From positions 1-64,000 of the forward strand of contig CAJODF010000001.1 of the NCBI GenBank assembly GCA_905233555.1: a DNA stretch of 64,000 bases, in the 5' to 3' direction. Numbering within the stretch: the first letter of the stretch is position 1; every line of letters begins with the position of its first letter. Both the position numbers and the translations under genes were made by a program. Shown here piece after piece: positions 1 to 64,000 of the stretch. The stretch comes from an uncultured Prevotella sp. (GTDB lineage: Bacteria > Bacteroidota > Bacteroidia > Bacteroidales > Bacteroidaceae). The notes beneath the pieces are model-generated. The model did no database searches and was not told the DNA's origin. It saw nothing but the letters and a program-made list of their open reading frames with translations.

Positions 1-205
1 ACTTTCTCTTACCAATAACTAAAAACCTAAAACTATAAATATTACTACTAACCTAAAACAATCTATTAACCTTTTGACGATGCAAAGATATATCTTTTTC
101 GGATAACTTGCAATACTTTTTTGATAATAAGTGTATAAAAGCCCCTCATTCTTGACATAAATCAAGCGATTGTGTGCGGAAACACTAAATATTTACTCAT
201 TTTCC

Positions 206-236
206 TTTGTTTTTTGCAAAACTTGCAGTACCTTTG
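206..236 (+). promoter_or_regulatory. Bacteroidetes-type promoter for the 263-2870 operon
   Basis: TTTG at 206-209, then 19 bases, then TACCTTTG at 229-236. This matches the Bacteroidetes -33/-7 pattern (TTTG, 19-21 bases, TAnnTTTG). Transcription would start near 243, about 20 bases before the first gene. Bases 1-205 are AT-rich and hold no gene or other signal that I can support. Confidence 0.6.
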
Positions 237-262
237 CGGGCAAAAATAATAAGGTATAAGAT

Positions 263-850
263 ATGAAGAAACTTTTAGCAGTTATTATCGTCTTGCTTGT
301 GGCGATTCTCATGGCATTGACTGTGCCAGACAAGCAGAAACACAAGGACGCCATGATGGAGGCCGTCAATGAGTATGTCGAAGAAGAGGCCGTTGATAAG
401 TTGGGTGACAATGTCCTGGCCAAACTGGGCAAGAGTGTTGTGGTGAAGGCTGTCCAGACAGCACTTAACTCGAAACTCAAGGTCGATAACTATTACCTCT
501 TTAATACGACGCACGTGCGCCTGAAGGGGGAAGACCAGATCTTGTCGCTTGGTATGTTTGGTCATGTGTTTACCTTCGACAAGGAAATGCTCCGTGATAA
601 GTTGAACGAGGCGTTGAATGCCAAGGAGGAGGCTGAGAGCGAGAAAGAGGCTGCCAAACAGAGTGCCAAGGAACTGAAACGACTTCAAAAGGAACAGAAG
701 AAACGTGAGAAGGAATTGGCCAAGGAACAGAAGAAGCGTGAGGAAGAGGCTGCCAAGGAAGCCAAACGTCAGGCTAAGGAAGCCAAGCGTAAGGCCAAGG
801 AGGCTGCCAAGGAAGCCAAACGCAGGGCTAAGGAAGCAGCCAATAACTGA
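263..850 (+). CDS. Membrane-anchored Lys/Glu-rich protein, possibly DUF4359-like
   Basis: This is a protein of 195 residues. Residues 1-22 are a hydrophobic signal or anchor segment (MKKLLAVIIVLLVAILMAL). Residues 25-115 form a small domain with the stretch NYYLFNTTHVRLKGEDQILSL and then LGMFGHVFTF, which resembles DUF4359-type proteins; this is a family impression, not a search result. From about residue 116 to the end it is almost purely Glu/Lys/Ala/Arg with AKEAKR-type repeats, so a long charged helix or coiled coil is expected. The stop codon overlaps the next ATG (TGATG at 848-852), so it is translationally coupled to the GT4 gene. It may interact with the envelope or with a glycan enzyme. 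The function is not known. Confidence 0.75.
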   Translation: MKKLLAVIIVLLVAILMALTVPDKQKHKDAMMEAVNEYVEEEAVDKLGDNVLAKLGKSVVVKAVQTALNSKLKVDNYYLFNTTHVRLKGEDQILSLGMFGHVFTFDKEMLRDKLNEALNAKEEAESEKEAAKQSAKELKRLQKEQKKREKELAKEQKKREEEAAKEAKRQAKEAKRKAKEAAKEAKRRAKEAANN

Positions 851-2103
851 TGCGGGTACTGATTGTCAACACCAGCGAACGGACGGGTGGGGCTGCTGTG
901 GCCGCCAATCGTCTGATGAAGGCACTTATCAACCATGGTGTCAAGGCCAAGATGTTGGTGCGTGACAAGGAATCAGATTCATTGACCGTCGTCGGCCTCC
1001 CGAAATCGCCAATGCTTCATTGGCATTTCCTCTGGGAACGGTTGGTCATTTTCGTCCGGAGCCGTTTTTCACGGAAACATCTCTTTGAGATCGACCTTGC
1101 CAACACTGGTTCCGACATTACCGGACTTCCGGAATTCAAGGAGGCTGATGTCATCCATCTGCACTGGATCAATCAGGGTATGCTCTCATTAAGCAACATC
1201 CAGAAGATTCTGCGGAGTGGCAAGCCCGTTGTGTGGACCATGCATGACATCTGGCCCGCTACAGCCATCTGTCATCTCACATTGGGATGCAGAAGTTTTA
1301 CGTCGGCCTGTAAGTCGTGCAGACTGTTGTCAGGCGGCAGTGCCCTTACCCAGAGTGTCTGGCGCAAAAAACAACGGTTGTTTGAAGACGGGGACATCCA
1401 CTTTGTGGCGTGCAGTCACTGGCTGGAGTCGGAAGCCAAGTCGAGTGCACTGTTGAAGAGACATAAGATCACGAGTATCCCTAACCCGATAGATACACAT
1501 ATATATAATAATAGGTGTAACAAACAAGAGGTTCGCCAACAACTCGGATTGCCTGCTGACAAGAAACTGGTCTTGTTTGTCTCGCAACGGGTGACGAACC
1601 CCAACAAGGGTATGGACTATCTTGTTGAGGCTTGTGGGCTGTTAAAGGATATCGATCAGTTGGGTATTGTCATCTTAGGCGGTCATGCGGAGGAAGTGGC
1701 AGACCAATTGTCTTTCGAGACCTACCCATTAGGCTATGTCAACGATGAGCACCGTATTGTGGATATCTACAATGCCGTCGATGTCTTTGTCTTACCGTCG
1801 TTGTCTGAGAATCTGCCTAACACCATCATGGAGGCCATGGCCTGTGGTGTGCCCTGTGTCGGTTTTAGGGTAGGGGGCATCCCTGAAGAGATCGATCACA
1901 AGCAAAACGGCTATGTTGCCGACTACCGCAGTGCAGAGGACTTGGCATGGGGCATCCGCTGGATACTCACCGAGGCCGACTATGAGTCGCTCAGCCGGCA
2001 TGCTGTCCAGAAGGTAGCCCAAAACTACTCCCAGCAGAGTGTCGCTCTCAAATACCTTGATGTCTATCAGCAGGCGATGGCCTTTAAGCATTACGGCCTA
2101 TGA
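850..2103 (+). CDS. Glycosyltransferase family 4 (GT-B)
   Basis: This 417-residue protein is a retaining GT-B glycosyltransferase by its C-terminal signature. SENLPNTIMEAMACGVPCV starts at about residue 319 and carries the family's E-x7-E motif; VGGIPEEI follows. The N-terminal half begins with a Rossmann-like strand and the acceptor-side loop NTSERTGGAAVAANRLM, typical of GT4 enzymes of capsule or O-antigen clusters. It has no signal peptide, so it should act on the cytoplasmic side of the inner membrane. The gene overlaps its upstream neighbour by one base and the downstream GT2 gene by four (ATGA), so the three genes form one operon. Donor and acceptor sugars cannot be read from the sequence. 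Confidence 0.9.
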   Translation: MRVLIVNTSERTGGAAVAANRLMKALINHGVKAKMLVRDKESDSLTVVGLPKSPMLHWHFLWERLVIFVRSRFSRKHLFEIDLANTGSDITGLPEFKEADVIHLHWINQGMLSLSNIQKILRSGKPVVWTMHDIWPATAICHLTLGCRSFTSACKSCRLLSGGSALTQSVWRKKQRLFEDGDIHFVACSHWLESEAKSSALLKRHKITSIPNPIDTHIYNNRCNKQEVRQQLGLPADKKLVLFVSQRVTNPNKGMDYLVEACGLLKDIDQLGIVILGGHAEEVADQLSFETYPLGYVNDEHRIVDIYNAVDVFVLPSLSENLPNTIMEAMACGVPCVGFRVGGIPEEIDHKQNGYVADYRSAEDLAWGIRWILTEADYESLSRHAVQKVAQNYSQQSVALKYLDVYQQAMAFKHYGL

Positions 2104-2870
2104 TCAAGATCACCTACGTCACCATCACCTATCAGGCAGCGAAGGTGTTGCAACGCACCCTCGACAGTGTGTTGCAGCAGGACTATCCTGAGATTACGCA
2201 CCTGATTATTGATGGTGCCTCGACGGATGGAACGTTGGAGATGGTCAACGACTATATCGAGCGCTCGAATGCAACCGGTAACGGACATAAGGTTTTGCTT
2301 ATGTCGGAGCCCGACAATGGCATCTACGACGCCATGAACAAGGGCCTCCGCTCCCTCGATGGCGACTATGTCTGTTTCCTCAACGCCGGCGACTTCCTAC
2401 CCGCCTCCGATATTGCCTCTCGCATCGTCGGAGCAATAGACGGTCAATCTCCCGCCGTTCTATACGGTGATACCGACATCGTCGATGCCGATGGTCATTT
2501 CCTCCATCCTCGCCGTCTTTGCCCCCCAGAGCACCTCACATGGAAGTCCTTCCGTCACGGTATGCTTGTCTGCCATCAGGCCTTCTATGCCCGAACCGAC
2601 TTCGCCATTGCCACTCCCTATAGTCAGAAATACCGCTATTCGGCCGATGTCGATTGGTGCATCCGTATCATGAAGGCAGCCGCCAAGGAGAACGTGCCCC
2701 TGCTGAACCTGCACATGGTGGTGGTCAACTATACCGAGGAGGGACAAACAACGCTCCACCACCGCGAGTCGCTCCTTGAGCGCTATCGGGTGATGGAGAG
2801 TCATTACGGCCGCCTCAGCACATTCTTCATGCACTGCTGGTTCGTCGTCCGTTCGGTTATTTCACGATGA
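2100..2870 (+). CDS. Glycosyltransferase family 2 (GT-A)
   Basis: This 256-residue protein has a GT-A fold signature. The N-terminal strand ITYVTITYQ is followed by TLDSVLQQDYP, then LIIDGASTDGTLE (nucleotide-binding loop) and SEPDNGIYDAMNKG. CFLNAGDFL, near residue 95, takes the place of the metal-binding DxD. It is of the WcaA type, short and without membrane segments apart from a weakly hydrophobic C-terminus. It is the last gene of the operon that starts at 263. Its 3' end overlaps the 3' end of the convergent amylase gene by 14 bases (2857-2870). It probably adds a sugar to the same surface glycan as the GT4. Specificity is unknown. Confidence 0.9.
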   Translation: MIKITYVTITYQAAKVLQRTLDSVLQQDYPEITHLIIDGASTDGTLEMVNDYIERSNATGNGHKVLLMSEPDNGIYDAMNKGLRSLDGDYVCFLNAGDFLPASDIASRIVGAIDGQSPAVLYGDTDIVDADGHFLHPRRLCPPEHLTWKSFRHGMLVCHQAFYARTDFAIATPYSQKYRYSADVDWCIRIMKAAAKENVPLLNLHMVVVNYTEEGQTTLHHRESLLERYRVMESHYGRLSTFFMHCWFVVRSVISR

Positions 2871-4632
2871 CCTTCTTCTTGTTGACGATGTAGAGACCCT
2901 TCGGCAGTTGCTGGAGGTTGCCGTCCGTGCGAACGAGTCGTCCGTCGAGGGTGTAGATCTTATCGTCATTGGCTGCATCGGTGAGGATAGTACTGATACC
3001 GGCAACAATACCTTGTAAGGCTCCTGCTTGGTTGTAGTAACCACTGTTTTTGAAGTCGAGGTCTGAAGTCTGCCCACCGTTATTATCGTTGTTGAAGATG
3101 ATGAAGGTGGGTTGTCCGCTTGGGGTCATCTCTGTGGTGCTATTCGGCTTGTAACTCTTGCCGTCCCAAGTCCATTTCCACACACTTTTATCATTATTCG
3201 TTCCCACTTTGGTACAAGTGGCGCCTGGCCAACTGCCTGTAGTATAGTTTTGCGTGTCGTTCCACGCCCAGCATTTTACTGTGGTCCAGGAGGCGGGCGC
3301 TTCGAAGAATGCGCAAATCTCACCATCATTCACTTGACAGAAGTCTGGTACCTTGAAGGAACTTTCCTCTTCATCAATGGCCTGAACGGCAGACAAGTCA
3401 ATACCGTTGCTGACATAGAGTTTGTAGAGAGTGCCTTCTGTGGCTAACTGATAGCCGCTGGTGTCTGTTGTTGCATCGCCCAACAGAAGCATCAAATTAC
3501 CTTTCTGGCCTTTGACTATGAGTATATAGCCATTGTCTTTGACACCCTTCTCTATGATCTCACTCTGATTGGTGAGCCCTACAGCTTTACGCACGGCTAT
3601 CAACTTTTTGATGGCTTTCTTGTAGGCCATCCAATGACTGAGCCATACGCAGGGAGTACCAGGCATTGAGAGGATGTAGGCATTGGCAGCCTCTACATTG
3701 GCATAGAGGGGACTTTCGCCTTGTCGGCCAGTATCATGATTATCGACAAAAGTCACAGAATAGCGGTCATATCCCTGCTGTGTCGTCAGGTCGGCATCAT
3801 CGAGTTTGCTCCAATTGCCGCCGTTGGAGAAGGCTTCGTTGATGTTGAATTTCATCGGAAAGTCAAAGGCGGCACTTTGGATTACACCGTCCACTTTGGT
3901 TCCCTCAATCCATTGTTTGATGGTACTGAGTTTTTCCCAACACTCCATTACTGAGAACTGAGGACTTGTGACAGTATTGTATAGACCGATATATTCGGGT
4001 GCATAGCCTAACACGAAGTCATAGCGGAAACCCGTATAACCCAGGTCATTGAGCAGGAAGTCGAGATAGGCCATCACATTTTTCTGCACATTGGCACTGG
4101 TGTGGTCCAAATCGCGTGCACCGCCCCATCCTTTACCTGTATCTATGGCCCCTGTGGGGTTGAAGCCATTGTCTTTCGACTCATCATCCTGACAGATGTC
4201 GGCTGCCGTCAACTGATATGTTTCACCTTTCCAGGTCTCTGCGGGGAAATTGAGCCAATTGGCATCCACACTGGCTCGGTGGTTGATGACAATATCTTCA
4301 ATGATACCAACGTTCTTGGCCTTGAAGGTGTTGATCATACTGCGTAATTCTGCCTCAGTACCAAAAGCACTCTTATGGTCGAACCAATAGACAGGGTGAT
4401 AACCCATATTATTCTTCAAGTCATTGGCGTATGCAGAGTTAGGTACCCAGATGAGGCTGAAATATTGGGATAATTCGTCAGCCTGACTTTCCAACGTTGT
4501 CCAGTTGGAGTCGGCATAACCGTCCCAATAGAATCCCTGCAGCATCACGCCGTTGTAATTTGCAGGCCAGCCTTGGGCTGATACCACAATGGTGGTGATG
4601 AAGGCAATAAGTGTGGTGTAAAGTCTTCGCAT
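2857..4632 (-). CDS. Secreted GH13 alpha-amylase with CBM26-like domain and T9SS-type tail
   Basis: This is a protein of 591 residues. Residues 1-20 are a type I signal peptide (ends VVSAQ). The GH13 barrel carries IVINHRA (region I), GFRYDFVLGY (region II, nucleophile Asp), SVMECWE (region III, Glu) and FVDNHDT (region IV). After the barrel, from about residue 445, VKCWAWNDTQNYTTGSWPG and PTFIIFNNDNNGGQTSDL resemble a CBM26 starch-binding module. The C-terminus IYTLDGRLVR...LPKGLYIVNKKKVIVK resembles a T9SS type A sorting tail. The gene closes the susCDEF arm and so takes the place of SusG, the surface amylase. Bacteroides SusG is a lipoprotein; here no lipobox is present and surface delivery would rely on T9SS. 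It should cut starch into oligosaccharides for SusC/D. Confidence 0.92.
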   Translation of the reverse strand: MRRLYTTLIAFITTIVVSAQGWPANYNGVMLQGFYWDGYADSNWTTLESQADELSQYFSLIWVPNSAYANDLKNNMGYHPVYWFDHKSAFGTEAELRSMINTFKAKNVGIIEDIVINHRASVDANWLNFPAETWKGETYQLTAADICQDDESKDNGFNPTGAIDTGKGWGGARDLDHTSANVQKNVMAYLDFLLNDLGYTGFRYDFVLGYAPEYIGLYNTVTSPQFSVMECWEKLSTIKQWIEGTKVDGVIQSAAFDFPMKFNINEAFSNGGNWSKLDDADLTTQQGYDRYSVTFVDNHDTGRQGESPLYANVEAANAYILSMPGTPCVWLSHWMAYKKAIKKLIAVRKAVGLTNQSEIIEKGVKDNGYILIVKGQKGNLMLLLGDATTDTSGYQLATEGTLYKLYVSNGIDLSAVQAIDEEESSFKVPDFCQVNDGEICAFFEAPASWTTVKCWAWNDTQNYTTGSWPGATCTKVGTNNDKSVWKWTWDGKSYKPNSTTEMTPSGQPTFIIFNNDNNGGQTSDLDFKNSGYYNQAGALQGIVAGISTILTDAANDDKIYTLDGRLVRTDGNLQQLPKGLYIVNKKKVIVK

Positions 4633-4672
4633 AATCGTTTCTGTAATTGTGATTGCTGATTTTGAGTAGAAA

Positions 4673-4705
4673 GCAGGTCGTTCCTCGTTGGGAGGAGCGG
4701 CCTGC
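4673..4705 (-). other. Imperfect hairpin between the susF-like and amylase genes
   Basis: GCAGGTCGTTCCTC (4673-4686) faces GGAGGAGCGGCCTGC (4691-4705) across a four-base loop; 12 of 14 positions pair on the - strand transcript. It lies about 40 bases before the amylase start and is followed on the - strand by a weak T-containing stretch. It could be an intercistronic attenuator or an mRNA stability element. This is inferred from pairing only. Confidence 0.35.
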
Positions 4706-4727
4706 CTATCGTTACTAGAGTATCTGT

Positions 4728-6536
4728 TTATTCTACTGTGCAGTAGATGTTGTCAGAGGTCTTACGGGTCGGGTAAAGTTTAATCGTGGTTCCCACAGCC
4801 GTGAGATTATCTCCATTTGCTTCTAGGTTGTCAAGGGTCTTGCCGCCGAGGTTGATGGCCCAGTCGGCATTGACACGGAACTTCCAGCCTGCATCTGTGA
4901 TACCTGCATCTGTTGCCTCGAAGCAGTAGTCGGTAGGATTCCAGGTCATATCGACATCACCACCCCAACTGTTGAAGTCACCGATAATACCCATCTTTTC
5001 GACCTTCACGGCATCCAGTGTGCCTGCGGCAAGATTGAGTGTGACATAATAGACACCTTCTCCGGCAGTGGCCTTGAAGTTGCCGCCACCATCTGCAAAG
5101 TCGCCGGTGATGCCGCCAGTCATGTGACCGCTGTTGATTTCGGTACCCCAGTCTCCAGGAACTTTCTGGAACTTAAACTCGTTGCCCCATCCGTTCGGGT
5201 CAGCACAGTAAAGGAAGCCTGTATAGACACCATCGTAGTTAGGTGACTCTAACTTCTGCTCTGCATTAGCCCAGCCATCGGTGGCACCGATGAAGTAAAC
5301 GAAGCGTTCGAAACTGAGAGGCTTGATTTCATAAGTCATCTCCTTCATATTGATGGTGACACTGATGAACTTGGCGCCAGCCTCTACCTTGAATGAGCCG
5401 TCACCCTGCTTGTCGCGGTCTTCGAGTTGGTTACGACGGCAGAGTGTTCCGTCGGTGCCATTGTTGCCATTACCCTTGGTGGTAGCATACAGCAGATCCC
5501 AGGCCCCATCCTCGCCGTTGGCAATGGCATCGCAAGCCTTATCGTCACCGATGGCGAACCAGGTATCACCCTCAGCGGCTGCTGGGAATACGATGGTATA
5601 GACAGGTATGTCGATATTGGCCTGATTGAACTTCAGTTCTTTAGTAGAGCAAGAACCAGCCCAGTCATTAGGACCACCGACAATGTAGTAGTTGACAGCT
5701 TGACGAACGACCTTATAGGTCAGGTTGTTCATGTCGAGCGTAATCTTGTAGATATTACCCTTGTCACCATTGATGACTGGTGTCTGAACACCCTGATCGT
5801 CGCCTTTGTAGACAATGAAGTTCTCAAGTGAGTTGTCGCCATTGACGGCACATCCCATCTCACCGAGATTGACCTCGTCCCAGTTGCCGTTCTCATAATG
5901 AGAGCCTTCATAGAACTTGTACCAGGCATCACCGTCTCCAGACAGTGTCACAACAGCGGTATAGACTCCTTCACTCTCCTTTTCCATCCAGATGGGCGTT
6001 GCGAGGTCCCAGCCGTTACCTTCGAAGTTACCAAGGATATAATAGCCCTTGGGGTCGATAGCCGGTGTAGGCTTGGCGGTGAACGTACCCGTTGTCTGTC
6101 CCTTGACATCTGTTGTCACAGCATCACCATTGGTGAGAATCAGTGAAACGGTTGACTCCACATCGAGTGTGCGTGCAATGGAAGCGCGGGAGTTGAACTG
6201 CTTTTGTATCAATTCGTTCAAGGCTGTGGCAGATACCACGATGTTACCCTTGTCGACAGAGGCATTGATGGGCTCACCATTGATCGTCAGGCTCGTCACA
6301 ACAAAGTCTGCCACCTTCTCACTGGAAGCATTGAGTGCCACCAACTTGACATTGTCATCACGTACAGGCATCACGATGTTGGCATTCTCACCAGCCACGA
6401 TGGTGACACCATATTTCTCGGCAGGATTCTCGGCAGGATTCGTCTGAGGACTTGCCCAGTCCGTGTAGTCGCCTGTGCAGCCGGCGAGCACAAGGCCCAC
6501 CAACGCTGCAACGCTATATTGAAATATCTTTTTCAT
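4728..6536 (-). CDS. SusF-like outer-membrane starch-binding lipoprotein
   Basis: This is a protein of 602 residues. The signal peptide ends in a lipobox (VLAGC, Cys19). An N-terminal SusE/SusF-type domain covers about residues 35-150. Four beta-rich modules of about 100-130 residues follow, each starting with a hydrophobic strand: GYYILGNFEGNGWD, VNYYIVGGPNDWAG, RFVYFIGATDGWANA and MGIIGDFNSWGGDV. This start pattern is that of SusE/SusF starch-binding domains. Bacteroides SusF has three such modules and about 485 residues, so this protein seems to have one more. Its place directly after susC-susD-susE-like supports the call. It should sit on the cell surface and hold starch near the SusCD transporter. 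Its N-terminal sequence is Asn/Pro-rich (NPAENPAEKYG). Confidence 0.85.
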   Translation of the reverse strand: MKKIFQYSVAALVGLVLAGCTGDYTDWASPQTNPAENPAEKYGVTIVAGENANIVMPVRDDNVKLVALNASSEKVADFVVTSLTINGEPINASVDKGNIVVSATALNELIQKQFNSRASIARTLDVESTVSLILTNGDAVTTDVKGQTTGTFTAKPTPAIDPKGYYILGNFEGNGWDLATPIWMEKESEGVYTAVVTLSGDGDAWYKFYEGSHYENGNWDEVNLGEMGCAVNGDNSLENFIVYKGDDQGVQTPVINGDKGNIYKITLDMNNLTYKVVRQAVNYYIVGGPNDWAGSCSTKELKFNQANIDIPVYTIVFPAAAEGDTWFAIGDDKACDAIANGEDGAWDLLYATTKGNGNNGTDGTLCRRNQLEDRDKQGDGSFKVEAGAKFISVTINMKEMTYEIKPLSFERFVYFIGATDGWANAEQKLESPNYDGVYTGFLYCADPNGWGNEFKFQKVPGDWGTEINSGHMTGGITGDFADGGGNFKATAGEGVYYVTLNLAAGTLDAVKVEKMGIIGDFNSWGGDVDMTWNPTDYCFEATDAGITDAGWKFRVNADWAINLGGKTLDNLEANGDNLTAVGTTIKLYPTRKTSDNIYCTVE

Positions 6537-6557
6537 AATTCTGTTACCTTTTATTTG

Positions 6558-7724
6558 TTATTTTACTTCACCAGTCATATAGTCGAAGTCTACATAGAGT
6601 TTCTGACCGGCAGATACACTTACAGAGTAGTCTGCACCAACGTTCTCTGCCCAGTTGCTTGGGATATCGACAGTACGCCAATAGACATTGCCCTTGTAGA
6701 GTGTGAACTCCGTGCGCCACCAGTCGAAGCCTGGTACCTTTACATAGGCACGCAACTCACCAGCACCTGTAAATGCGGGAGACTCCCAAATGCTGTTGTC
6801 AGCAGGTGTGGTAAACAATGTAGCACCTTCAGTCCAGTCACCGCCTGTGCATGCACCGATGATACCGGCCACGCCTGGTTCTACCTTCAAGGTGAACTGC
6901 TGGGCGTTGTCAACGATATCGCAGGTGAAGTGGAGCACATACCAGCCGCCGTTGGCCACCTTGATGTTGCTCATGTCGCCCTCACTGATACCAGCACCGG
7001 CATTGTCCTCAAGGTTCTTGATGCGGTCGTATCCACGCCAGTCACCATTCTCAAGGCCCCACTTGAACTCACCGCCTGCGGGAACATAGATCATGGTGAA
7101 GAACTCACCGGAGAGTCCATAGACTGGTGTCAGTGGCTTCCAACTGTTCCAGGCCTCCTGAATAGAAGAGCCAACGACAAAGATCTGTGTCGGCAATGTG
7201 GCAGGTGGCGTGATGTAGGTTACCAGCACGCTGGGCAGGGTGATGATGTTTGAGAAAGACTCACCAGTGCCTGTTGCATCCATGATCGCACGAAGGCGGA
7301 TGGATACCTGACGGGGTACTGACTGGAACGCTGCATCGGGATTAGCCTCCTTGAAGAGGTCTACGATGGCATCGTTGAGTTCGCTTGCGGGAACGGCAAT
7401 GTTCGATGCATCGGTAGAGGTTGAGATCAGTTCCTTGAAGGCTCCTGTAGCGAAGTCGCCTTCGGCAAGGGCCACCTGTGTGAAGTAACGGGTCACATAG
7501 GGAATGCCGCCATAGTTTGGCTGATTGCATGTCAGTACGACATTATCAGCATTGATCAGGTCGTATGTGTTGTTGACCGCATTGCCCGGCATGTTCAGCG
7601 TGAATGGTGTGCTGGCCTGACTCAGGTCGAGTGTCGGATTGCTGTCGCGGTCTTCTTCGCAGGATGTCAGCATCAGCGGCAGAACCAGTGCGGACAGCAA
7701 TATGGCTTTAAATATATGTTTCAT
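6558..7724 (-). CDS. SusE-like outer-membrane starch-binding lipoprotein
   Basis: I chose the ATG at 7724-7722 because it gives a clean lipoprotein signal (MKHIFKAILLSALVLPLMLTSC, Cys22) and a 388-residue protein, close to SusE of Bacteroides (387). A longer in-frame start at 7769 would overlap susD and put 15 extra residues before the signal. The SusE N-terminal domain (about residues 30-180) has NPTLDLSQASTPFTLNMPG. Two starch-binding-like modules follow, starting at TQIFVVGSSIQEAWNSWKP and GVAGIIGACTGGDWTEGAT. It should be surface-anchored and assist glycan capture by SusC/SusD. It is cotranscribed with susD, 31 bases upstream, and the susF-like gene. Confidence 0.87.
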   Translation of the reverse strand: MKHIFKAILLSALVLPLMLTSCEEDRDSNPTLDLSQASTPFTLNMPGNAVNNTYDLINADNVVLTCNQPNYGGIPYVTRYFTQVALAEGDFATGAFKELISTSTDASNIAVPASELNDAIVDLFKEANPDAAFQSVPRQVSIRLRAIMDATGTGESFSNIITLPSVLVTYITPPATLPTQIFVVGSSIQEAWNSWKPLTPVYGLSGEFFTMIYVPAGGEFKWGLENGDWRGYDRIKNLEDNAGAGISEGDMSNIKVANGGWYVLHFTCDIVDNAQQFTLKVEPGVAGIIGACTGGDWTEGATLFTTPADNSIWESPAFTGAGELRAYVKVPGFDWWRTEFTLYKGNVYWRTVDIPSNWAENVGADYSVSVSAGQKLYVDFDYMTGEVK

Positions 7725-7755
7725 AACTATTGTCATTTTTAAATCGTTCATAAAA

Positions 7756-9456
7756 TTAATAGCCAGCATTCTGAGTCATGTTCGGGTTGTTGCTGACATC
7801 GGTAGCAGGGATGGGATAGACGTTGAAGCGCTTATCGACGGATGTGCCAGTAAAGATACCACCCTTGAAGTCCCATATGTACTTGCTTCCTGTGAAGAGG
7901 CCGAAACGAACCAAGTCACTACGACGGCGACCTTCCATATAGAACTCACGGCACCACTCGTCAATCAGCGTATTCATATTGATTGAAGTAATCGGTGTAG
8001 CGTGTGCACGATTACGGAGCACGTTCACATCCTCGATAGCCTGTGCATCATTGCCACCCAGACGATACTGAGCCTCTGCACGGGTCATATACATCTCTGC
8101 CAGACGGAACAGGGGGATGTCGGTATCAGAGAAAGTAGCATCGCTCGGTGAGGTGTTGTCTGAACGACGGTTCTGCCATTTCACAATTGACAGACCGTTG
8201 AGGAAACCTGTAATCTGCTTGGTGGTCAGGGTACGGATACCACCGCCTACACCAGCATAGAACATGGCGCGGTCATCACCAGCGGCAGCGATAATCTTCG
8301 CTGTAGAACCACCCAGTACCTCATCGGCTGCAATGACTTCTGCTTCAGTACTAACACTGTGTGACTGTACATAGTCCTCGTAAGCATCTTTGTCAGCCAT
8401 CGGGACCTTGGATAGGTCGCTGAAGAATTTCTGTACCAGTGCCTGGCGGGCGAAATTACAACTCCAGTAGGAGGAGATGGCGCTGTAAGGCATGCCTGTA
8501 ACACGCATCGAACTGACCAGATAGGTAGAACCAGAATATTCCTCGGTTTTCTTGCCATCTTGGCGGATGGGGAAGATGATTTCCTTCATGGCCTGCTGGT
8601 TCACGTCATTGTCGCCCATGAACACCTGCTCATAGCCGGTATAGCCGTTGGCATTTGTGGCTGTGGAGATGGCGTACTTGCCGCTGTTGATAACCTTCGT
8701 GCAGTAATCGATGGCTTTCTGGTAATCCTTAGTTGCACCGTCGGTATAAATTTCAGAGTTAAGAGCTAGACGGGCATGAAGAGCGTAAGCAGCACCTTGG
8801 TCAGCGCGACCGAAGTTGGTAGTGTTGTTATAATCACCAATGGGTGCCAGCAGACCTTCAATCTCTGTGAGTTCCTGGTCAATCCAGTCATAGAGTTCCT
8901 TTCCACCTTTCTCAACAGGCAGGATGCTGGGGTCGTATTCCAACTTAAACGGAGCCTTGTGGTAAAGGTCGAGGTAATAATAGAAGTGGAGGGCGCGGAG
9001 GAAGCGTACCTCAGCCAAATAGTGAGGCCATTCACCTTCGGTACGGTCGGCATTGTCTGTCAGGAAGGAGTTAAAGAGGGTGATGTCGAAGGCCAGACGC
9101 ATGTAGGCCCAGCGGGCACGCTTACTATCTTTACTCCAGGCGATGTTGGTAATGGCGGGGATGTCATCATCGTTCTGCCAAGCCCAGATACACTCGTCGG
9201 AGCAGAGGGTCTCCAGATTGAAGATGGTACGGTAGAAACCGCTCTCTCCTTCATCATCACTGATATCACCCTTTCCGGCAGGACCAGCCTGACCAGTGAC
9301 GGCCAGTGTGGCATATTGTTTTGCTAACAGTTCAATAGGGTCAGCGGTCGTTGACGACTGAGGATCCACGGAAGTGATGTTCAGTTCGTCAGAGCAAGCG
9401 GTGAGGCCTGCAAGCATCAGACCGGCAACGGCTGTTTTGATCATTATCTTTTTCAT
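7756..9456 (-). CDS. susD: SusD-type glycan-binding outer-membrane lipoprotein
   Basis: This is a 566-residue SusD/RagB-family protein. The lipoprotein signal MKKIMIKTAVAGLMLAGLTAC has Cys21 as the lipid site. Typical SusD features follow: the early helix with LAKQYATLAVTGQ, RWAYMRLAFDITLFNSFL, EVRFLRALHFYYYLDLYH, and the C-terminal RLAEMYMTRAEAQYRLGG and EFYMEGRRRSDLVRFG blocks. It lies directly after susC (20-base gap) and forms the lid of the SusC channel. Together they bind and import malto-oligosaccharides, given the surrounding amylase, SusE/SusF-like and maltose genes. The substrate is inferred from context. Confidence 0.95.
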   Translation of the reverse strand: MKKIMIKTAVAGLMLAGLTACSDELNITSVDPQSSTTADPIELLAKQYATLAVTGQAGPAGKGDISDDEGESGFYRTIFNLETLCSDECIWAWQNDDDIPAITNIAWSKDSKRARWAYMRLAFDITLFNSFLTDNADRTEGEWPHYLAEVRFLRALHFYYYLDLYHKAPFKLEYDPSILPVEKGGKELYDWIDQELTEIEGLLAPIGDYNNTTNFGRADQGAAYALHARLALNSEIYTDGATKDYQKAIDYCTKVINSGKYAISTATNANGYTGYEQVFMGDNDVNQQAMKEIIFPIRQDGKKTEEYSGSTYLVSSMRVTGMPYSAISSYWSCNFARQALVQKFFSDLSKVPMADKDAYEDYVQSHSVSTEAEVIAADEVLGGSTAKIIAAAGDDRAMFYAGVGGGIRTLTTKQITGFLNGLSIVKWQNRRSDNTSPSDATFSDTDIPLFRLAEMYMTRAEAQYRLGGNDAQAIEDVNVLRNRAHATPITSINMNTLIDEWCREFYMEGRRRSDLVRFGLFTGSKYIWDFKGGIFTGTSVDKRFNVYPIPATDVSNNPNMTQNAGY

Positions 9457-9476
9457 AATCTCTGTTCCTTATTAAA

Positions 9477-12449
9477 TTAGAAGTTAAGATTGAGTCCGAG
9501 TTGTACGCTCAGAGGACGTGGGTAAGGATTAGAGTCGATACCAGAGGATACCTCCGGATCGATACCCTTGTACTTAGTGATGATGAACGGGTTCTGCACA
9601 GTTGCAAATATACGTCCGTTCAGATAGTTGTCATACGACTTGAAAGAGTAACCGAGCGTGATGTTCGTACACTTCAGATAGGAAGCGTTGCGGACGAAAT
9701 AGTCACTCTTATAGTTCTCGTTAGAATAGGTGTTGGCTGCGGCGGTCCATCCCAGTGCAACAGCCTCAGGGCTGGTATTGCGCCATGCGCTGTTGGCGAA
9801 TAGGCCGGGACCTACGTTGGCATTACGTGAAAGGAAGTCGTAATAGACATAGTTGCCGAGAGAGGCATGGAAAGCAGCACTCAGGTCCCAGTTCTTGTAG
9901 ATGAACTTGGTGGTGGCACCCATGATGACATCTGCAGCAGGGCTCTTGTAATAGTAGCCGTCGTCAGAGTTGATCTGTCCGTCAGCATTACGGTCAACAA
10001 ATACGCCCTCCAACGGATTGCCGTTTTCGTCATATACCTGCTGATATACGAAGAAGGAGTTGATGGGCTCGCCTACTTTGTGACGCTGGATCTTGGTGTT
10101 GTTACCACGGGAGATACTGCCTCCGGCTGTAACGTAGTCCACGCTACCGGTGTTCAATTCGGTAATCTCATTGTGGTTCCAGCCTACGTTATAAGTCAAC
10201 TGCCAAGTGAAATCGTTTGTGACGATGGGCTTTACATCGAAAGCCAACTCAAGACCGTAGTTCTTCAGCGATCCGATATTGCGGAGTTGCTGATCACCGA
10301 AGTTGGTTCCTGCGGGAATGTCAACAGTAGCCAACAGGTCTTTTGTCTCACGGAGATAAGCGTCGAGGTTGATGCCAAAACGTCCGTTCAGAACCGTCAG
10401 GTCGAGACCGGCATTGTAAGTAGTAGTCTTCTCCCAAGTCAGTTCTGGATTATAGTTGTTCGGGCGGGTAGTATAATAATAGGTATCACCAAAGGGATAC
10501 TGTGCATACATGTTACCGCGTACATAAAGTGGCAGATAGTAGAAGTCGTCGATACCGTTCTGCTGACCGGTCTTACCCCAGCCCAGACGGAGTTTCAGTT
10601 CATCGAGCCAGTTGGCATTCTTCAGGAAAGGCTCATTGTTGATCTTCCATGCGAGGGCCACAGAGGGGAAATAACCCCATTTCTTACCTTTAGCAAAGCG
10701 TGAGGAACCGTCGGCACGGAAAGTGGCTGTCAACATATAGCGGTCAAGCAGATTGTAGTTCAGACGACCGAAATAAGAGAGCAGTGAGTTGTGGGATGCC
10801 CACTCTGACTCTGAACGGAGCCTTGGGTTGTTGGCATTGCCGTTATAAGGGTCAGTACCCTGTCCCACGTCATAGCCATTTCGGTGATAGTGACTCTGCT
10901 CGGCACCAGCCATGATATCGATGTTGTGTATGCCGATTTCCTTGATATACTGGGCATAGGCACTGCCTACGATGTTGTACTTCCAGTAGTTAGTGATGCC
11001 TTCCCATCCGAAATAGTTGGCTCCATAAGACTCGTGAGCACTCCAGTCATCCTGATGAGAGTCGGTATATTGTGCACCGAGGTTAGCGTGGATGTGAAGA
11101 TCCTCCAGGAACGGAAGGATATAGTCTGCCTCAATATTGCCTGAATAGTCGTATGCACGAGCCTTACAGGTGACTAATTCCAAAAGCGCTACAGGGTTTT
11201 GGGGAGCATTTGAGTTTGTGGTTCTTGTCCATGTCGGGTCTGAAATGGCGTCTGATGCGCCTTGCAGCGTCTGATAGAAACCGCCTGTGAAACGACTGTC
11301 AGGACCTTCAATGTAGACGGGCTGGGTAGGATCCATAGCGAGAGCACTACCGATAGCGCCACCGGAATCAACATAATTATTCTTCTCATACATGAACTTC
11401 GTCGTGATGTTCAGTTTCAGTTTGTCATTCAACAGACTGGGAGCCAGATTCAGTCCGACGTTGGCACGGTTCATTTTTGATTCCTTGATGATACCCTTTG
11501 CAGTGTTCACACCAACAGAGAAACGATAGGGCATGTTCTTGAGACCACCGGAAACAGAGATGGTGTGCTGGGTGCTTATGGCAGTGCGGAAGATTTCATC
11601 CTGCCAATCCGTATCAGCATTGCCGAGCAGGCTGGCGTCCAGTCCGTCGATACTGGAAATCAACTTCTTGTATCCAGCAGCATCAAGTACATCATATTTC
11701 TTGGCAATCGTAGAAATGGTGACGTCACCATTGTAACCGATCTTGGGGGCTGTGCCGCCTTTGCCCTTCTTCGTGGTGATGATGATGACACCATTTGAGG
11801 CACGGCTACCATAGATAGCAGTGGCAGAAGCATCTTTCAACACCGTGAAGTTCTCAATGTCGTTCGGGTTGACCATAGCAAGGATGTTGGTCATACCTTT
11901 GGCCGTATTGTTGTCTATCACAAGACCGTCGATAACGTACAAGGGGTCGTTGGAAGCGTTCAGTGAGGCACCACCGCGAATACGGATTTGTGCACCTGCA
12001 CCCGGCGCACCGCCACTGGTAATAACATCAACACCTGCCACCTTACCGACGAGCATGTCGCTGGCGTTGTTGGTAATACCCTTTGACATTTCATCGGGCT
12101 TCATAGAGGTTACTGAACCGGTCAGGTCAGATTTCTTGGCGCGACCGTAACCGATGACCACCACGTCGTTCAGGACGGTCTGGTCGTCTTGTAACGTTAC
12201 TTCAATAGTCGGCGCAGCCTTCACCGTTGCGGTCTGGTAACCGATGAACGAGATGGTGATGTCTGCACCCTGGTTTGCCTGCAGCGCGAAATTACCTTCG
12301 AAATCAGTCACGGTTGCGGTCTGTGTACCGACAACGCGGACAGTTGCGCCGATAACATCTTCGCCTGTAGCATCTTTCACATGGCCTCTGACGTCAATTT
12401 GCGCAAAGGCACCTACCGATAGGAACAAGCCTAACAAAAGGCCGAGCAT
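9477..12449 (-). CDS. susC: SusC-type TonB-dependent oligosaccharide transporter
   Basis: This is a protein of 990 residues. A signal peptide (MLGLLLGLFLSVGAFAQ) is followed by a carboxypeptidase-like domain (IDVRGHVKDATGEDVIGATV), a TonB box/plug (VVVIGYGRAKKSDLTGSV, GSRASNGVIIITTKKGK) and a 22-strand-type barrel ending in aromatic Phe (VQLGLNLNF). It imports oligosaccharides across the outer membrane with SusD. The start is unusual. With ATG 12449 the signal peptide has no positive n-region. In another frame just upstream, an ATG-ATG at 12469-12464 encodes MMKHRLG and then runs into a stop; one extra base near 12450 would join it to MLGLLLG. A one-base deletion, a sequencing error or a true short start are all possible. 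Confidence 0.93.
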   Translation of the reverse strand: MLGLLLGLFLSVGAFAQIDVRGHVKDATGEDVIGATVRVVGTQTATVTDFEGNFALQANQGADITISFIGYQTATVKAAPTIEVTLQDDQTVLNDVVVIGYGRAKKSDLTGSVTSMKPDEMSKGITNNASDMLVGKVAGVDVITSGGAPGAGAQIRIRGGASLNASNDPLYVIDGLVIDNNTAKGMTNILAMVNPNDIENFTVLKDASATAIYGSRASNGVIIITTKKGKGGTAPKIGYNGDVTISTIAKKYDVLDAAGYKKLISSIDGLDASLLGNADTDWQDEIFRTAISTQHTISVSGGLKNMPYRFSVGVNTAKGIIKESKMNRANVGLNLAPSLLNDKLKLNITTKFMYEKNNYVDSGGAIGSALAMDPTQPVYIEGPDSRFTGGFYQTLQGASDAISDPTWTRTTNSNAPQNPVALLELVTCKARAYDYSGNIEADYILPFLEDLHIHANLGAQYTDSHQDDWSAHESYGANYFGWEGITNYWKYNIVGSAYAQYIKEIGIHNIDIMAGAEQSHYHRNGYDVGQGTDPYNGNANNPRLRSESEWASHNSLLSYFGRLNYNLLDRYMLTATFRADGSSRFAKGKKWGYFPSVALAWKINNEPFLKNANWLDELKLRLGWGKTGQQNGIDDFYYLPLYVRGNMYAQYPFGDTYYYTTRPNNYNPELTWEKTTTYNAGLDLTVLNGRFGINLDAYLRETKDLLATVDIPAGTNFGDQQLRNIGSLKNYGLELAFDVKPIVTNDFTWQLTYNVGWNHNEITELNTGSVDYVTAGGSISRGNNTKIQRHKVGEPINSFFVYQQVYDENGNPLEGVFVDRNADGQINSDDGYYYKSPAADVIMGATTKFIYKNWDLSAAFHASLGNYVYYDFLSRNANVGPGLFANSAWRNTSPEAVALGWTAAANTYSNENYKSDYFVRNASYLKCTNITLGYSFKSYDNYLNGRIFATVQNPFIITKYKGIDPEVSSGIDSNPYPRPLSVQLGLNLNF

Positions 12450-12539
12450 CCTAAGCGGTGCTTCATCATTACATTTAATTAGAGTTAATTATTATACTTT
12501 TTATTCGTTTTGTTTGCAATTAGGCATTCTTTCACGGTG

Positions 12540-12547
12540 CAAAATTA
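12540..12547 (-). promoter_or_regulatory. Putative -7 element of the susC arm
   Basis: On the - strand TAATTTTG fits the Bacteroidetes -7 consensus TAnnTTTG. No good TTTG -33 element lies 19-21 bases upstream, which would suit an activator-dependent promoter. Its first base is 61.5 bp from the centre of the operator at 12600-12617. Confidence 0.5.
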
Positions 12548-12599
12548 TAAATCTTTCGCCTACCTTATACTTTTTTTTAATTAAAATCGTTATTAGGAT

Positions 12600-12629
12600 A
12601 ATGCAAACGTTTGCATTGACATACATCAA
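12600..12629. promoter_or_regulatory. Composite LacI-type operator plus TTGA-N6-TCAA dyad
   Basis: AATGCAAACGTTTGCATT (12600-12617) is a perfect 18-bp palindrome with the central CG and TGCAAA/TTTGCA arms typical of LacI/GalR-family operators. It is directly followed by a second dyad, TTGA (12616-12619), six bases, TCAA (12626-12629). The same arrangement recurs at 15382-15409. The palindrome centre (12608.5) is 61.5 bp from both the susC -7 element and the regulator's own -7 element, midway between the two divergent promoters. Confidence 0.8.
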
Positions 12630-12669
12630 CTTAATGAATGAATAGTGAATAGCGAAAAGTGAAAAGTAG

Positions 12670-12677
12670 TAACTTTG
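12670..12677 (+). promoter_or_regulatory. Putative -7 element of the LacI-type regulator gene
   Basis: TAACTTTG fits TAnnTTTG. It lies 22 bases before the chosen ATG (12699). Its first base is 61.5 bp from the operator centre at 12608.5. No clear -33 element is present. The sequence just before it is rich in GTGAAAAG-type repeats (12643-12668). Confidence 0.5.
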
Positions 12678-12698
12678 CACCAGAAACTAAAAAACGTA

Positions 12699-13724
12699 AT
12701 GGATAAGAACGCCCCAATGACCATGAAGGATATCGCCCGGGAATTAGGAATTTCCGTGGCGACAGTATCTCGTGCATTGAAGGATTCGCCCCGAATCAGT
12801 GAGGAAAGACGTAAGTCGATCCAGGCGTTTGCACGTGAACATAATTTCTATCCCAATGCCATTGGCGAGGCCCTGCGTCACAGTCGGGTGATGCCTATCC
12901 GTGTCATCGGTGTCATCGTGCCGGAATTTACGCATTATTATTTCTCTTCCATCCTGACGGGTATCGAGGAGGCTGCTTCCGCGCGCGGGTATAATATTAT
13001 GGTGGCGCTGAGCGATGAGAAATATGAGCGCGAGGCCCGTATCTGTGATAATTTCCATCGCAGCAAGGTTTGTGGAGTCATCGTGTCGCAGGCAAAGGAC
13101 ACACGTAATTACGACCATTATCAGAAACTCATCGATGCCGGTATTCCTCTGGTGTTCTACGACCGTATCTGTACGGGGGTGAATGCCAGTCGGGTAGTGG
13201 TTGACGACTATATGGGGGCCTATAATGCCGTGACGCATCTGATAGAGTCTGGATGCCAGCGTATCGCCTTTTACGGCAGTCCCATGCAGTTGGAGATTTC
13301 CAAGAACCGCTATAATGGCTATAAGGATGCCCTCCTGAAACACGGACTGGCAGTGGATGAGCAGATTGTACGGGTCTGTGACAACCGTGGGGATGCCGAG
13401 ACCATCACCCCAGAGATCCTGGCGTTGGATCATCGTCCTGATGCTTTCTTTGCTGTGAACGACGATACGGCCATTGGAATTCTCTATACCGTGAAGCGGG
13501 CAGGGTTCAAGGTGCCTGATGATATCTCTATCTGTGGTTTTACCAATGGTCAACGTGCTATTGCCTGCGACCCGATGCTCACCACTGTTGAACAACGTGG
13601 ACGCATGGTGGGAGAGGAAGCTGCAGAGATTCTGATGGATAAGGTGGAAGGTCTGTCACCCATCGAGAAAATCGAGAAGCGCGTGGTTCGTACCCGTCTT
13701 ATCATCCGTGGAACAACGAAGTAA
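12699..13724 (+). CDS. LacI/GalR-family transcription regulator of the starch locus
   Basis: The ATG at 12699 gives 341 residues, a normal LacI length. An upstream TTG lies inside the promoter and was not used. The N-terminal helix-turn-helix (residues 9-28, MKDIARELGISVATVSRALK) and hinge are typical of the family. The effector domain follows from about residue 60 (IGVIVPEFTHYYFSSILTGI...AFFAVNDDTAIGIL...ISICGFTNG). It should bind a sugar, perhaps maltose or a maltodextrin-derived ligand, and control both arms through the two TGCAAACGTTTGCA operators. One operator sits in its own promoter region, so it is probably autoregulated. Operators about 75 bp before the predicted start sites fit activation at least as well as repression. 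Bacteroides uses SusR for this job, so this is a different regulator type. Confidence 0.92.
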   Translation: MDKNAPMTMKDIARELGISVATVSRALKDSPRISEERRKSIQAFAREHNFYPNAIGEALRHSRVMPIRVIGVIVPEFTHYYFSSILTGIEEAASARGYNIMVALSDEKYEREARICDNFHRSKVCGVIVSQAKDTRNYDHYQKLIDAGIPLVFYDRICTGVNASRVVVDDYMGAYNAVTHLIESGCQRIAFYGSPMQLEISKNRYNGYKDALLKHGLAVDEQIVRVCDNRGDAETITPEILALDHRPDAFFAVNDDTAIGILYTVKRAGFKVPDDISICGFTNGQRAIACDPMLTTVEQRGRMVGEEAAEILMDKVEGLSPIEKIEKRVVRTRLIIRGTTK

Positions 13725-13758
13725 AGGTGAAAAAGTAAAAAGGTAAAAAAGTAAAAAT
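13725..13758 (+). repeat. A-rich short tandem repeat between the regulator and transporter genes
   Basis: The whole spacer is made of three imperfect units of the type GGTRAAAAAGTAAAA. Related GTGAAAAG-type runs occur at 12643-12668 and 20262-20290. It directly precedes the transporter ATG. It could be a source of length variation in the 5' region. No other signal is seen. Confidence 0.55.
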
Positions 13759-15060
13759 ATGAAACAGAAGCCGGATTTAAGTTTTTGGAAGTTATGGAAT
13801 CTGAGTTTCGGATTCTTTGGCGTACAGATTGCCTACGCCTTACAGAGTGCAAACATCTCTCGTATATTCGCTACGTTGGGTGCAGATCCGCACAATCTTA
13901 GTTATTTCTGGATCCTGCCCCCGTTGATGGGTATCTTAGTGCAACCGATTGTCGGAACACTGAGTGACAAGACCTGGACCCGTTTCGGACGTCGTATTCC
14001 CTATCTGTTCGTAGGTGCTGCAGCGGCTGTACTGGTCATGTGTCTGTTGCCGAATGCCGGTTCGTTAGGTCTGACTATCAGTGCCGCCATGATCTTCGGA
14101 CTCATTGCCTTGATGTTCCTTGATACGAGCATCAATATGGCTATGCAACCATTTAAGATGCTGGTGGGGGATATGGTCAACGAGAAGCAGAAGGCCAAGG
14201 CCTACAGTATCCAGTCCTTCCTCTGCAATGCCGGTAGCGTGATGGGGTATGTGTTCCCGTTTGTCTTTACGTTTATTGGTATCAGTAATGTGGCCGAGAA
14301 GGGTGTTGTGCCAGATTCGGTCATCTGGTCGTTCTATATCGGTGCCGCCATTCTGATCCTTTGCGTCCTCTATACTACGTCGAAGGTCCGGGAGTGGAAT
14401 CCGCAGGAGTATGCGGAGTATAATCCTGTTTCTGAAGAGAAGAAGGATAGTGCCAACTGGATTACGCTTCTGAAAAATGCACCCTCCACGTTCTGGAAAG
14501 TCGGTCTGGTGCAGTTCTTCAGTTGGGCAGCCATGCTTTATATGTGGAACTACACGACAGGCGCCATTGCCGAGGTAGTGTGGAATACGACCGATCCTGC
14601 CAGCGAGGCGTTCCAGGAGGCTGGCAATTGGGTAGGCATCCTCTTTGCCGTACAGGCGGTGGGCTCTGTCATCTGGGCTGCTCTGCTCCCGCAGTTCAAG
14701 AACACGAAACTGGCTTATTCCCTGAGTCTGGTGATTGGTGCCATCGGCTTTGTGATGGTGCCTTATATCCATGACCAGTACTTGCAGTTTGTGCCCTTCC
14801 TGATGATAGGCTGTGCTTGGGCTGCCATGTTGGCCATGCCTTTCACCTTTGTGACGAATGCTCTGCAGGGCTATGGTCACATGGGTGCCTATCTGGGACT
14901 GTTTAACGGTACCATCTGCATCCCGCAGATCGTGGCTGCCATCTGTGGCGGAGCCATCCTCTCGCTTGTTGGTCACCATCAGTCTACGATGATGATTGTG
15001 GCAGGCGTCAGTTTCCTCATCGCCTCAGCATGCGTATTTGTTATTAAGGTGAAGAAGTGA
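13759..15060 (+). CDS. MFS sugar transporter, SLC45/GPH-like (probably maltose)
   Basis: This 433-residue protein has about 12 hydrophobic segments. The signature between segments 2 and 3 is LSDKTWTRFGRRIPYLFVGA, as in cation-coupled disaccharide carriers of the SLC45/GPH type. The opening LSFWKLWNLSFGFFGVQIAYALQ is also typical. It should sit in the inner membrane and bring maltose or short maltodextrins from the periplasm to the cytoplasm, where MalQ acts. It lies between the LacI-type regulator and a SemiSWEET gene, with a one-base gap to the latter. The substrate is inferred from neighbours. Confidence 0.88.
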   Translation: MKQKPDLSFWKLWNLSFGFFGVQIAYALQSANISRIFATLGADPHNLSYFWILPPLMGILVQPIVGTLSDKTWTRFGRRIPYLFVGAAAAVLVMCLLPNAGSLGLTISAAMIFGLIALMFLDTSINMAMQPFKMLVGDMVNEKQKAKAYSIQSFLCNAGSVMGYVFPFVFTFIGISNVAEKGVVPDSVIWSFYIGAAILILCVLYTTSKVREWNPQEYAEYNPVSEEKKDSANWITLLKNAPSTFWKVGLVQFFSWAAMLYMWNYTTGAIAEVVWNTTDPASEAFQEAGNWVGILFAVQAVGSVIWAALLPQFKNTKLAYSLSLVIGAIGFVMVPYIHDQYLQFVPFLMIGCAWAAMLAMPFTFVTNALQGYGHMGAYLGLFNGTICIPQIVAAICGGAILSLVGHHQSTMMIVAGVSFLIASACVFVIKVKK

Positions 15061-15061
15061 T

Positions 15062-15349
15062 ATGGACCAGAGTGTGTTTTTCGAGGTTTGTGGTTGGGTG
15101 GCCAGCATCACGATGATTCTGGGTTATCTGCCACAGGCCATCCATACTATCCGCACACGTGATACTGACGGCATTGCATTGCCAACTTTCCTGATGATGG
15201 CTATTGGTGGCTTATGTTTTATGCTGCAGGGCATTCTGCATAAACCCGACATACTTTGGGCATTGTTCCTTACCAATCTCATCACGACCTCATGCAGTCT
15301 GATTGTGTTCGGCATCAAGATATACAACGACTATTTCAAGAAAAAATGA
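15062..15349 (+). CDS. SemiSWEET-type sugar transporter (PQ-loop)
   Basis: This is a 95-residue protein with three predicted membrane helices (residues 7-25, 41-60 and 66-88), the size of a bacterial SemiSWEET protomer. The PQ-loop signature is in GYLPQAIHTIRTRDTDGIAL (residues 22-41). SemiSWEETs work as homodimers and allow facilitated passage of small sugars such as glucose or sucrose across the inner membrane. Following the MFS gene at one base and ending before a hairpin, it is probably the last gene of the regulator operon. In this locus it could move glucose released by SusB and MalQ. That role is inferred. Confidence 0.87.
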   Translation: MDQSVFFEVCGWVASITMILGYLPQAIHTIRTRDTDGIALPTFLMMAIGGLCFMLQGILHKPDILWALFLTNLITTSCSLIVFGIKIYNDYFKKK

Positions 15350-15381
15350 TGCCTTGAATGGATCTGTTTGCATGCTTTGGG

Positions 15382-15409
15382 TGCAAACGTTTGCATTGAT
15401 AAATATCAA
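15382..15409. promoter_or_regulatory. Second composite LacI-type operator with TTGA-N6-TCAA dyad
   Basis: TGCAAACGTTTGCA (15382-15395) is a perfect 14-bp palindrome identical to the core of the operator at 12600-12617. TTGA (15396-15399), six bases, TCAA (15406-15409) follow at the same distance as in the first copy. The palindrome centre (15388.5) is 62.5 bp before the -7 element at 15451. A third half-site, TGCAAAC, occurs at 15425-15431 in the loop of the following hairpin. Confidence 0.8.
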
Positions 15410-15413
15410 TAAT

Positions 15414-15440
15414 CCCGTCGGTTGTGCAAACACCGACGGG
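15414..15440 (+). terminator. Perfect 9-bp hairpin, possible terminator of the regulator operon
   Basis: CCCGTCGGT (15414-15422) and ACCGACGGG (15432-15440) pair perfectly around a nine-base loop and are followed by ATATATTTTGTAATTTTG. This looks like an intrinsic terminator for the lacI-MFS-SemiSWEET transcript. It also covers the place where the -33 element of the malQ promoter would lie, so it may have a second regulatory role. Confidence 0.55.
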
Positions 15441-15450
15441 ATATATTTTG

Positions 15451-15458
15451 TAATTTTG
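15451..15458 (+). promoter_or_regulatory. Putative -7 element of the malQ arm
   Basis: TAATTTTG fits TAnnTTTG and is identical to the susC -7 element. The start site would be near 15466, about 20 bases before malQ. No TTTG is found at the -33 position, which is instead occupied by the hairpin at 15414-15440. Confidence 0.5.
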
Positions 15459-15486
15459 CGACAAAGAACAATAAAAATTACAGTCT

Positions 15487-17941
15487 ATGAAGTTACAATT
15501 CAATCTTGAATACCAGACTACCTTTGGTGAAGAACTGGTATTGAGCGTTATCCACGAGGAAGGTAAATCCTCAGTAAAGTTAGAGCAGTATAAGATGTCC
15601 ACACTCGACGGTCTTCATTGGACTTGCGAACTGAGCAAGTCGGTGAAAGCATGCTCTTACATGGATTATTTTTATAGTGTGTATCGTGGTGATGAACAGA
15701 CACGCCATGAGTGGTCCGTCGTGCCTCATCGCTTGGAGTTCGCTGCCATCAGAGGCATCCGCTATACCGTCTATGACCACTGGATCGACATCCCCGAGGA
15801 CAGTTATATGTACTCTTCGGCCTTTACGGATTGTGTGTCGGCCCGTCATCGTAAGATGAGTGAACAGGAGGAGTATGGCAAGACCATCCGCATCAAGGTT
15901 CGTGCCCCGGAGTTGCGAGGTTATCAGCGTCTGACAATTGTCGGCGGTGGTGCTGCACTCGGTAACTGGGAGACCAAGCATGCACTCCCCATGTATGAGC
16001 ATGAGAGCAACGAATGGGTGGTCAGCCTCGATGCCGACAAGTTGCCACAGACGTTCGAGTTCAAGTTCGTGGCGATGTCCGAAGGCAAGGATACGGCTCC
16101 CGTCTGGGAGAATGGTGGAAACCGCACTATCTGCAGGCCGGAGATGGAAGTGGGTGAAGTGGTGGTCTATGAACTGTCGCAGGCTTTCTTCCCCGTCTAT
16201 CCCTGGAAGGGTGCCGGTACCGTTATACCCATCTTCTCTCTCCGTAGTGAGGGGAGTTTCGGTGTGGGTGACTTCGGTGACCTGAAGATGATGATCGACT
16301 GGTGCGACAAGACCAAGCAACGTGTGCTACAGGTGTTGCCCATCAACGATACCATCAACACCAAGACGTGGCAGGATAGTTATCCCTACAATGCCATCAG
16401 TATCTATGCCCTTCATCCGCAATATACGGACTTCCGTCAGTTGCCGCCACTGAAGGATGAACAGAAGAGGAAGGCATTTGAAGAGGTCCGTCAGGAACTG
16501 AATGCCTTGCCGCAGATTGACTATGAGAAGATGATCACGGCAAAGATGAACTATCTCAACGAACTGTTCACTCAGGAGTGGGCTACCGTCAGGAAACGTG
16601 CCTCCTATAAGCAGTTCTTCGAGCAGAACAAAGACTGGCTGGTGCCTTATGCCGCCTATTGTTTCTACCGTGATCAGTATGGCACTGCCGACTATACCCA
16701 ATGGCCCAAGGAGGCAACGGTACAGAATACCCAGAAGCCGAGTTTCAAGGGAAAGAAAACGTTGGAGTTCTGGTATTTCGTGCAGTATAACCTCGATGCC
16801 CAGATGCATGAGGCGCATGCCCATGCACGTGCACATCGCGTGATTCTGAAAGGTGACATCCCCATCGGTATCAGTCGTGAGGGCGTCGAGGCTTGGGTAG
16901 AACCGAAATACTTCAACCTCAATGGACAGGCTGGTGCACCGCCCGATCCTTTCTCTGCTGATGGTCAGAACTGGGGCTTCCCCACCTACAACTGGGATGA
17001 AATGCTCAAGGACGGCTGTTCGTGGTGGGTGCGTCGTTTCCGTAAGATGGCGCAGTACTTCGATGCCTATCGTATCGACCATGTACTCGGTTTCTTCCGT
17101 ATCTGGGAGATTCCCGTACCTTATAAGTCTGGACTGATGGGACAGTTCTCACCGGCCCTCGGCATGAGCCGTGAGGAGATTGAGGCCTACGGTGTGCAAT
17201 TTAACGACGGACTATTCCTCGTTGACCATAAGCGCAATGACCGCTGGCATCCACGTATCGCCGTACAGTATCAGGAGGCTTACGAACAACTTAGTGAGGA
17301 GCAGAAAACGAACTTCAACCGTCTTTACAATGACTACTTCTACCGTCGTAACAACCAGTTCTGGTACACCGAGGCGATGAAGAAACTGCCGCGTCTGATC
17401 CAGGCTACACGGATGCTTGTCTGTGCCGAAGACCTTGGTATGGTACCCGATTGTGTACCCTGGGTAATCAACGAACTGCGTATCCTCTCCTTAGAGATCC
17501 AGTCGATGCCGAAGGACCCGAACATCCGTTTTGGTAAACTGTCGCATAACCCGTATCGCAGTGTGGATACTATCTCCACACACGACATGCCTACACTGCG
17601 TCAGTGGTGGGACGAGGACGAGGAGCGCTCACAGAGTTATTACAATACGACCCTGCGTCGCGGTGGAGAGGCACCACGTCCGTTGCCGGGATGGCTGGCA
17701 AAGGATATCGTGAGCCGTCATCTCACATCGCCTTCCATGCTCTGTCTGCTGTCCTTCCAGGACTGGCTGAGTATCGACGAGAAACTGCGTCTGCCTGATG
17801 TGAACGGAGAGCGCATCAATATCCCCGCTAATCCCCGCCATTACTGGCGTTATCGCATGCATCTCACCATCGAGCAACTCTTGACTGCTGATGCTTTGAA
17901 CAATGAAATCAGCACCCTTATCGTCCAAAGCGGACGAAAAT

Positions 17942-17943
<2 letters not shown>
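15487..17943 (+). CDS. malQ: 4-alpha-glucanotransferase (GH77, amylomaltase) with two CBM20-like domains
   Basis: This is a protein of 818 residues without a signal peptide, hence cytoplasmic. Two N-terminal starch-binding domains occupy about residues 1-110 and 137-250; the second has RLTIVGGGAALGNWE and FEFKFV, typical of CBM20. The GH77 barrel follows. Its catalytic motifs are YRIDHVLGFFRIW (nucleophile Asp near 530), CAEDLGMVPD (acid/base Glu near 648) and STHDMPTLRQWW (Asp near 700). It transfers glucan segments between maltodextrins and releases glucose. The CBM20-GH77 layout and length are those of Bacteroidetes and plant DPE2-type enzymes. It leads the second transcription unit behind its own operator and promoter. 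Confidence 0.95.
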
Positions 17944-20290
<2,347 letters not shown>

Positions 20291-20291
20291 A

Positions 20292-23279
20292 ATGGAAAAG
20301 AGATTATTGACTAAGATATTGAGAGAGGTAAGGTGTTTTTTACCTTTTTACCTTCTTATTTTCTTACCTTTACCAGCCCTGGCAGATGAGTCAGTAGATC
20401 TAGATGCCCTTTATCAGCAAATAGATGATGCCATCAGTCAGTCACCCGCATACGTTGCTGGACGTGAGCGTCAGATTGCTGATTGGCGGAACCGCCTGAA
20501 TAAGGAGAAAGATGTGGAGAAGAAGGTACAGTTTGCCGAAGAACTCTTCCGACTCTATGAGCCTTATAGAAATGACTCGGCTCTCCATTATGCTGAGGTA
20601 TGCATCAGTCTTGCTGATTCGCTCCGTCGCCCTGATCTCGTTGGACGGTTTCGTTCGATGCTGGCTTATCAGTGCTCGAATGCTGATATGTACACGGAGT
20701 CAATAGAAGAACTCCGTGCCGTCAACAAGTCTGTTCTCGACAGTATAGGACTGGTCGATTATTACCATGCGTGGATGCATGTCTATGGGGAGATAGGATC
20801 CTATACCCAGCGCAATGACGTGCGACTCAAGTCTTTTAGTCAGCAGGATGCTTACCGCGATTCCGTCCTGACTGTGGCGGATGAGGACAGCGAGGAATGG
20901 ATCCATCTGAAAGTGGATATCCTCTGCGCCCGACAACTCTATCAGGACGCTTTGGAACTCAGCAGTAAATGGCTCCAGAAAGTGACTGATGGTACGCATG
21001 AGAGTGCATACGCTGCCTTCTACCGCTCTATGATCTATGACAGACTCAAGAACCACGATCAGACCTGCTATTGGATGGGCAAGTCGGCTCTTGATGATAT
21101 CAAGTGTGCGGTGATGAATCAGGCTTCGTTGCTCTTCCTGGCTGAACGTCTTGCTGAGGATGGTGACATCAGTCGTGCCTACCGTTATGCCGAGTTTGCC
21201 AAGGATTGTAACCTGACCTTCTGTCCTCGTTTGCGGGCCTATCAGGTTAATTCTGTCGTCAATGTGATTGAGAAGTACAATCAGGCGAGCCGGGCCCAAG
21301 TAAACAGAATCCTCATCATCGCTTCCATCGCGATAATCCTGCTCATGATAGCTTTGATATTCGCTTTCTTCCGATTAAAACGTTCCTTTTTTATCATGAT
21401 GGTGTCAATGACTGCAATCGTCGTTCAATCACAAGATTTCCGTTTCGACGAAGTGACCTATACCCCAGAGGCTACCACCTTCAAACTCTTTGCCCCTGAC
21501 AACGCAAAGAAGGTGACAGTCCGTATCTATAAGAAAGGTATGGACGGGAAGGCGGCTAAGACCGTCAAGATGACCCGTACTGCCCCCGAACAGTGGACGG
21601 CTACGGTGAAGGGTGACCTCATGGGACAGTTCTATACCTTCGACGTGGGCAAGGGCGAATGTCCGGGGGTGTTTGCCAAGGCTGTCGGTGTGAATGGCAA
21701 GCGAGGCGCTATCATCGATATGGCTAAAACGAACCCGACGGGGTGGGAGAGCGACAGCCGTCCTGTGATGAAGTCGCCCACCGACCTCGTGGTCTATGAG
21801 ATGCACCATCGCGACTTCTCCATTGCCCGCAAGGATGCGAAGTACCCGGGCAAATTCCTGGCCCTTACCGAACCTTGGGCCATCGATCATCTGAAGTCAT
21901 TAGGCGTGAATGCCATCCATATCCTGCCCAGTTACGATTACGGTTCTGTGGATGAAACGCGCCTCAGCGACAATAAATACAACTGGGGCTATGACCCTGT
22001 GAACTATAATGTGCCGGAGGGTGGTTATTCCACCGATCCCTATCAGCCGGAAGTGCGCATCCGTGAGTTCAAGCAGATGGTGCAGACGCTCCACAAGGCG
22101 GGTATCCGTGTGATTCTCGATGTGGTCTATAACCATACTTACGACATCGAGCACTCCAACTTCCAGCGCACCTATCCCGATTATTATTATAGGAAGAATG
22201 CCGACGGCACTTACTCCAATGGCTCTGGCTGTGGTAATGAGACCGCGAGCGAAAAACCGATGATGCGACAGTTCATGATCGAGAGCGTAAAGTACTGGAT
22301 CAACGAATACCATATTGACGGTCTCCGCTTCGATCTGATGGGCTGCCATGATATCGAGACAATGAACCTGATCCGTCAGGCGGTCGATGAGATTGATCCT
22401 TCTATCTTCATCTATGGTGAGGGATGGAGTGCCGGCTCGTGTGCCTATCCGCAGGAACAACTCGGCATGAAGGCCAATATCCCGCAGATGCCTCGTATTG
22501 CTGCTTTCAGCGACGAGATCCGTGATGCCCTCCGAGGCCCCTTCGACGATGACACAAAGGCTGGTTGGCTCGGTGGTAAACCAGAGAAAGAGAGTCTGAA
22601 GTTCGGTATTGTCGGTGCCATTGCCCACCCGCAGGTGGATATGACGAAGGTGAATTACGCCAAGGCACCTTGGGCCACCGAACCTACTCAGATGATGTCC
22701 TATGTGTCCTGCCATGACGATATGTGTCTGGTGGATCGTCTCCAAGCCAGCATTCCCGGCATCAGTACAGCAGAACTTATCCGTCTCGACCTGTTGGCAC
22801 AGACGGCTGTCTTTACCTCACAGGGTGTACCCTTCATGCTCAGTGGTGAAGAACTGCTCCGTACCAAACTGGGTGTGCATAACAGTTTTGAGTCGCCTGA
22901 CAGTATCAACCACCTCGACTGGTCCAACAAACAGAAATATCCGCAGGTGTTCGACTACTACAAGAACCTGATTGCCCTCCGCCAGCATCATCCGGCCTTC
23001 CGACTCGGCAATGCCGACTTGGTCAGGAAGCATCTGGAATTTCTGGATACGTCGGATAAGATCGTGGCCTTCCGCCTGAAGAATTATGCGGGACGGGACG
23101 ATTGGCGGAACATCATCGTCATCCTCAATGCCAATAAGGCCGATACGGAGGTAGCTATCCCCAAGGGTACCTACACCATTGTCTGTTGTGACGGGGTCAT
23201 CAACGAAAACGGCCTCGGCACCCTTCAGGGCGACAGGGTCGTGGTCGATGCTCAGTCTGCGCTCATCCTACACGACTAA
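20292..23279 (+). CDS. Fusion: SusR/DUF6377-like sensor half joined to GH13 type I pullulanase
   Basis: This is a protein of 995 residues with two unrelated parts. Residues 1-363: a signal peptide (LPFYLLIFLPLPALADE), a helical repeat region opening with DLDALYQQIDDAISQSPAY and GRERQIADWRNRL, as in SusR-like and DUF6377 sensors, then a membrane helix at about 340-360. The DNA-binding half of such sensors is missing. Residues 364-995: what looks like a second signal peptide (KRSFFIMMVSMTAIVVQSQ), a CBM48-like domain, and a pullulanase barrel with YNWGYDP, DVVYNHTY, GLRFDLMG (nucleophile), IYGEGW and VSCHDD. The join lies where a pullulanase ATG would be expected. An internal ATG at 21396 could still give a free pullulanase. 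It should cut alpha-1,6 branches in the periplasm or at the membrane. Confidence 0.88.
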   Translation: MEKRLLTKILREVRCFLPFYLLIFLPLPALADESVDLDALYQQIDDAISQSPAYVAGRERQIADWRNRLNKEKDVEKKVQFAEELFRLYEPYRNDSALHYAEVCISLADSLRRPDLVGRFRSMLAYQCSNADMYTESIEELRAVNKSVLDSIGLVDYYHAWMHVYGEIGSYTQRNDVRLKSFSQQDAYRDSVLTVADEDSEEWIHLKVDILCARQLYQDALELSSKWLQKVTDGTHESAYAAFYRSMIYDRLKNHDQTCYWMGKSALDDIKCAVMNQASLLFLAERLAEDGDISRAYRYAEFAKDCNLTFCPRLRAYQVNSVVNVIEKYNQASRAQVNRILIIASIAIILLMIALIFAFFRLKRSFFIMMVSMTAIVVQSQDFRFDEVTYTPEATTFKLFAPDNAKKVTVRIYKKGMDGKAAKTVKMTRTAPEQWTATVKGDLMGQFYTFDVGKGECPGVFAKAVGVNGKRGAIIDMAKTNPTGWESDSRPVMKSPTDLVVYEMHHRDFSIARKDAKYPGKFLALTEPWAIDHLKSLGVNAIHILPSYDYGSVDETRLSDNKYNWGYDPVNYNVPEGGYSTDPYQPEVRIREFKQMVQTLHKAGIRVILDVVYNHTYDIEHSNFQRTYPDYYYRKNADGTYSNGSGCGNETASEKPMMRQFMIESVKYWINEYHIDGLRFDLMGCHDIETMNLIRQAVDEIDPSIFIYGEGWSAGSCAYPQEQLGMKANIPQMPRIAAFSDEIRDALRGPFDDDTKAGWLGGKPEKESLKFGIVGAIAHPQVDMTKVNYAKAPWATEPTQMMSYVSCHDDMCLVDRLQASIPGISTAELIRLDLLAQTAVFTSQGVPFMLSGEELLRTKLGVHNSFESPDSINHLDWSNKQKYPQVFDYYKNLIALRQHHPAFRLGNADLVRKHLEFLDTSDKIVAFRLKNYAGRDDWRNIIVILNANKADTEVAIPKGTYTIVCCDGVINENGLGTLQGDRVVVDAQSALILHD

Positions 23280-23290
23280 TAGCAAAAAAA

Positions 23291-25738
23291 ATGAGACTGA
23301 AAGTATTTCTCGCAACACTTGTGGGCTGTCTGATCTCAATGACATCCCCAGCAGAAAACGTCCGTGAGACGGTCTGCCTCGATAAGGGGTGGAAGTTTGC
23401 CATGGGCCATGCCACCGATCCGCAAAAGGATTTCGGTTGTGGCACAGAGTACTTCAACTACCTGACGAAGGCCAACTCCATCCACAACGAAGGGCCGTAC
23501 GCTGCAAAATTCGACGACTCTGCATGGCAGGAGATACAGATACCGCACGACTGGGTGACAACCCTGCCATACGCCCCTGGGGCCAGTCATTCCCACGGCT
23601 ATAAGACCGTAGGGTGGAAATATCCTGAAACGAGTGTAGGTTGGTATCGGAAGGTATTTAGGATCGATGCAGCAGACTTCGGTAAACACCTGATGCTGCG
23701 CTTCGATGGCATCTTCCGTAACGCCACGGTATGGTTCAATGGTTTCTATATGGGTACGGAGCCCAGCGGCTATGTGACCCAACTCTACGATATCACACCT
23801 TATATTAAATATGGAGAGGACAACCTGATCTGTGTGCGGGCGGATGCCTCGCTCGAAGAAGGGTGGTTCTACGAGGGAGCGGGCATCTACCGCGATGTGT
23901 GGTTGGAGAAGTCGGCGGAGGTGAGTGTAGCCCCCTTCGGCACATTTGTCTATGCGGACATGCAGGCACCATATTCACAAGCGAAACTGACGATAGAGAC
24001 CGAGGTGACCAACAGCAGTTTGAAAGCGCAACAGTGTGAGGTGACGCAACGCCTGCTCAATGCTGAAGGAAACGAAATCGGAAAGAGTGAGCCATCGACG
24101 CTGACGCTGAAATCCAAGCAGACACTGACGATCCGACAGGGCATCGTCGTCAATCAGCCACATCTGTGGCGTACCACCGACCCCTATCTGTATCAGATAG
24201 AGACCATTGTCCGACAAAAGGGTGAGGTGACGGATATCTACAAGACCACCACGGGCATCCGCGATATCGCCTTCGATGCCGAACGGGGTTTTCTCCTGAA
24301 TGGCAAGCCCCTGAAACTGAAAGGCGTGAACATGCACCAAGACCATGCCGGAGTGGGTACTGCCATCCCTGATGCTTTGCAGGCGTGGCGCATCAGACAA
24401 CTGAAGGCTTTTGGTTGTAATGCCTACCGTGCCTCACACAACCCGATGACCCCGGCGCTGCTTGATATCTGCGACCGGGAGGGTATCCTCGTCATCGACG
24501 AGAACCGACTGATGGGCATCAACGAGGAACACCTGCGCCTCTTGGAACGGATGATCAAACGTGACCGCAACCACCCCAGCATTATCCTGTGGAGTGATGG
24601 CAATGAGGAATGGGGCCTGGAAAACACCATCCAAGGGACCTGTGTGGCGGAAGCGATGCGGGAATATACCCGCCTTTTCGACCCCACCCGTCCCAGTACG
24701 GTGGCCAATGCCGGCGGTGTGGAACTCATCAAAGGACTCGATGTGGTAGGCTTCAACTATATTGTGCAGAACGATGTGGATAACCGTAAGAAGGCCAACT
24801 CCACCTGGAAGATTGTGGGAACGGAGGAGACTACTGGTTGCGGGACCCGAGGTTGGTACTTCAATAAGCCCGAATTTCCCGGACGTATGGTTTCCATGAA
24901 TCGTGATAGCACGCACCATCACGTTGAAAACGTCATCGAACGGGGTTGGCAGTTCTATGCCGACCGCCCTTGGGCTGCAGGACTCTTCTACTGGACCGGC
25001 TTTGATTATCGTGGTGAACCCAATCCGCTCAGTTATCCTGCCCACGACTCCGAGTTCGGCATCCTCGACTACTGCGGTTTCCCGAAGGACGAGGCGTACT
25101 ATCTGAAGGCTTGGTGGACTGAGGAGCCCGCCCTCCACATCTTCCCCCACTGGAACCTGCAGGGACACGAGGGAGAGGAGATAGAACTCTGGGCCTATAG
25201 TAACTGCGACGAGGTAGAACTGACGGTAAACGGGAAGAAATTAGGCCGACAGAAGATGCCTCGTAACGGACACCTGAGATGGAAGACCACTTATCAGCCC
25301 GGGAAGGTGGTGGCAGTGGGCTACAAGAACGGTAAACGCATCCTCACCCAAACCATCGAGACCACAAAACCTGCTACCAAGACGGTTCTCAAGGCAGACC
25401 GACAGGTGCTCACTGCCGACGGACGCGACGTTGCAGTGGTGACCATCGAGGTACAGGACGAAAAAGGCCGCATCGTTCCAGACGCGTGTCCTTTGTTAAC
25501 CATCCAGTTGGATGGGGATGCTCATATCCTCGGTGCAGCCAACGGTGACCCCATGTACCTGGGCGAGGATCATCCCAAGGACCTCCACTGCAAGTCCTTC
25601 AGCATCCCCGCCTTCAATGGTCTCGCACAAGTCCTAATACAGAGCGCAGAGGAACCTGCGACAGTGACAGTGCGTTGTCTGGGCAATGGTCTCAAGACTT
25701 CAACCCTTCAGTTAGCAACGAAGAAGACAAATGAATAA
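23291..25738 (+). CDS. Secreted GH2-family glycosidase (beta-galactosidase-like)
   Basis: This is a protein of 815 residues with a signal peptide (MRLKVFLATLVGCLISMTSPA). GH2 order: a jelly-roll sugar-binding domain (RKVFRIDAADFGKHLMLRF, VWFNGFYMGTEPSGY, GAGIYRDVWLE), an Ig-like domain, a barrel (GVNMHQDHAGVGTAIPDA, SHNPMTPALLDICDREGI, with Asn-Glu of DGNEEWG as acid/base), then a DUF4982-like domain (ELWAYSNCDEVELTVNGKKLG). The probable nucleophile is a Glu in GTEETTGCG. It lies in the middle of the alpha-glucan operon, overlaps the neopullulanase gene by eight bases, and is 11 bases after the pullulanase. The substrate is unknown. It would be a beta-linked or unusual sugar rather than starch itself. 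Confidence 0.87.
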   Translation: MRLKVFLATLVGCLISMTSPAENVRETVCLDKGWKFAMGHATDPQKDFGCGTEYFNYLTKANSIHNEGPYAAKFDDSAWQEIQIPHDWVTTLPYAPGASHSHGYKTVGWKYPETSVGWYRKVFRIDAADFGKHLMLRFDGIFRNATVWFNGFYMGTEPSGYVTQLYDITPYIKYGEDNLICVRADASLEEGWFYEGAGIYRDVWLEKSAEVSVAPFGTFVYADMQAPYSQAKLTIETEVTNSSLKAQQCEVTQRLLNAEGNEIGKSEPSTLTLKSKQTLTIRQGIVVNQPHLWRTTDPYLYQIETIVRQKGEVTDIYKTTTGIRDIAFDAERGFLLNGKPLKLKGVNMHQDHAGVGTAIPDALQAWRIRQLKAFGCNAYRASHNPMTPALLDICDREGILVIDENRLMGINEEHLRLLERMIKRDRNHPSIILWSDGNEEWGLENTIQGTCVAEAMREYTRLFDPTRPSTVANAGGVELIKGLDVVGFNYIVQNDVDNRKKANSTWKIVGTEETTGCGTRGWYFNKPEFPGRMVSMNRDSTHHHVENVIERGWQFYADRPWAAGLFYWTGFDYRGEPNPLSYPAHDSEFGILDYCGFPKDEAYYLKAWWTEEPALHIFPHWNLQGHEGEEIELWAYSNCDEVELTVNGKKLGRQKMPRNGHLRWKTTYQPGKVVAVGYKNGKRILTQTIETTKPATKTVLKADRQVLTADGRDVAVVTIEVQDEKGRIVPDACPLLTIQLDGDAHILGAANGDPMYLGEDHPKDLHCKSFSIPAFNGLAQVLIQSAEEPATVTVRCLGNGLKTSTLQLATKKTNE

Positions 25739-27698
25739 CAATATGAGGACTTTATTATTAGTAACCGCCATGCTGATGGCAAATGTGTTGACAATGAGTG
25801 CGGCAAAGAAACAAGTGATTGACCGGATAGAGCCTACCGACTGGTACGTGGGACTGAAAAACCCCTCCGTACAGTTGATGGTCTATGGTCAGGGCATCCG
25901 TGATGTGGCCGAGGTGACCACCGACTATCCCGGTGTCCGCATCGATAGTCTGGTGCGCCTCGACTCGCCCAACTATCTCCTTATCTATATGAACGTGCGT
26001 GATGCCCAGCCCGGTACCATGACCCTCACTTTTAAAGGTGGAAAAGTGAAAAGTGGAAAAGGTGAAAAAGTCCCTTTCACTCTCAAACCCCGTGAGATGA
26101 GTGGCGACAAGCGGATGGGCTTTACCAATGCTGATGTGCTCTATATGCTTATGCCCGACCGCTTTGCACAGGGAGCCAATCACAACCCGCAGGTTGCAGG
26201 AATGCGTGCCTACAAGGAAGACCGTACCCAACCCTCCCTCCGCCATGGTGGTGACCTCAACGGTATCCGTGAACACCTCGATTACTTCAAGGAACTGGGT
26301 GTGACGGCCCTCTGGCTGACGCCCGTCCTCGAGAACGACTCTCCGGACCAGGACAACGGTTTTTCCACGTATCATGGCTACGCCACCACCAACTACTACC
26401 GTGTCGATCCCCGTTTCGGTACCAACGAGGATTATAAGAACCTCTGCGACGAAGCCCATGCCAAGGGACTGAAAGTGGTGATGGACATGATCTTCAACCA
26501 TAGCGGCTTTGAGCATCCCTGGACCCACGACATGCCCTCCAAGGACTGGCTGAATGTGCCTGAATGGCTTAATGAGAATAATTCGGGGCGCGATCCTGTC
26601 ACAGGCTTTACGGCCAATGCCGACGGCTCTGAACCGGCCAAATCTGCCTATCTGCAGACCTCCTACAAACTCACGCCCGTCCTCGATCCCTATGCCTCGA
26701 AGGTGGATCTCAAAGAAACGACGGAGGGCTGGTTCGTACCCTCCATGCCTGATCTCAACCAGCGTAATCCCCACCTGATGCGCTACCTCATCCAGAACAG
26801 CATCTGGTGGATTGAGACTGTTGGCATCGACGGCATCCGCATGGACACCTATCCCTACGCCTACGCCGAGGCGATGGCCCAGTGGATGAAGGAACTCGAC
26901 GAGGAATACCCCAATTTCAATACCGTCGGTGAGACCTGGGTCACAGAACCCGCCTATACCGCCGCCTGGCAGAAAGACTCGAAACTGTCCGACCACAATT
27001 CTTACCTCAAGACCGTCATGGACTTCTCCTTCTTCGATAAACTGAATCAGGCCAAGAACGAGGAGACCGATGCCTGGTGGAACGGCTTGAATCGTCTTTA
27101 CAATTCCTTCGTCTATGACTATCTCTACCCGAACCCGTCGGGTGTGATGGCCTTCATCGAGAACCATGATACGGACCGTTTCTTGGGCAACGGCAAGGAC
27201 ACCCTCGCCCTGAAACAAGCCCTCGCTTTGTTATTAATTGTTAATCGTACACCACAACTCTATTACGGCACAGAAGTGCTTATGAACGGCACAAAAGAGG
27301 TAACTGATGGAAATGTCAGAAAAGATTACCCAGGCGGTTTCCCCGGCGACACCCATAACTGCTTCACCAAGGAGGGTCGCACCCAAGCCGAGCAGAGCAT
27401 GTTCTCCTGGCTCTCCCGCCTGCTCCACTGGCGTCAGGGTAACGAAGTCGTCATCAAGGGTAAGCAGATTCAGTTCATTCCCTACGACGGTATCTACGTC
27501 GTAGCCCGTCAATACAAAGGCAAGACGGCCCTTGCAGTCCTCAATGGTACCAGCAAGCCGGCGACCCTCGATGTAGCCCGCTACGCCGAAGTCATCGGTT
27601 CTGCCAAGCGTGTCAAGGACATCCTGACCAACCGCTATTACGACCTCTCCAAGAACTTCGAACTCAAACCCAGACAGTCATTGATTCTGGAGTATTAA
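25731..27698 (+). CDS. susA: GH13 neopullulanase / cyclomaltodextrinase (SusA-type)
   Basis: This is a protein of 655 residues. The N-terminal signal peptide is MRTLLLVTAMLMANVLTMSA, with the first four residues possibly not used. An Ig-like domain (residues 25-115) precedes the barrel. Motifs: DMIFNHSG (region I), GIRMDTYPYAY (region II, nucleophile), VGETWVTE (region III) and IENHDTDR (region IV). The start of the barrel, YMLMPDRFAQG, is typical of SusA-like enzymes. It breaks down maltodextrins, cyclodextrins or pullulan in the periplasm and is slightly longer than Bacteroides SusA. A GTGAAAAG-type repeat inside the Ig domain (26035-26072) encodes KGGKVKSGKGEKV, which looks like a tolerated insertion. 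It is the last gene before a terminator. Confidence 0.92.
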   Translation: MNNNMRTLLLVTAMLMANVLTMSAAKKQVIDRIEPTDWYVGLKNPSVQLMVYGQGIRDVAEVTTDYPGVRIDSLVRLDSPNYLLIYMNVRDAQPGTMTLTFKGGKVKSGKGEKVPFTLKPREMSGDKRMGFTNADVLYMLMPDRFAQGANHNPQVAGMRAYKEDRTQPSLRHGGDLNGIREHLDYFKELGVTALWLTPVLENDSPDQDNGFSTYHGYATTNYYRVDPRFGTNEDYKNLCDEAHAKGLKVVMDMIFNHSGFEHPWTHDMPSKDWLNVPEWLNENNSGRDPVTGFTANADGSEPAKSAYLQTSYKLTPVLDPYASKVDLKETTEGWFVPSMPDLNQRNPHLMRYLIQNSIWWIETVGIDGIRMDTYPYAYAEAMAQWMKELDEEYPNFNTVGETWVTEPAYTAAWQKDSKLSDHNSYLKTVMDFSFFDKLNQAKNEETDAWWNGLNRLYNSFVYDYLYPNPSGVMAFIENHDTDRFLGNGKDTLALKQALALLLIVNRTPQLYYGTEVLMNGTKEVTDGNVRKDYPGGFPGDTHNCFTKEGRTQAEQSMFSWLSRLLHWRQGNEVVIKGKQIQFIPYDGIYVVARQYKGKTALAVLNGTSKPATLDVARYAEVIGSAKRVKDILTNRYYDLSKNFELKPRQSLILEY

Positions 27699-27734
27699 AC
27701 AAGATAATGTAAAGTAATTTGGCGAGTTTTTATA

Positions 27735-27758
27735 GGGGGGGGGTAAAAGCCCCCCTTT
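27735..27758 (+). terminator. Terminator after the neopullulanase gene
   Basis: A run of nine G (27735-27743) and a run of six C (27750-27755) pair across a short TAAAAG loop, followed by TTT. It lies 36 bases after the neopullulanase stop and ends the starch locus. Confidence 0.6.
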
Positions 27759-27831
27759 GTTAATTCGGTTAAATGATGTTAATAAATAGGGCTTTGTCGA
27801 TAAAAAATGCCGTTATATCCCAAAAAAGTCG

Positions 27832-27839
27832 TATATTTG
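27832..27839 (+). promoter_or_regulatory. Putative -7 element of the pilus locus
   Basis: TATATTTG fits TAnnTTTG and lies 19 bases before the first gene of the pilus cluster. No TTTG is found at the right distance for a -33 element, so the promoter is only partly supported. Confidence 0.5.
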
Positions 27840-27858
27840 CATCAGCCATAAAGAAAAA

Positions 27859-29337
27859 ATGGATAGAAAGTTTGGTAATTATATGGTTCTTTTCCTGCTG
27901 ACGCTGATTATGATAGCGATGCCGGAAAGGTTGCAAGCCCGAGACCTTGCAGCCACAGAAGACCGTGCTGACTCAATATTGACAACTAATACTTATATCC
28001 GTTTCGTCGCTGAAGGCGAAACGATCAACCTTTCCGATGAGGAGTTTTTTGACAATGCAGGCAGGGTTGTCTTCCCTGTGAACGACTACCGGTTGCCACC
28101 GGATGCACCGTTGCTGAAGCAACTCGAGAGTGATGTCTTGCCTGCTATCAACCGTGAGGGCTATGCGCTTTCGCATATCTACATTCGCGGTGCCGCCTCG
28201 CCTGACGGTCCCTATGCCAACAACAAGAAGTTGGGTGAGAAGCGTGCGAAGGCGCTGACCGACTTTGTCGTGTCTCGCCTCAGTGTGCCCGTAAGCGACG
28301 ATAGTTTCAATCTCGACGTGGATTTCGAGGACTATCGTTCGCTCTGTCTTTTTTTGTCGCGCGCGCAGGATTCTAATTATGCGTATGTTAAGAGTTTATG
28401 CGACAAATACCTGCCCAGCAACAACGTTGCGCAACTCAAGAAAGAACTCCAGAAAGCACAAGGCGGAAAACTCTGGAAGCATTTGCTCACCAACTATTTC
28501 CCGAATCTCCGCACCGCTCGTATCATGTTGGTTTTCAAGCAGAAACAACCTGTTGAAACGATTGCACAACCGATTCAGGAACAGCCCGTTGAGCCCATCG
28601 TGGTTGAGCAGCCCGTTGAGGTACCTGCCACTGACGTTGTGGTGTATGAAGAGCCCGAGGTGCTGCCTCGTCGTGAATTCCTGTCGGTGAAGACCAACCT
28701 CCTGCTCGACGTGGCATACGTACCGGGCTATGACCGTTGGTGTCCCATCCCCAACGTCGCCGTCGAATATTATCCCAAGAAGGGTCATTTCACATTCGGT
28801 GCCTCCATCGACTTCCCCTGGTGGCAGGACTACGAGGCCCATAAGTATTTCCAGATACGCAACTACCAGTTGGAGAGCCGTTACTACCTGCGTCCCGGCG
28901 ATATGTCATCCAATCCTCCGGGTGAGGGTGCCGCCTTCCGTGGCCTCTACCTGCAGGCATACGCCCATGTGGCACTCTTCGGACTCTGCTTCGATGCCGA
29001 CCGTGGTTGGGTAGGCGAGGGAGCAGGTGCCGGTGTGGGTGTCGGCTATGTGATGCCAATTTCGAAGAATGGTCACTGGCGTCTGGAGTTCGGACTGCAG
29101 GCCGGCTATTTCCGCTGCAAGTACGACCCGTACCAGTATGAGAACCCGGTGGACCCTACTTACCGCGACCATCTGTACTACTACAAATGGTCGCTCGACC
29201 CGGAACTCTTCAAGAAGCGTCAGTACCGGTACAACTGGCTGGGTCCGACACGTGTCGGTATCACGCTGACTTACGATCTGCTCTACCGCAGGATCAACAA
29301 GAAGGGTGTGAGTTTCAAGAACCACGAAATGAGATAA
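27859..29337 (+). CDS. OmpA-like and DUF3575 protein of the pilus locus
   Basis: This is a protein of 492 residues. A signal peptide (FLLTLIMIAMPERLQA) is followed by an OmpA-type domain (about residues 45-225; HIYIRGAASPDGPYANNKKL and EKRAKALTDFV). A Pro/Gln/Glu/Val linker comes next (about 230-272), then a beta-rich membrane domain that matches the DUF3575 pattern (FLSVKTNLLLDVAYVPGY, NVAVEYYPKKGHFTFGAS, GVGVGYVMPISKNGHWRLEF). In Bacteroidetes fimbria clusters DUF3575 proteins usually stand upstream of the fimbrillin genes and are thought to help assembly or anchoring at the outer membrane. The exact role is not established. The Pro-rich linker would let the OmpA-like part reach peptidoglycan. 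Confidence 0.82.
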   Translation: MDRKFGNYMVLFLLTLIMIAMPERLQARDLAATEDRADSILTTNTYIRFVAEGETINLSDEEFFDNAGRVVFPVNDYRLPPDAPLLKQLESDVLPAINREGYALSHIYIRGAASPDGPYANNKKLGEKRAKALTDFVVSRLSVPVSDDSFNLDVDFEDYRSLCLFLSRAQDSNYAYVKSLCDKYLPSNNVAQLKKELQKAQGGKLWKHLLTNYFPNLRTARIMLVFKQKQPVETIAQPIQEQPVEPIVVEQPVEVPATDVVVYEEPEVLPRREFLSVKTNLLLDVAYVPGYDRWCPIPNVAVEYYPKKGHFTFGASIDFPWWQDYEAHKYFQIRNYQLESRYYLRPGDMSSNPPGEGAAFRGLYLQAYAHVALFGLCFDADRGWVGEGAGAGVGVGYVMPISKNGHWRLEFGLQAGYFRCKYDPYQYENPVDPTYRDHLYYYKWSLDPELFKKRQYRYNWLGPTRVGITLTYDLLYRRINKKGVSFKNHEMR

Positions 29338-29345
29338 GTGAGAGT

Positions 29346-30521
29346 ATGAAGATATACGGCAGTCATAACAATCTACAGACAGTGACCCGCTCGGCAATCG
29401 TCGCAGCGGTTCTGTCCACGTTGGTCTGCTGTATCCGCGACCCGGAACTCCACCTCTTCGACGGTGGTGAGATCGACATCGACCTGCCTGTGGTGGAACT
29501 TGAACTCGATGCCTATTGGAACTACGAGATTTCATACGGTGTCTCCTACGACTGGAGGGCTGAGTGGCACTACGGCTGGGATGCTACCGACTACGAGATC
29601 TTCGGTGAGATCGGTTACACCGAGCCTACCACCTTCCACCTGCGCCGTTACTTCACGGGATCCATGCCTCTGGCCGAACATACCAGTGTGCTCGCCAATA
29701 CCATCACGGGTAACTCGTTCAATGGACAATATACCTGGGGCTTCTGGGACATCCTCGTATGGAACGATGTCAATACTATCGACGGTGTGCAGAGTCTGAA
29801 CTTCGACGAACAGACCTCGCTTGACTTCGTGGTTGCCTTCACCAACCAGACGATGGTGCCCTCCCGTTATGAGGCGAACTACACCCGGGCCTTCTACGAG
29901 CCGGAACCCCTCTTCTCCGCCTACGACCGTGGCATCGAGATCGACCGCGACCTCACGGGCTTCGAGTACGACTCCATCCATAATGTCTATGTCAAGAAAC
30001 TCGACATGGTGCTCGAGCCCATTACTTATATATACCTCACACAGGTCATCCTTCACAACAACCGTGGTAAGATCACGGGTGTGGATGGCTCTGGAAAACT
30101 CTCCGGTATGGCCCGATCCACGATGATCAATACGGGTATCGCCGGTGAGGATCTCATCACCGTTTATTTCAACACACGCTTCAAGAAAGACTGCGACATG
30201 AACGGTGAATCAGTTGACATTGCGGGCGGCCGTCTGCTCACCTTCGGGATGAGCGGCATGAACGCCAACCGCATCCAATATATAGAAGATGTCCAGGATA
30301 AGGCTAACCACTACCTCGACATCAACATGCACTTCAACAACGGTAACGACTCGACCTTCGTGTTCAATGTTACCGACCAGGTGCGCCAACACTGGAAGGG
30401 CGGCGTTATCACCGTCGAACTGGACATGGATACCATCGGTGTCCCCTCTCGTAACGGAGGCTCTGCCTTCGATGCTGTCGTGGAAGAATTCAAAGAAGAA
30501 ACCCACGAATTCGGATTATAA
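29346..30521 (+). CDS. DUF5119-like lipoprotein of the pilus locus
   Basis: I chose the ATG at 29346, nine bases after the previous stop, because it gives a signal peptide with a lipobox-like end (AAVLSTLVC, Cys28). The reading frame is open further upstream inside the preceding gene, but that part has no signal. The protein has 391 residues and resembles DUF5119 proteins: RDPELHLFDGGEIDIDLPVV after the Cys, then a repeated beta pattern (TYIYLTQVILHNNRGKITG, GEDLITVYFNTRF, DSTFVFNVTDQVRQHW). Such proteins often accompany fimbrillin genes and may be minor subunits or anchors. The region just after the lipid Cys is aromatic-rich (WNYEISYGVSYDWRAEWHYG), which is notable. The role is inferred from position. 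Confidence 0.75.
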   Translation: MKIYGSHNNLQTVTRSAIVAAVLSTLVCCIRDPELHLFDGGEIDIDLPVVELELDAYWNYEISYGVSYDWRAEWHYGWDATDYEIFGEIGYTEPTTFHLRRYFTGSMPLAEHTSVLANTITGNSFNGQYTWGFWDILVWNDVNTIDGVQSLNFDEQTSLDFVVAFTNQTMVPSRYEANYTRAFYEPEPLFSAYDRGIEIDRDLTGFEYDSIHNVYVKKLDMVLEPITYIYLTQVILHNNRGKITGVDGSGKLSGMARSTMINTGIAGEDLITVYFNTRFKKDCDMNGESVDIAGGRLLTFGMSGMNANRIQYIEDVQDKANHYLDINMHFNNGNDSTFVFNVTDQVRQHWKGGVITVELDMDTIGVPSRNGGSAFDAVVEEFKEETHEFGL

Positions 30522-30577
30522 CAAAAATAAACTTAGAGATAGACAAAATGAATCAATTAATTAAAGTATTTGTAAAT

Positions 30578-32950
30578 ATGAAAAAGAATCTATTCCTTGT
30601 GGCATTGGCTGCACTTGCCTTTGCCGCCTGCAGCGACGATCTCGCTGAGGCCCCCCCTGTGGTAACTCCAGCCCCCGAGACCCAGGAGACCCCGATCGTG
30701 TTTAATTCCTCTTCCGACAACACGATTACTCGTTCTAACTACACTGGCGAGGTCGCTGCCGACATGCTGGGTCATCATTTCGTGGTGACTGGCTATAAAG
30801 GCAGCCAGACCCTTTGGGATGCGAATGACAACAGTAAGGTCTTTGACAATTTCCTCGTGGAATGGCGGAAGAACTCAGCCAACACCACCGAGTCGAACAC
30901 CAGCAACTGGGAGTATGTAGGCATTGCGCCCATCAAGCATGCTACCGACAACGGTGTCACCCGTCAGGCAGTCAAGTACTGGGACTATACGAAGGATCAG
31001 TACGACTTCATCGCCTGGTCAACGGGTAATGTGCCGGTGGTCTATGATGCCACCTCTTATGTGCCCGGATCCAACGTACTTGTTTCTTCCATCAATCCTT
31101 CTGCGGCTTTCGGTGCAGCAGGTACGGCTTTCACTATCCAAGGTAGGGCTGACGACCTCTCCCAGTGCTACATTGCCGATCTCGTGACGGTGACAAAGGC
31201 CAGTGGCAAATATGGCCAGCCCGTCACCCTCTCTTTCCGTAGCCTTGGTACCAAGGTGCGTCTCGGCGTCTATGAGACCATCCCCGGCTACTCCGTGAGA
31301 GACGTGGAGTTCTACTCGGCTGCCAAATCCGACGATGCGCAGGCTGCCCGTGCAAAACTCTTCACCACGACGGCCAACGACATCTACACCGAAGGTACAT
31401 ATACCGTTCATTATAAAACGGTTGACCTACCGGCAAGTGACGACAACAACCAGGCGCACATCCGTTTTGCTGGAACAGGTACCCAGTCAACCGTCGTAGA
31501 TTGGGGCAGCATGAACTACTCCATCGCCGAGGATGCCGAGAAGACAACGGGTGCCGTCTATCTGGGTCGCTCGTCCAACACGGCTACCTTCGCAGGTGAT
31601 CCCGGCAAGAACTACTACGAGTTCTACCTGCCCAATGAGTTGGGAACCAACCTCAACCTCCGTGTGAACTACACCCTCGAGGCTATCGACGGTACTGGTG
31701 AGGTCATCCATGTCTATGGTGCTACCGCACAGATTCCTTCTGTCTATGCACAGTGGCAGCCCGGCTTCGCCTATACCTATCTCTTTAAGATTAGCGACAA
31801 GACCAACGGCTATACCGGTTCTGGTTACGATCCCACGAATCCTGACATCGTGAATCCCCTCAACCCGGCCGGTCTTTATCCTATCACCTTCGACGCTGTC
31901 GTGGTCAACGCCGAGGATGCCGAACAAGAGACCATCACCACCGTCACCGTGCCCAGCATCACCACCTATCAGCAAGGTTCTGCTGTAGTGGACAACGACG
32001 AGTATCTGTACTCCACGGGTGATATCTTCATTACCGTCGGTGACGGCAATACCCTCCAGAACCTCAGCACCAAAGGTGCCCTCTATATCGTTCCGGATGG
32101 ATATACCGAGGCTGACGTGGTGGATGCCATGCAGATGCGTGATGACGACGATACTTATGGGACTGGAGCCTTCATGGCTCGCAGCGGGGATATAATCTAC
32201 GATGAGGCTTCTTATAGGACCGTCAACCAGATTGAATTTGGTGCCGATGGCAATGCCATCACCGTAGGTACCGATATGGCCATGCGTTTCTCTCCATATC
32301 CTGGAACCACCTATGCTTTCGTCTATACCAAGAACTCAGCCTCCACTACCGTCGCGAAATATGTGGAGTGCGACTATTGGAATGTCATGGGAGACCTTTA
32401 TCGCTATGCCTACCAGAACGCCACATCAGGCGATGTGCAGGAAGGTGTGGCCTATTTCACCGACGAGAACTCCGGTCAGGTGAATGTCTTCCTCGGACAG
32501 AACGTCAAAGGCCTGAAGGTACGCACGGGTGAAGGCACTGCCGAATCTCCCTACGTCTATACCGAGGCTTCTGGCTATGCCGTCTCCGGAACGATCGCTA
32601 ATCCTACCGTCTATTGCTACGGCATCACCAACAAGGTGGCCCGCAATATCGCTTATGGCAATCCCAAGACCCAGGGACTCTTCGAGGCGACCGCTGCTGG
32701 CGATTCTTTCGTGGCAACCAATGATACGGCTCCCGTCGTAGGCAAGGCCTACTACTATCAGGAACTCGACGGCACCTATACCTTCTGCGTCATGCTGCCT
32801 CAGCAGGCTGATGGCCTCAAGGTGCTCGACAAGACTTCTTACGTAAAAGTGACTTCAACTGAGTCAATTGGGCTCACAGGTGTAACTTACTTCGACAAGT
32901 ATTTCCAGAACGACGGTGAATACTACGCAAAGGTCATCAAAGTGCAGTAA
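30578..32950 (+). CDS. Fimbrillin-family lipoprotein 1 (type V pilin-like)
   Basis: The second in-frame ATG, at 30578, is chosen because it gives a clean lipoprotein signal (MKKNLFLVALAALAFAAC, Cys18) and 791 residues. Arg52 in NTITRSNY, 34 residues after the Cys, is the likely maturation site for an Arg-specific protease, as known for FimA/Mfa1 pilins. The next blocks recur in the two following genes: AADMLGHHFVVTGYKG, SNTSNWEYVG, VKYWDYTKDQYDFIAWSTG, GTKVRLGVYETIPGYSV, YLGRSSNTATFAG and FAYTYLFKISDKTNGY. The C-terminal strand YYAKVIKVQ fits a donor-strand type ending. It is probably a structural or tip pilin. It is GC-rich compared with its paralogue at 33011. Confidence 0.85.
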   Translation: MKKNLFLVALAALAFAACSDDLAEAPPVVTPAPETQETPIVFNSSSDNTITRSNYTGEVAADMLGHHFVVTGYKGSQTLWDANDNSKVFDNFLVEWRKNSANTTESNTSNWEYVGIAPIKHATDNGVTRQAVKYWDYTKDQYDFIAWSTGNVPVVYDATSYVPGSNVLVSSINPSAAFGAAGTAFTIQGRADDLSQCYIADLVTVTKASGKYGQPVTLSFRSLGTKVRLGVYETIPGYSVRDVEFYSAAKSDDAQAARAKLFTTTANDIYTEGTYTVHYKTVDLPASDDNNQAHIRFAGTGTQSTVVDWGSMNYSIAEDAEKTTGAVYLGRSSNTATFAGDPGKNYYEFYLPNELGTNLNLRVNYTLEAIDGTGEVIHVYGATAQIPSVYAQWQPGFAYTYLFKISDKTNGYTGSGYDPTNPDIVNPLNPAGLYPITFDAVVVNAEDAEQETITTVTVPSITTYQQGSAVVDNDEYLYSTGDIFITVGDGNTLQNLSTKGALYIVPDGYTEADVVDAMQMRDDDDTYGTGAFMARSGDIIYDEASYRTVNQIEFGADGNAITVGTDMAMRFSPYPGTTYAFVYTKNSASTTVAKYVECDYWNVMGDLYRYAYQNATSGDVQEGVAYFTDENSGQVNVFLGQNVKGLKVRTGEGTAESPYVYTEASGYAVSGTIANPTVYCYGITNKVARNIAYGNPKTQGLFEATAAGDSFVATNDTAPVVGKAYYYQELDGTYTFCVMLPQQADGLKVLDKTSYVKVTSTESIGLTGVTYFDKYFQNDGEYYAKVIKVQ

Positions 32951-33010
32951 AACATGAATCAAATTCGAGAAAATAAATATATAGTATTAATCAATAAAAA
33001 ATTTACAATT

Positions 33011-35251
33011 ATGAAAAAGAAATTATTCTTTGCAGCCGTGGCTCTCGTAGCGTTAGCCAGCTGCTCAAGCGACGAGATTATCGGCGACAGCCCGTCTCCA
33101 ACCCCCGAAAAGGCATCCAATGCCATTAACTTCGGTTTTGAAATGCAAAAGATGACTCGTGGTAGCATTTATGGTAAGGCTGCTGCAGACATCCTCGGTA
33201 ACAACTTCTATGTAACAGGTACTAAGGCTGATAATAATTTGGCGACTCCTGTACCAACGAATAGCCCAACAACAGCTCTCGTTTTTGACAACTATTTGGT
33301 ACACTATGGTATAAATACTGCAGGTACAACTGAGTCCAACACGGCAAACTGGGAATACGTAGGTGTAACTCCAGATGGAACTAACTATGTAAAGTTATCT
33401 TCTATTGCCGCTCAGTCTATAAAGTATTGGGACTACAGCACTGCTCAGTATGACTTCCTCGCTTTCTCAACGGGTACACACAAGGCTGTCAGTAGTACTA
33501 CTCCTTCTGCTGGTGAAATTGGTGTTACAGCCAGTAAGTATGGTGGGGACCTTGCAAGTAACGGAGTAGCCTACACTTTCTCTATCCCTGATAATGATGC
33601 TATTCAACAAGCATATATCACAGATATTACGACGGTATCAAAGGCAAACTATGGCAAGGAGGTGACTCTGAAGTTCAAGAACCTCGGTTCAAAGGTGCGT
33701 ATTGCTCTTTATGAGACCGTTCCTGGATACTCCGTAAAAGATGTAGTCTTCTATTCGGTAGATGGAACAAATGATTTCACAGGCAGCAAGTCTGCAACTG
33801 CAAAGTTGATTAGTGCGAATACCAATGGTATTCCTACCAATGGTTCGATTAAGGTTTATTTCCCGCATGTAGGTACTTCTAATGCTGGTGAACAGGACTA
33901 TAATATTGCTGCAGCAACGGTGGACTCTCCTGAAAGTGGTGCGACTTATGATAAATTTAAGGATTTTGGTTCTCTTGATAATTTAGTAGTCAAAGAAACT
34001 GCAGAAGATGCAACTACAGGTGAAGGTGCTACCGCCTACTATCTGGGACGTACACTCCCGACTGCAACATTTGCAGGTTCATCAGCTGCGTCATGGTACA
34101 AAACAGTATTCCCTGTTAGTACAAGTTCACCTCTTACGCTTCGCGTAGATTATAAACTTGTTTCTACCGATGGCTCTGGAGAGATAATCAATGTTTATGG
34201 TGCTAAGGCTGTAGTTCCTGCTACTTATACCAAGTGGCTGCCTAATTATGCCTACACTTACATCTTTAAGATTTCGGATAACACGAATGGTTGGACTGTC
34301 CCTGAAGTTTCTACGACAGATCCTGAGCCTGCAGGCTTGTTCCCCATTACCTTCGACGCTGTTGTGGCTGAGGCTACGGATGCAACTGCTGGGCAGACGA
34401 CTATTACTACCGTTGCTGCTCCAACTATTACAACCTATCAGCAGAATCACGCTTATACAACAAACGAGTATTCAATTGCTACTGGCAAGGATGTGTATGT
34501 TCAGGTTATGGACAACAGCGCTACCCCTGCATCGCTTAAGGAAGATTTGAATGGAACTGTTACTGGTGGTACAAATAAATCGCTTCTCTATGCTATAACA
34601 GGTACAGCACCTATTTCAGAAGCAACTGTAATGGATGCACTTGAGAATCAGTCTAGTGTAGCGGCTTCTGGTGCTATTACTGGTCGCAATGGTATGATTC
34701 TAACCCCGAATGACAATATCGATGCTACAGTTAATGAAATTAAGAATGGTGTGGACAACAATCCTATTTCAATAACTGCTGGTCAGGCTGCAATGATACC
34801 CCTCACTGGTGCTAATGCTCTTACCGCAGGTACATACGCATACGTCTATGACTACTCAACTGCTGCTAAGACGCCTGTGACAGAATATCAGCCAATTACT
34901 GTAACAGTTGGTACTACTGTTGTAGATGGTAAGTATTATATCGAAGAGAGTACTATAGGTTTAACTACTACTAAGACAGCTGATTCCGGTGAACCAGGAT
35001 CAGGTGAAGCAGTAGACAATACTTACATATATTTCTCTAAGACTACCAATGGTACAGGCACAACAACTTATTCGTATGTAAGTGTAGCAGGTAAGACCAC
35101 TCTTCCTGCAGGTTTGATTAAGGTTTTGAAGTCTTCTCTTACGACTGTCACAGGTACAGACGTAAAAGCAGCTGCTGGTACTTTCTATTTCGATACCTAT
35201 ATCACCAACGATGGTAAGTACGCTGTGAAGGTCATCAAGATCGTTGCTTAA
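33011..35251 (+). CDS. Fimbrillin-family lipoprotein 2, possible major pilin
   Basis: The start at 33011 gives the signal MKKKLFFAAVALVALASC (Cys18) and 746 residues. An earlier in-frame ATG (32954) adds 19 polar residues and was not used. Arg50 in QKMTRGSI is the expected protease site. It shares all fimbrillin blocks with fimbrillin 1 (AADILGNNFYVTGTK, ANWEYVGVTP, SIKYWDYSTAQYDFLAFSTG, GSKVRIALYETVPGYSVKD, YLGRTLPTATFAG, YAYTYIFKISDNTNGW) and ends KYAVKVIKIVA. Its codons favour T/A at the third base (GCT, ACT, GTT, GAA), unlike its GC-rich neighbours, and a strong terminator follows. High expression as the main shaft protein would explain both; recent transfer is the alternative. Confidence 0.87.
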   Translation: MKKKLFFAAVALVALASCSSDEIIGDSPSPTPEKASNAINFGFEMQKMTRGSIYGKAAADILGNNFYVTGTKADNNLATPVPTNSPTTALVFDNYLVHYGINTAGTTESNTANWEYVGVTPDGTNYVKLSSIAAQSIKYWDYSTAQYDFLAFSTGTHKAVSSTTPSAGEIGVTASKYGGDLASNGVAYTFSIPDNDAIQQAYITDITTVSKANYGKEVTLKFKNLGSKVRIALYETVPGYSVKDVVFYSVDGTNDFTGSKSATAKLISANTNGIPTNGSIKVYFPHVGTSNAGEQDYNIAAATVDSPESGATYDKFKDFGSLDNLVVKETAEDATTGEGATAYYLGRTLPTATFAGSSAASWYKTVFPVSTSSPLTLRVDYKLVSTDGSGEIINVYGAKAVVPATYTKWLPNYAYTYIFKISDNTNGWTVPEVSTTDPEPAGLFPITFDAVVAEATDATAGQTTITTVAAPTITTYQQNHAYTTNEYSIATGKDVYVQVMDNSATPASLKEDLNGTVTGGTNKSLLYAITGTAPISEATVMDALENQSSVAASGAITGRNGMILTPNDNIDATVNEIKNGVDNNPISITAGQAAMIPLTGANALTAGTYAYVYDYSTAAKTPVTEYQPITVTVGTTVVDGKYYIEESTIGLTTTKTADSGEPGSGEAVDNTYIYFSKTTNGTGTTTYSYVSVAGKTTLPAGLIKVLKSSLTTVTGTDVKAAAGTFYFDTYITNDGKYAVKVIKIVA

Positions 35252-35260
35252 TCTCTCACA

Positions 35261-35288
35261 AGCCGGGCGGGGGTTGCTCCGCCTGGCT
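35261..35288 (+). terminator. Terminator after fimbrillin 2
   Basis: AGCCGGGCGG (35261-35270) and CCGCCTGGCT (35279-35288) form a 10-bp stem (one G-U pair) with an eight-base loop, followed by a 37-base A/T tract. It starts 10 bases after the fimbrillin 2 stop and probably ends or partly ends that transcript. Confidence 0.75.
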
Positions 35289-35764
35289 ATATATAAATAA
35301 ATATAATAAAAATAATAATATATAATGTACGCGCGTAAGCGCAAACGCTCTTTAGAGCAAACGCTCGTTCTTTGAGACGACATTCGTTCTTTAACTTACT
35401 GACACACCCCCTTCGAAGGTTCCGGATGGCGACGACACAAAAGGGACTATCCCTCATGTGACATGCTTCGGAAATGCGTTTCAAATCGCGTATAGGCGCA
35501 CAATCGTTTGCGTATAGGCGAACGATCGTTTGGGTATAGGCGCACAATCGTTTGGGTATAGGCAAACGATAGAAAGGTAGGGGTTCTTCCCCTTTTTCCC
35601 TTAGGCCTTTCCCCTGCGAGCCTTAGTGCTCCCCCCTGCAAAGCCCTTATGCGGTCCATCTGTAACAGTTTCCCTTTGTGAGGGGGTGTGTTTAGTGAGT
35701 GAAGACCTCTGGCTGAGCCTAACGGCAAGGCCGAACAAAAAAAACGAAAAAAGATAGTAAGACA
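35289..35764. other. Gene-free spacer between fimbrillin 2 and 3, repeat-rich
   Basis: No coding region is supported here. After the A/T tract (35289-35327) come degenerate repeats around GCAAACGCTC and CGTTCTTT (35338-35393). The 22-bp array at 35489-35576 follows, then a C/T-rich part with small hairpins, for example GGGGTTCTTCCCC near 35580-35592. Several short - strand frames cross it but they follow the repeats and have no recognisable start signal or domain. No TAnnTTTG promoter element was found before fimbrillin 3. Confidence 0.6.
35489..35576. repeat. 22-bp tandem array A (about four units)
   Basis: Units begin at 35489, 35511, 35533 and 35555. Each reads TATAGGCGCAC or TATAGGCGAAC followed by an ATCGTTTG arm; the fourth is degenerate at its end. 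In unit 2 the core AACGATCGTT is self-complementary. There are no spacers, so it is not a CRISPR. The period equals that of the two arrays at 52896-53054, and the part ATnGGCnCAC is shared with the first of those. Confidence 0.85.
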
Positions 35765-37993
35765 GTGAAAAGGAAATTACTATATTTAACAACCATCATT
35801 CTGACGCTCGCAGGCTGCGCCAGCGAGGACTACGTCGGCAATGAGGAACTGCACGAGGTGAATGAAAATGGACGCCCCGTGACGTTCAACCTTATCGCCG
35901 CTCCCAAAACCAGAGCCGTAGGTGGAAGTGCTGCCGCCGATATGCTTAATAGCAGTTTCGTGGTGTATGCACAGAAGAAGTTCACAAGTCCGGCATCGAC
36001 ACAAAAGGTGTTCGACAATTACCTTGTGCAGTATGCCGATAACTCCGCCAGTACCACCACATCCAACTCCGCCGGTTGGGAATACGTAGGTTATTACAAC
36101 CTGCCAGACGGAACAATAACAAACCATGCGGGTATTCCCGCAGCCACCACTGGTCGCGTTGAGCAGTCCATCAAATACTGGGACTTCTCTGCTGACCATT
36201 ACGAATTCCTTGCCTATTCATTAGGTAAGGGCGATAAACCCGAAGATTCTGATAATACTAAATATGCCAATGCAACAGCATTATACTATGACGATAAAAC
36301 ATCTGCCAATGACCCATCTGATGATGATTATACAGGCTACAAATATAAACTCACAGGCAGTGCTGACCAACTTCAGGCCTGCTATATCTCTAACTTGGAG
36401 AAGGTTGCACCGAGTTATTCCAATACTCAGGTGCAGTTGAAGTTCCGCAAGTTAGAGTCGAAAGTAAGGATCGCTCTCTACGAGACCATCCCGGGCTATT
36501 CTGTAAATGACGTGAAGTTCTATGCGACCAGTACGGCTGAGACATCAGGCAATGAAGCCTACCTCTATGGCTCTGCTAACTTTATACACACTGATGGCTC
36601 TTTCACCGTCACCTATGATGACGACCCCAATTCCACAAGCATTAATCCGAGCCTTACGTGGGAAGCAGGCAGTTCCGATGCCCCCGCTGCCAATTTGTCC
36701 TTTGGTAACACGACTGGCGCTGGCTCCACATGGACGGGCTGGGCTTCTAAAGAATACCTTGAAGCCACAGGGAGTTATCTCGGACGTACCTCGAATACTG
36801 CTACGATGTCGGACTATCAATATGTACTCCCGAATCCGTCGAATACGGCCAACCTCAACCTGAAGATTGACTACACCTTGGTGTCACGCGACGGTTACGG
36901 TGAGGAGATTAAGGTGAAAGGCGTCACGGCAGCGGTTCCAGCGACCTATGCCCAGTGGCTGCCCAACTACTCTTATACATACATCTTTAAGATAACAGAC
37001 GAGAATCTCTATCCCATCACCCTCGATGCCATTGTGACCCAGAATGTCGATGGTAAGCAGGAGACAATCACAACGGTATCCGAGCCGAGTATCACGACCT
37101 TCGGTGTAGTGAATAACAAGTACTCCGTTGGCAAGTCTGAGTATGAGGCCGGTGCAGACATCTATGCAACGATCGTAAAGGGTAACGAGGTGATGACGCC
37201 TGTATTATCTGGTGCTGACGCAAATGTGAAGGTCTATAGAGTGGCTTATAAGTCAGGTGCAACAGCCGAGCAGATTGCGGCTAATCCGATCACGGAAACC
37301 AATGTGGCTAATAGCATTGCTATGGAAAATGTTTCCGGTTTGATACAGGCTACCGCTTACACTACGGGAGTCTCTGTGGTGACCTCTGTTCCTGGAGAGA
37401 ATGGCTCTTCCAAGACCATCGATGCCTTGAAGTTGCAGAGTGTTCCTATCGGCTCCTATGCCATCCAGTACAAATATAAGGATGCATCAGATATAGACCA
37501 GTATGTCTATAAGATCGTCAGAGTGCAGCCCTCGATTTCTGTCTATCAGGCACCAAATGGCTTTGATGAAGTAGATGAATATGCGGCAGGAAGTATCTAC
37601 GTATTACTGGATAATGGCTCTACGTCGTTTACGAGCACGCCATCTCAAAACACTTGGCTTTACACTGTATCGATGGATCAAAATGGCAGTTCTTCAGAAG
37701 CACCTGCGGAAATCACCCAGGCAACTGCGGCTGAAGCCGCTACCAACCTCAGTACGGGTGCGGTTGATGACAATGGTTGGAGGATTACGTTCACGAAAGT
37801 TGCAGGAGGCTTCCTTAATGCAAGCACTAGTAGCATACCAGATACAGATATTTCTTTCACTGGAGCCAATAAGGTGGGTGTGTTTACCGGCGCAGCAGGA
37901 ACGACTTATGTATTTGAGTATATCTATACCGATCCTGCGGACAATACGAGCAAGAAATTCTACAGGGTCATCAAAGTAGCCTCTGGTTCTTAA
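35765..37993 (+). CDS. Fimbrillin-family lipoprotein 3
   Basis: A GTG start at 35765 gives the signal MKRKLLYLTTIILTLAGC (Cys18) and 742 residues. The sequence before the GTG (AAGACA) is the same as before the GTG of the giant gene at 40537. Arg50 in APKTRAVGG is the probable protease site, followed by AAADMLNSSFVVYAQ. It shares the fimbrillin blocks NSAGWEYVG, SIKYWDFSADHYEFLAYSLG, ESKVRIALYETIPGYSVND, YLGRTSNTATM and YSYTYIFKITDEN, and ends FYRVIKVASGS. The middle (about residues 420-720) has two or three Ig-like repeats (TVSEPSITTFGV, VRVQPSISVYQA). It is probably an accessory pilin. It is separated from fimbrillin 2 by a terminator and a repeat-rich spacer, so it may be expressed at a different level. 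Confidence 0.83.
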   Translation: MKRKLLYLTTIILTLAGCASEDYVGNEELHEVNENGRPVTFNLIAAPKTRAVGGSAAADMLNSSFVVYAQKKFTSPASTQKVFDNYLVQYADNSASTTTSNSAGWEYVGYYNLPDGTITNHAGIPAATTGRVEQSIKYWDFSADHYEFLAYSLGKGDKPEDSDNTKYANATALYYDDKTSANDPSDDDYTGYKYKLTGSADQLQACYISNLEKVAPSYSNTQVQLKFRKLESKVRIALYETIPGYSVNDVKFYATSTAETSGNEAYLYGSANFIHTDGSFTVTYDDDPNSTSINPSLTWEAGSSDAPAANLSFGNTTGAGSTWTGWASKEYLEATGSYLGRTSNTATMSDYQYVLPNPSNTANLNLKIDYTLVSRDGYGEEIKVKGVTAAVPATYAQWLPNYSYTYIFKITDENLYPITLDAIVTQNVDGKQETITTVSEPSITTFGVVNNKYSVGKSEYEAGADIYATIVKGNEVMTPVLSGADANVKVYRVAYKSGATAEQIAANPITETNVANSIAMENVSGLIQATAYTTGVSVVTSVPGENGSSKTIDALKLQSVPIGSYAIQYKYKDASDIDQYVYKIVRVQPSISVYQAPNGFDEVDEYAAGSIYVLLDNGSTSFTSTPSQNTWLYTVSMDQNGSSSEAPAEITQATAAEAATNLSTGAVDDNGWRITFTKVAGGFLNASTSSIPDTDISFTGANKVGVFTGAAGTTYVFEYIYTDPADNTSKKFYRVIKVASGS

Positions 37994-38013
37994 ATGAATA
38001 ATGTTTGTGTGAG

Positions 38014-39252
38014 ATGAAAAGATGGGAACATACTATAGGAAGTAGGATGTCAGGCCTGATGAGGTCTGCCGGCATCCTGCTGCTGTCGGCTATGTCGGCA
38101 GTAGTCCTCCTGTCGTGTGGCGGCAGCGGTGACGAGCCGGGAGGTGATCCCACGCCCGTGCCCAATGGACCTATGCCCATCTTCTTCTCCGGCAGCCTGG
38201 CCGAAAGCCATAGCGAGAGCCATGCCCGTACCCGTGCCACGACGCAATACTTGAAACTGACGCATGAGACATTCTATGCATGGGCCTATAAGAACCCGAC
38301 ATCCGGCAGTGCCGAAACTGTGATGCAGGATTACACTGTCAACTGGCTGACAGGCTCCGAGGGCACCACCGCCAGCAACTCCAGCGGTTGGGAGTACGTA
38401 AACCAACAGCCTTCCGGAGGCGTGGAGCAGAGCATCAAGTATTGGGACTTCGATGCCGCAGACTACCGTTTCTTCGGTTATGCTGGCCCGAAGACATCGG
38501 ATGAGTACCCGAACTATTCATGTACGATAGGCTCGGATAATGTGGCGATTTCCTTCGGGGTAGATGTCTCTAAGGTGGTTTCCGGCAATCCGCTGAAAGA
38601 CCCCAGTCTGGCCCTAAAGGACGGTGAGACGCCACTTCCCATCTTCTCGAAACTCTGGTACAAGGCGAAGGCATCCCTGCCTGCTCAGAAGAACAATCCA
38701 GTCATTCTGGAGTTCCTCCAGCCTTACAGCAAGGTGCGCTTCATGTTCCGTCAGTCGGAGCCGGAGACCACGAGGTTCATCCTGTCGGAAATACACTTCA
38801 AACCGTCGAGTGGTGCAAAAATCTATACAAAAGGAACCTTTAAGGTGACCTATCCCACGACAGGTGAGGAAACCGCTGAGACGTGGACTATTGAGAATCC
38901 TGATGATGCGACGGCTTTGCCCGATCTGGACAAGTACTACTATGAGGTTGCATCCGGCGAAACAGATCCGGTCAAAATTGCTGGTGAGAAGATGTGGTAC
39001 GTCGTCCTGCCCGCAAAGGACCAGGGTACTTACACCCTCTCACTGAAGGTGAACGGCAAGGAAAAGAATGTCGTTCTGCCCGCCAAGTATATGATTTGGC
39101 TGCCGTGCTACGAATATACCTATATCTTTAAGATTACGGAGAACGGTGGTGTCGAGATTGCTGCCGTGCAGTCGGCCTTCACGCCGTGGGTCACCCACGA
39201 ATATAGTGATAGCGATGAGCATCCTAATATGTATGAGGTTTATAACTGGTGA
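38014..39252 (+). CDS. Fimbrillin-like lipoprotein 4 (minor pilin)
   Basis: The ATG at 38014 gives 412 residues with a long n-region and lipobox (SAMSAVVLLSC, Cys35). A TTG three codons upstream was not used. Arg74 in HARTRATTQY, 39 residues after the Cys, fits the same maturation rule as the other pilins. Shared blocks are SNSSGWEYVN, VEQSIKYWDFDAADYRFFGYAG, YSKVRFMFRQSEPETTRF and LPCYEYTYIFKITENGG. It lacks the C-terminal Ig-like extension of fimbrillins 1-3. It is probably a tip or adaptor subunit. The stop overlaps the next start (TGATG at 39250-39254). Confidence 0.8.
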   Translation: MKRWEHTIGSRMSGLMRSAGILLLSAMSAVVLLSCGGSGDEPGGDPTPVPNGPMPIFFSGSLAESHSESHARTRATTQYLKLTHETFYAWAYKNPTSGSAETVMQDYTVNWLTGSEGTTASNSSGWEYVNQQPSGGVEQSIKYWDFDAADYRFFGYAGPKTSDEYPNYSCTIGSDNVAISFGVDVSKVVSGNPLKDPSLALKDGETPLPIFSKLWYKAKASLPAQKNNPVILEFLQPYSKVRFMFRQSEPETTRFILSEIHFKPSSGAKIYTKGTFKVTYPTTGEETAETWTIENPDDATALPDLDKYYYEVASGETDPVKIAGEKMWYVVLPAKDQGTYTLSLKVNGKEKNVVLPAKYMIWLPCYEYTYIFKITENGGVEIAAVQSAFTPWVTHEYSDSDEHPNMYEVYNW

Positions 39253-40523
39253 TGAGAATAGTGAAAAGTTTTGACTATAGTACGATGAGATGGCTGCTGC
39301 GCCTGATGATGGTTGCAGCAGTGATGTGGGTGGTATCCTGTTCCGAAGATTCGGAGCGGGACGAGCATCGCGAGCCTGCTGTCGCCATCGAATTGATCCC
39401 CGGTTTCCCAGCCTATGGTGAGGAGTGGCCCGCCTCGGCAGCCGCCACCCGTGCCGATGATCCGGTAACTTGGAGTCCGGGAACGACGCCGGCCGGTTAC
39501 TATCTCTATAGCGATTCACGTATCAATGGCCTGTTTGTGAAGCAGAAAGACCTGACCAACAACTCCATCGGTATCTTCTTCACCAAGGATGACGGCATTC
39601 CTGAGGTGATGCAGGGCTATTTCTCCTGTCAGGACCCGTTAGGTGTGACACCGACAGACCAGGCCTGGCGTTCGAGTGTGGAAATCAAGACTATTGGCAC
39701 CTATCAACTCTACGGTTATATCCCGCTTGAGGAGGCCACAGCCACTATTTCGAAAAACCCAACCTATGCCGATGGTGCCGTACTGACTCTGAGGGGTCTC
39801 AAGGCTGTGACGACGTCTGATGTCTGTGTGGTAGTAGGTGCCAAGGAGGGCGTGAGCGCGACGCAGGTCGCATACCCGGGCATCAGAACCGGTCAATTTG
39901 ATTATGTGGCACAGAGCACGGATGCGAATAATTTCGTGTATCTGCTCTTCGACCATATCTACTCCGCCATGCGCTTCCGCTTTACCGTTGCTGAAAGGTA
40001 CGACGAAGTGCGTACCATCAAACTCCGCAAAGTGGTTATCAAGGGTACTGAGGATGGGTTAATGGCCAACTACAATGCGGTCGTTACCCTCAGTAAAAGG
40101 ACGAATGGCCAATCCCCCATCACAGACATCTCCTTTAATTCCGACGATTATACGACGCCTGCGACCTGGGAGGAACTTTATAGTTGGAACGAAAAACCGA
40201 TAGAGGAAAGCGGGAGCAATGAGGTGATACTGAAGTATGGTGAATTGACACATTTAATGGGTAGATTCATGCCCGGGTGGAGTACGCACTACACCTCTAA
40301 CTTCACACTCCAAAGCACCTACGATGTCTATGACAAGCAGGGCAACCTCGTCCGCAAGAACTGTGTTGCCGAAAATAAGATTAATCTCACCAGTCTCTTT
40401 AAGACTTCGGTTATAGAGAGAGGCCACATGTATTCGCTCACCTTGCTGGTGGAGCCCACCTACCTCTATATGCTCTCCGAGCCGGACTTGGACAATCCGA
40501 CGGTGAAGTTGAAAAAGGAATAA
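39252..40523 (+). CDS. Fimbrillin-like lipoprotein 5 (minor pilin)
   Basis: The ATG at 39252 overlaps the previous stop and gives 423 residues with a lipoprotein signal ending in VAAVMWVVSC (Cys30). Arg67 in AAATRADDPVTW, 37 residues after the Cys, is the expected cleavage site. It is the most divergent of the five, but it keeps the pilin pattern: YQLYGYIPLE, NFVYLLFDHIYSAMRFRF, EVRTIKLRKVVIKG and the late HMYSLTLLVEPTYLYML. This resembles Mfa1/Mfa-like and FimC/FimD-type accessory pilins. It stands directly before the two giant genes, 13 bases from the first, so it may couple them to the pilus. Confidence 0.75.
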   Translation: MRIVKSFDYSTMRWLLRLMMVAAVMWVVSCSEDSERDEHREPAVAIELIPGFPAYGEEWPASAAATRADDPVTWSPGTTPAGYYLYSDSRINGLFVKQKDLTNNSIGIFFTKDDGIPEVMQGYFSCQDPLGVTPTDQAWRSSVEIKTIGTYQLYGYIPLEEATATISKNPTYADGAVLTLRGLKAVTTSDVCVVVGAKEGVSATQVAYPGIRTGQFDYVAQSTDANNFVYLLFDHIYSAMRFRFTVAERYDEVRTIKLRKVVIKGTEDGLMANYNAVVTLSKRTNGQSPITDISFNSDDYTTPATWEELYSWNEKPIEESGSNEVILKYGELTHLMGRFMPGWSTHYTSNFTLQSTYDVYDKQGNLVRKNCVAENKINLTSLFKTSVIERGHMYSLTLLVEPTYLYMLSEPDLDNPTVKLKKE

Positions 40524-40536
40524 TGAATAGAAGACA

Positions 40537-43500
40537 GTGAAGACGAAATATATCATAATAAGCGCATTGATGTTCCTGGCTGCTACGGTGGCACAGGCGC
40601 AGGTTGCTGAGGATAAACCGGTCATCAATATTCAGGGCAAGGTGTTTGGCGGTGCCCGTCAGGCTGATGTCGAGGGACATACCTTCGTCTCCATCGCTGC
40701 CGAGAACTTTGATGTTGTCATTGATGAAGTCTTTGGCGGCAATGATATCTCTGGATCGATAGGCTCTGGAACGTCTGTTCAAACTGCTCCACCAGCTGCT
40801 CCACCAGAAATGTCTGGAGCACCGGATATTAGTGACGACTGCAATGTCTATATCTCTACCAATAAGGAGGCAACGGGCAAGCACCTCTTCATCGGCCAAC
40901 TCTTCGGTGGCGGTAATGGCGACTATACATATACGAATGCAGAAGGTGTTGACCTTACAGACGGGACGGATAGTGAAGGTCATACCATTTATAAGGTCAT
41001 GGATGGTGACACCAAGGTTGCCACCAGCATAAAGAAATTCACTAAGCCCGAACTCAGCAAAGTCTATCTTTCGCTGAAAGGAGGCACCTTCGGCTATGTC
41101 TATGGTGGTGGTAATGCTGCTACGGTGGTGAATCAGACAGATATCTATATCAACAATAAAAGTGAAATCACCAAGAAAAAAGGTACCAAAGACAGCGAAA
41201 ACAACGATATAGGCTTTGAGTATCTGACTTCAACCGACATAACGAGGATGGGCATCACATCCGACTATAACGACACTTACCAGTTCTCACGTGTCTTTGG
41301 CGGTAACAACAAGGCCGCCATGGCCGCTCAGCCCACATGGCATCTCGTTGAAGGCAGTATTGAGAACCTCTATGGTGGTGGCAATGCAGGCGATATGACC
41401 CGTACCCAGGGTATCTCGTTGAATATTGACGGCGCAGATATGAGGGTCCATAATGTCTATGGCGGATGCCGTAAGGCCGATGTCCACCACACAGCCTCCG
41501 TGGGCATCTATAACGGTAATATTGACTATGTCTATGGCGGTAACGATATCTCGGGTACCGTCAGACAAGGCACGAGTGTCGTGATTAAGAGTACCATCAA
41601 CCATGATGTCTATGGCGGCAGCAATGGTTCTTATCTATACACAAACAGCGATGCAAGCAGCGACCTCTATTTCCAGATTCCAACGGGGATGAATGCTGCA
41701 GAGGCGCTGACAAATCACCGTCCGAATGTGCCGAGTACGTCCGTTTTGTTACAAGGTACGGCAGAGCATCCCGTGAGCATCGGCGGTGCCGTCTATTGCG
41801 GTGGTAACAGTGCGACGCTGAAGACGAACTCAGAATTTACCGGAACGCCTAGTGCGACGCTGACCCTTGGTTCCTATGTCAAGGCCTGTCAAGTCTTTAT
41901 GGGCTGTAACGGTGAGGATATGGTTAAACCGGAGGCACTCACTCACTTTAGTAGCGCTCTCGACCTGAAAACACCGGCTAATATGGCCAAATACATGGAG
42001 GGCGTGGAGATGCAGATAAAGCCTAGCGTTAACTTTGCCAATCCGTATAGTGCCGAGGGCGTTGTTGATAGAGCGTCCAATGCCCATATCGGGGAATTCT
42101 ACTGTGGCGGTAACGTGGGTAGTGTCTTCGTGAAGGGTAAGAATGAATTCCACTTTTCGAAGAATGTCTTTATTCATGAGAAATTGGTTGGCGGCTGTAA
42201 TAATGCATACGTGGCAGCGGTTAGTGAACGTAATGCAGAATATAAGGGTGGCATGATTGAAGGTAAGACTGTTGACGGAGCCATTGATCAGGCATCCAAA
42301 GCCTCTCCCAAGGTGCAGTTGAATCTTACGGGCTTGCGCCTGGAACCACGTAAGATGGTGTTCGACGAGAACACAAGAGCATGTAAGTACGAATATTCGT
42401 GGACAGAGGGTACTGGGGGGAGTGCCGTGACGCAAACCAGCGAATGGTTCTTGACCAACGAGGATAATGATCCTACTACTAAAGACAACCTGCTGAAATG
42501 GGGTAATGTCTATGGCGGCTGTTTCAACACGGGCTATGTGATGGGTGACGTGGTGATAAACATCTCCTCCAGGACCTCCGAACCGACAGACATCTTCAGA
42601 CAGTCTGGTACTAATAATAAAAACGATGCAGGTTGGAACACGGGTATCTGGGAATCGGTTCAGGGCCAGGACGTGTTCTGTAAGACGCTGACCATCTTCG
42701 GTGGCGGCTATGGTGAACATTCGGTTATTGAAGGTAATACCCAAGTAAATATTAATTCTGGAGGTGTTGCCTTCCAGGTGTTTGGCGGTGGCGAGAAAGG
42801 CCCTGTCAACGGTAATACAGAAATCAATCTCTACACAGGCGGAGAGTGCCGTGAGATCTATGGTGGCGGTTTTGAGGGTGATGTCAATGGACATACGACG
42901 GTCAACCTTATTGGTGGTAAGTTCTACGATGCCTTCGGAGGTGCTTGTAATGCCGATGTCCGTGACTATACGGAGGTCTATATAGGTCGCAGTAGGGCTG
43001 TTGACGGCACTGGCAGACCCTTGCTGACCGGTTACCCGGAGGGTGCCAACATCTATGGCGGCAACGACTTCGGTGGTGAGGTCAAAGGAATTGGAACGGG
43101 AACGGAAATGGAACCGGACACGGAAATTGGAAAACATAAGCAGTCGGCCTATGAATTCAACGCAACTACCAGACAAAAGGATGTTACCACCATCGAGACG
43201 AACGCATACGTGGAGTATTATCATGGCAAGGTAGATAGTATTGCCGGTGGTAACTATGGTAACTATGAATACGAGACATATTACAATAGGAAAAAAGGTA
43301 CCAATGGCGTAGATGACCCAGGAGGCGTCGCAGCACAACTACATGCAAAAGATCCTGATACTTATGGTGCTACTTTTGAGTTCAAAAAGCCTAAGGTTGG
43401 TTCATCTTTCCTGAATATCCAGACACCGCAAATCAGCGCTAACGACAGAGTGCTCTATTTCCTTGGTGGCAGTGAGGGCGCATCCGATGAGGCAGACAAC

Positions 43501-46500
43501 GATGAGATGCAGAGCAATAGTTATGTGCTTGTGGAAGCCCCGGGATTGAATATGCCGGAAGATCTTGCTAATAACTATCATGGCGCAAATGTCTATGGTG
43601 CCGGAGCCCATGCCGGACTGAAAGGCGGTACAACCCAGGTATGGTTGTTGAAGGGTCATGTGAAGAATGTTTTCGGTGCCAGCCTAAATGAGGGATGCAC
43701 CGAGAACGCCCATGTCTATGTGCCTGTCGGCTCCACCATCCATGCCAATGCCATCTTCGGCGGTGCTGACGGCAGCATTGTCAAGGAGCATTTCGAAAGC
43801 AATGCTGATTATAATGACCGTCTGAGTGAGTTTAATTCCAATATCAACAAGATTCCCTGCGATGCCACAAATGCTTTTGTGGAGTTTGCGAGCAATCAGG
43901 CCATCATCGACGATGCCATTTATGGCGGTAACAACTTCCAGCGCCGTACGGTGAATAGCACCGTCAACATCAGTGCTCCGGTGAAGAACAAGGACATTGT
44001 CGCGGAAGAGCTTACAGACCTGTGCGATGTCTATGGTGCCGGCTATGGTGGATTCACGTGGGCTACCTGTACTAAGGTCAATTTGCTCTCCGGTGCCCAG
44101 GTGCTGGACCTTTACGGCGGAGGCCGCGATGGTAAGGTCTTTGAGACGAGCAGTGAGTATCATCGCATGATGGTGAATCATACAGAAACGTTTTGGGATG
44201 GAAATACCGATCCGCGTCAATATGAAAAGTATGATGGAAAAAATCCTGTCCACTCTGAAACGGGTTGGGCAGCAGAAGGAAAATTTAACACCAACGTCGT
44301 TATCAATCAAGGTGCTATAGTCGTAGGTAATGCCTTTGCCGCAGGCAAGGGCGCAGATGCGAATGTCTCAGGCTCTTCGGGTCTGACCTTAAATGGCGGT
44401 ACAGTAATAAATAACATCTATGGCGGTGGCGAGGAGGCTCCCGTCCGTGACCGGTATAAAGTGGGACATGACCCGCAAACGATAGGTGATAATACTATCC
44501 CAGGGATCACGTGCTCGACAAACGTCAAGATATTAGGCGGTAGAGTCACTGAGGTCTATGGTGGTGGTCTCGACGGTGACGTGGGGCGTGGCGATGTGGC
44601 CAATAAGGATGTGTCAGGCTTTACCAATATCACTATCGGCAAACTCCATCAGGCCGATCCCACCTTCTACAACGGTGATCCTACGGTGGAGCGCAGTCTC
44701 TATGGCGGCGGCTATCGCGGCAAGGTCTATGGTACGGCTACTACCCAAATGAACAATGGCCACATCGGCTATAAGTATGTGGAGACAACCAATTCGGAAA
44801 CGAGTGAGGTGACAGGCAGTTACGTGGAGAACCTGGACTACGACAACGATACCCGTAAGTTGTTGAAACAGAATGGTAACCTTTTCGGTGCCGGCTATGG
44901 TGAGGGTGCCACTGTTGACTACACCGTGGTGAAGATGTATGACGGCGTGATCCGAAACAGCCTCTATGGTGGCGGTGAGATCTCGGCCGTGGGTCGCGGT
45001 GTGAAATACAACACCACAACGGGAAAATATGACATTTTGGATAACGATGAAGACGATTTCCATGCCGGTGGTACGCAAGTGACGATGTATGGCGGTCTGG
45101 TGCAGCATAATGTCTTTGGTGGTGGACGTGGTTATGCCATTGATGCCTATGGTAACACGACGTCGGGTGAGATTGGCTATTCCGACGGATATACCTTTGG
45201 TAGCACCGATGTGAAAATCCATGGCGGCACCATCGGTACCGTTAATGCGGTGGCAGAAGGCGACGGTAACGTCTTCGGCGGTGGTAACATCGGTCATGTC
45301 TATACAGGTAAAGGCCGGAAGGGTTTAGATGGCCCCAACGGTGAAGATAATTTATACTATCGTGATCCCGATGTTACCAGCACATCTGGTGATGATGGCT
45401 TTAATTTAAAGACAAAAGACTGCTGTGTTATCATTTCACCTTATTGTAAAGTCAAAAGTGCTGCTCAGGAATCCCTTGTTAAACTGTTGAAGGATATCAC
45501 AAAAACAGGAGAAGGAGAACCTACAACGTTGTACACTGCCGGTACAATTATAACTTCTGTACAATTGGCTGCACTGGAAGCCGACGCAGATGTATCTATC
45601 GGTACATCCGACTATGTTAATGTCACAATGATCAACGGTGAATACTTTGATACGGAAGGTCCGAATGCTTATGTCAGTACCGACAAACTTAATCTGCTTA
45701 CAGCTAACAGTGCCGATTGGGACAAACTTGAAAGAGAGGGTATCAAGATTGGCAATGCTGTGTTTGCCGGTGGTAACGTGTCGCGAGGCTCTGATAAGAT
45801 CTATGCCAACACCGTCACTGTACACGGCAATGCCGTTGCTTCGGTGGAAGATGTCTTTGCCAAGGACCTCATCACCCTCGGTGAGGATGGTATCGGCGGT
45901 CTCTATGGCGACGGTAACTTGACCTTGGTGGATGGTTATCGCGGTCTGAACATCACCAACTACGGCACAGACTACTACAACCTCAGTGACGCCATTGACT
46001 ACGACAAGTATCTGGAGATGACCGACCGTGAGCGTGCATACTTTGAACTGGAGTATGAGGCTAAAGAAGCGCATACTTATGAATACTGGGAGTGTAAGCA
46101 CACCCATACTTACCGAATGCCGGATGGTAATGGAGGTTATAAGGAGATATCATTCAAACACGGACAGAAACTGCCTGCATCTGAAACTACTCCTACTGTG
46201 GTAAGTGGGGAAGCAATCTCGTACGGTTCTCTGGACTATAACCGTGATGATGCTGTCAGTGTTAACGAATTGACTGAAGCAATGAAGGCGAAATCCTATT
46301 GGTGGAAACCTACGAAGCAATCTACTTCTTATACTGATAAGGAAACCATCAAGGAAGACAAATATAACCTGATGGATGATCACGAAAAGCAAAATTGGGA
46401 GCGCAAGGGCTTCTGCCGACTCTATGCCGGACGAATGATCAACACCATTCAGCGTGCTGACTTCTGCGGCGTCTTCGGCAGCCGCGTGGTGATGCGTGGC

Positions 46501-49500
46501 GCACAGGACCGTGTCACCGATGGTAAGTCTGCCGACTATACCGAATATACCATCAACCGTATTGGCGAGGTATCGCTGAACAAGAAAGTAGTGAATAATG
46601 ATCCGCACGGTAACTACTTCGGTATTTACAATGTGGTGAACTACCTCGGTGCCCTGACTAGCGATGTTCCCTTTGTCCCTAGCAGTTTCTATAGCCAACT
46701 TGCTGCTCATAATATGAGTGCGGCAGATGCTAAGCGTACCACAGATAATAGTCAGTCAGGCTATGAACCCAATGGCGACTCCTACTACGAATGGAAGCAG
46801 GACAATCTGAACACCCGTAAGCGTAACGATGGAACCTGTCATAACGACGTGGCCATGGCCTCTGGTGTGTGGTTGGAGATTGTGGAGGAACCGACTGATA
46901 ACAGTACGGAGAAGAAATACGGTCCCATTACAGGTGTGGTGGAACTGGCCTTGATCAATGTGGCTACCGGTGAGGGTGGTGGCTATGTCTATGCCAAGAA
47001 CGAACATGGTGTACTGAAACAAATAAAATCGTCTGACGAATTGTTCCTTTTGGACTCCAACTACGGTGCCGTTACCTATAAGCAGTTCAAATATGACACT
47101 CCTGAGAATGTAGTGACTGCCGAGGAGACAAACAGACAGCATCTGATCCCCGACAAAAATGGCAAGACCCCGGAACAAGATGGTTACATAACTACTTATG
47201 GCATATTAGTAACTGATGCGAATGGCAAAGAACCGGGAACGGAAGGCTATATACCTACAGCACAACTCGATGAGCATGGTGAACCAGTCACTTGGCACCC
47301 CATCACGCCGAAGATGGAGAGTTCGGGTAACTTTATCAATAGTGACAAGCGAATTGTCGATGATTGCTATCCGTTGAGCGGTGCCTATATGGGAGCCGAT
47401 CCTTCACCCGCCCACTACTGGTACATCCGAGGCGACTTCTATGTCTATGATCAGTATATCTCAGCCTATACGGGTTCGGCACAGGCCTATGCAGAGAAGA
47501 TTACCATCCCGCTGACCATCACAGCTGAAGCACAGGGACGGTTGACGCTGAACTCCGTGAACAAGAACCTCTATGCCTACTGGAATGGAGACTTGAGCGA
47601 TACGACTCATCCTGCCACGAATGCTGATGGAGAAACCATTGCCGACTCGTATAAGAGTAAAATCGACGACAAGGCGGTTGTCGTAGGTGGTCGCAGTTAC
47701 CATAAGAACGACCCCATCACCTACTGGGATTGGTCGCGACTGAGCGAGACGGAGCAGAATTTCTTCGTGGATGAGACCTATACCTGCACCACGACCATCA
47801 CCGACCATTATGCCAAGGGTGATGCCATCCTGCCTACTACCTATGAGACCCTTTCTACAAGCAACTACGTCGTAAGGGAGGAGATCAAGATCGTTGACAC
47901 GAGTCATGATGACCAGATAACGGTATATGCTGCTGGTAGTTACCTGCCGGCAGGCGTATATGCGACTTTGAGTGCCAAGGACAAGGAGAGGTGCATCACC
48001 GAGAAGGAATGTTTCAACATCAGTAATGCCATTTCCCATGACAATGGCTTCCTGCTGACGCTCGACTGGGATAATCCGGAAGAGTGGAACAAATATTATC
48101 GGGATCCCAGTGGAAACCGCGTAACGAGTAAGATCTATGATGGACTCACTGAAAGTCAACAATTGGATTATACACCGTGTCCGACCTTCCGCTGTGCGAC
48201 AACAGGTATTTATGGCCTACAAGAATGTGTTGTGGGCGATATCATCGATCAAACCACTTTCCTTACGAAGACAAAGTTGGATACGGATGTTAGTACTTAT
48301 ATGAGCAATCATCCTGAAGAAACTGATCCTACAAGTGGTAAAGTCTTCGGTGAATTCCAGAGAGCCTATGTGGCAATTGACGATTGCGTATTGTCTAATG
48401 GCCATCAGTACCTGAAGGAAGCCTGTATCTCAGCGGGTGAATGGGGAGGTCTCTCCGTTGAAGATAAATCCAAGTTTGGAGAGGCTTATATCTGTACGAG
48501 TAGTTACCTTGAGGACAAGACAAAGGAGTGCTTCCACGGTACGGTGATACCATATTCTGTCTATTCCACTTATCCTGCAAGCGAAAGGGATGAGTACTTC
48601 CAGCCGGCCTATATCTGTACCAGTGGTACTGTTGATGAGGAACACAAGAAGTGGTGGGGCGGAGAATTGTTCGTTGCTGGTACGAACAATGCTGCCGTCA
48701 AGTATTGTAACCTCCCGGCAAGTGAGCGTGCAGCATTCACCTATAACTACGATGCCTTCGACTTGCTCTCGGAGGATTTCAAGCCGGGCAACGAGAACTA
48801 TCCGTCAGATATTATCGCAGACGGTGTGATACCACTTTCTTGGTACGAGGGAGATCCTGACGATTCGCATCATGTCGTCAATGGGGAGAACCGCAGCGTT
48901 AAATCGGGAGAGGATCAGATTCCTTATGCCCATGAGCATCTCATCGATTATGATGCGACCTATACGGGTAGTACCATGACGGGTGATAATAAACTGAAAG
49001 AGAAAGTTTGGGTAACCCGTGCAGAAGAAACTACAAGCATAGAAACCGACCAATTGAAGTCTGGTGATATATTGAGCAATGAGCAATTCGGCAGTCTGAC
49101 GAATGAACAGTTCAAATATACGCCCATCATCGTAACGCCCGAGGATATTGCCAATGCAGATAAGGAGTATTACTACGTGGTGAAGAAGGAATTCGGCGTC
49201 GGTGAGACCTGGTATGCCCCAGGCAACCAGATCTCAGAGGCTACGTTCGAGAATCTGACGAGTACGCAGCAGGCCAATGTGGCTCAAGTGCCTAAGTCCA
49301 CTCTTGTTGCTAGCGTTGGCTCTGGCGGCGGACGAGTCTATTTCTGCACCAAGAAATATGAGCCGATTACTCCTGTGACAGACATCCTGGGTAACTATAC
49401 TTCGGGAGAAGTGTCTGTCGGTACGGTCATCACAGATGGAAATTATACTGGTCTTATCAACGAGCAGAAGAACTTCAGCATCGACGGTAAGATACCTAAC

Positions 49501-52500
49501 ACCACCTCGACATTCTATGTGGCACGTGAAGCGGACATCGACCAACTGCAGCAGGATAAGGTGGTGACGGTGATGTACTGGTATGAGTATATCGAGAGCG
49601 ACGAGGACGGCCGCAGTTACGAGACCATCCGTGAGCGTCACGTCATCAATGTGCATATCCACTTCGAGAGCGGTGTGCCGACCATCGGTACCCTCCTCCC
49701 GCCGTCAACCGTATTGCCCGGACAGAAGGTGGGTCTGAACCAGCCGACGGTGAGCGAAGGTGCCTTCGAGGTCATCGGTGGTGGATGGGAAATCTACACC
49801 AATGAGGTGGATGCCACCACTCACCAGAACGGTAGGGACTACGAGAGCGGAAAGACGCAGGTTTATTGGTATCAGGACGGCCACTATCTGGCCTACTATG
49901 CGAAGACCTCGAACAAGAATGTGGGACGCGTCTATTCCAACTCCGTTCCGTTGTCAGTGGCCAACTACCACCGTATGGAGGATGTGATGAACAGTACGCA
50001 CAAGGAGATGGTGGATGACGGAAACGGTGGACTCACTGAAACGGAGGTGCACGACTATATGTACGTCAACAAGGCTGCAGCGGATGTGAACAAACGCGAC
50101 TCCAAGATTTATATCGGCAGTAGCGATGAACTGGAAGCATTCAAGTCGCTCTATGACTTGTCGAAGCAAACGGCAAACACTGCTGGTTTTGAGAATATCC
50201 GAAACTGCCAGAATCTGGACTTCTATCTCGACAATGAGATTAAATATACCGGAGCAACACCTTGGACTTCCATCGGTAATAATCAGACGAATTGCTTCGA
50301 AGGTGACTTCCACGGCGACGGACATGCCATCACGGGCCTGCAGAACTCGCTCTTCAACTGGCTCTGCGGCGATGTCTATAACACTGGTGTGGCAGGCTCG
50401 TTCACTGGAGCCGGTATTGCAGAGAATGGTGACGGTTATGTGCAGAACTGCTGGATTAAGACTACCGGAACACCCACAACGGGTGCTGGGCATTATCCTG
50501 TCTTTGGCAATCCTGTGAGAGATGCCGCTGCTATTGCAGTACACGGAGTGGTCCAGGTGGAGAACTGCTACTATCCGGAGAGCAATGATTACTACGTGAC
50601 TTATCCGGACGGCTACAGCCGAGGCAAGGCTATCCAGAAGCCCGACGCTGCTTTCATCAATGGTGAGGTGGCCTACAACCTGAACAGTTTCTATCTGGCC
50701 CAGCGCTATTCGGACAATAGTGGAAAGGGAACAGCAGGCAACGCCTACTGGAAGCTTGAGGATGCCGGCGTGGATGGCAAGACACCTACATCCGTCAAGT
50801 ATCCGGCAGAAAACCCAGAAGACATCAATAGGTATGTGGAGAGTCGCTATGATAATGTGGACTTCCTCTATGCCGATGGTATAGTACCCGATGTGGGTGC
50901 CGTGAACATCCGCTACAATGCCACCAATGGCAAGTATTATCCTATCTATCCGGACGACTATATCTTCTTCGGACAGAACTTGACCTATGGACTCGTGACG
51001 GGTGGCGGCGCACACGATGAGCACCCGACGGCTGTCCTAAAGTATAAGGCTACCGAGGAAAACAAGAACAGTAACCATCTGCTGATTCCTGGTAAAACGG
51101 GTACTCGCGTCTATCGCGCTCCGGGTTACTATCGCAGTTCAGATATGGAACAGGTGTTCTTCAACCCGGATGCAGCCTTCAAGGATAAATATACCCCCAG
51201 GGCTGATGGTATCTTCGGATCGTCTGCCCAGACAATTGACATCCACAACCGCCTGACGGCTATCGACTTCACGGGCTATCATGATAGAGGCGCTTGGTCT
51301 GATGGCACGTCGCAGGACAACTACTTCAGGCATGTGCTCGATTACAACGGTTTGAGCAGTTTCACTACCAGTGGCGTGACCCGCAACCTGCTGGTCTATG
51401 CCAATAACGTGGGCGGTGCAGACGCGACTACCATGCAGGTGTTGCAAAATGCTTTGCAGCAGTATGAGCCAGTCTATAGCGAATCTTATTCTAATGACAA
51501 GTACAAGAAGGTGATTAGTAAGATTGACAACAATGATGTGAAGGGCCATCTGGTGGCGCAGGTAGAGGAGTGGACACAGGCTAATCCCTACAAGAGCAGC
51601 AGTGATCACTTCCTGGTGGATAAGCAGGACTTCAATGCACCGATCCCATACAAATTCAATGACGACAAGCGGATGTGGTATCAGCGCATGCCGGATAATT
51701 ACGTGGGTGAGTTGAAGAACTCGGATGGTACCTATAACCGTCAAGCAGGTTGGGAAGGTATCAGCATTCCATTCAAGGCCGAACTCGTCACCACAAACGA
51801 CAAGGGTGAGATTACCCACTTCTACAGCGGCAGCGAGGAGAGTAAGAACGATACTCATACAAAGATCGGCCACGAGTACTGGCTGCGTCATTACACAGAC
51901 CTGTCGGCGGAAGCCGATGCTAATGGTGTCCGTACTGCCACCATGCGCTATCCCGATGCTATCACGGATGGCCCTGAAAAGGAGGTGACTAACACCTTCC
52001 TCTGGGACTACTATTACAACGAGACGGTTTCACCACACCATGAGGATCAGAACAACGACACCTATCAGACGTATTACAACAGTACGCGCACCTATAGTAA
52101 ATACCCGCGTCTGACCAACGGTAGGCCGTATATCATCGGCTTCCCGGGTGAACGGTATTACGAGTTCGACCTGAGCGGCAAATTCCAGGCCGAGACGACT
52201 GCCGATCCGGATCCTGCCAAACTCGAAGCACAGACCATCAGTTTCGTTTCGGCCCCAGGCATAACCATCGATGTGAGCGACAATGAGAAGGCAGGTGAGT
52301 CAGAGGTAATTACGGAAGAGGGTAAGAAAATCACCTACACCTTCAAGCCGAGTTATCTGAACGAGGAATTTGAGGTTGGTAAGGCTGTCTATACCCTCAA
52401 TAGCCAGGGCAGCAGTTACGACAAGGTGCCAGAAACGGGTGAAGACAAGACTAAGGTTGCTGCCTTCCGTCCGTACTTCGAGGTAACGTCTGCTACGGCT

Positions 52501-52809
52501 GCCCGTCCCGTCACCCGCAGCATCGTCTTCAGCAACGATAACTCGCAGTTGAAGGGTGTCGAGGAGAAGGGTGATTCGAACAGCGAGGATCCGGGCCGTC
52601 TGAGCATCTATGCCAAGAAGCATAAGATCATAGTCGAGTCGGCCTTGACCCGCGATGTCGATATCCGTATCGTCAACGCAGCGGGTATCACCATCACCAC
52701 CTTCAATATCGAACCGGGCGAGACCGTCGAGACCCGCATCAACAGCGAGGGCGTCTATATCGTCCAGTCCGCCGACGGCCGCTATACCAAGAAACTCGCC
52801 GTGAGATAA
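40537..52809 (+). CDS. Giant (4090-residue) Gly-triplet repeat surface protein with T9SS tail
   Basis: A GTG start is followed by a signal peptide (MKTKYIIISALMFLAATVAQAQ). Residues 30-1800 hold about 37 repeats around VYGGGN, VFGGGE or IYGGGF followed by xGxV, one per 45-50 residues, each linked to a short strand such as TTVNLIGG; a long beta-helix is likely. Residues 1800-2400 are mixed. Residues about 2400-2980 hold a second repeat type of about 40 residues (AYICT...G..I...Y..L...E...F). Residues 3190-3310 resemble GLUG-type repeats (NCFEGDFHGDGHAITGLQN). The last 75 residues (RLSIYAKKHKIIVES ... GVYIVQSADGRYTKKLAVR) look like a T9SS type A sorting domain. It is the likely surface adhesin of the pilus locus. 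I recognise no described family for the repeats. Its frame continues in phase into the next gene after stop codons. Confidence 0.9.
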   Translation: MKTKYIIISALMFLAATVAQAQVAEDKPVINIQGKVFGGARQADVEGHTFVSIAAENFDVVIDEVFGGNDISGSIGSGTSVQTAPPAAPPEMSGAPDISDDCNVYISTNKEATGKHLFIGQLFGGGNGDYTYTNAEGVDLTDGTDSEGHTIYKVMDGDTKVATSIKKFTKPELSKVYLSLKGGTFGYVYGGGNAATVVNQTDIYINNKSEITKKKGTKDSENNDIGFEYLTSTDITRMGITSDYNDTYQFSRVFGGNNKAAMAAQPTWHLVEGSIENLYGGGNAGDMTRTQGISLNIDGADMRVHNVYGGCRKADVHHTASVGIYNGNIDYVYGGNDISGTVRQGTSVVIKSTINHDVYGGSNGSYLYTNSDASSDLYFQIPTGMNAAEALTNHRPNVPSTSVLLQGTAEHPVSIGGAVYCGGNSATLKTNSEFTGTPSATLTLGSYVKACQVFMGCNGEDMVKPEALTHFSSALDLKTPANMAKYMEGVEMQIKPSVNFANPYSAEGVVDRASNAHIGEFYCGGNVGSVFVKGKNEFHFSKNVFIHEKLVGGCNNAYVAAVSERNAEYKGGMIEGKTVDGAIDQASKASPKVQLNLTGLRLEPRKMVFDENTRACKYEYSWTEGTGGSAVTQTSEWFLTNEDNDPTTKDNLLKWGNVYGGCFNTGYVMGDVVINISSRTSEPTDIFRQSGTNNKNDAGWNTGIWESVQGQDVFCKTLTIFGGGYGEHSVIEGNTQVNINSGGVAFQVFGGGEKGPVNGNTEINLYTGGECREIYGGGFEGDVNGHTTVNLIGGKFYDAFGGACNADVRDYTEVYIGRSRAVDGTGRPLLTGYPEGANIYGGNDFGGEVKGIGTGTEMEPDTEIGKHKQSAYEFNATTRQKDVTTIETNAYVEYYHGKVDSIAGGNYGNYEYETYYNRKKGTNGVDDPGGVAAQLHAKDPDTYGATFEFKKPKVGSSFLNIQTPQISANDRVLYFLGGSEGASDEADNDEMQSNSYVLVEAPGLNMPEDLANNYHGANVYGAGAHAGLKGGTTQVWLLKGHVKNVFGASLNEGCTENAHVYVPVGSTIHANAIFGGADGSIVKEHFESNADYNDRLSEFNSNINKIPCDATNAFVEFASNQAIIDDAIYGGNNFQRRTVNSTVNISAPVKNKDIVAEELTDLCDVYGAGYGGFTWATCTKVNLLSGAQVLDLYGGGRDGKVFETSSEYHRMMVNHTETFWDGNTDPRQYEKYDGKNPVHSETGWAAEGKFNTNVVINQGAIVVGNAFAAGKGADANVSGSSGLTLNGGTVINNIYGGGEEAPVRDRYKVGHDPQTIGDNTIPGITCSTNVKILGGRVTEVYGGGLDGDVGRGDVANKDVSGFTNITIGKLHQADPTFYNGDPTVERSLYGGGYRGKVYGTATTQMNNGHIGYKYVETTNSETSEVTGSYVENLDYDNDTRKLLKQNGNLFGAGYGEGATVDYTVVKMYDGVIRNSLYGGGEISAVGRGVKYNTTTGKYDILDNDEDDFHAGGTQVTMYGGLVQHNVFGGGRGYAIDAYGNTTSGEIGYSDGYTFGSTDVKIHGGTIGTVNAVAEGDGNVFGGGNIGHVYTGKGRKGLDGPNGEDNLYYRDPDVTSTSGDDGFNLKTKDCCVIISPYCKVKSAAQESLVKLLKDITKTGEGEPTTLYTAGTIITSVQLAALEADADVSIGTSDYVNVTMINGEYFDTEGPNAYVSTDKLNLLTANSADWDKLEREGIKIGNAVFAGGNVSRGSDKIYANTVTVHGNAVASVEDVFAKDLITLGEDGIGGLYGDGNLTLVDGYRGLNITNYGTDYYNLSDAIDYDKYLEMTDRERAYFELEYEAKEAHTYEYWECKHTHTYRMPDGNGGYKEISFKHGQKLPASETTPTVVSGEAISYGSLDYNRDDAVSVNELTEAMKAKSYWWKPTKQSTSYTDKETIKEDKYNLMDDHEKQNWERKGFCRLYAGRMINTIQRADFCGVFGSRVVMRGAQDRVTDGKSADYTEYTINRIGEVSLNKKVVNNDPHGNYFGIYNVVNYLGALTSDVPFVPSSFYSQLAAHNMSAADAKRTTDNSQSGYEPNGDSYYEWKQDNLNTRKRNDGTCHNDVAMASGVWLEIVEEPTDNSTEKKYGPITGVVELALINVATGEGGGYVYAKNEHGVLKQIKSSDELFLLDSNYGAVTYKQFKYDTPENVVTAEETNRQHLIPDKNGKTPEQDGYITTYGILVTDANGKEPGTEGYIPTAQLDEHGEPVTWHPITPKMESSGNFINSDKRIVDDCYPLSGAYMGADPSPAHYWYIRGDFYVYDQYISAYTGSAQAYAEKITIPLTITAEAQGRLTLNSVNKNLYAYWNGDLSDTTHPATNADGETIADSYKSKIDDKAVVVGGRSYHKNDPITYWDWSRLSETEQNFFVDETYTCTTTITDHYAKGDAILPTTYETLSTSNYVVREEIKIVDTSHDDQITVYAAGSYLPAGVYATLSAKDKERCITEKECFNISNAISHDNGFLLTLDWDNPEEWNKYYRDPSGNRVTSKIYDGLTESQQLDYTPCPTFRCATTGIYGLQECVVGDIIDQTTFLTKTKLDTDVSTYMSNHPEETDPTSGKVFGEFQRAYVAIDDCVLSNGHQYLKEACISAGEWGGLSVEDKSKFGEAYICTSSYLEDKTKECFHGTVIPYSVYSTYPASERDEYFQPAYICTSGTVDEEHKKWWGGELFVAGTNNAAVKYCNLPASERAAFTYNYDAFDLLSEDFKPGNENYPSDIIADGVIPLSWYEGDPDDSHHVVNGENRSVKSGEDQIPYAHEHLIDYDATYTGSTMTGDNKLKEKVWVTRAEETTSIETDQLKSGDILSNEQFGSLTNEQFKYTPIIVTPEDIANADKEYYYVVKKEFGVGETWYAPGNQISEATFENLTSTQQANVAQVPKSTLVASVGSGGGRVYFCTKKYEPITPVTDILGNYTSGEVSVGTVITDGNYTGLINEQKNFSIDGKIPNTTSTFYVAREADIDQLQQDKVVTVMYWYEYIESDEDGRSYETIRERHVINVHIHFESGVPTIGTLLPPSTVLPGQKVGLNQPTVSEGAFEVIGGGWEIYTNEVDATTHQNGRDYESGKTQVYWYQDGHYLAYYAKTSNKNVGRVYSNSVPLSVANYHRMEDVMNSTHKEMVDDGNGGLTETEVHDYMYVNKAAADVNKRDSKIYIGSSDELEAFKSLYDLSKQTANTAGFENIRNCQNLDFYLDNEIKYTGATPWTSIGNNQTNCFEGDFHGDGHAITGLQNSLFNWLCGDVYNTGVAGSFTGAGIAENGDGYVQNCWIKTTGTPTTGAGHYPVFGNPVRDAAAIAVHGVVQVENCYYPESNDYYVTYPDGYSRGKAIQKPDAAFINGEVAYNLNSFYLAQRYSDNSGKGTAGNAYWKLEDAGVDGKTPTSVKYPAENPEDINRYVESRYDNVDFLYADGIVPDVGAVNIRYNATNGKYYPIYPDDYIFFGQNLTYGLVTGGGAHDEHPTAVLKYKATEENKNSNHLLIPGKTGTRVYRAPGYYRSSDMEQVFFNPDAAFKDKYTPRADGIFGSSAQTIDIHNRLTAIDFTGYHDRGAWSDGTSQDNYFRHVLDYNGLSSFTTSGVTRNLLVYANNVGGADATTMQVLQNALQQYEPVYSESYSNDKYKKVISKIDNNDVKGHLVAQVEEWTQANPYKSSSDHFLVDKQDFNAPIPYKFNDDKRMWYQRMPDNYVGELKNSDGTYNRQAGWEGISIPFKAELVTTNDKGEITHFYSGSEESKNDTHTKIGHEYWLRHYTDLSAEADANGVRTATMRYPDAITDGPEKEVTNTFLWDYYYNETVSPHHEDQNNDTYQTYYNSTRTYSKYPRLTNGRPYIIGFPGERYYEFDLSGKFQAETTADPDPAKLEAQTISFVSAPGITIDVSDNEKAGESEVITEEGKKITYTFKPSYLNEEFEVGKAVYTLNSQGSSYDKVPETGEDKTKVAAFRPYFEVTSATAARPVTRSIVFSNDNSQLKGVEEKGDSNSEDPGRLSIYAKKHKIIVESALTRDVDIRIVNAAGITITTFNIEPGETVETRINSEGVYIVQSADGRYTKKLAVR

Positions 52810-52833
52810 AGCCACTGATGACACAGATTTGAA

Positions 52834-55800
52834 ATGAAAAGTAGATATATGACACAAGATATGAAGAAGGATACGATATTACATACCGAAAAAGGAACAT
52901 ATGTTCATCGGCTCATTAACATATGTTCATCGGCTCACGAACATATGTTCATCGGCTCACGAACATATGTTCATAACCAATCCAAGCAGATAGTCCGCCC
53001 GGGGCGGACTGGGAGTCCCCTTGAAGCGGACTGGGAGTCCGCTTGGGGCGGACTGCGAAACAGCCTCACACTCCTACGCAGTCTGCTGCTTCTCGTAATC
53101 CTCACCCTCGGCCCCACCACCGCCTGGGGACAGACGGGAACGAACCATTCGGGTATTTTTTATTTTGCAAACGGCGGTAGCGGAAAATCTGGTGATCCCG
53201 CGATAACAGGAGGCACAAGTTCTGATAATTATTTCTATCTTGTTCCGGCAGATAACCCTCAACAAGGCAATAAACGCGATGCATGGTACTCAAGCGATTA
53301 TAGCGCGGCTGATGGTGATCGCGAAAAGCCTTACATAACAACCTATAAGACTAAAAAGGATGCTGCTGAAATCCCCTCAGGTGTCACTGAACGCCCGCAC
53401 AACTCTGTTTGGATTGTGAAATTTGCCAGCACTGACTCTGGAACAGACTATTACTATCTCATTCATGCCGCCACAGGCAAATATGTGGTGTATGAGCCGC
53501 CTTATTCTAATAATTGGAATCGTAAGTCGGTGCACCTGCTGACAACAGACAGTCCTGGAGAGAATGCCAAATTTGAAATTACTACCAATCAAATTACCAT
53601 CAATTCTATCAATTATGACTGTTACAACTTCCGACCTAAGAGTAGAACTTCTGGAAATAGATATTTAAATGCAGCAAACGCAAACACAAATTATTACTAT
53701 TCTTCTGAAAATAATTCCGATGGTGCTGCTGATTATTTTCGAGGTCTTGTTGGCCTTTGGTCAGCTGTTGGCGGTGGCTCTGACTGGAAACCTGAGGCAA
53801 CCTTACTTGACGCTCCTACCATCAGCGCTGTGGATGCGAATAACAAAGTAACTATTACCGATGCTAATAGCCTGCCTTCAGGTTACGAGATACGCTACAC
53901 CACCGACGGCTCGACGGAACCGACGGCATCCACTGGCGAGGTTTATAGCGGGCCAATCTCCATAACGGCCTCCGTCACCATCAAGGCTGTGGTGGTACGC
54001 TACGGCATGGTGCTCACAGAGGTGGCCTCTGAAGCACGCGAGCCTGTACCCTGTGCCACACCTGTTATCAGTTTCGATTATACCACTTCGGAGGTTTCTA
54101 TTACTTGTGCCACTGATGGCAGCACCATAAAATTTAGTACTGATGGCGGTGAGCCAACTACAGATTATGACGGTCCGTTCTCTATCTCCGGCCCCACTAC
54201 GGTGAAAGCAATTGCCACCCGTGCGACTTTTGCCCCCTCCGCTGTGGCCGAGTTAGCCATCTCCCAAGTTGCCACACCGACAATACAGAATAATGGTAGT
54301 AATGCCATATCTATAACAACGACCACTTCAGATGCAACCATCTACTACACCACTGACGGTAGCACTCCAACGACCTCGAGCACCGAATACACCGATCCTC
54401 TCACGGAAAATGTCAGCAATGTGACCATCAAGGCCATCGCTGTTAAGGAGAACATGATCACTTCTGCTGTGGGCAGCGGCAAGGTGAAACTTCAATGCGC
54501 CACTCCTGTCATTACAAGAGACGGCATGACATTTACCCTTTCTTGCAGTTTTCCTACAGGCGCCAACCTATATTATAAATTGAATGGCGGATCTGAAGTT
54601 GCTTATGATGGAACACCTGTTTCCTTCATGGCCCAACAATTGCCTATAACAGTAACAGCTGTGGCCAGACACAGCAACTATACGGAGTCAGAGACCGCCT
54701 CCTTTGAACTTATAAACGGTTCAGGAACGTCTGATGACCCATACTTGATTTACAGTGCCACAGACCTTGCTACCTTTGTAGCGAATGTAAATAACGGAAC
54801 TACTGCTTCAAAATGCTACAAACTGGAGATAGATGTGTCAGGCAGCGGTATCGATGCCATTACCACTGACTTCACAGGCACTTTCGATGGTGGTTTGCAT
54901 ACCATCAGTAACCTTGGACATGCCCTGTTCAACACCGTCGATGGTGGTGTGGTAAAGAATGTCATACTTGATAATGTCAAGATAACTAGTGGTACCAATG
55001 TCGGTGCCATTTGCAATGAAGCCACTGGTGCAAGTCGCATCTATAACTGTGGTATATTGGCAACAAGCAGTACCATGGAAAAAGATGAGGACGGCTATGA
55101 CCATATCTCTTCTTGTAGTAGTTCTATTAGCGGTAGCGGTTACGTAGGCGGTATAGTGGGATTGCTTGATGGTAGTTCGCGCGTTATCAACTGTTTTAGT
55201 TACGCCAATGTTTCCGGAGGTAGTTATGTTGGCGGCATTGTGGGTTATAATAACGTGGCATCTACTAATCCTGCTACAGAGCTCAAGACCATGGTGATGA
55301 ACTGTATGTTTTATGGTGAGGTCAGTGGATCTTCGATAGCACCAATATACAATGGTAATATTATCACCAATATAGATAACAATAAAGGTGTTGGCAACTA
55401 CAATTATTTCCGTCTCGAAGCTTCGTATGTACAGCCAACGGGCATCACCTATAACTGTGCCCTTGGTGCTGAAGACCGTTATCTACAGCGTTTCGAGTTC
55501 TTCCGCAACCTGCTTAACAGTCACAGAGAACTGGCTGGTTGGTGGGCTACTGGCACCTATAGCAGTAGCGAGATGATGAAATGGGTGTTGGAACCCTCGC
55601 AGTTGGGCACTTCCACGCCTTATCCCATCCTCAAGGTTCCAGGCAAATATCTGTCGGTGGTGAACATCGATGCGGAGAACGCTCCCCTTGCCTTAGAACG
55701 CAACAAAGGAGGCAAATTAGGAACGCTGTCAGTAACCATTAGAGGTACTGGAGGTGGTGCTGTGTACAGCGCACCAGACGGAGCCTCTATTTCAACCGGC

Positions 55801-58800
55801 AGTCTTACTCTCAACATCACCGATAAAGATCCAGACCACTTCAACTTCAACTATTACAAGGTTCAATTGCCTTATTATAACGACGTAGGTACTGGCAACT
55901 ACACTGGCAATCGCGTAGTGACAGGATGGAAGATTGTCGGGATAACTGGAGGTACGCCTGGCGAATTTAAAAAAGAAGATACTGACAAGGGCTATAATTT
56001 TGCCGACCGTAACTGTACCAACAAGGATTTGTATAGCGTAAGTGGTCGCGTCTTTAATCAGGGTGCCTATTGGGACGTACCCGAAGGCGTCACTGACATC
56101 ACCATCGAGCCTTATTGGGCCAAATGCGTCTATCTAGCCGACCAAAATGCCGACAAGGTATATAATACGGAAATGACAACCGGATACGATGTACCCTACG
56201 TCGGTGGCGGACAGAAATACACCAACGGCAACAGCTATTCCATTGCAGGAGAAAACCAAGTGGTTTTCACCGCTATAGGCGATGCTATCGCAAGTTCGGG
56301 AACAGGAACGGCACTTTTTCAGGGAGTGAATAATTTTGCGAATCACACCGTTTATGACTATGCCGTGGTGCTTGTGGGCAATTATCATCATTATTATAAC
56401 CAGAATATAGATAAAAGCAAGCCTTACACGGTTACCTCTATCGACCTTGATGGCGACAACGAGCCCGACTACTCCTATATCCTGCGCTACAATGGTCGTT
56501 GCGAGACCCACCCTGTGAGGGCCGACTTCATCAATATTCCCGGCCTCGGTATGGCTCAGAAATCCACAGGTGGCACGGGTTCGTATAACTTCGGTATCAT
56601 GATTCCCACAGGATGGTTTGAGAGTACCAATACCTCGCTCTTCCGGTTCACCCAGTTCGAGTATGAGCACTCTAGCAGAAGCGCAACCGATGCCATCATC
56701 GTGCAGGGCGGTGTCATTGAGCAATGGGTGAGTTACAACCAAAAAGGTAGATCAAACAATATACCTTACATCCATGTAGGAGGTAACGTGTGGTTCAAGG
56801 AATTCCACACGGGCTGTCACCAAGATAAGAATATAACAACCGGATTCCAACCAACTAAGCACTCTCCTATATCGGTTACTGGTGGCGATTTCGATGAGTT
56901 CTACCTCACGGGACTTTATGTAGCCAATGTCGGTCTTAACAATTACGCAGACAACGCCGAGTGCTACATCAATGGTGGTCGCTTCGGCACCGTCTGCGGT
57001 GCTGCTATGGAGGGCATTGGCAAGGCTAATGGCGCCGACAACACAGGCAACATCACCTGGCTCATCCAAAATGCTGACATCCACGAGTTCTACGCCGGCG
57101 GCCTCAATGCCGCCAAACCGGTGACGGGCAACCTCTCCACCACTATCGTCGACAGCCACGTGGACATCTTCTGCGGCGGTCCCAAGTTCGGTGACATGAG
57201 TGCAAACAAAACCGTCGTCACCAACGCTACCGGCTGCACCTTCGGTACCTTCTTCGGTGCAGGCTACGGTGGTAACTCCTACAGCCGCGACGCACCAAGA
57301 AACCACAACAACATAGTGAATTTCCCCCACAACGATGGTGAAGGCGCCGGTAACCACGCTTCTTGGAATGCATGGTTGGCGGATAAATACAAGAAGAACT
57401 ATGACGCCGCTAAAGGTGGTATATCCACCCAGTTCGACTATCAGTTCTTGCCCATGTCGAACAACACTAATAACGTGGCACGAATCTTTGTCGATTACGT
57501 AGCCTTCTCGTTGGCAACCACACACGATGTCACTTCTTCTTTGGAAGATTGCACCATTACAGGTAATTTCTATGGTGGGGGTAGTCTGGGAAAGGTTGAA
57601 GGAGATGTCACTTCAACGCTCACCAACTGCACGGTAAACGGTAGTGTGTTTGGTGCAGGCTACTCGGCATCTCTGCCCACTGTGGAGGTGATGGGTGATG
57701 GTTTCCAGACAGAACCTTATTACTATACAGACCTCGGTACTTATCGTCAGGGAGTCTTTCCTGCTACAACTACATACCATTGGGAACAAGCGACTGCTAC
57801 AGAATTCAGTAGTAAGCAGGTGGACAATGAAGCACATATCCTCTATACTACTGCAGACCTTACGGCTTTGGGAACTGTTGCGGGTACAGCCACCCTAACT
57901 ATTGATGGCACGACGACCGTTGTTGGGGAAAGTGTCTATGGTGGTGGAGAAGAATCTTCTGTGAATGGTAATACCGTGGTTGCTGTAAATGACGGTACTA
58001 TTGGTGTGATTCCTGCTGGTCAAACGGGTGGTGCCACGTATGGCAACGTCTATGGCGGCGGAAAAGGAAAATATAAAGAAATAAAAGATGTAAATGGAGT
58101 TGAAACAGAAGTCGAACTTGCAGGCGATAAAGCCGTTGTATTAGGCCTCGTTAAGGGTAACACCAATGTCACTATCAATGGTGGCTCCATCATGCATAAT
58201 GTATATGGTGGCGGTGCCTATGGATCTGTAGGAACCTACACCTACGATACTTCTGGAAATATCTCTGCATATACTTCAGGTGGCGCTGCTAATGTCACCA
58301 TCAAAGGCGGTACCATAGGTACCACTGGTAAGGACAACGGTATGGTGTTTGGTTCGTCGCGTGGTGATATAGATGCTCTAGGTGCAATCCATGACCGTCT
58401 GGCGTGGGTATATAATACTAACGTTATTATTGGCACTTCGGCAACGGGGACTTATGGTGAAGAAGGCTATGTCGCAGAATCTGGCCCCACCATCAAGGGT
58501 TCTGTCTATGGTAGTGGTGAGAATGGTCATACTTATACAGATGCCAATGTGACCGTCCATGGCGGTATTATCGGCATACCTTCAGGTGACAATGAAGTTG
58601 TGCAGGGTGTAACTTATGCGGCCTATAATTATCCGTCACGTGGCAATGTTTATGGTGGCGGCTGCGGTACGGATAAGTATTATTCATCTTCATCCTTAAT
58701 CACAGGAACTCATACTGCCAATGATGGTATGGGTGACATGTATAACCCGTTGGCAGGTATCGTGTTAGGTACTGCTACCGTCCTCATCGACGGTGGCCAA

Positions 58801-61800
58801 GTGGTGCATAATGTCTATGGAGCAGGTGCTATGGGCTCGGTGGGTACAATGGAGAAGAACACTACTACTAATGACATTACCATTACCAATGGTGGTACGA
58901 CAAATGTTACTATCAGTGGTGGTACAGTGGGCGTTACTGTAACTGTAGATGAGACTCATCCAGAACCGACGGGTGGTAATGTCTTTGGTGCAGCCCGTGG
59001 TGATGCAAATAATACACAAACCGATGTCGCTTTGGTCAAGACAACGAATGTTACCATCAGTCAGGCTGAAGGGAAGACCACAACAATCTATGGTAACGTC
59101 TATGGTGGCGGTGAGTGTGGCGATGTAGGTACATATCATACTGTTACAGAAGAAGGAAATGATAAAGGCAATAATAATTATCTTGGCGGTGAAACCAGTG
59201 GCGTTTGTGTAGTTAATATGACTGGTGGTACGGTTAATGGCCATGTGTTCGGAGCAGGCAAGGGTGATTATAGCACATACGAGTGTAAGAAAGCCATGGC
59301 GAAGTCAGCGACTGTCACTATCACGAATGGCGCGGTTGGTGGTAACGTCTATGGAGGCGGTGAGGTCGGCCGAGTGGAGAAAAATACAATAGTGGAGATA
59401 GGTGACGGAGAAGGAGCAGAAACCGGCGGTACAAGTACACCAGTAATTACTGGTAATGTCTTCGGTGCTGGTAAGGGTGTAGATACACATGGCTACTCGG
59501 CTCTGGTACGTGGCAACAGTTCTGTCACCATTGAGGGTAATGCCAAGGTGGGAATGAACGTCTATGGCGGCGGTCAGATAGCAACGGTGGGTAAATATTG
59601 GGTTTCTAAATTTTTGCCGGAGCCTGGAAATCCTGCACCTGATGGTATGCCTGATGGTATGCCTTATAAGACGAGAGACGGTGGAGTATGTACCGTCATC
59701 GTTCAGGGCTATGCCCAAATTGGACCTGATGGAGAGGCAACAGCAACAGAAACCGCTGGACACGTGTTTGGTGCTGGTAAGGGAGTTACGCCTAATTATC
59801 AATCAGGCGTGTCGCACCGTATGGATAACAATAACCAACCGGATGTTTTTGACAGTGCGGATGAATATTATGAATTCCTTGAAACGCTGGCCTTAGCCTC
59901 CTTGACCTCTGTGACCATCGATGGGCATGCCACAGTCAAGGGTTCTGTCTATGGCGGTAGCGAGAATGGTTTCGTACAGGATGATACCAACGTGGAGATT
60001 AATGATAACCTCATGATTGGTACGCCAGGTACAACAACCTATGGTAAAATCTATGGCGGTGGAAAAGGTTATCCGGGATTTGACGCTGCCGGACGAGTGG
60101 GCAGAAGCACTATTGTCAATGTCAATAACGGTACCATGCATGGCTCTGTCTATGGTGGCGGCGAGTTAGGTATCGTCAAAGGTGCCGTCATTGTAAACAT
60201 CAATGGTGGTGAGATTAAGAAGGATGTCTATGGCGGTGGTGCACTGGCCAATACGAATACCAACAACTGGAATGGCTCAACATTGTCGGAAACCTATGTT
60301 GAGGTTAGTGGACTCACTGTAGAAGAGTCCTCTGTCGTTGGCTATTACACGGAGTCGAATGGTACTTATACCGAGGCCACGGGCGAAGCGGTAGCAAACA
60401 CAAAATATTATAGAAAGGTTAACACCACTGTCAATCTCCTTGGTGGTCTCATCAACGGTGATGCCTACGGTGGCGGTCTGGGACGATTAGCCGTTGGGCC
60501 ACAGGCTGCTGTCTATTACACTCAAGCTGAGGCTGATGCATATAATCAAGAACATAGCCTTTCAAGTGGAGATGAGGGGTTTGTGACAACAGCGTCGATA
60601 AAGACTCCTGCAGTTGAGGGTCTTGAGGCTATTCCAGCTAAAGTTTATGGCGATGTGCTGGTGGATTTGAATGGAACGACTACTTCGACAGAAACTAATA
60701 CGGGTACGCCTAAGAATAGGAATACCAAGGGTTGTGTCGTCAACGAAGTGTTCGGTTGTAACAATATCAATGGTTCGCCCAAGGGTAACGTGACGGTTCA
60801 TGTGTATGGTACGCAGCATGGAGCAACTTCGATGACTAAAATCGTCGATAAATACACTCCGCCTTATTACGATCGTGATAAAGGTACAAGTGAAGGTTTG
60901 AAGGCTTATCTGGGAAGACTGATTACTCAGGCTAATGCTGTCCCAGTACGTTCAGGAACAGAAGATAATGGTATATCGGCAAGTGTTATCACCGATGCAA
61001 ATACGCTCTTGAATACAACATTAGCAGAGGTGGCAGAGGCTGATTTGACAGACGAGCAAAAGGCATCGTTGCAAGAGAAAATTGATGCAGTCTTGGCAGA
61101 GTTGGACGGTCTTTATGACGTTCATGCTGTGTATGGCGGTGGCAATAATGCGGCATACGAACCTACGATACCGTATCATCCGACCACGGCAGCAACAGGC
61201 TCTAAGAGCCAGGTTATCATCGAGGGCTGTGATTATACCAGCATTCAGTTTGTGTATGGTGGCGGTAACGCTGCCCCCGTGCCCGAGACTAATATCCTGA
61301 TTAAGGGTACAAAGATGATCGACTACTTGTTTGGAGGAGGTAATGGAACCAGAGTCCATGCTAATGTGGGGTACCTAGGAGATAATACCACTAGCCAAGG
61401 CACTGGTAATGTGACGATGCAACTGAGGGGCGGTAAGATCCACAATCTCTTCGGTGGTAGTAACTCGAATGGTAATATCCGAGGAAATGTCAGTAGAAGA
61501 ACTTTAACTGCAACGGAAATGCCAGCCGGAGAATATGGTGACTGCTGTGCGACTCTAGAGATTAACAGAATCTATAGCGCCGGTAAGAATGCTGATATCG
61601 ACGGAGATCAGATTGATGTACTTGACTGTATGTCAGGTAGTTGGGTTGATGAGTACTATGGTGGTGCTGAGAATGCCAACGTGAAAGGAAATGTGGAATT
61701 GACCATTACCGGTGGTTATTTCAGAAAGGTGTTTGGCGGTAACAAGACCAGCGGTGCCATCTTTGGACATATCAAACTGAACATTGAGGAAACCGCCAAT

Positions 61801-64000
61801 TGTAATCCAATTGTGATTGATGAATTGTATGGTTGTGGTAATGATGCACCCTACTCGGTTTATGGATATAAACAGACAGGAACGGATGAAAATAACAAAC
61901 CTATCTATGCTATCAGAACTAGTTCATCAGATGGGGATCCTGTTCATTTTGGTGATGGTGGTGAAGATGATCATACAATGCCACCTTATGACAATCCAGA
62001 GGTCAACATCATTTCCTGCACCCGTATTGGGCAGGTGTATGGTGGTGGATATGGATCGAATGCCGTGGTCTATGGCAATCCGACGGTGAACATCGACATG
62101 ATTCAGGGATCTTTTGTTGGAAGTTTAACAGGTACTAGCAAACTTGGTGAAATAGGTGGTTCATATACCGATGCTAGTAGCCAAGAGGTCGAAGGTGGTG
62201 TCTTCGGGGGTGGTAATGCTGCTGATGTATATGGTGATGCAACAGTGAATATCGGTACGAAGACGACGGTCAAACTGCACCAAAAGGCTGCGGATGGCGT
62301 CATTTCGATGGGCAATGATAATCCTGTATTGGGTGCCAACATCGCGGGTAACGTATTTGGTGGCGGTAACTTGGCTAACGTCACTGGCAATACATACGTG
62401 AATATCTGTGCCGTTAAAGACGATAACAATACAACAGCCGATGTGATAGAATACTCTGCCGTTTCTCTTGGTAGTGGTACAGGCGTCGAAGGCGTGGTTA
62501 TTAAGGGTGATGTGTTTGGCGGTGGTAAGGGTGTCACTGAAAATGCTAATGTTACAGGAGCATTCGAGTGCGCTAAAGCCATGGTGGGTGTTGTTAATTC
62601 TAATGATGGCTCGATTGATATAATGCATGAAGTGACTGGTGACGGTACGAGTAAAGGAACGAGAGTCAGCATCGGTAACGGTACGATTGATGGCACTGTC
62701 TATGGCGGCGGTGAGGTTGGTCGAGTCGAATGGAATGGTGTGGTGACGATTGGACTTCCCGTTGGAAGTGATGAGACAAGTCAGCCCCAGATTACCGGTA
62801 GCGTATTCGGTGGCGGTAAGGGCGTAGAGCAATACGGCTATGCGGCGCTGATGCGTGGTAACACCTTTGTCACCGTTCAGGGCAATGCCAAGGTAGGAAA
62901 GAGCGTCTATGGCGGCGGCGAGATTGCTTCGGTGGGCAAATATCAAATTGCTTCAGAGGATAACATAAAAGATGATGATTTTATGGCAGCACATCCTGGA
63001 ATAGAAGTAGGTATGCCTTATTCGTTAGGAAACGAAAAAAGTGGATATTGTACCGTCATCGTCCGAGGCAATGCCGAGATTGGTCCCGACAATATGCAGA
63101 TGACTAAAGCAGGTGGTCCCGATGACGAAGGCCACGTCTTTGGAGGCGGTAAGGGTATTCTGCCATACGAAAATGAAAACACATTTAAATGTCAAGCCTC
63201 AGGCCATAATGGAGCAAAGCATCCCGGACGTATGTCAAAAGGTAATCAATGGCAATGTTATTATAATGAGGCAGATCCGGATGATGATAGCGCTTACTTG
63301 AGGTTTATTGAGACTCAGGCATTGGCGACCCATACTGAAGTACTTATCGACGAAAATGCTTTCGTCAAGGGCTCCGTCTATGGCGGTAGTTTGAGCGGCC
63401 ACGTGCAGCACGATACGCATGTGACGATTACTGGTGATTGCCAGATTGGTGCAGGTGAAGACATTAATGAGCGCTATACGGATCATTATAGTGTCACAGA
63501 ATGGCCAACAGATACTAAGGATATTACAACAAGTTGGGCTGAATGTGCCCACTGGACTTTTGATGCTGCGAGCATGCCATACGACCCGTATGCTAAATAC
63601 TCTAAAACGGTTAATGGTAAGGTAAGGTATTATTATGATGCGGAATGTACAGAAGCAAATTATGCGAACGGCGGTTCTTCTGTAGCTACGGACGGCCATA
63701 CCTACTACGGCAACGTGTTTGGTGGTGGTAGTGGCGTTATACCGTATAAGCCAGGCAAATGGCATCGCGAGGCCGGTACTGTAGGTGGTAATACGGTGGT
63801 GGACATCACTGGCGGCCATATTCTGACCAGCGTCTATGGCGGTAATGAGCATACCGACGTGGGTACATATGACCCCACCACCCGCGCTCTTGTTGCGGGA
63901 ACGGGCAAGTGTACCATCAATATGACAGGTGGAACGGTCGGTGTGCCTCGTATTAAGGACGATATTGCCGCCCATCCCGTGACTTGTTATGTCTTCGGCG
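52834..64000 (+). CDS. Second giant Gly-triplet repeat surface protein, partial at 3' end
   Basis: The frame is open from 52834 to the window end (at least 3722 residues). In-frame ATGs lie at 52834, 52849, 52861 and 52945, so the start is uncertain. A polar leader made of two 22-bp arrays comes before the signal peptide (NSLTLLRSLLLLVILTLGP, ending TTAWGQ near residue 100). Order of parts: a lectin-like trefoil-type segment (YYYLIHAATGKYVVYEP), four CHB_HEX_C-type Ig modules (IRYTTDGSTEPTAS, IYYTTDGSTPTTSS), GLUG-like repeats (GTFDGGLHTISNLGHAL, YVGGIVGLLDG), a unique region, then from about 57540 many NVYGGGE/HVFGAGKG repeats to the end. A 230-250-residue block is duplicated (59341-60030 and 62701-63470). 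It is presumably T9SS-secreted like its neighbour, but the C-terminus is not in the window. Confidence 0.88.
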   Translation, partial: MKSRYMTQDMKKDTILHTEKGTYVHRLINICSSAHEHMFIGSRTYVHNQSKQIVRPGRTGSPLEADWESAWGGLRNSLTLLRSLLLLVILTLGPTTAWGQTGTNHSGIFYFANGGSGKSGDPAITGGTSSDNYFYLVPADNPQQGNKRDAWYSSDYSAADGDREKPYITTYKTKKDAAEIPSGVTERPHNSVWIVKFASTDSGTDYYYLIHAATGKYVVYEPPYSNNWNRKSVHLLTTDSPGENAKFEITTNQITINSINYDCYNFRPKSRTSGNRYLNAANANTNYYYSSENNSDGAADYFRGLVGLWSAVGGGSDWKPEATLLDAPTISAVDANNKVTITDANSLPSGYEIRYTTDGSTEPTASTGEVYSGPISITASVTIKAVVVRYGMVLTEVASEAREPVPCATPVISFDYTTSEVSITCATDGSTIKFSTDGGEPTTDYDGPFSISGPTTVKAIATRATFAPSAVAELAISQVATPTIQNNGSNAISITTTTSDATIYYTTDGSTPTTSSTEYTDPLTENVSNVTIKAIAVKENMITSAVGSGKVKLQCATPVITRDGMTFTLSCSFPTGANLYYKLNGGSEVAYDGTPVSFMAQQLPITVTAVARHSNYTESETASFELINGSGTSDDPYLIYSATDLATFVANVNNGTTASKCYKLEIDVSGSGIDAITTDFTGTFDGGLHTISNLGHALFNTVDGGVVKNVILDNVKITSGTNVGAICNEATGASRIYNCGILATSSTMEKDEDGYDHISSCSSSISGSGYVGGIVGLLDGSSRVINCFSYANVSGGSYVGGIVGYNNVASTNPATELKTMVMNCMFYGEVSGSSIAPIYNGNIITNIDNNKGVGNYNYFRLEASYVQPTGITYNCALGAEDRYLQRFEFFRNLLNSHRELAGWWATGTYSSSEMMKWVLEPSQLGTSTPYPILKVPGKYLSVVNIDAENAPLALERNKGGKLGTLSVTIRGTGGGAVYSAPDGASISTGSLTLNITDKDPDHFNFNYYKVQLPYYNDVGTGNYTGNRVVTGWKIVGITGGTPGEFKKEDTDKGYNFADRNCTNKDLYSVSGRVFNQGAYWDVPEGVTDITIEPYWAKCVYLADQNADKVYNTEMTTGYDVPYVGGGQKYTNGNSYSIAGENQVVFTAIGDAIASSGTGTALFQGVNNFANHTVYDYAVVLVGNYHHYYNQNIDKSKPYTVTSIDLDGDNEPDYSYILRYNGRCETHPVRADFINIPGLGMAQKSTGGTGSYNFGIMIPTGWFESTNTSLFRFTQFEYEHSSRSATDAIIVQGGVIEQWVSYNQKGRSNNIPYIHVGGNVWFKEFHTGCHQDKNITTGFQPTKHSPISVTGGDFDEFYLTGLYVANVGLNNYADNAECYINGGRFGTVCGAAMEGIGKANGADNTGNITWLIQNADIHEFYAGGLNAAKPVTGNLSTTIVDSHVDIFCGGPKFGDMSANKTVVTNATGCTFGTFFGAGYGGNSYSRDAPRNHNNIVNFPHNDGEGAGNHASWNAWLADKYKKNYDAAKGGISTQFDYQFLPMSNNTNNVARIFVDYVAFSLATTHDVTSSLEDCTITGNFYGGGSLGKVEGDVTSTLTNCTVNGSVFGAGYSASLPTVEVMGDGFQTEPYYYTDLGTYRQGVFPATTTYHWEQATATEFSSKQVDNEAHILYTTADLTALGTVAGTATLTIDGTTTVVGESVYGGGEESSVNGNTVVAVNDGTIGVIPAGQTGGATYGNVYGGGKGKYKEIKDVNGVETEVELAGDKAVVLGLVKGNTNVTINGGSIMHNVYGGGAYGSVGTYTYDTSGNISAYTSGGAANVTIKGGTIGTTGKDNGMVFGSSRGDIDALGAIHDRLAWVYNTNVIIGTSATGTYGEEGYVAESGPTIKGSVYGSGENGHTYTDANVTVHGGIIGIPSGDNEVVQGVTYAAYNYPSRGNVYGGGCGTDKYYSSSSLITGTHTANDGMGDMYNPLAGIVLGTATVLIDGGQVVHNVYGAGAMGSVGTMEKNTTTNDITITNGGTTNVTISGGTVGVTVTVDETHPEPTGGNVFGAARGDANNTQTDVALVKTTNVTISQAEGKTTTIYGNVYGGGECGDVGTYHTVTEEGNDKGNNNYLGGETSGVCVVNMTGGTVNGHVFGAGKGDYSTYECKKAMAKSATVTITNGAVGGNVYGGGEVGRVEKNTIVEIGDGEGAETGGTSTPVITGNVFGAGKGVDTHGYSALVRGNSSVTIEGNAKVGMNVYGGGQIATVGKYWVSKFLPEPGNPAPDGMPDGMPYKTRDGGVCTVIVQGYAQIGPDGEATATETAGHVFGAGKGVTPNYQSGVSHRMDNNNQPDVFDSADEYYEFLETLALASLTSVTIDGHATVKGSVYGGSENGFVQDDTNVEINDNLMIGTPGTTTYGKIYGGGKGYPGFDAAGRVGRSTIVNVNNGTMHGSVYGGGELGIVKGAVIVNINGGEIKKDVYGGGALANTNTNNWNGSTLSETYVEVSGLTVEESSVVGYYTESNGTYTEATGEAVANTKYYRKVNTTVNLLGGLINGDAYGGGLGRLAVGPQAAVYYTQAEADAYNQEHSLSSGDEGFVTTASIKTPAVEGLEAIPAKVYGDVLVDLNGTTTSTETNTGTPKNRNTKGCVVNEVFGCNNINGSPKGNVTVHVYGTQHGATSMTKIVDKYTPPYYDRDKGTSEGLKAYLGRLITQANAVPVRSGTEDNGISASVITDANTLLNTTLAEVAEADLTDEQKASLQEKIDAVLAELDGLYDVHAVYGGGNNAAYEPTIPYHPTTAATGSKSQVIIEGCDYTSIQFVYGGGNAAPVPETNILIKGTKMIDYLFGGGNGTRVHANVGYLGDNTTSQGTGNVTMQLRGGKIHNLFGGSNSNGNIRGNVSRRTLTATEMPAGEYGDCCATLEINRIYSAGKNADIDGDQIDVLDCMSGSWVDEYYGGAENANVKGNVELTITGGYFRKVFGGNKTSGAIFGHIKLNIEETANCNPIVIDELYGCGNDAPYSVYGYKQTGTDENNKPIYAIRTSSSDGDPVHFGDGGEDDHTMPPYDNPEVNIISCTRIGQVYGGGYGSNAVVYGNPTVNIDMIQGSFVGSLTGTSKLGEIGGSYTDASSQEVEGGVFGGGNAADVYGDATVNIGTKTTVKLHQKAADGVISMGNDNPVLGANIAGNVFGGGNLANVTGNTYVNICAVKDDNNTTADVIEYSAVSLGSGTGVEGVVIKGDVFGGGKGVTENANVTGAFECAKAMVGVVNSNDGSIDIMHEVTGDGTSKGTRVSIGNGTIDGTVYGGGEVGRVEWNGVVTIGLPVGSDETSQPQITGSVFGGGKGVEQYGYAALMRGNTFVTVQGNAKVGKSVYGGGEIASVGKYQIASEDNIKDDDFMAAHPGIEVGMPYSLGNEKSGYCTVIVRGNAEIGPDNMQMTKAGGPDDEGHVFGGGKGILPYENENTFKCQASGHNGAKHPGRMSKGNQWQCYYNEADPDDDSAYLRFIETQALATHTEVLIDENAFVKGSVYGGSLSGHVQHDTHVTITGDCQIGAGEDINERYTDHYSVTEWPTDTKDITTSWAECAHWTFDAASMPYDPYAKYSKTVNGKVRYYYDAECTEANYANGGSSVATDGHTYYGNVFGGGSGVIPYKPGKWHREAGTVGGNTVVDITGGHILTSVYGGNEHTDVGTYDPTTRALVAGTGKCTINMTGGTVGVPRIKDDIAAHPVTCYVFG
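52896..52974. repeat. 22-bp tandem array B, inside the giant gene leader
   Basis: Units start at 52896, 52918, 52940 and 52962 (the last is partial). Each reads AACATATGTTCATCGGCTC plus three bases. With the preceding G the core GAACATATGTTC is a perfect 12-bp palindrome. Each unit carries an ATG; because 22 is not a multiple of three, successive ATGs fall in different frames, and the one at 52945 is in frame with the protein. Confidence 0.9.
52992..53055. repeat. Hairpin plus 22-bp tandem array C, inside the giant gene leader
   Basis: AGTCCGCC/GGCGGACT (52992-53010) forms an 8-bp hairpin. Units of 22 bp start at 53004, 53026 and 53048 (partial), each with GCGGACTGGGAGTCC, in which GGACT and AGTCC can pair. 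The array has no ATG, so a change of one or two units would shift every upstream start out of frame with the signal peptide. Confidence 0.85.
59341..60030 (+). repeat. Large internal duplication, copy 1
   Basis: This part of the second giant protein runs NVYGGGEVGRVE, VFGAGKGVDTHGYSALVRGN, GNAKVGMNVYGGGQIATVG, CTVIVQGYAQIGPDG, GHVFGAGKGV, ETLALASLTSVTIDGHA and KGSVYGGSENGFVQ. The same order returns at 62701-63470, about 3.36 kb downstream. Confidence 0.8.
62701..63470 (+). repeat. Large internal duplication, copy 2
   Basis: Copy 2 reads VYGGGEVGRVE, VFGGGKGVEQYGYAALMRGN, GNAKVGKSVYGGGEIASVG, CTVIVRGNAEIGPDN, GHVFGGGKGI, ETQALATHTEVLIDENA and KGSVYGGSLSGHVQ. The ends are conserved, while the linkers between blocks have diverged and grown. 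This suggests an old segmental duplication inside the gene. Confidence 0.8.

What the first reader, a model, noticed from the sequence alone, without database searches (positions are those of the whole stretch)
40537..52809. 4090-residue secreted protein with about 37 Tyr/Phe-Gly-Gly-Gly repeats
Seen: a signal peptide, about 37 [VIL][YF]GGG-x2-[GA]-x-[VI] repeats in the first 1800 residues, and a T9SS-like tail. Known: Mfa5 of Porphyromonas is a T9SS-secreted tip protein of the Mfa fimbria. Inference: this is a giant pilus-linked or surface adhesin with a long beta-helix. I know no named family for the repeat, which differs from RTX (GGxGxD), although Gly-rich turns are common to both.
Basis: partly seen in the sequence, partly recalled or inferred. 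Interest (0 to 1): 0.78.

Follow-up and report, generated by a model that had tools for sequence, protein, structure and literature searches.

The report
Giant pilus-operon-linked secreted surface protein pair
This gene encodes one of a conserved pair of enormous repeat proteins, made next to a bacterial pilus operon in Prevotella-type gut bacteria of ruminants, and its tail marks it for export to the cell surface, so it is most likely the base of a very long adhesive fibre of a kind no family database yet describes.

Summary
The ORF (40537-52809, 4090 aa) has a signal peptide, YGGG-type repeats far above chance, and a type A T9SS tail (26.4 bits, cut-off 23, when scanned alone). The count of 37 is too high: 8 strict matches, 13 [VIL][YF]GGG, 29 relaxed. 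G1 and G2 form a conserved pair at the end of a type V (FimA/Mfa-like) pilus operon. 244 places in GTDB species genomes encode G1 relatives; all record titles naming an animal point to ruminants or horse. The repeat matches nothing in Pfam, NCBIfam or the PDB. SprA is present in 40 of 41 genomes with strong G1. Proposed mechanism: a T9SS-exported, cell-anchored solenoid fibre made with the pilus, acting as adhesin. More novel reading: mature G1 starts about 7 residues before its first YGGG and G2-type chains stop about 20 after their last, together one repeat unit, so chains may stack head to tail; two single-chain relatives fit that order.

The parts
40537..52809 (+). G1: 4090-aa giant secreted protein; YGGG repeat region aa 37-1600, conserved middle block aa ~1945-2350, M26/GLUG-like stretch aa ~3200-3330, T9SS tail
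40537..40599 (+). signal peptide of G1 (cleavage expected after AQA, residue 21)
   Evidence: sequence; in 48 of 64 relatives the expected mature Q lies exactly 7 residues before the first VYGGG
40642..45350 (+). YGGG repeat region of G1, shortest period 25-28 residues with loop insertions
52624..52806 (+). T9SS type A C-terminal sorting domain of G1
   Evidence: TIGR04183 26.4 bits (cut-off 23); 45 of 64 members of the alignment match
52834..64000 (+). G2: second giant, 5327 aa in all, continues to contig position 68817; N-terminal CHB_HEX_C_1/Fn3_assoc and M26-N-like domains, then YGGG repeats; no T9SS tail. The listed start may lie too far upstream
39249..40523 (+). 424-aa protein directly upstream of G1, homologous in 73 of 76 related loci; lipoprotein/fimbrillin-like in relatives
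38005..39252 (+). 415-aa protein of the pilus operon; the gene at the same place in G155 matches FimA (PF06321, over cut-off)
35765..37993 (+). 742-aa lipoprotein-like pilus operon gene
32954..35251 (+). 765-aa lipoprotein-like protein, pilus operon
30548..32950 (+). 800-aa lipoprotein-like protein, pilus operon
29187..30521 (+). DUF5119 protein (E 2.8e-5, just under cut-off), anchor type; true start probably downstream of 29187 because the ORF overlaps its neighbour
   Evidence: G155 counterpart matches Mfa2 PF08842 at 3.4e-4, just under cut-off
27859..29337 (+). DUF3575 protein, first gene of the pilus operon

Best explanation
G1 is the cell-anchored base of a giant adhesive fibre that is produced together with a type V (FimA/Mfa-like) pilus. 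It is exported by Sec, crosses the outer membrane through the type IX secretion system by means of its C-terminal sorting domain and is retained at the surface. Its first 1600 residues form a long solenoid of 25-28 residue coils with loops, pointing outward; the C-terminal half is made of further beta-rich domains. G2, the second giant encoded directly downstream, extends this fibre and carries variable N-terminal domains for binding. Shown here: the repeat, the tail, the T9SS genes, operon linkage, conservation of the pair, horizontal exchange. Inferred: solenoid fold, surface location, G1-G2 association, adhesion (to plant fibre, other microbes or host).
For: T9SS tail over cut-off, SprA 2621 bits and PorV in the same genome; SprA in 40 of 41 genomes with a strong G1 match against 155 of 210 others (not corrected for kinship). 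Pilus genes upstream in the window and in relatives: DUF3575, Mfa2-type anchor, FimA over cut-off. Same upstream neighbour in 73 of 76 loci; a G2-type giant downstream in the operons read in full; the pair with pilus genes also in two other families of the order. G1 length constant, 3685-4403 aa in 64 relatives; G2 variable, 1684-5352 aa. Whole operon and G2 exchanged across families: G2 80% protein identity over 1883 aa and 82.7% DNA identity over 5282 bp between genomes whose RpoB are 76% identical and whose G1 are 37% identical, a pattern expected of variable surface adhesins. M26/GLUG-type match to a solved Bacteroides protein, 3n6z, E 5e-4. Mfa5, the only fimbrial protein found to depend on T9SS, is encoded last in the mfa1 operon (PMC7835359).
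Against: No structure prediction was possible. No known adhesin domain in G1. G2 has no sorting tail, so how it would leave the cell is unexplained. One genome (G010) with G1 gave no SprA match, though it has PorV. No expression or localisation data.
Confidence: 0.6

Rival explanations
1. G1 and G2 are independent proteins that merely share a repeat and an operon; G1 is a T9SS adhesin that replaces or decorates the pilus tip (as Mfa5 does), G2 is a separate secreted or periplasmic protein.
For: G1 has a tail and G2 has none; G2 exchanges horizontally without G1; other genes often lie between G1 and G2.
Against: The pair is conserved over three families; chain ends are cut at the same phase of the repeat; single-chain forms exist.
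Confidence: 0.3
2. The proteins are a passive coat or spacer (for example against phages or protozoa), not an adhesin.
For: Very large size, variable length, horizontal exchange; no adhesin domain found in G1.
Against: G2 has CHB_HEX_C_1/Fn3-associated and M26-N-like modules of the kind found in extracellular carbohydrate-active and surface proteins; encoded with pili, which are attachment organelles.
Confidence: 0.15
3. A contact-dependent killing 'stick' that delivers a toxin, like CdiA.
For: Giant repeat protein with a possible beta-helix.
Against: The C-terminus is a T9SS-type tail conserved in relatives instead of a variable toxin; no toxin domain; no immunity-type gene at a constant place.
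Confidence: 0.03

Closest known systems
Mfa5 of Porphyromonas gingivalis (accessory tip protein of a type V pilus)
   Same: encoded at the end of a type V pilus operon, much larger than the pilins, Sec signal plus T9SS tail (PMC7835359)
   Different: Mfa5 is 1228 aa with vWF and Ig-like domains; G1 is 4090 aa, has no vWA match, has YGGG repeats and is followed by a second giant
SprB/RemA-type T9SS giant adhesins of Flavobacterium (from own knowledge)
   Same: giant, repetitive, T9SS-exported surface protein
   Different: no SprB-repeat match in Pfam; no pilus operon; different repeat
RTX / LapA-type giant adhesins
   Same: Gly-rich repeats in a giant exported protein
   Different: GGxGxD absent from G1, once in G2; T9SS tail instead of a type I signal
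M26 N-terminal/GLUG-type proteins (PDB 3n6z)
   Same: profile of G1 aa 2960-4090 matches 3n6z at 5e-4 over about 130 positions; G2 matches Peptidase_M26_N
   Different: only a short stretch; the YGGG repeat itself matches neither

Membership tests
T9SS type A cargo | C-terminal sorting domain | tested here: met
   TIGR04183 26.4 bits over cut-off 23; Pfam PF18962 under its cut-off, 17.3 against 27
T9SS type A cargo | N-terminal Sec signal peptide | tested here: met
   by inspection, conserved in relatives; no dedicated predictor was available
T9SS type A cargo | T9SS machinery in the genome | tested here: met
   SprA, PorV
T9SS type A cargo | loss from the surface in a T9SS mutant | not testable with these tools
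   needs an experiment
Type V pilus operon component | linked FimA/Mfa-type pilin and anchor genes | tested here: met
   DUF3575 and DUF5119 (the latter just under cut-off) in the window; FimA PF06321 over cut-off and Mfa2 just under it in a syntenic operon
Type V pilus operon component | physical presence in the pilus | not testable with these tools
   needs purification or microscopy
Mfa5 family | vWF (vWA) domain with MIDAS | tested here: not met
   no Pfam match in G1 at E up to 1
RTX adhesins | GGxGxDxUx nonapeptide arrays | tested here: not met
   0 in G1, 1 in G2
right-handed beta-helix / beta-solenoid | solenoid fold | tested here: inconclusive
any described repeat family | match of the YGGG region to a curated family or solved chain | tested here: not met
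   Pfam, NCBIfam, PDB negative for the YGGG region of G1 and G2

The most novel reading that the evidence does not exclude
A split solenoid: the giants are standard modules cut at the same phase of one repeat unit, so that the open C-terminal coil of G2 stacks on the open N-terminal coil of G1, and a fibre of 9000 or more residues is assembled non-covalently from 'cap' (G2), optional 'middle' (open at both ends) and 'base' (G1 with T9SS tail) proteins. Only the base carries the sorting tail, so the others would be held, and perhaps carried across the outer membrane, through it.
Probability: 0.25. Interest if true: 0.85.

Novelty: new variant of a known kind. Interest (0 to 1): 0.62.

Why it matters
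Rumen Prevotella are among the most abundant bacteria in livestock and how they attach is poorly known. A conserved pair of giant proteins, made with a pilus operon, exported by T9SS and traded horizontally, would be a major surface structure of these bacteria with no name in the databases. If the standard termini mean head-to-tail stacking, it would be a modular way of building a very long surface fibre, and it would raise a concrete question: can T9SS carry a partner protein that has no sorting tail. Cultured strains (Prevotella lacticifex, Prevotella sp. tf2-5) carry the locus, so both points can be tested.

Tried and rejected
RTX: rejected. Plasmid-borne: no match to the conserved block in 72,556 plasmids. 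Phage: one match, an unverified 17-kb 'Bacteriophage sp.' record from human faeces that encodes a G1-like giant with a T9SS-type tail; read as a mislabelled bacterial contig. Invertible promoter upstream of the operon: only a weak short inverted repeat at 27723-27767. Bacteroides-type promoter consensus: no match upstream of the operon. Ricin-type lectin near the N-terminus of G2: E 0.46, not significant. tRNA or Rfam elements: none in the window. Papers on this repeat or on giant Prevotella proteins: none found. One seed sequence of repeat alignment A2 carries a one-letter typing slip (E for N); it only seeded a profile. One search was a wrong-frame translation and is not used.

Full report
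What is there. The ORF 40537-52809 is intact, 4090 aa, starts GTG and has a signal peptide. The shortest spacing between motifs peaks at 25-28 residues over 13 G1 relatives and their G2 neighbours; longer spacings come from loop insertions. G1 has no Pfam match at E up to 1, its only NCBIfam match is the T9SS tail, and the repeat slice has no PDB sequence match. The tail alone is over the NCBIfam cut-off, and 45 of 64 members of the tail alignment match it.

The neighbour. Directly downstream begins a second giant, G2, which runs out of the window and ends at contig position 68817 (5327 aa, 74 relaxed motifs). Its N-terminal part has CHB_HEX_C_1/Fn3_assoc modules and an M26-N-like stretch. It has no sorting tail. 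Upstream lie a DUF3575 protein, a DUF5119 anchor-type protein and five further genes, mostly lipoprotein-like. At the same place in relatives lie genes that match FimA over its cut-off and Mfa2 just under it. This is a type V pilus operon with the two giants at its end.

Relatives. In a sample of 251 genomes of the family, 45 match the C-terminal 2290 aa of G1, 41 of them strongly. In GTDB species genomes 244 places encode a relative of the conserved middle block. Among the 80 best, 25 record titles name an animal and all 25 are ruminants; one further title is 'Candidatus Colenecus caballi', a horse-gut name; two are named strains, Prevotella lacticifex and Prevotella sp. tf2-5. Sampling of ruminant MAGs is heavy, so this is an association, not a proof of restriction. 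No match in 394 other genomes drawn over the phylum; 5 of 246 other genomes drawn over the order have the repeat. Of these, three (two families) show the G1-G2 pair with pilus genes, one is cut by a contig end and one is an orphan tailed giant. G1 is 3685-4403 aa in 64 complete relatives; G2 is 1684-5352 aa. The gene upstream of G1 is homologous in 73 of 76 loci where it can be seen; the exceptions are broken or cut ORFs.

T9SS. SprA and PorV are in the genome. Of 41 genomes with a strong G1 match 40 have SprA, against 155 of 210 without (p 3e-4 by Fisher's test, not corrected for kinship). The exception, G010, has PorV.

Exchange. G749, of another family, carries the whole operon; its anchor, pilin-type and giant genes are mostly 55-70% identical to the second operon of G235, G1 at 70% over 3966 aa, whereas other G1 pairs are typically 35-50% identical. 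G848 shares 80% of G2 over 1883 aa (DNA 82.7% over 5282 bp) with G235 while their G1 are 37% and their RpoB 76% identical. The operon and G2 alone are therefore passed horizontally. G235 carries two such operons in tandem.

Termini. In 48 of 64 G1 the expected mature N-terminus (Q after A or G) lies exactly 7 residues before the first VYGGG; in nearly all others it lies 6 to 16 before. The window's own G1 starts with a longer lead and lacks the first canonical unit. Complete G2-type chains, including shorter split forms that end at other places of the family, stop mostly 19-26 residues after their last VYGGG, directly after the strand-like G-x-T-x-V-x-I; the outliers are longer tails, contig ends and probable frameshifts. 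20 plus 7 is 27, the natural unit. In L132 a chain that ends in this way is followed by one that begins with a signal peptide and QVRVRGNVYGGG. So chains are cut at one phase of the repeat. In G238 one 6296-aa protein, directly behind a homologue of the usual upstream gene, has an N-terminal GLUG-like region, a repeat stretch whose best matches are G2-type, then the G1 blocks and the tail; a human faecal contig encodes a relative (44.5% over 4552 aa). The order is G2-like then G1, opposite to the gene order, as stacking would predict. Reservations: repeat stretches resemble one another generally, the N-terminal region of G238 has no BLAST match to G2, and part of the G1 repeat region is missing there. 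Natural coil boundaries could also explain the common phase without any stacking.

Verdict. A member of a conserved but undescribed pair of giant, pilus-operon-linked proteins. T9SS cargo status of G1 is well supported; solenoid fold and adhesion are inference; head-to-tail stacking is a testable hypothesis.

Noticed in passing
between G1 and G2 in L073, L100, L106, L111, L112, L114, L116, L129 and G235: A 406-537 aa protein with a PEHLHFL-type motif like REP-associated tyrosine transposases (only a weak Y1_Tnp match, E 0.19) sits at the G1-G2 junction in many genomes; elsewhere the junction holds ATPase-like, nuclease-like, four-helix-type and other proteins, so it looks like an insertion hotspot.
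   Followed up: partly
52895-52974, 53004-53055, 35488-35563: Three tandem arrays of 22-bp units (the first holds the palindrome GAACATATGTTC) near the start of G2 and inside the pilus operon; 22 is not a multiple of 3, so copy number changes could alter the frame or the true start of G2.
   Followed up: partly
L086, L089, L092, L094, L102, L118, L134, L139 and G155 (second ORF after the pilus genes' giant): Extra proteins directly downstream of G1 that end in WYxLDGRRLxxxPTxKGIYIxNGKKVVIK, a tail shared by otherwise different proteins; possibly another sorting signal.
   Followed up: no
L177 (G838:C1), ORF 8403-18782: An orphan 3459-aa giant with 11 YGG motifs and a T9SS-type tail, outside any pilus operon, in another family.
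   Followed up: partly
L188 (MT835817.1): A record labelled Bacteriophage sp. from human faeces encodes a G1-like giant of over 4135 aa with a T9SS-type tail; probably a mislabelled bacterial contig.
   Followed up: partly
L082: A MAG titled Lachnospiraceae holds a G1 relative; probably a binning error.
   Followed up: no
G000:C47:19749-23441: rpoB of the window's own assembly is read in three pieces, so single-base assembly errors may be present in this genome.
   Followed up: no
window 40537-52809, aa ~1840-1960 and ~2360-3000: A second, weaker repeat by eye, about 45-50 residues, of the form YxC[TS]...G..I....Y..L......F.
   Followed up: no
window 2857-27698: A starch utilisation locus (SusC/D/E/F-like, GH13, GH77, GH97, pullulanase) directly precedes the pilus operon.
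   Followed up: no
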